This document shows positions 1 through 29,329 of a stretch of DNA of 29,329 nucleotides, one piece after another (positions within the stretch are counted from its first letter, which is position 1; every line of letters starts with the position of its first letter). This stretch comes from a virus. A program made the translations under genes and the position numbers. The stretch covers positions 1-29,329 of the IMG/VR virus record IMGVR_UViG_3300042559_002565; one strand, 5' to 3'. Below the pieces are notes generated by a model. The model was not told the DNA's origin, made no database searches, and saw only the letters and a program-made list of their open reading frames with translations.

Positions 1-127
1 CTGAGCCCCTTCCGTGTCTGCTCGCTATCCATTGCTCCTCCTACTGGCTGTCGCCGCTCTCGGGCACGTACGGTACTTCCGTCTGTGGCCCCTGTGGCGT
101 GCCGCTGTGATCGCCGTTGTCTACGCA
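1..127. repeat. Terminal direct repeat, left copy (assembly overlap of a circular genome)
   Basis: Identical base for base to 29203-29329. Reading frames continue coherently through the join: the gene that starts at 29234 is preceded, across the join, by the gene ending at 41. The length of 127 is a common assembly k-mer size, so this is most simply a closure artefact and not a biological terminal repeat. The true physical ends of the packaged DNA cannot be read from the window. Confidence 0.95.
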
Positions 128-430
128 GTACGTGGACTTGTCGAGGATGCCCCCGCCGTTCACGAAGATGTATTCCCATCCTGCCCCTGCGAACACTGCG
201 TGGCATCCCTCTACGACACCCATCCAATACGCCTTCTCGAAGCTCGCAGCGCCACCCTGATTCCAGCCGACGCGGTGACCCGCTGCTCGACCCTCGGTGT
301 AGCCTGCCGCCTCGCCCTCGTTGTAGCCGGCGCTGTTGCCAACGCTGAACCCGATTACGAGGCTGAGTGCCGCCGCTGCGGCGGTGATTGCTGCGGCCTT
401 ACGTGCCGCCGTGATTCCCGTGCTCTTCAT
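41..430 (-). CDS. Small membrane-anchored Gly-rich protein, unknown function
   Basis: A 129-aa protein. Residues about 7-30 form one Ala-rich hydrophobic segment preceded by K/R, so it is probably a signal anchor. Residues about 32-58 carry short Gly-x3-Gly/Tyr repeats (AGYNEGEAAGYTEGRAAGHRVGW), a pattern that often mediates helix packing or forms a periplasm-like collar. The C-terminal half has two cysteines and a Pro-rich tail. The start is fixed by an AGGAGG-type ribosome site just upstream. The stop is immediately followed by the GGAGGAG site of the Rad52-like gene (across the genome join). I do not recognise the family. By context it belongs to the early operon. Confidence 0.75.
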   Translation of the reverse strand: MKSTGITAARKAAAITAAAAALSLVIGFSVGNSAGYNEGEAAGYTEGRAAGHRVGWNQGGAASFEKAYWMGVVEGCHAVFAGAGWEYIFVNGGGILDKSTYCVDNGDHSGTPQGPQTEVPYVPESGDSQ

Positions 431-439
431 CGTTTCCTC

Positions 440-703
440 CTACTGGCCCGCGACTCGGGCCTCTTCTCGATGGGCGGTGATCCACTTGATCACTGCGCCC
501 TGCGCGTCTCCGAGCGTGCTGACCGTGGTGACGCCGCGCTCGTAGTCGTAGACGTTGATGGCGTCTACGACGGTCGGCCCCTCCATGTCATCGTGGTAGG
601 TGCGTACGTCGATGTACGGACCCCCCTTCCACTCGAAGCAGAATCCACCCTCGGTCCAAACGAACCGCATGGCGCTCGTGATGGTGATCGTCTCCCCGCT
701 CAT
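440..703 (-). CDS. Hypothetical protein, 87 aa
   Basis: The frame opens at 730, but the start is placed at 703 because a GGGAGG site lies 6 bases upstream and the ATG overlaps the stop of the preceding gene (ATGA). The sequence is a compact alpha/beta-looking protein with several aromatic residues (FVWTEGGFCFEWKGGPYIDV) and no recognisable motif or membrane segment. It sits in the run of short, translationally coupled early genes. Function is unknown. Confidence 0.7.
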   Translation of the reverse strand: MSGETITITSAMRFVWTEGGFCFEWKGGPYIDVRTYHDDMEGPTVVDAINVYDYERGVTTVSTLGDAQGAVIKWITAHREEARVAGQ

Positions 704-1002
704 AGGTACCTCCCGCTCCCGTCGGGGCAAACGATGCAGACCGCCCCCGGGCGGTGATCATGCTCGTACGGGTCGGCCTCGTCCATCGCGTCGCCAAGCT
801 CGTTGTAGGCTGATCGAAGGGCGGGGATTGCGCCGTGCTTATCGCCGTCGGCGAGCCAACCGTCTATTAGGGTGCTGAACCGTGCGAGCCTCTCGTGGCC
901 CGTGTCGGTGTCTCGCCCGATGGCGACGCTGAGGATGTCGTAGACCCTCGAGGCCTCGACATCGGTCAGACTGAGTGTGATGGTGCGCTTACGCATTGCC
1001 AT
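700..1002 (-). CDS. Hypothetical protein, 100 aa, C-terminal CxxC
   Basis: It begins MAMRKRTITLSLTDVEASRVYDIL, a basic N-terminus followed by what looks like a helical domain, and ends with a short CIVCPDG segment that could be half of a zinc site. Start 1002 has a GGAGGAG site 5-6 bases away; a second ATG at 996 is possible. It overlaps the next gene by ATGA and the preceding 48-aa gene by about 14 bases. It is not recognised beyond this. The dense spacing supports that it is real. Confidence 0.7.
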   Translation of the reverse strand: MAMRKRTITLSLTDVEASRVYDILSVAIGRDTDTGHERLARFSTLIDGWLADGDKHGAIPALRSAYNELGDAMDEADPYEHDHRPGAVCIVCPDGSGRYL

Positions 1003-1135
1003 CTGTCTCCTCCTCCTCTACTGCGGCGGCGCTCACGCGCTGCCAATCTACGCACGGCGGGATTCTCCCGTCGGCGACTTCGGGGATGTGCCCGCAGATC
1101 GGGCACTCCCCGTCTATTACCGCTTCGCTGCTCAC
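989..1135 (-). CDS. Micro-protein with zinc-ribbon-like CPIC motif (48 aa, GTG start)
   Basis: The GTG start at 1135 overlaps the TAG stop of the upstream gene (TAGTG). The product is 48 aa and carries CPICGH near residue 11 and a further Cys (PPCVDW) near residue 29, followed by a Glu-rich tail. It is too short to hold more than one zinc knuckle. It fills what would otherwise be a 130-bp gap in a tightly packed operon. The ribosome site is weak (GGTGGG), so translation is probably coupled to the upstream gene. Function is unknown; other phages carry similar tiny zinc proteins, some of which act as transcription or nuclease modulators (general knowledge, not shown here). Confidence 0.5.
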   Translation of the reverse strand: MSSEAVIDGECPICGHIPEVADGRIPPCVDWQRVSAAAVEEEETDGNA

Positions 1136-1569
1136 TAATCCCACCAGACGTAGACGGCGCTCTCGTGCCCTTCGCCGGGGCGACCCTTGATGACCACCTC
1201 ATCCGCCTTGCGGTACTTGTAGACGAGGGCGCCTACGCCCCGCTCGCTACCCTGGTACTCGAACCCTTCCACGGTGAGTCGGGCCTGGAAGCCAAACTTG
1301 GCGTATCCGTGCACCGTGTACGATCCTCCGAAGCTCGACGTGATCTCATCGAGCGTCTCGAGCATCTCATCGAGGGCGGGCGTCTCATTCCACGCCTGAG
1401 TGTCTACGTACCCTGGCATGAACCCGTCGATGGACTCGATCCCCTCGCGCGTGAGCCCGTTGAAGTAGTGCATCCCCTGCGAGCGCTCGTCTACGTCGGC
1501 GCTGAACCGGCGGATGGTGTCGATGATGTGCTCCTCCTCGAGATCGGTTGGCTTTACGAAGTCGGTCAT
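1135..1569 (-). CDS. Hypothetical protein, 144 aa
   Basis: The open frame extends to 1626, but the supported start is the ATG at 1569. It has a GGAGGAG site 8 bases away and overlaps the stop of a 30-aa membrane peptide gene (TAATG). The product is acidic, with a helical N-terminal half and a beta-rich C-terminal half (YTVHGYAKFGFQARLTVEGF). No catalytic motif or membrane segment is seen. The leader GGAGGAGCACGATAATG is repeated exactly in front of the gene at 1960, so these two genes share a translation-initiation cassette. Confidence 0.75.
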   Translation of the reverse strand: MTDFVKPTDLEEEHIIDTIRRFSADVDERSQGMHYFNGLTREGIESIDGFMPGYVDTQAWNETPALDEMLETLDEITSSFGGSYTVHGYAKFGFQARLTVEGFEYQGSERGVGALVYKYRKADEVVIKGRPGEGHESAVYVWWD

Positions 1570-1661
1570 TATCGTGCTCCTCCAATGCTGTTGATGATGA
1601 TTATGGTCCAGGTGATGGTCATCCATGCCACTACCCTGATGAAGACTCCTGCGTGGCTCAT
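1569..1661 (-). CDS. Single-pass membrane micro-peptide, 30 aa
   Basis: The peptide is MSHAGVFIRVVAWMTITWTIII followed by INSIGGAR. About 20 consecutive hydrophobic residues make one membrane helix. Its ATG overlaps the TGA of the upstream gene (ATGA) and its TAA overlaps the ATG of the downstream gene (TAATG). Linkage at both ends is the main evidence that it is translated. Function is unknown; short early phage membrane peptides can act on host envelope functions or superinfection, which is speculation here. Confidence 0.5.
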   Translation of the reverse strand: MSHAGVFIRVVAWMTITWTIIIINSIGGAR

Positions 1662-1960
1662 GCGTGTGCCGCCTCGTACTTCGCTTCGTACGCTGCGACG
1701 GCCTTGAGCCATGCGTGCCACTGCTCTACGTTGTGCTGCTCTACCACCATCGCGTTGAAGACAACGCTACGGGGATTGGCGCCAAGCTCGATGCGGCGCT
1801 TCTCCCCGTCGGTGAGATGGTGGAAGGGGAGGTTGCGATCCCCCGGGTGCGCGTCCATGTGGGCGATGACCTCGCGGTACTGCTCGATCATCTCCACGCT
1901 GAATGCGATGGCGGTCTTGACTTCCAAGACACGCTTGGCGATTGGCTTACTGAGTGCCAT
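1658..1960 (-). CDS. Hypothetical protein, 100 aa
   Basis: The start is the ATG at 1960 (GGAGGAGCACGATAATG), which overlaps the stop of the upstream zinc protein gene; the longer frame to 2134 is a shadow of that gene. The protein is mostly helical, His/Glu-rich (VVEQHNVEQWHAWLKAVAAYEAKYEAAHA at the end, which looks like an amphipathic helix) and has no cysteine or membrane segment. Family not recognised. Confidence 0.7.
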   Translation of the reverse strand: MALSKPIAKRVLEVKTAIAFSVEMIEQYREVIAHMDAHPGDRNLPFHHLTDGEKRRIELGANPRSVVFNAMVVEQHNVEQWHAWLKAVAAYEAKYEAAHA

Positions 1961-2160
1961 TATCGTGCTCCTCCCCTGCCGCCGAAGGCGCCCATCATCG
2001 CGGCGAATCGCTGCTGATCGGTGCGCTTGGCGTCTACGTGCTTGATGAAGCACGCGAGGCATGCGCTCCCCGTGCCGTTGATCTGCGCGGGGAATACCTC
2101 GAGGTAGTGCACCTGCGCCGCGCAATGCGTGCATGTGACTGGTGCCTGCTCCTGCTCCAT
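1960..2160 (-). CDS. Small zinc-binding protein, 66 aa, first gene after the control gap
   Basis: Residues about 10-13 (CTHC) and 34-37 (CLAC) make a four-cysteine zinc-ribbon pair separated by about 20 residues. The C-terminal third is basic and Gly/Arg-rich. The start at 2160 has a GGAGG site. It is the promoter-proximal gene of the early run that begins below the 195-bp non-coding gap, so it is a candidate early regulator, but nothing in the sequence proves DNA binding. Confidence 0.7.
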   Translation of the reverse strand: MEQEQAPVTCTHCAAQVHYLEVFPAQINGTGSACLACFIKHVDAKRTDQQRFAAMMGAFGGRGGAR

Positions 2161-2201
2161 TTGTGTGCCTCCTAGTTTGCTGCTCGGGCTGGGTGCCCTT
2201 G

Positions 2202-2220
2202 CTACGCTAATTGTGCGTAG
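2202..2220. repeat. Inverted repeat CTACGC/GCGTAG (possible operator or leader hairpin)
   Basis: Perfect 6-bp arms separated by 7 AT-rich bases, about 40 bases upstream of the 2160 start codon. It could be an operator or a 5'-UTR hairpin. No second copy was seen. Confidence 0.4.
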
Positions 2221-2283
2221 TCTCGCCTATCCTGTCGTCACTTTTGGGGCACTGTTGCGCGTTTTTCCATGACTATTTTGTGC

Positions 2284-2313
2284 CCCCCCGTAGGGGTGAA
2301 ACCTACGAGGGGG
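2284..2313 (-). terminator. GC-rich hairpin after the late block, no U-tract
   Basis: CCCCC-GTAGG pairs with CCTAC-GGGGG with a small bulge and a loop of about 7 bases. It lies 43 bases downstream of the phosphoesterase stop. On the minus strand it is followed by GCACAAAATAG and not by a run of T, so intrinsic termination is not assured; it could be an mRNA-stabilising structure. Confidence 0.35.
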
Positions 2314-2355
2314 CGGTGTGCCGGGGGAGGTTCCCGGCTCTGACGTGGGGGGCGC

Positions 2356-3606
2356 CTACGATCCTCGGACGGCGAGGGCATCCCCCTGCACCGTTGGCTG
2401 CGTGGCGATGATACGGAGATGATCCCATCCTGTCGGGCCGATGGTGAAAGTTAGGGTGCCGGGGGCGCTCTCTCCGAGCCCCGTGGCGTCGGCGTACCAC
2501 TCTGACGGGCCGCACATGGCGGGCGCCTGCATTGCCCATCGGGGCCCATGCTGGGTGATGCTGAGGTGATGGTAGTGCCCGCTGACGAGGATGGTGGCGT
2601 CGGCTACGGGGCGCATCCCGAGCGCCTGCCCCTTCCACCACTGCTCGACCTTATTGGCGGCGCCTGCCCCACGCTTCGCTAGGTGCCCGTGGGTGATTCC
2701 GATGATGGTGCCCTTCACGTCGATGGTCACGGCTAACTCGTGGCGCGGGATGACGAAAGCGATGCGGTCGGCGTCGGCGCTCCCGGTGTACGCGTCGGCG
2801 AGCACCTCGGCTACCTCTACGTCGGCGTTATCGGCGGCGTCGGTGTATGACTTCCCGTTGCGGCGGGCCTCACCGTGATTGCCCCCTACGACGGCTACTC
2901 GTACCCTGGGTGCCGCCTCGAGGGCGGCGCCGATGATCTTCGCGAGCAGTCGGCGGGCGACGGCGCGCTGCTCCCGCTCGTTGAGTTCTACGGTGAAGGT
3001 CTGCGCGGCGTACCAACCCTCGCAACCCTCTACGAGGTCGCCGAGCCCGAGGAGCACGATCTCGTCGATGTGTACGCCTGCCCGGCGAAGCTCGAGGACT
3101 CGGGCGGGGATTGCGGCGGCTAGGGCGAGGATGCGGCGCACGCTCTCCTCGGTGCCCCGTTGCCCTATTTGCCAATCGGCTAGGGCGATGCATAGCGAGA
3201 GTGGCGCATCGCTAGACGGATGTACCCCGCGGGGTGGCTTACTCTTCGCGGCTCTGATTTCGGCTATGAGTTTCTCCGCGTCGGCGTCTACGCCCGGGCG
3301 CTTGATCCTGATCTCTGCGCGGTAATACTTGAATCGTTGCACGTTGCCCTCGCCGATGGCGGCATCCCACGTGCGGAACTGGATTGTATCCTCCACGATC
3401 TCGTGAGTGGCGGGGTCGAAGCCCCATTCTACGAGGAGCGCTTCCCACTCGGGCGTCTGTCGGGCGGTGCGGGCGGTGATGGTGCCGCGGCCCGAAGCTG
3501 CGTTCCATGACGCGCCCGGCTCCCATCCTGTTGGGTGCTCGGTGTGGGCTTTACGTGCCTGCTCTACTGCTCCTGACCTCGCGATGGAGTCAAGCAGTTT
3601 GCCCAC
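2356..3606 (-). CDS. Calcineurin-like metallophosphoesterase with N-terminal phage domain
   Basis: A 416-aa protein. Residues 1-128 are an N-terminal domain of unknown role. Residues about 138-400 carry metallophosphoesterase signatures: ADWQIG (D144, with Gln where His is usual), LGDLVEG (D190), GNHGE (N243-H244), THGHL (H306, H308) and SGHYHH (H344, H346). The family hydrolyses phosphomonoesters or phosphodiesters with two metal ions; phage members are often assumed to process nucleic acids. The start is GTG directly after the upstream TAA (TAAGTG), so it is probably translated by coupling. The HPSSDA linker just before the enzyme domain (residues 129-134) is encoded by a copy of the dispersed 17-bp motif. 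The substrate is unknown. Confidence 0.85.
   Translation of the reverse strand: MGKLLDSIARSGAVEQARKAHTEHPTGWEPGASWNAASGRGTITARTARQTPEWEALLVEWGFDPATHEIVEDTIQFRTWDAAIGEGNVQRFKYYRAEIRIKRPGVDADAEKLIAEIRAAKSKPPRGVHPSSDAPLSLCIALADWQIGQRGTEESVRRILALAAAIPARVLELRRAGVHIDEIVLLGLGDLVEGCEGWYAAQTFTVELNEREQRAVARRLLAKIIGAALEAAPRVRVAVVGGNHGEARRNGKSYTDAADNADVEVAEVLADAYTGSADADRIAFVIPRHELAVTIDVKGTIIGITHGHLAKRGAGAANKVEQWWKGQALGMRPVADATILVSGHYHHLSITQHGPRWAMQAPAMCGPSEWYADATGLGESAPGTLTFTIGPTGWDHLRIIATQPTVQGDALAVRGS
3205..3221 (-). repeat. Dispersed 17-bp motif, in-gene copy (phosphoesterase linker)
   Basis: 16 of 17 bases match ATCCGTCTAGCGATGCC (minus strand). It encodes HPSSDA between the N-terminal domain and the phosphoesterase domain. 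Confidence 0.9.
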
Positions 3607-3849
3607 TTAGCGGGTCTCGCAGATGCAGTCGCCGCGGCGATGCCGCTGCACGCTGAACGGTCGTATCGTCTGACCGTAGGTCTCCTCGATGGCGATTGAG
3701 ATGGCGCCCGCCGTGTAGTAGCGGGTCAGCATGATGCCGTCGAGTTCACTGATCTGCTCGGGCTCGAGCGTTGATCGTAGGATGCCGACGCTGCATTGTG
3801 GGCCCTTCGCCCTGATGTTGCGCTCTACGGCGCCGAGTAGTTCACCCAT
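3607..3849 (-). CDS. Small helix-turn-helix protein (RHRRGDC type)
   Basis: An 80-aa protein. It begins with a helical segment containing KGPQCSVGILRSTLEPEQ, then a predicted helix-turn-helix (AGAISIAIEETYGQTIRPFSVQRH), and ends in RHRRGDCIC. The N-terminal Cys and the CxC tail recall a small phage DNA-binding family that is often next to metallophosphoesterases and terminases (from memory of the family, not searched). The start has a GGAGGAGGAGC site. It is directly upstream of and abuts the phosphoesterase gene, so the pair is probably one unit. It could also be a packaging or terminase accessory. Confidence 0.7.
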   Translation of the reverse strand: MGELLGAVERNIRAKGPQCSVGILRSTLEPEQISELDGIMLTRYYTAGAISIAIEETYGQTIRPFSVQRHRRGDCICETR

Positions 3850-3888
3850 GATGCTCCTCCTCCTATGCTCCTCGGGGCGGCTCCCCGT

Positions 3889-4128
3889 TTACTCCTGCGT
3901 GCTGACCCCGTATGCGCTGTTCTTGGGGTCAAGCCACTTGACAAGCACCTGCAAACCTGATGCCAGCCCTGCGCTGACGATTACGCGGAAGTCTCCACCG
4001 CTGATGTCGAGGATAGGGATGCCCAAGCCGAGGGCAACGCTGATGCTGACGGTGATGAAGCTACGCGCGGCGTCGAGCACCGCCTCATCTACTGAGGTCT
4101 TCGCTAGGTACGCTCGGACTCGCTTCAT
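3889..4128 (-). CDS. Holin-like membrane protein, 79 aa
   Basis: The start at 4128 is chosen because of a GGGAGG site and the ATGA overlap with the lysin gene stop; the frame to 4200 is a shadow. The N-terminus is basic (MKRVRAYLAK). It is followed by two hydrophobic stretches, about residues 23-40 (ITVSISVALGLGIPIL) and 47-63 (FRVIVSAGLASGLQVLV), and a short polar tail with WLDPKNSAYG, a pattern common in actinophage holins. Its position directly after the lysin gene supports a role in releasing lysin across the membrane. Two other small membrane proteins nearby are competing holin candidates. Confidence 0.65.
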   Translation of the reverse strand: MKRVRAYLAKTSVDEAVLDAARSFITVSISVALGLGIPILDISGGDFRVIVSAGLASGLQVLVKWLDPKNSAYGVSTQE

Positions 4129-5018
4129 TTGGCCTCCCGGTTGATCTGCAGTTTTAGTGCCTCTACGTGGGCCCATGCCGCACGCTTCGCGGGGCCCCAT
4201 GGCATCCGCTCGATTTGTTTTAGCACACTCCGCAACTCTGCGCGAGGGTCGGCGCTCTTAGCGGGCTCACGCTGTACCCGCGGCGGGGGAGGCGTCTTCG
4301 CCTTCGCTGCGGGCTTAGGCGCCTCTACGGGCTGCGTTGGTGCCTGTACGGGCGTTGTAGCGGGGGCTGCGGGTGCCGCTGCGGCGCCCGGGGCGGTGAT
4401 GATGATGACGTGCTTGAAGGGTGGGGCGACGTGCTTACCCGTGACCCGCTTGGAATCGGCGAGGGCGAGGATGTCGGCCTCGGTGACAATGGCGGCGTAC
4501 TGCTCCTCTGGGTTGCGCTCATCCATCGTCGGGTCTGCCCACTGCCATCCGTGATCGGCGCACCAGCCCGCGCTAGTCATGTGCCCATACGTGCGCTTAG
4601 GTTGATTCTGCTTGACCCACCACCATCGCTCCCATCGCTCTTGCCACTCGGACTTGGCGTGCTCGGGGTAGCCTACGGGTGCCTCGACCCAGATGCCCAA
4701 TGCTGCGCCCGCCTTCGCGGCGCTGATGGCGTCTTCCCATGACTTGGCCCATCGGGCGTGCCCGCCGAGGACTACGGCGGTCTTCGCGAGGTCGGATAGG
4801 CTGCTCCCGTTATCGCTGACGCCCTGCTTTTCTACCTTGCCGGTGGCCTTCGCCTTCGCGGCGACACCATCCGCGGCGGTCGGGTTCAATCGGTATCCGC
4901 TCGCCCATGCGACTGCCGCTGCCATTGACGAGGGGCCGCAATCGTCAAGGATTTGCGCGGTGCCCTTCTTTTGGGCCTCGGCGTCGCTATAGAGTTGCGA
5001 CTTGATTTGGTATCTCAT
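4125..5018 (-). CDS. Endolysin with C39-type cysteine peptidase domain
   Basis: A 297-aa protein from the ATG at 5018 (AGGAGA site, ATGA overlap with the upstream gene). Residues about 20-200 resemble C39-family papain-like peptidases: DDCGPSSMAAAVAW holds the nucleophile Cys near the N-terminus, YGHMTSAGW a candidate His, and WQWADPTM the Asp-Pro of the third catalytic position. Then comes an Ala/Pro-rich linker (about 215-255) and a basic helical C-terminal domain that may bind the cell wall. The family cuts peptide cross-links of peptidoglycan. No signal peptide is seen, which fits holin-dependent release. It is followed by the holin-like gene. Confidence 0.75.
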   Translation of the reverse strand: MRYQIKSQLYSDAEAQKKGTAQILDDCGPSSMAAAVAWASGYRLNPTAADGVAAKAKATGKVEKQGVSDNGSSLSDLAKTAVVLGGHARWAKSWEDAISAAKAGAALGIWVEAPVGYPEHAKSEWQERWERWWWVKQNQPKRTYGHMTSAGWCADHGWQWADPTMDERNPEEQYAAIVTEADILALADSKRVTGKHVAPPFKHVIIITAPGAAAAPAAPATTPVQAPTQPVEAPKPAAKAKTPPPPRVQREPAKSADPRAELRSVLKQIERMPWGPAKRAAWAHVEALKLQINREAK

Positions 5019-5269
5019 CCACCCATCTCCTTCTTGATGATGACGGCGATTGCCCGGGCGGCTGACTCGTAGTCGAGCGCCGCGCTGACTGGGTGCCCCG
5101 CGGTGACGCCCTCGGCGTAGTCTACCCCGTCGGCGCCCTGCGCCCACAACGTTCCGCCGAAGCTCGAGTTGGTCTCATCTGGTACGAGGGCTACCCACTC
5201 GCCCGGGGCGGTGTCTACGCGTGTCCATCCCTGCGCGTTGATTTGCTCGATGTGGTCGGCGGTGGTCAT
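5015..5269 (-). CDS. Hypothetical protein, 84 aa, in lysis block
   Basis: The ATG at 5269 has a GGAGGG site and overlaps the stop of the two-helix membrane protein (TAATG). The stop overlaps the lysin start (ATGA). It is a soluble acidic protein with no recognised motif: an N-terminal helix, a WVALVPDE strand region and a C-terminal amphipathic helix ending in KKEMGG. Its tight linkage to the lysin suggests co-expression, possibly as a lysis regulator. That is inference from position only. Confidence 0.7.
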   Translation of the reverse strand: MTTADHIEQINAQGWTRVDTAPGEWVALVPDETNSSFGGTLWAQGADGVDYAEGVTAGHPVSAALDYESAARAIAVIIKKEMGG

Positions 5270-5439
5270 TATTCCCTCCATCGTAGCGGCCCCGTGAGGA
5301 GCCAGATTACGGTTAGCCCGAGGAATAGCGTGCTCATCGTTGATTGCGTCTGCCCCTCTGGCAAGACTACCACCGCGAATAGTAGCCCGAGGACGGTCCA
5401 TGCGCCGCCTACAAGGTCGATAATGATGCGCTTGATCAC
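5269..5439 (-). CDS. Two-helix membrane protein, 56 aa, holin candidate (GTG start)
   Basis: GTG at 5439 overlaps the upstream TGA (GTGA) and the TAA overlaps the downstream ATG (TAATG). The protein begins [20 protein letters not shown], so a short basic start leads into helix 1 (about residues 5-26). A polar PEGQTQST turn follows, then helix 2 (about 35-50, [16 protein letters not shown]) and a short charged end (PLRWRE). Two helices, a short polar turn, charged termini and position just before the lysin make it a good class-II-type holin candidate. It may act with the other small membrane proteins of this block. Confidence 0.6.
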
Positions 5440-6485
5440 TTGGCTTTCCCCTTTCGCCCCGTGCCCCCTGCGCTCCCCGTGCCGCCTGCTGATGCCGCCG
5501 AAGCTGCGGCGGCTACTGCGGCTGATGCTACTTGCGATACTACAACGGCGACGGCTACTGGTGCGGCCTGCTCTTTCTCCTCTTGGCTGAGGTCATTGCC
5601 CAAGGTGGTGAGCGCGGTCACCGCCTCGCCGATAGCCTCGATCGCCGCCTCGGCGGGCGGGGGCTCTGGGGATGGCGTGACTGACGGTACGGGTTCTACG
5701 GATGGTACGGGTGTGACGGATTCTACGGGGGTTGGACTCGGGGTCGGCGTGGGCGTCGGTTCCGGGGACGGCGTGACGGATGGTACGGGTGTGGACGTGG
5801 GGAGAACGGTCGGGGAGGGCGGTACGGTTGGTACGGGGGTCTGACTGGGCTCGGGCGTGGGCGTCGGCGTGGGCGTGGGCTCGGGGGTCGGTTCCGGGGT
5901 AGGGCTCGGCGTTGGTGTCGGCTCGGGTGTGGGCTCGGGTGTGGGCTCGCTAGACGGATACTCTGACGGCGTGGGCGTGGGCGTGGGCGTTGGCAACTCG
6001 GATGGGATGGGTGGCGGAGACGCGACAGGCGGAGTCGGATCAAGGACGAGTTGAAGATTGGTGAGCAGGTCGTAGTAGCCGCCAACTGGAAACGGCTCTT
6101 CTGGGTGCATACAGCCGTTTGCGTTGCAGGGTCCGAATCGACCTGCGCGCAGCCGGTACACGGCTGGCTCTAGGTTGATCTGAATCAGCGACGCGTAGGA
6201 CACACCATCGTCATCGCTGGCGGCGAGCATCACCCCTGTCTCGTTGTAGAGCCACAAGGCCGAGTCCATAAAGTGACCGGCAGGTGGGGTCGCACACCAC
6301 AGCACGCCTGGCTCGTCGCACAGCAGGGTGCGTGCGGTGAAGCGGATTGGCTCGGTGACCACGACAAAGTAGTCGGAGGTCTCGGTGACGGTGCGACGGA
6401 TCTCGCTCTCGTTCGCGCGCACGATCGGCAGGAAGATGAGCGTGCTGAAGATGATCCCCAGCAGTGGGAATGCGAGCCGCCTCAC
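5436..6485 (-). CDS. Secreted/envelope-anchored Pro/Thr-rich protein
   Basis: A 349-aa protein with a GTG start overlapping the upstream stop (GTGA). It has an N-terminal signal peptide ([24 protein letters not shown]). Residues about 27-150 are a beta-rich extracellular-looking domain with four cysteines (C56, C64, C120, C125), which could form two disulfides. Residues about 150-275 are a low-complexity P/T/S/E linker. The C-terminus (about 308-335) is Ala/Val-rich and hydrophobic, followed by basic residues (GRKGKAK), like a membrane anchor with a stop-transfer tail. It could be a lysis accessory, a superinfection-exclusion protein or a surface-exposed envelope protein. The coding DNA of the N-terminal part differs in composition from the rest of the genome. 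Confidence 0.7.
5640..6000 (-). repeat. Low-complexity tract encoding Pro/Thr/Ser/Glu repeats
   Basis: On the plus strand it reads as many runs of GTGGGCGTG/GGCTCGGGT-type hexamers. It encodes the PTPTPTP and PEPTPEP linker of the secreted protein. It is a coding repeat, likely variable in length by slippage. Confidence 0.85.
5947..5959 (-). repeat. Dispersed motif, partial in-gene copy (13-base core)
   Basis: ATCCGTCTAGCGA on the minus strand. It encodes YPSSE near the start of the Pro/Thr linker, in the same reading phase as the other in-gene copies. The 3' GATGCC part has diverged to GAGCCC. Confidence 0.75.
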
Positions 6486-6649
6486 TTAGAGAGCAGCGAT
6501 GCGATTAGTGGCACGAGCACGCTGAACAACAGCCCTGCGATAGCCACTAGTCCTCCTTTGAGTTTGTCCACATCGGAGCGCACCTGATCCAACTTTGCGG
6601 AGTGTGCGTCCAGGCGCTCGATCAGTTGGTCAATCTGGCGTGGGGTCAT
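6482..6649 (-). CDS. XhlA-like coiled-coil plus membrane helix protein, 55 aa
   Basis: It begins [20 protein letters not shown], continues as a charged coiled-coil with heptad-like spacing to about residue 31, and then has one hydrophobic helix ([22 protein letters not shown]). This is the architecture of haemolysin XhlA-type lysis proteins. ATG 6649 overlaps the upstream stop (ATGA), and the TGA overlaps the GTG of the secreted protein (GTGA). It opens the lysis block right after the tail genes. No database search was possible, so the family name rests on architecture. Confidence 0.65.
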
Positions 6650-6855
6650 CGTGACTCCAGCGCGGCAGTCAGCGCCAGCAGCGCGTCAGTCCGAGTTGCG
6701 CCGGTGGCGCGCTGCTCTGGCTCATCCCACGAGTTTGGCAGCCCTGCGTCAGCAGTCCACACGCCGTCAATCTGGTCAATGAGAATCACCTGCCAACCGT
6801 GAACGGCAGCCGCATCCATCGCTGCGTCCAGTGCCTGAAGTTCAGCGTCCATCAC
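6646..6855 (-). CDS. Hypothetical protein after tail fibre, 68-69 aa
   Basis: Two starts are possible: GTG at 6855 overlapping the fibre gene stop (GTGA) or the adjacent ATG at 6852. It has an acidic N-terminal helix (DAELQALDAAMDAAAVHGW), a central strand region (QVILIDQIDGVWTADAGLP) and a C-terminal helix. Many siphoviruses carry a short protein here, between the tail fibre and lysis genes. The function is unknown. It lies inside the compositionally distinct segment. Confidence 0.65.
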   Translation of the reverse strand: MMDAELQALDAAMDAAAVHGWQVILIDQIDGVWTADAGLPNSWDEPEQRATGATRTDALLALTAALESR

Positions 6856-8495
6856 GCACCCACCCTTGCAACACTCAGCACTGGGTATGCACCACTGACC
6901 ACCGTTGTGCTAAGTGCTCCGCCTGAGTTTTGACGAGCGTTCATTGTCACGATGTCGCCGCTAAACAGATACACATTGGTTGAGATGTTTAGCGATGTTT
7001 CGTTGGCAGGAGATGCGGCAACCTGAGTCGATGCAACCACACTTCCGTTTACTAGGAGAGTCATACCGCGACGAGAAGTTGCATTGGCTGCAAAGCCAAC
7101 AGCGCCTTGGACGAGATACATCCCAGACTGCTGCACCGTGATCTGATCGTTGGCATTGCTGAACCAGCTTTTAGGGTCATACGAGTCGCCGTTTGGCGTG
7201 GTGCTTGCAGTATCAAGCAGAATCTTTGTGTCTGTGTTGTTTGCCAGCGACTGCGTCGCTGAAGCAACAGTGGCACGCGATACCCAGAGCGAGTTTGGGC
7301 CGTCAATCTGCACGCGCCCTGCGGTGGTAGTGGCTGGCTTGAGGTAGATGATGCCTGAGCCGGGGCCGCTCTTGACTGTTGCGCTTGTGACCGTGCCCGT
7401 GCCCGCGGTGCCCGCTGAGGTGTACGTGAAGGTAGTGCTATCGGTGACGGTGATGGGGTAGATGGTGCCGTTCATCGTTGTGCCCGCGGCGCCCGTGATG
7501 CCCGCGACGATGACCTCGTACCCCGTCGCCAACCCGTGAGCCCGCGTGGTGACGATGGTGACCGTGCTCCCTGCTCGTGTGGCGCTTGTGAGGGTGATCG
7601 TGTCTCCCTGCCCGGTTGCGGTGAGGGAGATGTCGCCTGAGTTGGCGCTTAGGGTGATGCGCGGCTCTGAGCCAACGATCCCGCCATTACTGAGGAATAG
7701 CGTGCTGTTGAATAGGTATAGGGAGGCGGGCCCGTAAAGCTCGGGCTGGGACTGATCCGTTACGAGGTACTGGATGTTGCCGCGGTCGATGCGCACCTCG
7801 GTGAGGTCTACGGTCATTTCGCTCGTGGTGAGCACGCTGACCTGCACGCCCACCTCTACCCGTAGGTACGCGCCGTCGGTGGGGATTGCGCCCGTGCCCT
7901 CGGGGTTAGCCTGGGTCTCGTACGCGTAGGCCGCGGCGGCGATAGTTGCGAAGGTGGCGCTATTGCTGCCCTGGGTGCCCGTGGTGGTGGTGTTATCGCT
8001 CTCGTAGTACTGCGACCTGATGGTGACGATGGCCTGGGTCTTAGTCGTACCCGTGGCGTTGCGCCAAGCTGCGCGGGGCTGATTTGTGAAGGTGCGGGCG
8101 GCTGACCCGGGCACGGCGACGTAGCGCACAATGCGGGCGTAGCGCCCTACTGCGGCCCCGCTCGGGATGGTGAAGCGGAGCACCTGCCCCGATGCCACGG
8201 TGAGGTCCTCGACCGCCTGCACGTATGGTGCGGTGGCGTCGGTGTGGCTTACCTCTACCGAGAAGTAGGGGAGGGCGTTCTCTGCGTTGTCAATGTTGGT
8301 GTCGAGTTCCGGGGGCGGCGTGCCGAAGTCGCCGTTGATGACGCCCGTCTCGATGGCTCGGCTGAGTGAGGGCCCCAGGGCGTAGGACTTCTCTCCATCG
8401 TTATCCGTGCCGAGGAGGGCGTCGCCCGCCGTATTGGTGACGGCGCCGCCCTGCCCCGTTAGATTCCCTGCGTCGGTGCCTAGTGTGTCGCTCAT
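6852..8495 (-). CDS. Tail tip/fibre protein with C1q-like C-terminal domain
   Basis: A 547-aa protein. Residues 1-260 are beta-rich and typical of minor tail proteins. About 303-375 form a repeat-type beta domain (TRAHGLATGYEVIVAG ... STTFTYTSAG), like the HGL/FTY modules seen in phage fibres and named after E1 FCCH. About 405-547 look like a C1q/TNF jelly roll (GMYLVQGAVGF, MTLLVNGSVV, YLFSGDIVTM, and YPVLSVARVG at the end), a fold common in receptor-binding tips. The start has an AAAGGAG site immediately after an A7 tract and a 17-bp motif copy. Codon and base composition changes near 7370, exactly where the C-terminal module begins, suggesting the tip was swapped. Confidence 0.8.
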   Translation of the reverse strand: MSDTLGTDAGNLTGQGGAVTNTAGDALLGTDNDGEKSYALGPSLSRAIETGVINGDFGTPPPELDTNIDNAENALPYFSVEVSHTDATAPYVQAVEDLTVASGQVLRFTIPSGAAVGRYARIVRYVAVPGSAARTFTNQPRAAWRNATGTTKTQAIVTIRSQYYESDNTTTTGTQGSNSATFATIAAAAYAYETQANPEGTGAIPTDGAYLRVEVGVQVSVLTTSEMTVDLTEVRIDRGNIQYLVTDQSQPELYGPASLYLFNSTLFLSNGGIVGSEPRITLSANSGDISLTATGQGDTITLTSATRAGSTVTIVTTRAHGLATGYEVIVAGITGAAGTTMNGTIYPITVTDSTTFTYTSAGTAGTGTVTSATVKSGPGSGIIYLKPATTTAGRVQIDGPNSLWVSRATVASATQSLANNTDTKILLDTASTTPNGDSYDPKSWFSNANDQITVQQSGMYLVQGAVGFAANATSRRGMTLLVNGSVVASTQVAASPANETSLNISTNVYLFSGDIVTMNARQNSGGALSTTVVSGAYPVLSVARVGA

Positions 8496-8539
8496 GTGTC
8501 TCCTTTTTTTGGCATCGCTAGACGGATGCTCTACCTCGG
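8496..8539 (-). promoter_or_regulatory. Intergenic 17-bp motif plus A7 tract before the tail fibre gene
   Basis: A perfect motif copy (8511-8527, 17/17) is followed directly by AAAAAAA (8504-8510 on the minus strand), then GGAG and the ATG at 8495. Here the A-tract abuts the motif. Confidence 0.8.
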
Positions 8540-9949
8540 TCAGCCCTCTGAGACGCGTAGCCCGCTGATACCCTGTCGCCTCGGTTGGTCGATGGTGAGT
8601 TCATAATAGCGCTGGAAGCTGCGATCCTCGAATCCCATTGAGAGGTTCTCGATCCTGTAGTAGGCCGCGGGTGTGAGCCCGAGCCCGGGGGCGAAGATGC
8701 TGACCCACTGCCCTGCTCGCCATCGGTTGATCTGGCTCCACGTGCTGACCCCGGTGCGGGCGTACCCGTTTACGAGCCCGTACTCGTTGGCGCCGCCCGC
8801 AATGGCGCCCCTGATGGTGAGGCTGATGCTCCTCGGTGGGCCACTTCGCGCTCGCCCGAAAAACACGGCGGCGCTGAGGTCATTGACCACCTTACTTCGC
8901 TTAGTGCGGTCGGACGCCTTCGCGGTCGGCATCTCGATGATCGCCTCGGCGCGTGGGCCTCCTCGGGCGGTGAGTGCGCCCGGGCCCTGCGGGCTTGCAA
9001 GGTTGTAGGTGCGGAGGTACGCCGTATTGGCGAAGTTGGCGTCGTAGCGGCTATTGAAGCTCGCCGCCTGCGCGAGGATGCGCTTGAGTAGGCGGTCATG
9101 GTCGTAGTCCACCTTGATTTCTCGGGCGGTGGTTTTCCACGCCGCCCCCGTGCCGCTGAATAGTTCTGACGCTGGGTCGGTGACGATCTCGAAGGGTGCC
9201 GCCTCGGTGGCGGTCGGGTAGGTGGTTGCGAGGGTGCGTACCGTGCCGTAGATGAGTTTCCCGCGCTCATCCACGTAGTATCGCCGTACGACACCGTTGA
9301 GGCCCTGCGCCGCCTCGGCGACGGTGTCGAGGGCACTGCGGAGCGTGCCTGCGGCGATCTCTACGGTGCCGAGGCTCGCGGATGCGCTCCCGTAGTACTC
9401 GGCTCCGAGCGTGGCGTCAAAGATCGCCTTAGTGGCGGCATCCTGTCGGGCGCCTACGAGGCTGAGGAGTGCGGTGATGATCTGTTGGTCGGTCTTACCG
9501 CTGTAGATGATTGGGCCTACGTTGCGCGTGGCGAAGGTCGTAGCGGCTCCCCCGCGGTAGATGAGGGTGCGCTCGAGCCAGGCGGTTGGGTCGGCGACGG
9601 TGACTTCAGTCTCGGTGCCCAACCCGTTGGGTAGCAGGGTGACGGAGATTGACTGGACGAACCCGCGGAATAGGGGCACGGTGACGCTGACGTCGTCGTC
9701 AAAGAAGCGTACGACGGCGTTATCGTCCATCGCGAGCGTCCACGGCACGCCGCTCGGGGTGCTCGGTTGCGTGACGGTGAAGGACATTGACGCGCCGCTG
9801 CCTGACGCATCCTGCGTAAGCTTGAGCGCTGCGGGCTCGACGTAGGGGTACGTTGGGTTGCCCGCGGCCCCTGCGATGTCGAGGAGGTTGCTATTGGCGC
9901 CCGCGTTCCAAGTGACGCCGCCGATGGTGAGGCGGAACGGGTGCGCCAT
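8540..9949 (-). CDS. Tail hub / distal tail protein (minor tail protein)
   Basis: A 469-aa beta-rich protein encoded directly after the tape measure, the classical place for the distal tail/hub protein. Features fit siphoviral hub proteins: an N-terminal beta domain (RLTIGGVTWNAG), a FFDDDVSVTVPLFRGFVQSI segment typical of hub entry domains, and a central RRYYVDERGKLIYGT stretch. No peptidase motif or membrane segment is seen. Start 9949 overlaps the tape-measure stop (TAATG). Role by position: forms the platform between tail tube and fibre. Confidence 0.75.
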   Translation of the reverse strand: MAHPFRLTIGGVTWNAGANSNLLDIAGAAGNPTYPYVEPAALKLTQDASGSGASMSFTVTQPSTPSGVPWTLAMDDNAVVRFFDDDVSVTVPLFRGFVQSISVTLLPNGLGTETEVTVADPTAWLERTLIYRGGAATTFATRNVGPIIYSGKTDQQIITALLSLVGARQDAATKAIFDATLGAEYYGSASASLGTVEIAAGTLRSALDTVAEAAQGLNGVVRRYYVDERGKLIYGTVRTLATTYPTATEAAPFEIVTDPASELFSGTGAAWKTTAREIKVDYDHDRLLKRILAQAASFNSRYDANFANTAYLRTYNLASPQGPGALTARGGPRAEAIIEMPTAKASDRTKRSKVVNDLSAAVFFGRARSGPPRSISLTIRGAIAGGANEYGLVNGYARTGVSTWSQINRWRAGQWVSIFAPGLGLTPAAYYRIENLSMGFEDRSFQRYYELTIDQPRRQGISGLRVSEG

Positions 9950-11550
9950 TAGTAGCCCCTACGGCCCGTGCCCGCATTGGCGGTTGAGCCCATGACCCTC
10001 GTGACCGTTGGTACCAACTGCTCGTTTCCGATACGTACGTTTACGGTGGTGGCGGGCTTACCGCCGTACTTGTCGTTCATAGGGTTGGCGCTCGTGCCCG
10101 TGCCGCCCGTGCCCGGTGCGGCGCCGCCGTTGATAAACTTATCTACGCCGCTGAGGTCGATGCCCGCGAGACCTGCGATCGCTTTGATGATGATGCCCAT
10201 CGGGCCGTTCCAAAAGAAGCCGATGATGGTGCGGATGAGCCCGATCACGAAGTTGAATGCGGCGCCGAGGGCGTCGAATAGCCCGCCTACGGCGTCTCGG
10301 AATCCTTCGCTACTGGCGTAGAGGGCGGCGAACGCGGCGATAAGCCCGATGATGGCGAGGACGATGATGCCAACTGGGTTGGCGCTCATAACGATGTTCA
10401 CGATGCCCTGGATGATGGCGTACGCCTTCATGACGGTCTGTACGGCGGTCATGACCATCTGATACGTCTTGAAGGCTGCGATCATAGCGACGATGCCCGC
10501 GGTGATGGCGAGCACTGCCTCTTTGTTGTCGGCGAGGAACCCGAAGACCCCCTTCACGGCGGGCATAACGTTATTGCGGAGGATGTCGCCCAAGGTGCCG
10601 AAGGCTGAGGCGAGTACTGGCCCTACGTTGCGCGCTACGTCGAGCAGTGTTGGCATGACGTCTCTCTTGAAGCCCTCGTAGAGTTCCTTCGCCGTGGCGA
10701 TGATGGTCTCGATCGCTGGCTTCAGTTTCTCGATGGCGGGGAGCACGTGGTTGATGAAGGCATTGGTGAGGGCGAGTGCCACTGGTAGGAGGGCGTCGCC
10801 GATTCCCGCTTTGAGGTCTTCCATGCGGGCGGTAAGGGTGCGTTGGGTGTTAGCCAATCCGGTGCTCGTGCGGGCGAAGTCGCCCTGCTGTAGGGCGGTC
10901 TGCGCCATGATCTCGCCCTGCGCGGCGAGTACTTTCTGTTGCGGCGTGAGCGCCGTCTTAGTCGTCTTGATGAGGCCCATCGCGAGTGCCCGTGCTCGTA
11001 GTGTGGCCTCGTCGAGCAGCACGCCGTACTTGCGTAGTGGGAGGCTCTCGCCTCGGAGCCCCGCGCTGATGGAGGTGATCGCCTCTTCTACGCTCGTGTT
11101 GGAGAAGCTCGCGAGGTCTGATGCAAGGGTGGTGAGTTCCGTCGAGAAGCCTACGAGCCCGTCGCCCGTTAGCCCGGCGCTCTTCCCGAAGACGGCGAAT
11201 CCCGCAGCGGCGTCCATCGCTTGAGTCTTCGATTGCCCGAAGGCGGTGGCGGCGGTCGCTGCGAAGGCCTCGATCTCGGGCGCCTGGTCTCCGAATACCT
11301 GCCCTGTCTTAGCGATCGTCTCTTGCAGGTCGCGACTGGCGTTGATCGTGTCGCCGATGCCGCTGACCACGCCGTCGAAGGCGCGGATGGCGATGCCCCC
11401 GACGAAGGTGCCGAGGGCGGTGCCGATGGCGGTGCCGCTCTTGATCGTGTTCTTCGAGAGCCCCGCCATTGACTTGTTGATGCGGCTGATCTTCGGGCTG
11501 ATCCCGTCGGACGCCGTGAACGGGATGTGGACTGATGCGGCGCCTGCCAT
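9949..11550 (-). CDS. Tape measure protein
   Basis: A 533-aa protein. The N-terminal part (IPFTASDGISPKISRINKSMAGL) and the segment about 105-240 match TP901-type tape measures (QSKTQAMDAAAGFAVFGKSAGLTG; LPLRKYGVLLDEATLRARAL). About 340-460 contain several hydrophobic helices (AVLAITAGIVAMIAAF; VGIIVLAIIGLIAAFAALY; FNFVIGLIRTIIGFFW), which are expected to insert into the host membrane. At about 0.15 nm per residue it predicts a tail of roughly 80 nm. The start overlaps the upstream stop (TAATG) with a GGGGAGGGG site. It sets tail length and is ejected first. Confidence 0.9.
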   Translation of the reverse strand: MAGAASVHIPFTASDGISPKISRINKSMAGLSKNTIKSGTAIGTALGTFVGGIAIRAFDGVVSGIGDTINASRDLQETIAKTGQVFGDQAPEIEAFAATAATAFGQSKTQAMDAAAGFAVFGKSAGLTGDGLVGFSTELTTLASDLASFSNTSVEEAITSISAGLRGESLPLRKYGVLLDEATLRARALAMGLIKTTKTALTPQQKVLAAQGEIMAQTALQQGDFARTSTGLANTQRTLTARMEDLKAGIGDALLPVALALTNAFINHVLPAIEKLKPAIETIIATAKELYEGFKRDVMPTLLDVARNVGPVLASAFGTLGDILRNNVMPAVKGVFGFLADNKEAVLAITAGIVAMIAAFKTYQMVMTAVQTVMKAYAIIQGIVNIVMSANPVGIIVLAIIGLIAAFAALYASSEGFRDAVGGLFDALGAAFNFVIGLIRTIIGFFWNGPMGIIIKAIAGLAGIDLSGVDKFINGGAAPGTGGTGTSANPMNDKYGGKPATTVNVRIGNEQLVPTVTRVMGSTANAGTGRRGY

Positions 11551-11996
11551 TATCCCCTCCCCCGCTTCATGAGCGGCTTACCTGCGGCCTTATTGACGGA
11601 TCGCTGTAGGCGTGCCGTGTACGCCTCCTCCGCTTGCGCGATTGTAGCCGCTGCGGCCTCATCCATGAAGCGGTTATTCCTCGGGTTGCGCCCGGTGCCG
11701 CGGAGTGCCATGTAGCGGTAGTACGCGCCCTTCACGTCGGCGCGGTTGGACCCTGGGTTGATGCGGGCGAGGTAGCCTGGCTTTTTGTATCGGGCGGGCT
11801 TGACGCCGATTGCCCCCTGTAGGCGCCCCGTGAGGACGGGTGCTCGGGGCTTCGCCGCCTTCACGACCTCTTGGGCGGCGGCCTTCGAGGCGTCACTGAG
11901 CGCCCGGTTGATGACCTTGGGGTTGAAGCCTGAGCGCAGGGCGATCTCCATGGCGAGTACCTGCTCGGTGTCCACCTTGATCTTGAATAACGCCAT
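11550..11996 (-). CDS. HK97 gp10-like tail/neck protein
   Basis: The start at 11996 (MALFKIKVDTEQVLAME) is chosen because it lies two bases after the end of the frameshifted chaperone frame and has an AGAGG site; the frame to 12038 is a shadow. The 148-aa product is basic and has KAAKPRAPVLTGRLQGAIGV, the hallmark of the HK97-gp10_like family, whose members act in neck/tail joining. It lies between the chaperone and the tape measure, whereas relatives usually precede the major tail protein. A minor-tail role is possible. Confidence 0.7.
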   Translation of the reverse strand: MALFKIKVDTEQVLAMEIALRSGFNPKVINRALSDASKAAAQEVVKAAKPRAPVLTGRLQGAIGVKPARYKKPGYLARINPGSNRADVKGAYYRYMALRGTGRNPRNNRFMDEAAAATIAQAEEAYTARLQRSVNKAAGKPLMKRGRG

Positions 11997-11998
11997 TG

Positions 11999-12447
11999 CT
12001 ACCTCTTTTTCGGCTGCATCTCGGACCAGAGTATCCACGTGCGGAGTACCTTATCGGCGGGCTCCTCCATGATGGACCACGGTGTCTGGCCGAACGCTTC
12101 CCCGAGTATAACGGCGATAAGCTCGATAGACGGTGCTACTGGCTGCCCGAGCGCGATCCGCTTCGCGTCGAGCCTTAGGCGTTTGGGACGTCGGTGAGGG
12201 CCTTACCCCACTTCTCGATTAGTTGGCTCCACGCTCGGGTGTCGGCGTCGCCCATGTCGGTGGCGGCGCTCCCGTCTACGCTCTTGAAGTTGTGGCTGAC
12301 TACGACACGCTTGAGGGCGGCTACGATCCTCGGGAGATTCTCCGACTGGACCTCTACCACCTCGTTCATGCTTACGTTGGCGCGCATCTCTGCGTACCAT
12401 CCGGCGTACTCGCCCTCTAGTTCGATGCGTACGGTCTTGACTGCCAT
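11999..12447 (-). CDS. Tail assembly chaperone, -1 frameshift product (gpGT-like)
   Basis: A -1 shift at CCCAAAC (12187-12181) replaces the NA* end with KRLRLDAKRIALGQPVAPS and continues to a TAG at 11999-12001, giving about 149 aa. The added T domain contains SIELIAVILGEAFGQTPW and ends EMQPKKR. It fills the only gap between the G frame and the gp10-like start, and its stop is followed two bases later by that start. This matches the G/GT arrangement of lambda-like tails. Confidence 0.85.
12175..12447 (-). CDS. Tail assembly chaperone, unshifted product (gpG-like)
   Basis: A 90-aa protein encoded right after the major tail protein, the standard place for the gpG-like chaperone. It begins MAVKTVRIELEGEYAGWYAEMRAN and is followed by a helical domain ending ...KWGKALTDVPNA. 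A slippery CCCAAAC sits three codons before its stop. The start has an AAAGGAG site, and a motif/A7 element lies upstream. The family binds the tape measure and delivers tail subunits. Both forms are expected to be made in a fixed ratio. Confidence 0.85.
   Translation of the reverse strand: MAVKTVRIELEGEYAGWYAEMRANVSMNEVVEVQSENLPRIVAALKRVVVSHNFKSVDGSAATDMGDADTRAWSQLIEKWGKALTDVPNA
12181..12187 (-). other. Programmed -1 ribosomal frameshift site, CCCAAAC
   Basis: A canonical X XXY YYZ heptamer in the correct phase (GTC CCA AAC): both tRNAs can re-pair to CCC AAA after slipping back one base. The zero-frame stop follows after one codon. No clear downstream stem-loop was identified by eye. Confidence 0.85.
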
Positions 12448-12504
12448 GCGTCTGCTCCTTTCGCTGTTTTTTTGGCGCCTAGCGGCATCGCTAGACGGAT
12501 ACCC
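12448..12504 (-). promoter_or_regulatory. Intergenic 17-bp motif plus A7 tract before the tail chaperone
   Basis: A perfect motif copy (12484-12500) is separated by GCTAGGCGCC from AAAAAAA (12467-12473), which is followed by the AAAGGAG ribosome site of the chaperone gene. It lies immediately after the major tail protein stop. Confidence 0.8.
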
Positions 12505-13515
12505 TTATGGGCGGGCGCTGCTCGGGCTCGTGACGACTACCTCGATGCTCTTGCCCGAGGTCTGGTCGTACGCTGCGCGGAGGCCAACCGTATTCACGAC
12601 TAGGCCGTCCTGATCGGCGCCGAGTGGGGTGATGCTCTCGATGATCCACGACCCGCGAAGCTCGAGACCGTAGCCGGCGCTCGTGGTAGCCGTGAGTCGC
12701 AGGAAGCGCTGCTCCCCGATCTCGTCGATGCCCCATGCCCCGTTGGCGATTGCCGCGGCGTTGGATGCCACGGTCAGTTCCATGGTGGCGTTGAGCACGC
12801 CCGTGTATGCCGCGGTGGCGGCTACGAGGCTTGCGTCGAGGGCGCTGATCATCGTGAGGCCCGGCTCGATGGTCGCCGTGAACGACATTACGTGGTCGTA
12901 CTCGGTGTCGCCGCTCCCGTCGGGGAAGGCGCTATCGGTGTACAACTTGAACAATCGGGAGGGCACAAGTGCCGGGGCGGTCGGTGCCGCGGTGTTGGCG
13001 TCGGCATTGGTGGCGATGTCGATCGCTGCCCACGTCACGCCCATCTGTAGGGTGCCCGTTCCCTCGCCGCTGAGGGTGATTTCGGTTGGTACGCATCCCT
13101 TCGCGACGTACTGCTGTACGCCGTCGGTAAGGAGGAGGCTATACCCCTTGTAGGTGTCTACTGCGGTCTGGCTTGGGCTCCACGTCCATACGTACGGGCC
13201 CGTGCCGGTGTCGGTGATTGTGGCGAGGGAGTCGAAGGGGATCATTGCTGATGCCATGTCGGCGTCGGTCTCGCCCCATGTGATCACTGGTGCTCGGGAG
13301 GTGATGACTGGTCGGTTGGCGAGGATCTGCGTGCGTACGCCTACCGTCCTATCGTCGCCCGTGTTGAGTTCGATGCCGAGGTCGATGGCGCCGAGGGCGT
13401 CCACCATGATGATCTGCCCGGTTGTGCCCGCGAACGATGCCGCGGTGCCGTAGGTGCTCTCACTCTTGGCGATGACTTTCGTGAAGCTCTTGGCGCCGTA
13501 CGTTGGGCTTGGCAT
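12505..13515 (-). CDS. Major tail protein
   Basis: A 336-aa beta-rich, Thr/Ala/Gly-rich protein (MPSPTYGAKSFTKVIAKSES; VITWGETDADM; GPYVWTWSPS), encoded after the neck genes and directly before the G/GT chaperone, which identifies it as the tail-tube subunit. The central region resembles a tail-tube fold with an Ig-like insertion (about 190-260), but I did not verify this. The start has a GGGGAGA site 6-7 bases upstream. It polymerises around the tape measure to form the tube. Confidence 0.85.
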   Translation of the reverse strand: MPSPTYGAKSFTKVIAKSESTYGTAASFAGTTGQIIMVDALGAIDLGIELNTGDDRTVGVRTQILANRPVITSRAPVITWGETDADMASAMIPFDSLATITDTGTGPYVWTWSPSQTAVDTYKGYSLLLTDGVQQYVAKGCVPTEITLSGEGTGTLQMGVTWAAIDIATNADANTAAPTAPALVPSRLFKLYTDSAFPDGSGDTEYDHVMSFTATIEPGLTMISALDASLVAATAAYTGVLNATMELTVASNAAAIANGAWGIDEIGEQRFLRLTATTSAGYGLELRGSWIIESITPLGADQDGLVVNTVGLRAAYDQTSGKSIEVVVTSPSSARP

Positions 13516-13533
13516 CGGTATTCTCCCCTCTAA

Positions 13534-13977
13534 CTATGCGAAGGACTTGCCTTCAAGGTTTACCACATCTACGTCCGCTGCGATAGTGATGTACGTCTGA
13601 TCCCCCCACGTTGCGTTCCCGATGCTCGTGCTCGTGACGCTCGCCTGGGCGGCCTCTCCGCCGAGCAGTACGGTACCATCATACGCGTTTCGGAGCCATG
13701 TGCGCCATAGCAGGAGGTCGGTGTATCGGCGCTCGCTGTCGGGCTGTAGGCTGAGGTAGATGGTGACGGTGCACGTCAAGACGGTGCGCCTGCTCGCCGC
13801 CCCGTACTCGATGCTGTCGGGCCCTGGCATGACCACGGCTGCGGGGAGGGCGCCGAGGGTGTCGGGGGGTACGGCGTGCGCTGCGCGGATTCCCCCTCCC
13901 GCTCGCCCGGTGGGTGCGGTAAGGGCGGTCAGTCGAGCGGCGAGCGCCTGATGGATGGCGAGGTCGCTCATCGGCAT
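13534..13977 (-). CDS. Tail terminator / tail completion protein
   Basis: A 147-aa protein between the head-tail connector and the major tail protein, the place of gpU/tail-terminator proteins. N-terminal helix: MPMSDLAIHQALAARLTAL. Central strands follow (TVLTCTVTIYLSLQPDSERRY; TYITIAADVDVVN), compatible with the small alpha/beta fold of the family. The start overlaps the upstream stop (TAATG); an alternative ATG two codons in has no better site. It caps the tail and forms the interface with the head. Confidence 0.7.
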   Translation of the reverse strand: MPMSDLAIHQALAARLTALTAPTGRAGGGIRAAHAVPPDTLGALPAAVVMPGPDSIEYGAASRRTVLTCTVTIYLSLQPDSERRYTDLLLWRTWLRNAYDGTVLLGGEAAQASVTSTSIGNATWGDQTYITIAADVDVVNLEGKSFA

Positions 13978-14585
13978 TAGGACGCTACGCCCTTTCGGTT
14001 GCGGTATTGGTCAAGCAGGGCTACTGCGGCTGGGTGCATGCGCGTGCTCATGCGGGTCACGCCGCCTGCGTCGCCGGTTCCGATGACCCCGAAGGGTGCG
14101 TTTCGGGAGGCGTATAGTTTCGCGACCTCCAATAGGCACGCCTGTTTTACCGCTGCGGGGATAGCCGTCCACCCCCACGTGCCGATGATCTTCACGCCCT
14201 TAGTTGAGTGCTTGGGGAAGTTGAGGATTGACGTGTCTGATGACTCGATCCCCGTGTATGGGCGCCCGTCGAGGGCGGCGTTGTATGGCGTGAGGTTGTA
14301 GGTGCCTGCGCCCCAGACTTCGCTGTAGGTGCCGTCGATGCCGTCGTCGGTGGCGAGCGTGGTGACGGTGAGTAGGTCGTCTACGTCGATGCGGTAGTAC
14401 TCGAGGGCGGTGTAGTAGCGGGTCTGGGTGCCCTGTGGGCCGAATCCTGCCGGGCGGTCGCAGTACTGGTCGATGGCGCTGGAAGCTGCGGTGATAAGGC
14501 TATCGACGAGCGTATCCTCGGTGGTATCGCTGCTCGCGATGCCGAGGATTGCTTTCGCCTCTGCTCGGGTGGCGTAGTCGGTCAT
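13977..14585 (-). CDS. Head-tail connector (gp6-like adaptor)
   Basis: A 202-aa protein. The N-terminal part has the pattern of gp6/gp15-like connectors: TDYATRAEAKAILGI, TLVDSLITAASSAIDQYCDRP, which is the start of a helical bundle. A strand-rich insertion follows (RYYTALEYYRIDVDDLLTVT), then a C-terminal helix rich in Arg (AVALLDQYRNRKG). In this family a ring of subunits sits under the portal. It overlaps both neighbours (ATGA and TAATG). Confidence 0.8.
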   Translation of the reverse strand: MTDYATRAEAKAILGIASSDTTEDTLVDSLITAASSAIDQYCDRPAGFGPQGTQTRYYTALEYYRIDVDDLLTVTTLATDDGIDGTYSEVWGAGTYNLTPYNAALDGRPYTGIESSDTSILNFPKHSTKGVKIIGTWGWTAIPAAVKQACLLEVAKLYASRNAPFGVIGTGDAGGVTRMSTRMHPAAVALLDQYRNRKGVAS

Positions 14586-14854
14586 TGTCGGTTGCCTACG
14601 CGCATAACGTACGCGATCTCATCCTGTGCGCCGGTGCGGATGCCGTAGAGCGCCTCGTTGGCGGGTAGGCGGAACTCGAACGTAGCGTCGGTGTGTAGCC
14701 CGAAGCCCGTTCCGGCGCTCACCGTGGCGTTTCCGATCTCGATGCCGTGGTTAGCATGCGTGTGGAGGATGACGGTGCACCCGTCGGTGTCTGCTCGGGC
14801 GAGCAGGGTCGGCGTTGCGGTCACGGTGATCTGCGCGGTGGTGATCTCTGCCAT
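14582..14854 (-). CDS. Small beta-rich head-region protein, 90 aa
   Basis: Alternating hydrophobic residues throughout (ITTAQITVTATPTLLARAD; TVILHTHANHGIEIGNATV) indicate a small beta sandwich. There are no cysteines apart from one, and no membrane segment. It lies between capsid and connector genes, where decoration or stabilising proteins are common, so a capsid decoration role is plausible but unproven. Its stop overlaps the connector start (ATGA). Confidence 0.65.
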   Translation of the reverse strand: MAEITTAQITVTATPTLLARADTDGCTVILHTHANHGIEIGNATVSAGTGFGLHTDATFEFRLPANEALYGIRTGAQDEIAYVMRVGNRQ

Positions 14855-14857
14855 GCC

Positions 14858-15106
14858 TTACCCCCTCTTGGTCTTACGTGTCTTTCGCTCGGTGGTGATT
14901 GTAGCGGTCTCGATGGCCTCGGGTGCGGCATCGTTAGACGGATGCTCATCGCGGGCCTCGCCTACGAGGCTCCCGTATCCTGCCGCGGCAAGCTGGACCG
15001 CTTCGCCGTACGGTAGTTCCATGGTGCCGCCGACGTATGGCCACTCTACCCCGTTGCGGGTGCCTGTGACGTGGATGTTCATGCGGATGGTCTGTACCTT
15101 GCTCAT
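14858..15106 (-). CDS. Small head-region protein with motif-encoded linker, 82 aa
   Basis: It begins MSKVQTIRMNIHVTGTRNGV; the first 50 residues are a compact strand-rich domain (VEWPYVGGTMELPYGEAVQL). The C-terminus is charged and probably disordered (ETATITTERKTRKTKRG). The junction HPSNDA at residues 55-60 is encoded by a motif copy. The start has a GGAGGAGC site. It is placed right after the capsid hairpin. Possible roles are capsid decoration or a head-tail adaptor; I cannot decide. Confidence 0.65.
   Translation of the reverse strand: MSKVQTIRMNIHVTGTRNGVEWPYVGGTMELPYGEAVQLAAAGYGSLVGEARDEHPSNDAAPEAIETATITTERKTRKTKRG
14927..14943 (-). repeat. Dispersed 17-bp motif, in-gene copy (82-aa head protein)
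   Basis: 16/17 match, with one substitution that changes AGC to AAC (Ser to Asn). Same orientation and same reading phase as the other in-gene copies. Confidence 0.9.
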
Positions 15107-15131
15107 TGCTCCTCCTCTCGGCTATGCGGTC

Positions 15132-15157
15132 GGGGGGCGGGATTTCTCCCGCCCCCC
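15132..15157 (-). terminator. Perfect GC-rich hairpin behind the capsid gene
   Basis: An 11-bp perfect stem (GGGGGGCGGGA with TCCCGCCCCCC) with a GAAA loop on the transcript. It lies 26 bases below the capsid stop. No T-run follows on the minus strand, so it may be a partial terminator or a 3' stabiliser that raises capsid mRNA above its neighbours. Confidence 0.55.
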
Positions 15158-15183
15158 TCCGCTGCTCCTCTTACCCTACTGGG

Positions 15184-16341
15184 TTAGACGTTTGCGCCCT
15201 TGAACGACTTCACGGCGCTCGCCTGAACGAGGCCCGTGGCGCCGCGAACCTGGACACGGTACGTGACCAAGCCGTTGGCGAAGGCGTACTCGTTGGACAC
15301 TGCGATCTCGACACCGCCTACGAGGAGGGTCTTGATCTCCTTGAGATCACCGAAGAGGACGCTTACGGCCTCATCGCCGGTGTCTACCAGTGCGCCTGAC
15401 CAGACTGGGAAGCCGAGGAGCGTATCAGGCCCACCGAGATTCCCCGCCTCGAAGATCGGGCGGTTCTGGCTGTCGAGCAACTTGCGGACTCCGCCGAGGG
15501 TCGCATCGTTCATGATGAACCCTGCGCCTGGAGCCTTGCGGTAGCGCTGATTGACCGAGTACACGAGGTCTACGAGGTCGGCGTAAACCGGGGCCACTGC
15601 GGCGCCCGTCTTACCAACCGTCGCGGCTGCGGCAACGGCTGGAGCCGCTACTGCACCGTGAGCGATACCGACTTCCTGACCGGCCTTCTCCGCGATCATC
15701 GCTGAGATGTCGAACGCGGCGTCGCGCACGAGTTCATCGGTGACCTGGATCAGGGTGGCGTACTTCGCTGGGGTCAGCGAGAGCGACGACAGGGTGCCGT
15801 CCGACTCGCCGATCGAGCCCGCCTCGGAGACGGCGGCAGCGGTGCCGAGTGCCGTCACGCGTGGGAACTGGAAGTTATTGCCATTGCTCACCGTGTACAG
15901 GTCGATGACCCGTGCGTCGATGAATGGGTTTACCTGGCCCGCGACCACGTTCACCCGGGCGGCGATGCCGACTGGGTTGCCGAGGCCTGTGGACTTGGTG
16001 ACATCGCGCTTCTCGAAGTCGAAGGCGACGCGGCCCCCGTTCATGCCGATGCGGCGAAGCTCGGACTCGTCCGTGGCGCGCTCTGCCTTCACTGGCGCCT
16101 CGATGGCGGCGGCGAAGCGGGTGCGCGACTCGAGGGCGGCCTTCTCGGCGGCCTCGATCTTCTCTGCGGCGGCGATCTGCGCGGCCTTCGAGTCCATGTC
16201 TGCGAACGCGCGGTCCACAGTCTGGTTCTCTTCGGCGGTGAGGTCACGCTTGGCGTCGGCGGCGGCCTCTAGGACTGCCTTAGCCGCTGCGGCTGCGCGC
16301 TGGCGCTCGTCGTGGAGCGCGTTGATGAGGTTCTCGCTCAT
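15184..16341 (-). CDS. Major capsid protein, HK97 fold
   Basis: A 385-aa protein. Residues 1-85 are a charged Ala/Glu-rich coiled coil (LINALHDERQRAAAAAKAVLE), typical of the delta scaffolding domain removed by the prohead protease. The remainder shows the HK97 capsid pattern: an N-arm with VNPFIDARVIDLYTVSNGNNFQFPR, a spine region (TPAKYATLIQVTDELVRDAAFD), and ending SNEYAFANGLVTYRVQVRGATGLV. The cleavage site is probably near residues 90-110, just before the arm. The codon choice is more uniform than elsewhere, as expected for the most expressed gene. The start has a GGGGAAAC site. It forms the capsid shell. Confidence 0.9.
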   Translation of the reverse strand: MSENLINALHDERQRAAAAAKAVLEAAADAKRDLTAEENQTVDRAFADMDSKAAQIAAAEKIEAAEKAALESRTRFAAAIEAPVKAERATDESELRRIGMNGGRVAFDFEKRDVTKSTGLGNPVGIAARVNVVAGQVNPFIDARVIDLYTVSNGNNFQFPRVTALGTAAAVSEAGSIGESDGTLSSLSLTPAKYATLIQVTDELVRDAAFDISAMIAEKAGQEVGIAHGAVAAPAVAAAATVGKTGAAVAPVYADLVDLVYSVNQRYRKAPGAGFIMNDATLGGVRKLLDSQNRPIFEAGNLGGPDTLLGFPVWSGALVDTGDEAVSVLFGDLKEIKTLLVGGVEIAVSNEYAFANGLVTYRVQVRGATGLVQASAVKSFKGANV

Positions 16342-16437
16342 GATGTTTCCCCTTTCTCTTCTATGCCTATTCCGCTCGGGTGTTCCCCTTGCGCGTGACC
16401 CCCGGGGGAGTCGAGGCGTGTGAGATCGGGCCTGCGG
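16342..16437 (-). promoter_or_regulatory. Spacer between protease and capsid genes
   Basis: A 96-base non-coding spacer. It holds a C5G5 palindromic core (around 16400-16410) and a purine-rich, AT-richer leader (GGAATAGGCATAGAAGAGAAAGGGG) before the capsid start. It may host a capsid promoter or a leader hairpin; no convincing -35/-10 pair was identified. Confidence 0.3.
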
Positions 16438-18030
16438 TTATTCTCCGATGCGCTCCTTCAAGGCGAGCATCTTTGCCCTGACTGACGTCGGGACGGTGAC
16501 GCTTCCCTCGAACGCACGGATGATAGCAGATGCATCCTCCTCCGCAACCGTGTCGCCGCGGAGCCAGGTGCTGACTGCTTTCCATAGGCCCTCCGCTTCG
16601 ATGCCGCGGCGCTTCGCGAGCCCGCGTACGGATGCGAGTCCGATGGTGCCCGGGTATGCGGGCGTGTGCCCCGTGAGCAGGCTTACCTCGTGGAGGGCGG
16701 CCTCATTGACGGTGCGCTTATTGCCATCCCAATCCTCATCCATCACGCGGAATCCGAATGACCATGCGATTGCTTGGGGGTCGCGCTGCGCGAGTGCGAG
16801 CAGGTGATCGCCGATTGGGCTCTTGATAATGTCGGCGGTGACCTGTAGCCCGCGCTCATCCTGGCTGAGGCTGAGGCTGGTCGGGGTTGCGGCGAGCATC
16901 TGACTCTCATCGTGCCCGTGGAGTAGTTTGACTACCTTCCCCGAAGCTGCGACCTGCCCGAGGCTGCGGGTGAATGCGCCCGGTGCCAGCCGCTCGATGA
17001 ATGGCATTGGGCTCGAGTCTGAGTTGAATAGCGCGGCGTAGCCGACAATCGTGCGGGCCTCGGTGTCCACGCGTAGTTCACCCGTGTAGGCTCGCGTCTC
17101 CACTTCCCCTTTGACCGCATGGTATTCCGCCGGTGCCTCGGTGGGCGCCTCGGTTGGGGTCTCGGTCGGGGTCTCTACTGGGGTCTCTGTTGGCTCGACG
17201 TCGGTGCGCTCTTGCTCATTGTCCATTGCCATCACCACCCTTTCGGCGTAATCATACGCGCGGCTCGCCTTATCCGTTGTATCGCCGCTGCCCCATAGCA
17301 GATGTGCGATCTGCCCTGCGGTGGGGCGCTCGCCCTCCGCGATCGGGCTGACGCCCTCTAGGTCGCTGAGGTGGCGTGCGATCCACGCCCTCATCCTACG
17401 CCATTTATCCTCGGTTGCGCGACCCCGTGCTAGATCGCGGGCCTCGGTGATCGTATTGGGGCGGAGTCCGTCGCCCTTGTATTCAAGTAGGTCGAGGCCC
17501 CTGATGGCGTTTTGGCGCATAAAGTCGGGCACGCTGAGGTCTGCGCGTGATTCTGGGTTGGACGCGTTTTCGGCATCGCTAGACGGATTCTCCTCCTCGG
17601 GCTTATCCTCCTCGCCCTCGCCCGGGTACTCCGCCGTAAGCTCGGATACTGCCTCCTCGGGCGTCCACGGGCTGATCTCGTACTTGTCGAGCGCCATGGC
17701 GCGTACGTCGGCGTTGTCGTCTACGGCGTATTCCAACTCATCGCCGTACTTCTCTACGAGCAGGCCGTACTTGTAATCCTTGAAGGCGAGCCCGGTGGCG
17801 AAGGGTGTGCCCTCGAAGTCATTGAGATGCACGCCTACGATGCCCGCTACGCCGTGCTCTTGTAGCCATGCTCGGGTCTCCTCTAGGCGGTCGATGCTGC
17901 GCGCGCTGACGATCTCGACCTGGAAGTCTCCGCTCATAACGGCGCGGTTGATCGCGTCGATGAGTGGCTGACGTGGGGTGTCTCCCGTGGTGGTTAGCGT
18001 GCCGTCGATGTCGGCGATGAGCACGCTCAC
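16438..18030 (-). CDS. HAD phosphatase - phage domain - prohead protease fusion
   Basis: A 530-aa continuous frame. Residues 1-135 are a HAD-type phosphatase: DIDGTL (motif I, D7/D9), VSARS (motif II), FKDYKYG (motif III Lys), AVDDNADV (motif IV). Residues 148-153 (NPSSDA) are a linker encoded by a perfect motif copy. About 166-270 are a helical phage domain (VPDFMRQNAIRGLDLLE ... AGQIAHLLWG). Then comes a T/E/P linker (277-302). About 310-530 are an HK97-type (S78/U35-like) prohead protease: YAALFNS, LLHGHDES with His371/373, WSFGF with Ser424, HEVSLLT with Glu448. GTG start; overlaps the portal stop (GTGA). The protease trims the capsid delta domain. The phosphatase's substrate is unknown; it may end-process nucleic acid. 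Confidence 0.85.
   Translation of the reverse strand: MSVLIADIDGTLTTTGDTPRQPLIDAINRAVMSGDFQVEIVSARSIDRLEETRAWLQEHGVAGIVGVHLNDFEGTPFATGLAFKDYKYGLLVEKYGDELEYAVDDNADVRAMALDKYEISPWTPEEAVSELTAEYPGEGEEDKPEEENPSSDAENASNPESRADLSVPDFMRQNAIRGLDLLEYKGDGLRPNTITEARDLARGRATEDKWRRMRAWIARHLSDLEGVSPIAEGERPTAGQIAHLLWGSGDTTDKASRAYDYAERVVMAMDNEQERTDVEPTETPVETPTETPTEAPTEAPAEYHAVKGEVETRAYTGELRVDTEARTIVGYAALFNSDSSPMPFIERLAPGAFTRSLGQVAASGKVVKLLHGHDESQMLAATPTSLSLSQDERGLQVTADIIKSPIGDHLLALAQRDPQAIAWSFGFRVMDEDWDGNKRTVNEAALHEVSLLTGHTPAYPGTIGLASVRGLAKRRGIEAEGLWKAVSTWLRGDTVAEEDASAIIRAFEGSVTVPTSVRAKMLALKERIGE
17572..17588 (-). repeat. Dispersed 17-bp motif, in-gene copy (phosphatase/protease fusion)
   Basis: 17/17 match. 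It encodes NPSSDA exactly at the junction after the HAD phosphatase domain. Confidence 0.92.
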
Positions 18031-19289
18031 AGGCCGCTGATCCTCGCCGCCTCATCGGGCGCGATGCCTGACTTGATGAGCGTCTCGTAGATGTTGGCGC
18101 GACCCTGCGTGTCGGCGGTGCCCGCGGGCGCGAAGCCTAGTTGCATGCGGTAGATGGCGCCCTGCCCGTCTGGGAGGGGCGGTAGGTCTTCGATCCTGCG
18201 CGCCTCATCCACGCTGATCCAACCGGTGTTGATGGCGCTGGCTAGGGCGTCGTACCTGCTCTTGGTATCGGCGCGTAGTAGGCCCTCGACGTTGAAGCGG
18301 ATGTATGTGTCTCCGCCGGGGATGAGTCGGGCTAGGCCCGTCTCGATGCGGTCGAGGATTGGCTTGATGGTGAAGGTCACATACTCTTGGGCTTGAAGCT
18401 CGACCGACGCGTATGACACGGCGCCCGGCTTGAGGATGCCGAGCAGGTGGGCGGGCACGCGGAAGATGCGGGCGATCTCCTCCACTTGGAAGCCGCGAAG
18501 CTCGAGGAATTGCGCCTGCTCTGGGGTGATGCTGATGGCGTCAAACTTAGCGCCGCCCGTTAGTACGGCGATGCGGTGGGCGTTGCCGAGGCCCTCGTGA
18601 TGCCGTGCGAAGTTGCGGCGGATGCTCCCCGCCTGCTCCTCGGTGAGGTCGCCCGGCACATTGACGATGCCGCTCGGGGTGGCGTTCTGACCGAAGAAGC
18701 GTCCACCGTACTCTTCTGCGGCGATTGCTACGCCGTAGGTCGCCTTCAGGTGGTCGATTGGGCTGAGGCCGCGGTTGTAGCCTGGCAAGCGGAAGAGCGG
18801 GATGTGGATGATCTCATCCTGCGTGTAAGTCGCCTTCGCGCCTGATGGCGTGAGCACCTCGTACACTGGGAGCCCGTTTACGCGTGTGACGGTGATGGCA
18901 CGCGGTGCGAGTACGTCGAGGAAGACTGGCGCTCCCGTAGTGTCTCGGGTGACGGCGATGAACGCATTGCCGTCGGTGAGCAGGCTCGCGACGATCTGGC
19001 TGACAAGCTCGACGCGCGTGACGCTCTTATCGGGGCTCGGGCTCTCGATCCACGTCGGCTTTGGGCGTAGTGGCTGTCGGAGTCCATTGGTCTTTTGGAA
19101 GGCGTCGAGCGGGAGCCCCCCGACCGTGTCGCTGATGAGGCGGATTGCCGCATATACGGCGCTGATCTGGGTGGCGCGATCCTGGTTGATTTCTACGGGT
19201 GAGTACTGCCCCGGTGGGCCGTCAAAGAATCGGTCAATGCCGATTGCGCGCTGCTCTTGCCTACCGAAGATGCGGTCGATGACGCCCAT
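18027..19289 (-). CDS. Portal protein, HK97 type
   Basis: A 420-aa protein. HK97-type portal signatures: ISAVYAAIRLISDTVGGLPL, YNRGLSPIDHLKATYGVAIAAEEY, FFGQNATPSGIVNVPG, FQVEEIARIFRVPAHLLG and FNVEGLLRADTKSRYDALASAINTGWISVDEARR, in the order expected (clip, wing, stem, crown). The length is ordinary for the family. The start has a GGGAGG site. It forms the dodecameric channel through which DNA enters and leaves the capsid and on which terminase docks. Confidence 0.92.
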   Translation of the reverse strand: MGVIDRIFGRQEQRAIGIDRFFDGPPGQYSPVEINQDRATQISAVYAAIRLISDTVGGLPLDAFQKTNGLRQPLRPKPTWIESPSPDKSVTRVELVSQIVASLLTDGNAFIAVTRDTTGAPVFLDVLAPRAITVTRVNGLPVYEVLTPSGAKATYTQDEIIHIPLFRLPGYNRGLSPIDHLKATYGVAIAAEEYGGRFFGQNATPSGIVNVPGDLTEEQAGSIRRNFARHHEGLGNAHRIAVLTGGAKFDAISITPEQAQFLELRGFQVEEIARIFRVPAHLLGILKPGAVSYASVELQAQEYVTFTIKPILDRIETGLARLIPGGDTYIRFNVEGLLRADTKSRYDALASAINTGWISVDEARRIEDLPPLPDGQGAIYRMQLGFAPAGTADTQGRANIYETLIKSGIAPDEAARISGL

Positions 19290-19311
19290 TAGGCCTCCCC
19301 TGTTAGCGGTG

Positions 19312-19360
19312 GCCCCGGTTGGCGGGGCGCTCCTCGGGCGAGGGTACCATACCGCTCGCC
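19312..19360 (-). other. Two hairpins between large terminase and portal genes
   Basis: On the transcript, GGCGAG/CTCGCC (19337-19360) is followed by GCCCCG/CGGGGC (19312-19328), each with a 6-bp stem, in a 73-base spacer. The second ends just before the portal ribosome site. They may modulate portal translation or mRNA processing. Confidence 0.4.
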
Positions 19361-19362
19361 TC

Positions 19363-20844
19363 TTATAGCGTGATGAAGTTTACTGCCGCTTGGGGTCGCT
19401 CATCGTCGGCGATGATCGCGTTGGCGCGGGCGAGCCCGAAGACGGCGGCGACTGCTAGGTCGATCTTCCTCCCGCCCTTATCTTTCGTCAAGCGGGTGCC
19501 GTGGCGGTCGGTCTTGACTGAGGCGTTGGCGACGTGCCGGGCGAGGCGCTTATCGCCGCTGTGCTTGAGCCTCTGGGTGGTGACGGCGTCGTAGAAGGCG
19601 CTCGTGGCGGGTGTCATGCGGGCGGCGTGTTGCGGGAACTCGGTGATCGGGAGGCCCTCCCCCGCGAGGATTTGCAGGCTGCGTGCCCATCGGAAGGGGT
19701 CGGCGGTGATCTCTCGTACGGTGTGGGTGCGGGCTACTTCCCTGATCCGCTCCTCTACCGCTTCGATGTCTACTCGCCAATGCTCGTCATCCAAGGGGCG
19801 CTCCCATAGCCCCATGACGTCGATGAGTCCATCGCTGAGGCGGATGCCGATGAGGGCGGTGCTATCGTTGGAGAAGCTACCGTCTAGCGCGAGGATGATG
19901 CGGTCGCCCGGGCGGATTTTATCGTCTACGGCGCATAGATCCCATGCCCCTGTCGGTAGCCATGCCTGCGTGCTCGCCACCCACTGGTTGAGGCGCTTTG
20001 TGCGCCACTCGTTTTCGGGTGTGCGCATGATGGCGCTGCGGAAGTCGTCGGCGCTGACGATGTCGCCGTAGCCTGGGTTGGCGGCGGCCCACACCGCCTC
20101 CTCTCGATGGTCGGCGTCTACGGGTGCGCCCCACCAGCGGAAGAAGAAGCTCGGGTCGTCTACCTCATTGACGGCGACGCGCTGCCCATGCTGATACAGG
20201 CGGTGCGCGATGGTGTCTCGCCCGTTGGCGTCGGTGCGTGCTCCCGCGGTGGTGATCATTGCGAGCATCGGTTCTACTCGGGCGCCCTGCGCGAGGGCGA
20301 ACACGTTCCATAGATCCTCGTTGATGACGTGCCCCTCGTCTACGAGGGTGAAGGTCGGGCTGAGGCCCTCTTTCAGGGGTGCATCGCTGCTGACGACGCG
20401 CCAAAGGGTGCCCGTGATCGGGTTCTCGATGGCATCGCGGTACAGGTTGAGCATGCTGCTGAGTTCCGGGTCGAGTTCTACCATGCGGCGCCCGGTGCCG
20501 AAGGTGATACGTGCCTGCTCTCTGTCGCCTGCTACTGAGTACACCTCGCCGCCGTCGGGGCCGAGCACCGTCGCCCAAAGCGCCAACCCGCTGAGTAGGG
20601 CTGACTTCCCGTTCTTACGGGGGAGCCCGATGAGTGCCTGTCGGTGGGCGAGATGCCCATCCTCCCGCTCGCGTAATAGGTCGTCGAGAAGCTGACGCTG
20701 ATACGGGCGTAGGCGGATGGTCTCGCCTACCGCGCCGCCGAGCGACTCCTTCACGATGCGGCAATAGTGCTCGATGAAGGTCGCCGCCTCTTCGCCTCGG
20801 GTGCTCCCCTCCCGTTGCGGTGATCCGTAGAGGGGGGTGCTCAT
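19363..20844 (-). CDS. terL: Terminase large subunit
   Basis: A 493-aa protein. The ATPase half has LRPYQRQLLDDLL (adenine-binding-like), Walker A GLPRKNGKS (73-81), Walker B TFTLVDE (164-170) and the coupling motif MITTAG (196-201). The nuclease half starts about residue 310, with ALDGSFSND (D321) and further acidic positions (TADPF; KIDLAVAAVFGLARA near the end), in an RNase H fold. It is of the HK97-like Terminase_1 type, which often uses cohesive ends, but the end type cannot be read from the sequence. The start overlaps the small subunit stop (ATGA). It drives DNA into the prohead and cuts it. Confidence 0.93.
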   Translation of the reverse strand: MSTPLYGSPQREGSTRGEEAATFIEHYCRIVKESLGGAVGETIRLRPYQRQLLDDLLREREDGHLAHRQALIGLPRKNGKSALLSGLALWATVLGPDGGEVYSVAGDREQARITFGTGRRMVELDPELSSMLNLYRDAIENPITGTLWRVVSSDAPLKEGLSPTFTLVDEGHVINEDLWNVFALAQGARVEPMLAMITTAGARTDANGRDTIAHRLYQHGQRVAVNEVDDPSFFFRWWGAPVDADHREEAVWAAANPGYGDIVSADDFRSAIMRTPENEWRTKRLNQWVASTQAWLPTGAWDLCAVDDKIRPGDRIILALDGSFSNDSTALIGIRLSDGLIDVMGLWERPLDDEHWRVDIEAVEERIREVARTHTVREITADPFRWARSLQILAGEGLPITEFPQHAARMTPATSAFYDAVTTQRLKHSGDKRLARHVANASVKTDRHGTRLTKDKGGRKIDLAVAAVFGLARANAIIADDERPQAAVNFITL

Positions 20845-21341
20845 CCTGCCGCCTTATTCCGTTCCTCATCCTGTTGGGCGACGCGCTGCGCCCGGCGGGC
20901 GAGGAGTAGTTCCAGGGGGCTCGGGGCCGCCTTACTGGTGGACTTCATGCCTACTCGGGCGCTTGGGGTGAGCCCTAGTTCACGGGCTCCCGCGCGCATC
21001 ATCGTGGCGTTATCGCGCATCACCTGATGTAAAGGATTCTTCACGTACTCGCCGTTGCGCCCCTTTACGAGTGGCCCGCTCTTACGGAGGAGCCCCTCCG
21101 CCTCGCGGTATCGGGCGGTCGCCTCGCAGTACGCGCGTAGGGTGTCTACGTCGGCGGCGGTGATGACGCCCGTGTGCCCGACTGCGGCGATTACCTCACG
21201 CCATACGTCGAGGGCGTCTTCAGCGATGTCGGGTGGCGGCTGTAGGGTGCTGAGTGTTGGGCGCGGTTCATTGAGCGGCACGATCTTCCCCTCGGTGGCT
21301 CGGATGGCACTCGGCTTAGGCTTAGGCCCCCGCTTTCCCAT
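20841..21341 (-). CDS. terS: Terminase small subunit, P27 family
   Basis: A 166-aa protein. The N-terminus MGKRGPKPKPSAIR and the segment PPPDIAEDALDVWREVIAAVG, followed by DVDTLRAYCEATARYREAEGLL and KNPLHQVMRDNATMMRAGARELGLTPSAR, match the P27-type small terminase throughout. The tail is charged (QRVAQQDEERNKAAG). The start is preceded by GAGGAGGAGC, an A7 tract and a motif copy. It recognises the packaging site and loads the large subunit. It is the first gene of the late order. Confidence 0.88.
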   Translation of the reverse strand: MGKRGPKPKPSAIRATEGKIVPLNEPRPTLSTLQPPPDIAEDALDVWREVIAAVGHTGVITAADVDTLRAYCEATARYREAEGLLRKSGPLVKGRNGEYVKNPLHQVMRDNATMMRAGARELGLTPSARVGMKSTSKAAPSPLELLLARRAQRVAQQDEERNKAAG

Positions 21342-21380
21342 CGTTTTTTTGCTCCTCCTCTGGCATCGCTAGACGGATTG
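21342..21380 (-). promoter_or_regulatory. Intergenic 17-bp motif plus A7 tract before the small terminase
   Basis: A perfect motif copy (21362-21378) is followed by AGAGGAGGAGC, then AAAAAAA (21344-21350) and the ATG at 21341. It is at the start of the packaging/head/tail block, so it would be a natural place for a late control element. Confidence 0.8.
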
Positions 21381-22244
21381 CTATGAGCCGGGCTCCGCCG
21401 GGTGGGCGCCATCTGCCCACGGGGTCTTCGCGGTTGCGCGCTCCTCTTCCCGTTGCGTGCGGCGCTTCGCCCCCTTCGCCGTCTCTACGGCGTAGGTGAA
21501 GCAATCCTTCATGCCCCTGAGCGCATAGTAGACCACGGAGAAGCGGTATCCATCCTCGGTGCTCTTCGCCATCGGGGTGACGCCGTGCACGATGCGGTAG
21601 CCGTTGAAGAAGACCACCCAACCGTCTCTGCATCCCACGGTGAGGCCGTACTCGGGCACGTTGAGGTATCCGCCCCTCATGCCACGTCGGACTACGGGCA
21701 TGGCGCTCCATGAGTCGAAGTTGAATCCATCGCGGTGGTAGGGGAGCGTTGCGCTGCGGTTGATGTTGCCTGACGTCCATAGGGCGCCCTCGGTGATCCT
21801 CCAGTCCTTGTCGATTTCGGCTAGGGCGTCGATGTTCTCTTGGTACTTCTCGGGGCTGATCTCACGTAGGGTCTCGCCCAAGTCGAGGGCGAGCCGGGCG
21901 AGGAAGGCGTGCTCACTTGGGCGCTCGTAGGCCAGACTTGCGGGTCGGCACGCGTCTCGCCCCTGCATGACCTTTCGGGGTGCCATGCCGAAGCTGCGGG
22001 ACTCTTGGTCGATGCCTGACGCCCGCTTGACGCTGCCCATTGGCGTGTTGAGGACGGCGGCTCGGAGGTCTTCGGTGCCGCTCTTGAGGGGGGCGTAGAC
22101 CAGTACGATCTCGCCCGTTTCGGCGTCTACGTAGATGCCCTCATCGTTCACGGTGCTCTCGAAGTCGGGCACGGTCTCGCCTACGAGGGCGGTTGCATCC
22201 TTCCCCGTCATGAGCCTGCTGACCTCGATTACTGGTAGCGTCAT
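21381..22244 (-). CDS. TET/JBP-like 2-oxoglutarate/Fe(II) dioxygenase
   Basis: The start is 22244 (GGAGGCACG site, ATGA overlap with the upstream gene). A 287-aa protein. Residues about 165-250 show the 2OG/Fe(II) core: LPYHRDGFN (H170, D172), WSAMPVVRRGMRGGYLNVPEYGL, FFNGYRIVHGVTP (H220), DGYRFSVVYYA (R234), then GMKDC. The HxD ... H ... R layout plus GGYLxxPEY and MKDC recall phage TET/JBP-like enzymes that oxidise 5-methylpyrimidines in DNA (family knowledge, recalled and not searched). No methyltransferase is encoded here, so the substrate would be host-made 5mC, thymine, or something else. It is placed with two ParB-like genes. Confidence 0.7.
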   Translation of the reverse strand: MTLPVIEVSRLMTGKDATALVGETVPDFESTVNDEGIYVDAETGEIVLVYAPLKSGTEDLRAAVLNTPMGSVKRASGIDQESRSFGMAPRKVMQGRDACRPASLAYERPSEHAFLARLALDLGETLREISPEKYQENIDALAEIDKDWRITEGALWTSGNINRSATLPYHRDGFNFDSWSAMPVVRRGMRGGYLNVPEYGLTVGCRDGWVVFFNGYRIVHGVTPMAKSTEDGYRFSVVYYALRGMKDCFTYAVETAKGAKRRTQREEERATAKTPWADGAHPAEPGS

Positions 22245-22864
22245 CGTGCCTCCTCGGTGTTGATTGCGTCGAGTATAAGGCGCTCGACGGCCTCTGCGTT
22301 GGATTCTACGCCCAACCGGGTGCGCGTCTCCCGTAGGCGCTCGATCGCCCACTCGTACTGCTCTACTGGCATGCGGAAGAGGAAGCTACGCGATGCCCGC
22401 ATGGCGTAGAAGTCGGCGATGGCGCGGTCGCCGTCGGTGACGGTGAGTACGGGGATGTTCACCGAGGGGCTGACGAGGTCGTCGATCTCCTCCCACGTGA
22501 AGCCCGCTACGCCCGCGAGCCCTGCTCCGAGGGTGTCGAGTTGCGCCTTTAGCCGGCGGTTATCCCAGAGGCTGAGTTCCCCGGTGCGGTTATCGGCGAT
22601 GGCGTACGCTCGGGCCTCGCTTATGCGGTCGGCGGGGTAGTCCACGGCGGTGATCTCTGTCCACCCGAGGCGCTTCGCCGCTTCTACCGTGCCGTTGCCC
22701 GCGACGATGGTGGTGCCCGCGATCACGATCGGCTTACGCTGCCCGAATGCGCTGAGGCTCTTTGCGATGGCGCTGATGTTGCGCTCCGAGTGCACGCGGG
22801 CATTCTCGGGGTCGGGCTGTAGGTCGGCGATCGCTACGGTGCGAAGCTCGATTGGCGCCGTCAT
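22241..22864 (-). CDS. ParB-like nuclease-domain protein 1
   Basis: A 207-aa protein. Residues 8-100 are a ParB/Srx-type domain: VAIADLQPDPENARVH, ISAIAKSLSAFGQRKPIVIA, GNGTVEAAKRLGWTEI, AYAIADNRTGELSLWD. Unlike chromosomal ParB there is no HTH/dimer domain. Instead there is a unique C-terminal helical part (RMPVEQYEWAIERLRETRTRLGVESNAEAVERLIL) that resembles the end of the neighbouring ParB-like protein. Phage ParB-like domains are often fused to methylases or act as nucleases or CTP-dependent clamps; none of that is shown here. It overlaps both neighbours by ATGA. Confidence 0.8.
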   Translation of the reverse strand: MTAPIELRTVAIADLQPDPENARVHSERNISAIAKSLSAFGQRKPIVIAGTTIVAGNGTVEAAKRLGWTEITAVDYPADRISEARAYAIADNRTGELSLWDNRRLKAQLDTLGAGLAGVAGFTWEEIDDLVSPSVNIPVLTVTDGDRAIADFYAMRASRSFLFRMPVEQYEWAIERLRETRTRLGVESNAEAVERLILDAINTEEAR

Positions 22865-23520
22865 CGTGGCGCCTCGGTGCCGGTGGCGGTGGCGAGTAGG
22901 TGTAGCAGCGCCTCATTGTTGCCCTCGAGCCCGTGGATGCTGCGGTAGGAAGCCCACGCGTCGATGAGGGCGAGATAGCGGGGCATCGGGTACTCCAGGA
23001 CGATGTTGCGCTCGGTTGATGCCAGGTAGGCGTCGTAGCCTTCATTGGCGCTCTGCGCGCGCTTATAGCCTGACTGGTGGCCCTCTGACTCTCCCGGGGC
23101 GTTAGCCTGGGCTAGGAGTTCCGACTTGATCTGATCGTACTCTGCTCGGGTGAATCCCGTTGCGGCGATGGTCTCGCCGTCGGCATCCCGTAGGGCGGCG
23201 ATGAGCGCCTCATGGCTCCACTCGGCTAGGGTGCCCGTTCGATTGTCGGCGATTGCGTAAGCTCGACGCTGCTCCATGCTCTCGAAGGGGGCGACTACGG
23301 CGTCGATTTCCGTCCATCCGAGCGCCTTCGCGGCGGCGTACGTGCCGTTGCCTGCGATGACCGTGCCCTTATCGTCGAGGACGATGGGTCGGCGCTGCCC
23401 GAAGGCGGTGAGGCTGCGTGCGATGGCGTCGATCTGCCGGGCGTCGTGCACTCGGGCGTTATCGTCGTCGGCCCTGATGGCGTCGAGCCTGACCCTCGTG
23501 GCGGTCATTGCGGTGCTCAT
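22861..23520 (-). CDS. ParB-like nuclease-domain protein 2
   Basis: A 219-aa protein. Same ParB core (LDAIRADDDNARVH, IDAIARSLTAFGQRRPIVLD, AGNGTYAAAKALGWTEI, AYAIADNRTGTLAEW), followed by a longer linker (residues about 130-170) and the related C-terminal part (RNIVLEYPMPRYLALIDAWASYRSIHGLEGNNEALLHLL). The two tandem proteins are a diverged duplication. GGAGGAGC site; the start overlaps the HNH stop (ATGA) and its own stop overlaps the next ParB start. Partner genes suggest DNA handling or modification; the precise role is unknown. Confidence 0.8.
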   Translation of the reverse strand: MSTAMTATRVRLDAIRADDDNARVHDARQIDAIARSLTAFGQRRPIVLDDKGTVIAGNGTYAAAKALGWTEIDAVVAPFESMEQRRAYAIADNRTGTLAEWSHEALIAALRDADGETIAATGFTRAEYDQIKSELLAQANAPGESEGHQSGYKRAQSANEGYDAYLASTERNIVLEYPMPRYLALIDAWASYRSIHGLEGNNEALLHLLATATGTEAPR

Positions 23521-24044
23521 TGCTCCTCCTCCGTTTTTGTGGGGGGTATTGCCGTTTTCTCTAAACTCGCATTATTGCGTACGGGGATGCCCGGCGCTGC
23601 GAGGGGTGGGGTGAGAACGAATTCTTGACCCTCCCCCCCACTTTGCTCGGGTTCTCCCGCGGTCATCATGGCACGTTTGTGGGGGGTATGGGTGGGGGCA
23701 GCCCCATCACTTGCCATCCGACCCTCGGGCCCGTCCCAATGATCGCGCGTGTTGTGGCACTGCCAGCAAAGCACCCGCACTCCCGCTCGGGGTGGGCAAA
23801 GGGCTCCGCCCTGGCTGAGTGGAATGATGTGGTCGACGCTGAGGCGCTTATCGCTATACCCGCAGCGCTCGCAGTACGGGGTGGCGGCCCTGACTGCCCG
23901 GCTGTAGGCGATCCACTCGTACGTGGAGTAGACCGATGCCCCTCGTGCCCGCTCTCTGGCCCTGTAGCAGGGCGTACAGCGTGTGTTGGGGGTGAGCCGC
24001 CCGCATCCCAAGCATGGCCGTGTGAGCGCCTTATAGCGCGCCAC
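23517..24044 (-). CDS. HNH endonuclease
   Basis: A 175-aa protein with a GTG start and no strong ribosome site. N-terminal zinc knuckle with four cysteines (C11, C14, C23, C26). HNH core: YCERCG (C58, C61), VDHIIPLSQGG (D71-H72) and LCWQCHNTRDHWDG (C93, C96, H97-N98). Residues about 110-175 are a disordered tail. HK97-like phages need an HNH protein with the terminase for cos cleavage (established for several phages). Here the HNH gene lies about 2.2 kb from the small terminase, with ParB and dioxygenase genes between, so that link is plausible but weaker. Confidence 0.88.
   Translation of the reverse strand: MARYKALTRPCLGCGRLTPNTRCTPCYRARERARGASVYSTYEWIAYSRAVRAATPYCERCGYSDKRLSVDHIIPLSQGGALCPPRAGVRVLCWQCHNTRDHWDGPEGRMASDGAAPTHTPHKRAMMTAGEPEQSGGEGQEFVLTPPLAAPGIPVRNNASLEKTAIPPTKTEEEQ
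23536..23689. repeat. 14-bp direct repeat inside the HNH tail, 140 bp apart
   Basis: TTTGTGGGGGGTAT occurs at 23536-23549 and 23676-23689. Both lie in the disordered C-terminal region and are read in different codon contexts, so this may be a DNA-level site. Confidence 0.6.
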
Positions 24045-24047
24045 TGG

Positions 24048-24758
24048 CTACTTGCGCTGCAAGCTACCGAAGGTGTCGGTGCCTTGCCGCTTACGGAAGT
24101 GGGGGATGTTATTGGCTACGATGCCGATCTTGTGGGTCGGTGCCTCGACGGCTAGGCGGTCGTCGCCCTCCTGATTGAAGTACCCCGCTGCCTCGAGCGC
24201 CTCTACGGTCGGGAAGACTTCGGCGTGTCGGTCGCGGTCGAGGTCGATCAGGTGATCCTGTTTCCCGCCTAGGCTGTAGAGCCACTTGAAGTTGGCGGGC
24301 GCCCACGGGTAGTACGCGCCCTTGAGGGCGCTCCAATACTGCCGCCCTGCGATGCGCTTGAATCGGAGTACCTCTTTGGTGTACGCGTAGAACGTGACTC
24401 GGGGAACGATGCGGGCGATGTCGATCCATGCCTCTAGGTAGTCGTCGCTAAAGAAGTCGCCGCTATCGTGGATGCGGACGTACCCGCCTGGCTTCACCCT
24501 CTTGGCTACCTCCTCGATCATGGCGCTCTTCCATCCCGCAAGGTCGTCGAGGACCATCTTCAGGTTGCGCGCGTGGGCGGCCTTTACTTTGGGGAAGCGG
24601 TAGGTGCCGTTGCGGGCGTAGCAAAGGGCGGCGCAGGCGCCCGCTTGGGGGCACGTTGCGACGGTGCGCCCGTCGTCGAGTTTTGCCCCTAGGGCTGGTA
24701 GCGTCCAGTTGAAGACGCCGATCTCCCGAAGCTCGCGATTCTGGGTGAGTAGTGTCAT
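24048..24758 (-). CDS. GP88-like protein with CxxxxxCxxxC motif
   Basis: A 236-aa protein. N-terminal WTLPALGAKLDDGRTVATCPQAGACAALCYA holds three cysteines (C36, C42, C46), spaced C-x5-C-x3-C. Then follow KVKAAHARNLKMVLDDL, GGYVRIHDSGDFFS, VTFYAYTKEV and NFKWLYSLGGKQDH, the conserved pattern of the mycobacteriophage gp88 family (recalled). The three-cysteine cluster may bind a metal or Fe-S cluster. The family's biochemical role is not established to my knowledge. The start has a GGAGGAGC site, in a short duplicated leader (GAGCGGAGCAT twice). Confidence 0.75.
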   Translation of the reverse strand: MTLLTQNRELREIGVFNWTLPALGAKLDDGRTVATCPQAGACAALCYARNGTYRFPKVKAAHARNLKMVLDDLAGWKSAMIEEVAKRVKPGGYVRIHDSGDFFSDDYLEAWIDIARIVPRVTFYAYTKEVLRFKRIAGRQYWSALKGAYYPWAPANFKWLYSLGGKQDHLIDLDRDRHAEVFPTVEALEAAGYFNQEGDDRLAVEAPTHKIGIVANNIPHFRKRQGTDTFGSLQRK

Positions 24759-24794
24759 GCTCCGCTCCTCCTATGCTCCGCTCCTGATTATTCT

Positions 24795-24824
24795 GCCCCC
24801 GACGACGTTGCCGCCGCCGGGGGC
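24795..24824 (-). terminator. Hairpin behind the RlpA-like gene (inner of two)
   Basis: GCCCCCG/CGGGGGC outer stem of 7 bp with partial inner pairing (GCGG/CGTC region). It is followed on the minus strand by AGAATAATC, an AT-rich but not T-rich stretch. With the neighbouring hairpin it makes a likely transcription or processing barrier. Confidence 0.45.
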
Positions 24825-24825
24825 T

Positions 24826-24846
24826 GACCCCAGGAGCAGTGGGGTC
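24826..24846 (-). terminator. Hairpin behind the RlpA-like gene (outer of two)
   Basis: Perfect 7-bp stem GACCCCA/TGGGGTC with a 7-base loop, starting six bases downstream of the lipoprotein stop. Confidence 0.45.
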
Positions 24847-24851
24847 GGCGG

Positions 24852-25325
24852 CTATGGTAGCAGGGAGATGGTGACGGGGGCTATGCCCCTGCTGAGGTTG
24901 ACGCCGAGCGCCTGGAATGCGGCGGGACTGAGGTCGATGGCTTTCTCGCCGGGGCGCCCCTTCGAGCAACTGCACCAATCCACAATGATCACCTTGATGG
25001 TGCGCCCGGTCTTTCGGTGGGTGACGTAGGCCGTGTAGTGCTCGTGGTACGGGTTGTCGTCGCCGATGAGTTCACGCACCGCTGGCCCTGCCGCTGCGTA
25101 GTATTCGACCCTCGGGCCCCACTTGGTCTCGCGGGTGTACCACGCGTTATTCTTGGTAGCGTCGTACCACGATGCTACGCCGTTGACGTGTTTTACTGGG
25201 GTGGGACTGCCGAGCAGGCCCTCGTACGGCGGTACGCTCGGTACGGGCTCGGGAAGCTGGATGGGCGCCGCGCACGCGCTCGCGAGCATGACCGCCGCTG
25301 CCGCCATCGCTAGACGGATAAGCAC
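24852..25325 (-). CDS. RlpA-like double-psi beta-barrel lipoprotein
   Basis: A 157-aa protein from a GTG at 25325; an ATG at 25307 is the alternative. The N-terminus is a signal peptide with an imperfect lipobox (LASAC, Cys18), so it is probably a lipoprotein. Residues about 47-155 follow RlpA double-psi barrels: GVASWYD, TAYVTHRKTGRTIKVIIVDWCS (Asp116), KAIDLSPAAFQALGV, GIAPVTISLL. In RlpA this domain cuts or binds peptidoglycan. Two cysteines replace the usual Asp-Arg-Gly-Pro loop. It is encoded among DNA-metabolism genes and not in the lysis block. A motif copy overlaps the start region. Confidence 0.75.
   Translation of the reverse strand: MLIRLAMAAAAVMLASACAAPIQLPEPVPSVPPYEGLLGSPTPVKHVNGVASWYDATKNNAWYTRETKWGPRVEYYAAAGPAVRELIGDDNPYHEHYTAYVTHRKTGRTIKVIIVDWCSCSKGRPGEKAIDLSPAAFQALGVNLSRGIAPVTISLLP
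25303..25319 (-). repeat. Dispersed 17-bp motif at the RlpA-like start region
   Basis: 16/17 match. The GATG of the motif supplies the internal ATG at 25307. Reading phase differs from the other in-gene copies (ATC CGT CTA GCG ATG), so here it is not selected as a PSSDA linker. Confidence 0.9.
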
Positions 25326-25331
25326 GTGGGG

Positions 25332-25811
25332 CTACCTCGCCCTGTCCCTGTTCACTGCCACGGTGACGCCCGGGTGCTCGTGTGGGTCGGCGTATCGCTT
25401 CGCCGCGATGATGCGGGTGATCTGGCTATCGTCGCCGATTACGCCCGCCGTGGTGAGGGCGTCGTTGACGGCTCGTGCCAATTTGTCTACGTCGGGTCGG
25501 GTGTCGGGTGCCGCCCCGGTTGCGCTCGGGGTGAGCCCGTTGGCGCCGAGGTGCGACTTGGGTCGGGGCATGCGGAAGGTCATGCTGACTGCCACTGGGC
25601 CGATCATTGGCGTGCGCTCGCCTACTCGGGCTCGGAAGCTTGAGTCTAGGCGTGCCCGCCATGGGCGTAGTTTCTTATTGGCGCTCGTGATGATTGGGCG
25701 CCCTTTATGCATGAAGGCCCTGCTACTGCCCTGCGGCTCGGGTGTGCCCTCTACGTCGTCGTCAAAGGCGTCGAGTGCGTTGGCTATTGCGTATTCTTTC
25801 ATCCTGCCCAT
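25332..25811 (-). CDS. RusA-like Holliday-junction resolvase
   Basis: A 159-aa protein. The ATG at 25811 is preferred over the GTG at 25817 because the GGGGAGGAG site is correctly spaced for it. RusA signatures: EPQGSSRAF, TSANKKLRPWRARL, TFRMPRPKSH, APDTRPDVDKLARAVNDALTTAGVIGDDSQI, with candidate catalytic Asp107, Asp109 and Asp128. The family cuts four-way junctions with two metal ions; in phages it resolves recombination and replication intermediates before packaging. It works logically with the Rad52-like and PD-(D/E)XK proteins of this operon. Confidence 0.9.
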   Translation of the reverse strand: MGRMKEYAIANALDAFDDDVEGTPEPQGSSRAFMHKGRPIITSANKKLRPWRARLDSSFRARVGERTPMIGPVAVSMTFRMPRPKSHLGANGLTPSATGAAPDTRPDVDKLARAVNDALTTAGVIGDDSQITRIIAAKRYADPHEHPGVTVAVNRDRAR

Positions 25812-25813
25812 GC

Positions 25814-26269
25814 TCACTCCTCCCCTAGGCGCTTGATTACTGCCCCTATGGATTCCGTGCCTGCGCCCATCCTACCGCGTAAGGGGGTAAGGGGGTTTCT
25901 TATCTTTCTATCCTCTCCTCTAATCTGGTCACCCTGTTGCGTGGCTGTTGCGTGGTTTTGCGTGGCTGAACCGTGGCGCTGACCCTTACTTTGGAACCTC
26001 ATGGGCACCTGGTGGCTGCTCCAACCGGGGATGACCACCTGCCCATCGTGGGCCTCTTCGATGAGCCCTGCCGCTACGAGGGTCTTGACGTGCTTACGCT
26101 CGGTGGCGCTGAGGCACGCGTCCAGGTGGCGGAAGCTCGACCAAGGGCGTCCATCCTGCGCCCCTGCGGCGACGAGTACGGCGATCCATGCCCACCGTGC
26201 GTTATCGCTCGGGAGGAGGGCTACCTTATCGTCGGTGCGGATTGCGGTGTCGAGTTTGATCCACTTCAT
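25814..26269 (-). CDS. Putative replication protein, winged-helix N-terminus
   Basis: A 151-aa protein; the start at 26269 overlaps the upstream stop (ATGA). It begins MKWIKLDTAIRTDDKVALLP, then DNARWAWIAVLVAAGAQDGRPW and RKHVKTLVAAGLIEEAHDGQVVI. This order is like the N-terminal winged helix of phage replisome-organiser or DnaD-like proteins. The C-terminal part is basic and low complexity (QSKGQRHGSATQNHATATQQG). No helicase-loader domain is visible, so it may recruit host replication factors. It is the best replication-initiator candidate in a genome without polymerase or helicase. Confidence is moderate because the match is by pattern only. Confidence 0.55.
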   Translation of the reverse strand: MKWIKLDTAIRTDDKVALLPSDNARWAWIAVLVAAGAQDGRPWSSFRHLDACLSATERKHVKTLVAAGLIEEAHDGQVVIPGWSSHQVPMRFQSKGQRHGSATQNHATATQQGDQIRGEDRKIRNPLTPLRGRMGAGTESIGAVIKRLGEE

Positions 26270-26649
26270 GATACGTCTCGGTGCACGGTCATGACGGCGG
26301 TGGTGCCGTGGTGGAAGCACTTGCCGAGGCCGTACCTATCGCCCAAGGCGCTTGCCCCGATGTATGACGCCCTGCTCCCGCACTGCGCGCATACCCACTC
26401 GCGAAGCTTGACCGTCGGTGCCGGGGGCGGCGTCTGCGCGATCCCGATGAGGCGGTACCGTGCTACATGCTTGCCCGTCGGCGTGGTATGGGTCTCCTCG
26501 GTGATTTGGTGCCCCTCCGCTCTGAGGTCGTAGATGCGCGCCGATAGGCGTAGGCATCCGTACTCGTTGAGCGCTTCGAGGGGCGTGATCCCCTCTGGGT
26601 GCTCGCGCAGGTGCGCGAGGATGCGTTCACTCTGGGTGGCCTTACTCAT
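26266..26649 (-). CDS. HTH protein with C-terminal zinc finger
   Basis: A 127-aa protein from the ATG at 26649 (GGAGGGGAGC site); the longer frame above it is a shadow. Residues 3-55 (ATQSERILAHLREHPEGITPLEALNEYGCLRLSARIYDLRAEGHQITEET) are the small phage winged HTH often found next to recombination genes. Residues about 90-115 carry CAQCG and a later Cys/His (KCFHHG), a zinc site. DNA binding is likely; whether it regulates early transcription or takes part in replication is open. Confidence 0.75.
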   Translation of the reverse strand: MSKATQSERILAHLREHPEGITPLEALNEYGCLRLSARIYDLRAEGHQITEETHTTPTGKHVARYRLIGIAQTPPPAPTVKLREWVCAQCGSRASYIGASALGDRYGLGKCFHHGTTAVMTVHRDVS

Positions 26650-27610
26650 TGCTCCCCTCCTCTGCCGCCTCGGCCTCTGCCTTCGCGGCGACGCTTGCCT
26701 GAATGATCCCGACGATGCACCCGCGGAAGGCCTCTTGCCCGTCGCCGAGGGTGCGTGTCGGGCGGAGTGCCCCTTCGATCGGTTGGGCGTACTCGCACGT
26801 GCCGCAGAGGCTCGTGTTGTATCCCAAGGCGTCGGGCACCCGGTGGCTGATGACCGCCGCGGTGTGATCCCGTTGGATTTGGGCGTACGCGTGGTGCTGT
26901 AGGTCGGCGCTCGTGCTGATGACCTGCCATACGGGGCTCTTGAGCCGTACCCATGTGAGATACCCGAGCCGTAGGTTGCGCGGGAGCCGCTCGTCATCGT
27001 GGTCATCCCTGCCCCGGTCGATGTCATCGTACATTGCCGCGTAGTGGCTCATTTCTGGCCCGTAGAGGGCCTCGTACGGCTTACGGCGGGTGCTGCTCTT
27101 GACGTCCCAGATTGTGGCGCTGTCGGTGCCGTAGAACACGGTGATGTCGGGGGTGCCGATCCCGCCGTGCCCGTCTGACCATGACTGCCCGTTCCACCCC
27201 TGGAGGTAGACGCGCGTGGCGCCCTCGAGGACTTTCGGAAGCACGATGACGGCGAAGCTCGACAGCGCGTTTTCCAACTCGGTGCGGAAGGTCTCGGGGT
27301 CGAGGTCTTCTGCGCCCGGCTTGGTGCTGATGCTCCCGAGCCCCTCCTCGACTGCCTCCATGATGAGGATGTCGGTGATGGGGAGGCGCTCCTCCCAATG
27401 GCGGTAGATGAGGGTCATTGTCGCCTCGTCCAACGCGCTGCCGAAATGCACGCGCTCGGGCATTACTGCCTGCGGCCTGCTCCCGTCGGCGAGACGGATG
27501 TTCTCCTGATGCCATCCCTTACGGGCGCATAGGCTCGTGGCGACTACGAGGCTCTTACTGATCCCCGTGCGCTTGGGGTCGATCGCCTTACTGATCGGTA
27601 CTCGTGCCAT
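26642..27610 (-). CDS. PD-(D/E)XK exonuclease, RecB/Cas4-like
   Basis: A 322-aa protein from the ATG at 27610 (AGGAGGAGC site). Nuclease core: HFGSALDEA (H55), GTPDITVFY (D155), IWDVKSSTR (D169, K171), the RecB-type order. Four cysteines (C28, C269, C272, C298) are arranged as one before and three after the core, as in Cas4/AddB-type 4Fe-4S nucleases. The last gap is longer than usual. This enzyme would resect ends to feed the Rad52-like annealing protein. Stop and next start overlap by eight bases. Confidence 0.82.
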   Translation of the reverse strand: MARVPISKAIDPKRTGISKSLVVATSLCARKGWHQENIRLADGSRPQAVMPERVHFGSALDEATMTLIYRHWEERLPITDILIMEAVEEGLGSISTKPGAEDLDPETFRTELENALSSFAVIVLPKVLEGATRVYLQGWNGQSWSDGHGGIGTPDITVFYGTDSATIWDVKSSTRRKPYEALYGPEMSHYAAMYDDIDRGRDDHDDERLPRNLRLGYLTWVRLKSPVWQVISTSADLQHHAYAQIQRDHTAAVISHRVPDALGYNTSLCGTCEYAQPIEGALRPTRTLGDGQEAFRGCIVGIIQASVAAKAEAEAAEEGSNE

Positions 27611-27623
27611 AGGGCTGCTCCTC

Positions 27624-27689
27624 CTAATGACTCTTGCCGCCGGGTGGCGGTGTGGCAATCCTGCGTAGCGCGATGGCGATTGTCGCCAT
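27624..27689 (-). CDS. Possible 21-aa leader peptide
   Basis: MATIAIALRRIATPPPGGKSH, with a GGAGGAGG site close to its ATG (27689), between the coiled-coil gene and the nuclease. It fills a 75-bp gap. It is too short for composition evidence, so treat it as tentative. Confidence 0.3.
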   Translation of the reverse strand: MATIAIALRRIATPPPGGKSH

Positions 27690-27698
27690 CCTCCTCCG

Positions 27699-27881
27699 CT
27701 ACTCTGATTCCTGTGCTCTGCGCTTATCCGCCCTCGCCCGTTGGCGTTGGCGTTCACGCTCCTCGAGTTCATTCATCTGGCGCTTGAGCGCCTTATCCAT
27801 CCGCATTCCCTCCTCGCGCCGTCGGCGCTTACGGTCTCTATCGTGCTCCTCGTGGCCCTCATCCTCCCACTGCCACTTCAT
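27699..27881 (-). CDS. Highly charged coiled-coil protein, 60 aa
   Basis: Almost all residues are E, D, K, R or Q (RDRKRRRREEGMRMDKALKRQMNELEERERQRQRARAD), predicting a single long helix or coiled coil. It starts two bases after the upstream stop. There is no cysteine or membrane segment. It could be a nucleic-acid-binding or scaffold-like helper. Family not recognised. Confidence 0.6.
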   Translation of the reverse strand: MKWQWEDEGHEEHDRDRKRRRREEGMRMDKALKRQMNELEERERQRQRARADKRRAQESE

Positions 27882-27883
27882 CG

Positions 27884-28306
27884 CTACTTAACCTTCCCGC
27901 CCTTACCGTTTAGGTGTGGCATTGGTAGGTGTGGGGCTATTGACTTGGCGATCCGCTCGGTTGCCTGCTCGAGGTGATCGTCGTATCCGGGGTACCAAGC
28001 GCCGTACCATACGCTCCCGTGCGTGCCCTCGATGCTCGCCGTGTATCGGTCGAGCGGGTGCAGGAAGAGGTGTACGAGTTCATGGGTGAGGACTTGGCGT
28101 TGGCGCTCGGGGGTCTGCCCCTCGAGCCCTGCCCCGATCCTCATCGTTGCCCGGGGGTCGATGCTGTGGGGCTCGATGTCTGCCCATGCATCCTCCGCTG
28201 CGGCGTCCTCCGCGACTGTGATCTCCCATTGCCCCAACCCGAGCCGTGGTAGCGCGTCGGCTATCCAGGCTTCCACGGCTGACCTCGTGCTCGGGCTGAG
28301 TTTCAT
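27884..28306 (-). CDS. HExxH metallopeptidase-like protein
   Basis: A 140-aa protein. The central VLTHELVHLFLHPLDRY contains the zinc motif HELVH; a downstream Glu (HLEQATERI) could be the third ligand. Length and layout fit small phage zincins of the SprT/ImmA-like kind. The N-terminus (KLSPSTRSAVEAWIADAL) is helical. Family members have been linked to cleaving DNA-bound proteins or repressors. No repressor is visible here, so the target is unknown. It starts two to four bases after the upstream stop. Confidence 0.72.
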   Translation of the reverse strand: MKLSPSTRSAVEAWIADALPRLGLGQWEITVAEDAAAEDAWADIEPHSIDPRATMRIGAGLEGQTPERQRQVLTHELVHLFLHPLDRYTASIEGTHGSVWYGAWYPGYDDHLEQATERIAKSIAPHLPMPHLNGKGGKVK

Positions 28307-28310
28307 TGGG

Positions 28311-28487
28311 CTATACGGGGAGGCTTAGGACGAGCACCAGCAGGATGTATACGGCGCCGAGGGCCAAAGAGGCCTGCACGGTTAGCCATGCCCATCCTGC
28401 GAAGCTCGACGGGAAGCCGTCGTCGGTGTAGGCGCCCGTGCGCCCGGGTCGTACCTGCGTCTTTAGTTTCGCTCGATGTGGTGCCAT
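28311..28487 (-). CDS. Small C-tail membrane protein, 58 aa
   Basis: MAPHRAKLKTQVRPGRTGAY begins a basic soluble part; the C-terminal residues about 35-58 (WLTVQASLALGAVYILLVLVLSLPV) are a membrane helix with almost no tail, so a tail-anchored or N-in topology is expected. A strong GAGGAGGAGC site precedes the ATG at 28487. The stop lies just above the metallopeptidase start. Family unknown; an early envelope-targeted protein is plausible. Confidence 0.65.
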   Translation of the reverse strand: MAPHRAKLKTQVRPGRTGAYTDDGFPSSFAGWAWLTVQASLALGAVYILLVLVLSLPV

Positions 28488-28510
28488 GATGCTCCTCCTC
28501 TTGGGGCTCG

Positions 28511-28537
28511 GGGGCGGGCTACCCAGTTGCCCGCCCC
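28511..28537 (-). terminator. Perfect hairpin behind the Rad52-like gene
   Basis: Transcript stem GGGGCGGGC/GCCCGCCCC, 9 bp perfect, 9-base loop, 16 bases after the stop codon. As with the capsid hairpin, no T-run follows; the ribosome site of the next gene is near. It is probably a 3' stabiliser, attenuator or weak terminator. Confidence 0.5.
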
Positions 28538-28553
28538 TTCACCACTTCCTACC

Positions 28554-29234
28554 CTAGAAGGGTAGGTCATTTAGGTCCACCTCGCCGTCGCGAGTCGGCT
28601 CTCCGACCACGGGTGCGGGTGGCTGGCTGGCGCCGCCGTTATAGCCGCGTGGCGGCTTACTGCGGCAATACCCGCCGTCGGGCGTCTTACCCTTACACGT
28701 CCAGAACCCCTCGTATGCCTTGCCGGTGGCCTTACTGATGCCGCCTTCGCGGTATACGTAGGGCTCACCGTGATCGGGGCACGCGAGAACGGCATCGCTA
28801 GACGGATTCACCCTCGGGGGGGTGCTCACCGCCGCCTCTACCGCGGGTCGACTGAACGGGCGTGGCGCCGAAGCTGGATTCGACTCCGCCCCGTGGGCGT
28901 ACAAGTACGCCGCTACGCCCGTGAGGCTCGCGCATCGACGTAGGGCGTCGCTGCTCGCCTCTTTCAAGGTCTCGCCGCTGCCCCCCGTCTCGTACCCGTA
29001 ATCTTCGTACACTCCCCCGGGGAGGCTGAGTCGCCCCTTCACGACGTTATCGTGCCCGGGTACCTGGCTGACCTCGAATGACCATGCCCCTACGCCGATC
29101 ACCTCATTGAGGCGTTGCGCTACGAGCCTGGCCTCTACCCACTGGAGTTTCATGCCCGCTCGCCCTTCGCGGGTGCGGATTTGCTCGGGTGGGAATGGGG
29201 CACTGAGCCCCTTCCGTGTCTGCTCGCTATCCAT
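28554..29234 (-). CDS. Rad52-like single-strand annealing protein with zinc site and SSB-like tail
   Basis: A 226-aa protein. Residues 9-115 are a Rad52/Rad22-type annealing domain: GLSAPFPPEQIRTREGRAG, LQWVEARLVAQRLNEVIG, VYEDYGYETGGSG, EASSDALRRCASLTGV. Residues 118-148 are a linker containing NPSSDA (143-148), encoded by a perfect motif copy. Then C152/H155 and C180/C190 make a zinc-ribbon-like module. The last residues DGEVDLNDLPF mimic the acidic hydrophobic tip of bacterial SSB (DDDIPF), which docks DNA-repair proteins. The start has a GGAGGAGC site. Together with the PD-(D/E)XK nuclease and RusA it makes a recombination set. No separate SSB gene was found. Confidence 0.85.
   Translation of the reverse strand: MDSEQTRKGLSAPFPPEQIRTREGRAGMKLQWVEARLVAQRLNEVIGVGAWSFEVSQVPGHDNVVKGRLSLPGGVYEDYGYETGGSGETLKEASSDALRRCASLTGVAAYLYAHGAESNPASAPRPFSRPAVEAAVSTPPRVNPSSDAVLACPDHGEPYVYREGGISKATGKAYEGFWTCKGKTPDGGYCRSKPPRGYNGGASQPPAPVVGEPTRDGEVDLNDLPF
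28791..28807 (-). repeat. Dispersed 17-bp motif, in-gene copy (Rad52-like linker)
   Basis: 17/17 match. It encodes NPSSDA between the annealing domain and the zinc module. Confidence 0.92.
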
Positions 29235-29329
29235 TGCTCCTCCTACTGGCTGTCGCCGCTCTCGGGCACGTACGGTACTTCCGTCTGTGGCCCCTGTGGC
29301 GTGCCGCTGTGATCGCCGTTGTCTACGCA
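29203..29329. repeat. Terminal direct repeat, right copy
   Basis: Second copy of bases 1-127. It duplicates the start of the Rad52-like gene and the 3' end of the 129-aa membrane-protein gene (41-430), so that gene appears here only as a fragment. Ignore this copy when counting genes. Confidence 0.95.

Follow-up and report, generated by a model that had tools for sequence, protein, structure and literature searches.

Several groups of phages carry polar motifs that recur across the genome, such as stoperators, Start-Associated Sequences (SAS) and nick sites, of which the last two have no known purpose. The stoperators of the cluster A mycobacteriophages (L5, D29 and Bxb1) are asymmetric 13-bp sites that occur many times per genome, in promoters as well as in the short gaps between genes (PMC9283540). 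The SAS of the cluster K mycobacteriophages, GGGATAGGAGCCC, are asymmetric 13-bp repeats with a Shine-Dalgarno core (PMC3203893), and the nick motifs TACTRTGMC and CGACN5CCTACTCCGG were described for tf, Rembedalsseter and phiKMV (PMC3517423, PMC11780129). The window that was analysed here, i.e., the whole stretch of 29,329 nucleotides, provides an exceptionally clear example: a small genome that is read in one direction and has nine evenly spaced sites, some of which are tolerated in protein linkers, as well as an A-tract that accompanies the motif and a close relative (L184) that has lost both together. The element is best read as a genus-specific, strand-polar recognition site, and we are highly confident that it is real and functional.

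A one-directional phage genome and its polar motif

The window is a complete circle of 29,202 bp, with its first and last 127 bases identical and a G+C content of 64%. The minus strand carries nearly all of the genes, all of the long ones are read in one direction, and the gene order is of the siphophage type, i.e., terminase, portal, protease, HK97-type capsid and tail genes, followed by the replication and recombination genes. None of the named phages closely matched the window. For the terminase, the closest was Pontimonas phage phiPsal1 (no more than 46% identity), and because the terminase matches were scattered over Planctomycetota, Microvirga and actinophages, each at no more than 46% identity, they point to no one host. 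The first-pass annotation had named the genes that follow the intergenic motif copies tail fibre, tail chaperone and small terminase. The last name, for the gene with the start codon at 21341, is borne out by a PHROG match, whereas the putative tail fibre gene (6852-8495) and the putative tail chaperone gene (12175-12447, 90 aa) had no informative match and owe their labels to the gene order only. The protein family scans (PHROG and Pfam; several genes had no identification) recognised no integrase, repressor, phage RNA polymerase, sigma factor or activator, and the ORF at 26642-27610, among others, had no matches in them. Two neighbouring ParB-like proteins that are alike in their family matches are encoded at 22241-23520 on the minus strand, followed by an HNH nuclease gene at 23517-24044. 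The gene at 21381-22352 (minus strand) matches the PHROG 'queuine tRNA-ribosyltransferase' as well as the Pfam Tet_JBP oxygenase domain and, together with a C5-methylase insertion in the relative L034, suggests that the phage DNA may carry an oxidised cytosine modification. Perfect GC-rich hairpins, possibly terminators without a U-tract, are located on the minus strand at approximately 28511-28540 and 15130-15160, in intergenic gaps without the motif.

The minus (coding) strand carries nine strong copies of the motif, ATCCGTCTAGCGATGCC, and the other strand carries none (Table 1); a weak match at 202 with three mismatches was left out of this count. Its core comprises 13 bases, TCCGTCTARCGAT, and with looser edges it extends to 17. 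The three intergenic copies reported earlier (G, F and C) stand as such, the full set being nine on one strand at even intervals. The other six lie in genes, in spots that tolerate them, e.g., protein linkers: the five mid-gene copies share one reading frame, which yields [NHY]PS[SN][DE][AP] in linkers or repeats, and the sixth (B) is at the start of a signal peptide. The distances from the motif to the next gene start are 15, 20, 36, 72, 303, 541, 544, 1070 and 1230 nt; four of the nine copies thus precede a gene start by no more than 75 nt, a zone that makes up 10.5% of the genome (P 0.01), and there is none directly upstream of the major capsid gene. Site F has an inverted half copy after the motif, which gives rise to the local palindrome CTAGCG-ATGC-CGCTAG; it is retained in the relatives L034 and L012 and is absent at the other sites examined. 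A second 13-mer, TCGAGCTTCGCAG, with seven near copies, seemed polar as well, but was rejected as it is not kept in the relatives and probably reflects coding bias.

Table 1. Positions of the motif copies and A7 tracts in the window
Feature	Position	Strand	Context
Copy I	3205..3221	-	Inside exonuclease gene, codons HPSSDA
Copy H	5943..5959	-	Inside PT-repeat-rich gene 5436-6485, codons YPSSEP
A7	8504-8510	-	0 nt downstream of copy G; 8 nt before ATG 8495
Copy G	8511..8527	-	Intergenic, ATCCGTCTAGCGATGCC, A7 immediately after
A7	12467-12473	-	10 nt downstream of copy F; 19 nt before ATG 12447
Copy F	12484..12500	-	Intergenic
Copy E	14927..14943	-	Near 3' end of 82-aa gene 14858-15106; next gene start 72 nt on
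Copy D	17572..17588	-	Hypervariable linker of head maturation protease gene, codons NPSSDA
A7	21344-21350	-	11 nt downstream of copy C; 2 nt before ATG 21341
Copy C	21362..21378	-	Intergenic, before terminase small subunit gene
Copy B	25303..25319	-	Very start of DPBB lipoprotein gene, IRLAMA frame
Copy A	28791..28807	-	Erf gene, downstream of matched Erf domain, codons NPSSDA

The gaps between the copies on the circle are 2738, 2568, 3973, 2443, 2645, 3790, 3941, 3488 and 3616 bp, which corresponds to a coefficient of variation (CV) of 0.18; copies placed at random are this regular approximately once in 70,000 times (P 1.4e-5; 4e-5 in a shorter run of the test). The sets that were used for comparison were no more regular than random, with a CV of 0.99 for the T7 promoters, 0.83 for the tf nick sites and 0.94-1.18 for the D29 and Bxb1 stoperators. 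In L034, a 1,334-bp insertion would widen one of the gaps to 4.8 kb, but it brings its own motif and A7, which split this gap into 2.4 and 2.4 kb, a single case (n=1). The insertion (3357-4690 of L168, the L034 contig) carries the C5-cytosine methylase gene, after which come the motif with A7, a strong GC hairpin and then the next gene.

A-tracts and conservation among the relatives

A scan of the window for A7 and T7 returned exactly three tracts, all A7 on the minus (coding) strand, while 100 dinucleotide shuffles gave a mean of 0.17 and none of them reached three. The A7 runs that the first-pass annotation had reported 0, 10 and 11 nt after the intergenic copies were therefore confirmed in position, offset and rarity, and none occurs without the motif. 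No A6 runs were found elsewhere in the window, including at any other gene start. The A7 at 21344-21350 sits between the Shine-Dalgarno sequence AGAGGAGGAG and the start codon. Ribosomal slippage at the A7 tracts was considered and rejected as the frame relation is inconsistent among the three sites and the tracts of the relatives range from 6 to 8 in length.

The relatives of the same genus, from IMG/VR, were L032/L167, which are near-identical to the window, L033, L034/L168, L035, and L031 with L012, the last two being near-identical where they overlap. All runs of A6 or longer, both in the window and in five relatives, follow a motif copy at a distance of 0-12 nt; these sites are C, F, G, the extra copy of L034 and the in-gene site D of L031 and L012. 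The extra copy of L034 is intergenic, just before the next gene, and shares 28 of 29 nt with site G. The earlier statement that in-gene copies lack the A-tract consequently holds in the window but fails in L031 and L012, in which A6 follows the in-gene copy at the ortholog of site D. The latter, together with the five copies of the window that are 303-1230 nt from the next start, also speaks against start codons as what defines the unit. Its view as one composite element fared better: A6 or longer occurs only after the motif, the extra copy of L034 has its A7, and both parts are lost in L184.

The orthologous sites retain the core TCCGTCTARCGAT although the identity of their flanks is no more than 48-90%; in the comparison of site D with L031, the flanks are approximately 50% identical and 12 of the 13 core bases are kept. 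Among the exonuclease homologs without the motif, those of L207 and L208 are 4 aa shorter exactly at the site of copy I and that of L209 has unrelated residues there. As the same DNA recurs in the intergenic copies, it is the nucleic acid and not the peptide that is constrained. Outside the genus, viral contigs contained the motif as single copies only, and no analogous motif was found in the distant relatives (TerL 46-59%).

L184 shares 89% identity with the window across 4.6 kb that cover sites E and F. At site E, 7 of the 17 motif bases are changed, a divergence that only 1.7% of the 17-column windows show; at site F, 4 of 17 are changed, which is unremarkable alone, and the A7 now reads AAATAG at this sole intergenic site covered. 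Since both the motif and the A-tract are present in L034 and L012, which are less close to the window, their loss in L184 is the more parsimonious history; this holds barring recombination and concerns one lineage and one A-tract. The joint loss is as expected if both act together and, at the level of sequence, supports their functional coupling. A re-specified motif in L184 was rejected as the two altered sites are dissimilar and no other exact occurrence of the altered F site was found.

Possible roles of the element

The polarity of the motif, its conservation and its near-invariance over 13 bases point to specific recognition, and recognition of DNA is favoured because the sites have no common RNA fold and most of them are far from ribosome-binding sites. 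We infer a role in transcription and a role for the A-tract as well as the nature of the target, which is most probably DNA rather than RNA. Tentatively, we take the motif to be a phage-specific transcription signal, i.e., a promoter or start site, which is the likeliest of the readings but plausible rather than probable. A factor that is particular to the phage genus or its host would read the core, most probably in the form of DNA; the motif would re-supply transcription approximately every 3 kb along the one-direction genome, and where it is directly before a gene the transcript would start with an A-rich, unstructured leader (A6-A8). The orientation of all nine copies is that expected of promoters and, together with their excess at gene starts and the A-rich leader, fits such a signal. 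Upstream of the motif, the aligned copies showed neither -35/-10 hexamers nor any other conserved block. Moreover, since the T7 promoters are unevenly spaced, a promoter role alone leaves the regular spacing unexplained. Nor does it account for the mid-gene copies, and the five copies far from any gene start, the lack of a copy directly before the major capsid gene and the fact that no phage RNA polymerase or sigma factor was recognised among the scanned proteins also count against it.

It is possible, if doubtful, that the element marks the genome as a polar, regularly spaced site at intervals below approximately 4 kb, right through the genes, and serves a process that involves the whole DNA, such as loading, nicking, packaging or the re-supply of transcription. 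The A-tract would then be a companion where coding constraint allows, and close relatives could differ by having lost or re-specified the element in a coordinated way.

A stoperator-like roadblock, in which a phage repressor bound to asymmetric sites of one orientation halts transcription at intervals in lysogeny, appears rather unlikely. The repressor sites of the cluster A mycobacteriophages are similarly asymmetric, transcription-oriented 13-mers (PMC9283540), in D29 and Bxb1 the polarity follows the direction of transcription, the silencing of a whole genome would suit the regular spacing, and a switch of repressor specificity would suit the clustered change in L184. However, neither an integrase nor a repressor was recognised among the scanned proteins, the D29 and Bxb1 sites are uneven, and the A-tract is left unexplained. 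The orientation of all nine copies on the coding strand is a weak test of this reading in a one-directional genome, in which polarity of transcription is inseparable from that of the strand because all of the long genes run one way.

A localized single-strand nick site, or another polar site of DNA processing (replication, recombination or packaging), we likewise regard as not very probable. The nick motifs of tf, its relatives and the phiKMV-like phages are on one strand, in and between genes, at positions that are kept (PMC3517423, PMC11780129), their density in tf is similar (14 per 46 kb), an HNH nuclease is encoded, and a process on the whole DNA molecule would suit the even spacing. The copies of the window are also on one strand and at the same positions in the relatives, except for the two sites lost in L184. 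However, the tf sites are uneven, an A-tract partner is absent from the nick motifs described to date, phages commonly carry HNH genes, and an assembly cannot reveal nicks. The roadblock and the DNA-processing site match the genome-wide polarity about as well as the transcription signal, and neither accounts for the A-tract.

We consider it unlikely that the signal acts at the RNA level, with an unstructured AUCCGUCUARCGAU in the transcript bound by a protein or RNA of the phage or the host (in antitermination, processing or translation) and the A-tract serving as an open leader for ribosome binding. All nine copies are on the mRNA-sense strand, the A-tracts are 2-19 nt before start codons, around the Shine-Dalgarno sequence, and the reloading of an antiterminator could need regular intervals. 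Against this, the motif sites have no common fold and ordinary folding energies, there was no Rfam match, and the mid-gene copies are distant from ribosome-binding sites. A purely translational enhancer leaves these mid-gene copies and the even spacing unexplained; the promoter and the DNA-binding site, which had been proposed along with a translational enhancer, are still candidates. Finally, it is highly improbable that ordinary A-rich ribosome-binding regions happen to coincide with repeats unrelated to them: the A-tracts are near Shine-Dalgarno sequences, where purines are expected, but the other gene starts lack even A6, the chance of three of three is approximately 1e-5 even if limited to 40 nt upstream of the starts, and the coupling recurs in the relatives, including the in-gene A6 and the paired loss.

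Conventional signals were also screened. A host sigma-70 promoter was rejected as the hexamers are absent near the sites and promoter-like matches were fewer than in the shuffles. CGTCTA in the motif could be read as an ECF -10 element, but this was rejected as the aligned copies have no conserved -35 at the usual distance. Intrinsic terminators were not above the shuffles in number, with a strong GC hairpin only after the extra copy of L034, and no known RNA family or tRNA matched.

Comparison with known polar motifs

By its behaviour, the motif is grouped with the polar multi-copy phage motifs. It is like the stoperators in its short asymmetric core and its many transcription-oriented copies, which are intergenic as well as genome-wide, and unlike them in sequence, since theirs is another one; stoperators are also unevenly spaced, have no A-tract and belong to temperate phages with a known repressor. 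With the SAS it shares the asymmetric 13 bp, an almost uniform orientation and some copies just upstream of start codons. However, the SAS are 3-7 bp before nearly every associated start and only in the non-structural half, whereas most copies in the window are far from starts and the whole genome is covered; moreover, the AGGAG Shine-Dalgarno core of the SAS is absent from TCCGTCTARCGAT. Because these two defining features, start proximity and the AGGAG core, fail, the motif is not an SAS.

The nick motifs of tf, Rembedalsseter and phiKMV are similar in being on one strand, in and between genes, at positions kept in relatives and with approximately 9-14 copies per genome, and they differ in sequence, uneven spacing and the lack of an A-tract. 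In phiKMV (L176), all three exact copies of CGACN5CCTACTCCGG (6314, 13986 and 24128) are inside annotated phage-promoter features, and nick sites and promoters may therefore coincide in that phage. The T7-type promoters resemble the motif as long, near-invariant sequences on the coding strand with some copies inside genes; they are, however, uneven, and no single-subunit RNA polymerase was recognised among the scanned ORFs of the window. It is mainly the even spacing and the coupling to the A-tract that distinguish the motif from the known polar phage examples measured here.

Follow-up and report, generated by a model that had tools for sequence, protein, structure and literature searches.

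A HAD-type phosphatase domain fused in frame to the head maturation protease of a metagenomic phage and its environmental relatives

Results and discussion

The fused gene and its genomic setting

The window, by which we mean the whole stretch of DNA analysed (29,329 nucleotides, spanning the IMG/VR record IMGVR_UViG_3300042559_002565), carries on its minus strand a gene in which a HAD phosphatase domain, a helical domain and an S78 head maturation protease follow one another (Table 1). An earlier note on this DNA had described the arrangement as a fusion in one unbroken frame, and a 530-aa ORF does lie exactly there; the plus strand over the same interval contains many stops. The GTG start of the fused gene overlaps the portal stop by 4 nt, and the gene sits between the portal and major capsid genes, as expected of an S78 (HK97-type) prohead protease. 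The HK97-type major capsid protein is the presumed substrate of the protease. Since a 127-bp direct repeat is found at both ends of the window (1-127 and 29203-29329), the window is probably a complete genome, circular or terminally redundant. The nearest terminases among isolates are those of Pontimonas phage phiPsal1, followed by Streptomyces phages, and judging from these sequences the host is probably an actinobacterium. Elsewhere in the window, a Tet/JBP-type oxygenase adjoins two tandem ParB-like proteins (21381-22352, 22241-22864 and 22861-23520), an arrangement that is often tied to DNA modification.

Table 1. Positions of the fused gene, its parts and neighbouring features in the window
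Feature	Coordinates	Strand	Size or residues	Basis or remark
Copies of ATCCGTCTAGCGATGCC	3205, 5943, 8511, 12484, 14927, 17572, 21362, 25303, 28791	-	17 bp each	
HK97-type major capsid protein, downstream of fused gene	15184..16341	-		Pfam PF05065, E 3e-35
E110-K-R112-D113 of capsid protein, propeptide boundary	16003..16014	-		aligned capsid proteins
Fused gene (HAD phosphatase, helical domain, S78 head maturation protease)	16438..18030	-	530 aa	
S78 prohead protease domain and C-terminal helices	16441..17088	-	residues 315-530	Pfam match, T4 gp21 fold
Linker 2, with PTET repeats	17089..17220	-	residues 271-314	pLDDT <50 at 272-308
Helical domain typical of head-protease N-termini	17221..17541	-	residues 164-270	phiPsal1 similarity, model helices
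Linker 1, hypervariable, acidic	17542..17628	-	residues 135-163	pLDDT <50 at 139-163; dN/dS 0.41-0.92
Copy of ATCCGTCTAGCGATGCC in fused gene	17572..17588	-	17 bp	encodes residues 148-153 of linker 1
HAD domain	17629..18030	-	residues 1-134	AlphaFold2 model, T4 Pnkp fold match, residue conservation
Portal protein, upstream neighbour of fused gene	18027..19289	-		Pfam PF04860, E 1.4e-87
Terminase large subunit, upstream of fused gene	19363-20844			
Terminase small subunit, upstream of fused gene	20841-21341			

Structure prediction, which the earlier note had proposed as a check, was applied to the whole protein. The AlphaFold2 model (pLDDT 73.6, pTM 0.36) contains folded HAD, helical and S78 blocks joined by low-confidence stretches, and both linkers are predicted to be disordered. 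The low pTM reflects domains that are not packed together, and we therefore claim no interdomain contacts. The protease part matched Pfam PF04586 (Peptidase_S78) over residues 323-462 (E 3e-23; 83.2 bits, cut-off 21), was assigned by PHROG to the head maturation proteases, and its model shares the herpes-type protease fold of T4 gp21 (Z 12.3). The description of a complete prohead protease with His, Ser and Glu was borne out, as H373, S424 and E448, which from knowledge of the S78 family we take to be the catalytic triad, are invariant in 20 diverse homologues. The helical phage domain was likewise recovered, both as helices in the model and as a segment 45% identical over 103 aa to the prohead protease of phage phiPsal1.

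A 17-bp element, ATCCGTCTAGCGATGCC, occurs nine times in the window with zero to two mismatches, against a chance expectation of 0.12. All copies run in the direction of the genes and are spaced 2.4-4.0 kb apart round the circle; a minimum gap that large has a probability of about 2e-5 by simulation. The copies lie in protein linkers or between genes, and their positions are kept in related contigs. The copy within the fused gene, about 13 residues past the end of the folded HAD, had been taken as a perfect motif copy marking the fusion point; the copy is real, but as one of nine across the genome it is not specific to the fusion, and a fusion scar is ruled out since most copies lie outside the fused gene. 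A stoperator-, antitermination- or Chi-like role is possible. Inspection of the linker by eye also spoke against two candidate internal starts that would yield the protease alone: the ATG preceded by GGAGGAG in the element is out of frame, and Met171 has no good ribosome-site candidate ahead of it.

The HAD domain and its conservation

Taken alone, the window protein gives a weak HAD signal, with Pfam Hydrolase_3 below its cut-off (E 0.023) and the PHROG polynucleotide kinase family at E 8.6e-6. The identity of the domain becomes clear with a family profile and a structure model. The four HAD motifs named in the earlier note are all present, namely DIDGTL (residues 7-12), VSARS (41-45), FKDYKYG (83-89) and VDDNADV (103-109), and supply the catalytic residues D7, D9, S42, R44, K84 and D104. 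Modelled separately (AlphaFold2, 50 homologues; pLDDT 94.1, pTM 0.87), the 134 residues are predicted to form a Rossmann-like core whose secondary structure has no cap insert, in keeping with a cap-less (C0) domain.

Among solved structures the model came closest to chains of T4 polynucleotide kinase, with Z 16.3 and an rmsd of 2.0 Å over 118 residues at 21% identity; a family profile searched against solved structures found Pnkp1 (E 2.3e-8) and T4 Pnkp (E 1.3e-5). By nearest fold and profile, the domain appears to be a cap-less phosphatase of the polynucleotide-kinase 3'-phosphatase type. It shares the fold, the HAD motifs and equivalents of Arg213 and Lys258 with the 3'-phosphatase of T4 (PDB 5uj0, 1rrc) and with bacterial Pnkp1 (4xrp), and differs from both in having neither a kinase or ligase partner nor the Arg176/NGR-PYD loop. 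Aligned by profile with T4 Pnkp and Pnkp1, the HAD showed no counterpart of this loop, which follows motif I, position 18 being variable; an attached 5'-kinase or ligase was found neither in the fused gene nor among the scanned window proteins, a set that leaves out some small ORFs. These two differences make a classical role in 3'-end repair doubtful. With the HAD_PNKP family (PF25109), one protein of the second clade described below (L216) scored 28.8 bits against a cut-off of 27.6, others scored 14-26 bits, and the window protein was not reported.

HADs in this position fall into two clades, between which identity is 0.19-0.39 (mean 0.29; 121 HADs). Across all 121, no substitution was seen at D7, D9, T11, R44, K84 or R110, D104 was replaced once (by E), and position 42 was always S or T. 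In motif IV, 71 of 75 clade-1 members have N at the second acidic position, which puts the DD of the window in the minority. Because D7, D9, T11, S/T42, R44, K84 and D104 are kept in 120 or 121 of the 121 sequences across clades only about 29% identical, catalytic activity of the HAD has probably been selected. Between close relatives, dN/dS was 0.08-0.40 for the HAD and 0.02-0.09 for the protease, with 0.41-0.92 for linker 1 and 0.10-0.52 for linker 2; by this measure the HAD and the protease are both under purifying selection.

Recurrence of the fusion and a modular N-terminal slot

The fused protein belongs to a large modular class and is not a singular fusion, a point that the earlier note had missed. 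About 177 further IMG/VR contigs (contigs not being equivalent to independent phages) have a HAD at this position, with the portal gene on one side and the capsid gene on the other, and 166 of these hold HAD and protease in one frame, the remainder running off contig ends. No contig of this set encodes the HAD as a separate gene, although the searches were seeded with conserved peptides of the fused HAD and would miss less similar free-standing versions. The note had also named homologues in which the first 135 residues form a separate overlapping gene as evidence against the fusion, and none was seen among the same contigs.

Six contigs (L004-L009) carry close homologues, 74-100% identical (five full length and L009 partial). 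A HAD-only search gave 75 loci, 70 with HAD and S78 in one frame and five running off the contig. A broader HAD search added 63 loci (13 of them repeats by contig name), all fused or running off the contig, and a search with a Dps module added six contigs. The second, remote clade comprised 47 loci, of which 43 have both domains and three are partial; the last (L253), a Pnkp-like protein that is more distant and stands alone, was left out of the contig total.

Several architectures were found, in the orders HAD-helical-S78, HAD-S78, HAD-Cys-helical-S78 and Cys-HAD-helical-S78, and some relatives have no HAD at all. Protease N-termini of the Pontimonas type (L124-L203) are mosaics, in many orders, of WATIKDDGE, Cys/HIPIP-like, DUF3721, Hva1_TUDOR and DUF5824 modules, and the remote HAD is another module mixed into them. 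In nine contigs, including L250 (2812-4755), L252 (2812-4761) and L321-L326, a HAD is followed by a Dps ferritin and then by the S78 protease in one frame; the Dps module was identified by PF00210 (E 5e-14) and Dps 8ff9 (E 1.2e-16). As a conjecture, the Dps beside the HAD hints at protection of packaged DNA. On the basis of these sequences we propose that the N-terminal propeptide region of the protease is a slot for accessory modules.

Over 65 distant loci of clade 1, identity to the window averages 66% for the HAD and 40% for the protease, a gap that stems partly from searches selecting similar HADs. The HAD and protease trees disagree in places, with weak AU tests (p 0.026, 0.097, 0.15 and 0.21), which suggests that HAD modules have been exchanged. 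Among close relatives, the HAD stretch of L006 (4001-4450) is 93% identical to that of L007 and 70-85% identical to that of the window, and the L006 protease is nearer to the window, which can be read as recombination inside the fused gene.

Among the closest known counterparts is the prohead protease of phage phiPsal1 (MG835450; Peptidase_S78, PHROG 80), which has the same gene position, helical domain and S78 protease. Together with its relatives it resembles the window in having variable N-terminal modules, but in phiPsal1 itself a Cys domain and the short WATIKDDGE module precede the protease and, unlike in the window, there is no HAD; some uncultured relatives of phiPsal1 do carry the remote HAD. 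Judged by predicted structures, UniProt A0A6J5R419 and similar entries from uncultured Caudovirales share the architecture of the window protein (HAD 48% identical). They are named automatically by one domain only, either 'Prohead protease' or 'HAD-like domain containing protein', and we found no description of the fusion for them. No fused HAD appeared among the matches listed for isolated phages (one listing giving the best 50 of 519 records) or for plasmids, and one pattern-limited scan of GTDB species genomes returned two unconvincing short matches and no prophage or host. Open-licence papers yielded none on a HAD-head protease fusion. The parts are thus known, and the arrangement is new and recurrent, with no cultured phage, prophage or paper containing it in the collections searched.

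Candidate cleavage sites in the linkers

Each linker ends in a candidate self-cleavage site, E160-S-R162-A163 in linker 1 and E311-T-R313-A314 in linker 2. Both conform to [ED]-x-R, which is also found at the propeptide boundary of the capsid protein. The motif was chosen after viewing the alignments, so that the following comparison with shuffled sequences overstates the evidence: it was present at the capsid boundary in 58 of 58 aligned capsid proteins (shuffles mean 16.9, maximum 28), at the start of the helical domain in 36 of 41 (mean 17.3, maximum 25) and at the start of the S78 protease in 34 of 48 (mean 11.1, maximum 20). Control windows inside domains gave 4/43 and 1/48. We read [ED]-x-R as a cut site because the capsid protein must be cut near that place. 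The motif could instead be structural, marking the start of the helical domain and the first protease strand. Of the release by self-cleavage that the earlier note had suggested, what stands is a motif common to the capsid propeptide boundary and the module junctions; this pattern is a first hint in the sequences that the modules may release themselves.

A proposed route into the prohead and its alternatives

A head maturation protease has to be inside the prohead to function, and a HAD fused to it would therefore enter as well. In cap-less HADs the active site lies open and can take large substrates, which makes nucleic-acid ends or phosphoproteins likelier substrates here than small metabolites. 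The mechanism that we propose, in which prohead entry, cleavage, catalysis and substrate are each inferred, would run as follows. The fusion protein would enter the prohead along with its protease. Once activated, the protease would cleave EKR/D in the capsid protein and, in its own chain, two sites of the same motif kind, ESR/A and ETR/A. The HAD, set free in the head interior or the assembly complex, would then dephosphorylate a large, open substrate, for which nucleic-acid ends are the most plausible candidate. We give this reading, from carriage in the protease slot through to dephosphorylation of nucleic-acid ends, an even chance of being correct; it predicts cleavage at [ED]-x-R.

Known systems provide precedents for parts of this mechanism. 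In T4 and in giant phages, the prohead protease strips propeptides from internal head proteins, and the giant-phage enzymes auto-cleave (PMC5694885). For T4 gp21, HK97 gp4 and the T4 internal proteins, too, processing takes place inside the prohead and proteins are carried into heads. In T4 the cargo consists of separate proteins directed by their own short propeptides, whereas the putative cargo of the window is fused to the protease.

The HAD could have been fused for co-expression only and act as a late cytoplasmic phosphatase (on nucleotides, RNA ends or proteins) with no head function. The conserved catalytic residues fit that case, flexible linkers would let the HAD work freely, and free-standing phage HAD/Pnkp phosphatases exist, including relatives in the viral structure library such as A0A6J5PPF4 (149 aa). 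However, the 177 related contigs contain no free-standing HAD, co-expression leaves the Cys, TUDOR, DUF and Dps modules of the same slot unexplained, and many neighbouring late genes were available for fusion, yet it was the protease that was fused. We consider this explanation unlikely, though one that deserves to be taken seriously.

It is improbable that the HAD is a structural propeptide that aids incorporation of the protease or fills the prohead, its catalysis a relic. A slot that tolerates unrelated modules, and relatives that do without a HAD, would fit such a role, but a structural relic would lose the catalytic positions that are kept in both distant clades.

A further alternative concerns the substrate, which might be a lipid or phosphoprotein. 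Foldseek ranks the phosphatase domains of Nir2 and lipin/Pah with Pnkp1 as matches to the HAD, so that the substrate cannot be read from the fold by itself, and phosphatidic acid is bound or acted on by the lipin and Nir2 domains. T4 Pnkp is nevertheless first by VIA Z-score, 16.3 against 15.0 and 14.3 for the Nir2/lipin-type domains, and sequence profiles find Pnkp and not lipins, which leaves a lipid or phosphoprotein substrate with a slim chance.

That a sequencing or assembly error joined two genes, a concern with any metagenomic virus record and one raised in the earlier note, is refuted to near certainty by independent contigs from many samples that carry the same frame with differing linker lengths, and by purifying selection on both domains.

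Implications

A protease that carries an intact HAD in a bacterial virus, and in well over a hundred relatives from environmental DNA, suggests that enzymes ride into the forming head on the protease. More generally, and more tentatively than for the HAD itself, the N-termini of aquatic-phage proteases may be a loading dock from which HAD, Dps, Cys and TUDOR-like modules are carried into the prohead and self-cleaved free, with HAD and Dps protecting or healing the packaged genome. If the proposed route is true, it would be a second way in which phages load enzymes into the capsid, with the cargo built into a self-releasing protease in contrast to the short targeting peptide of T4. It would explain the varied front ends of these head proteases, assign a role to proteins that now carry a one-domain name in databases, and provide a simple way of putting cargo into HK97-type capsids.
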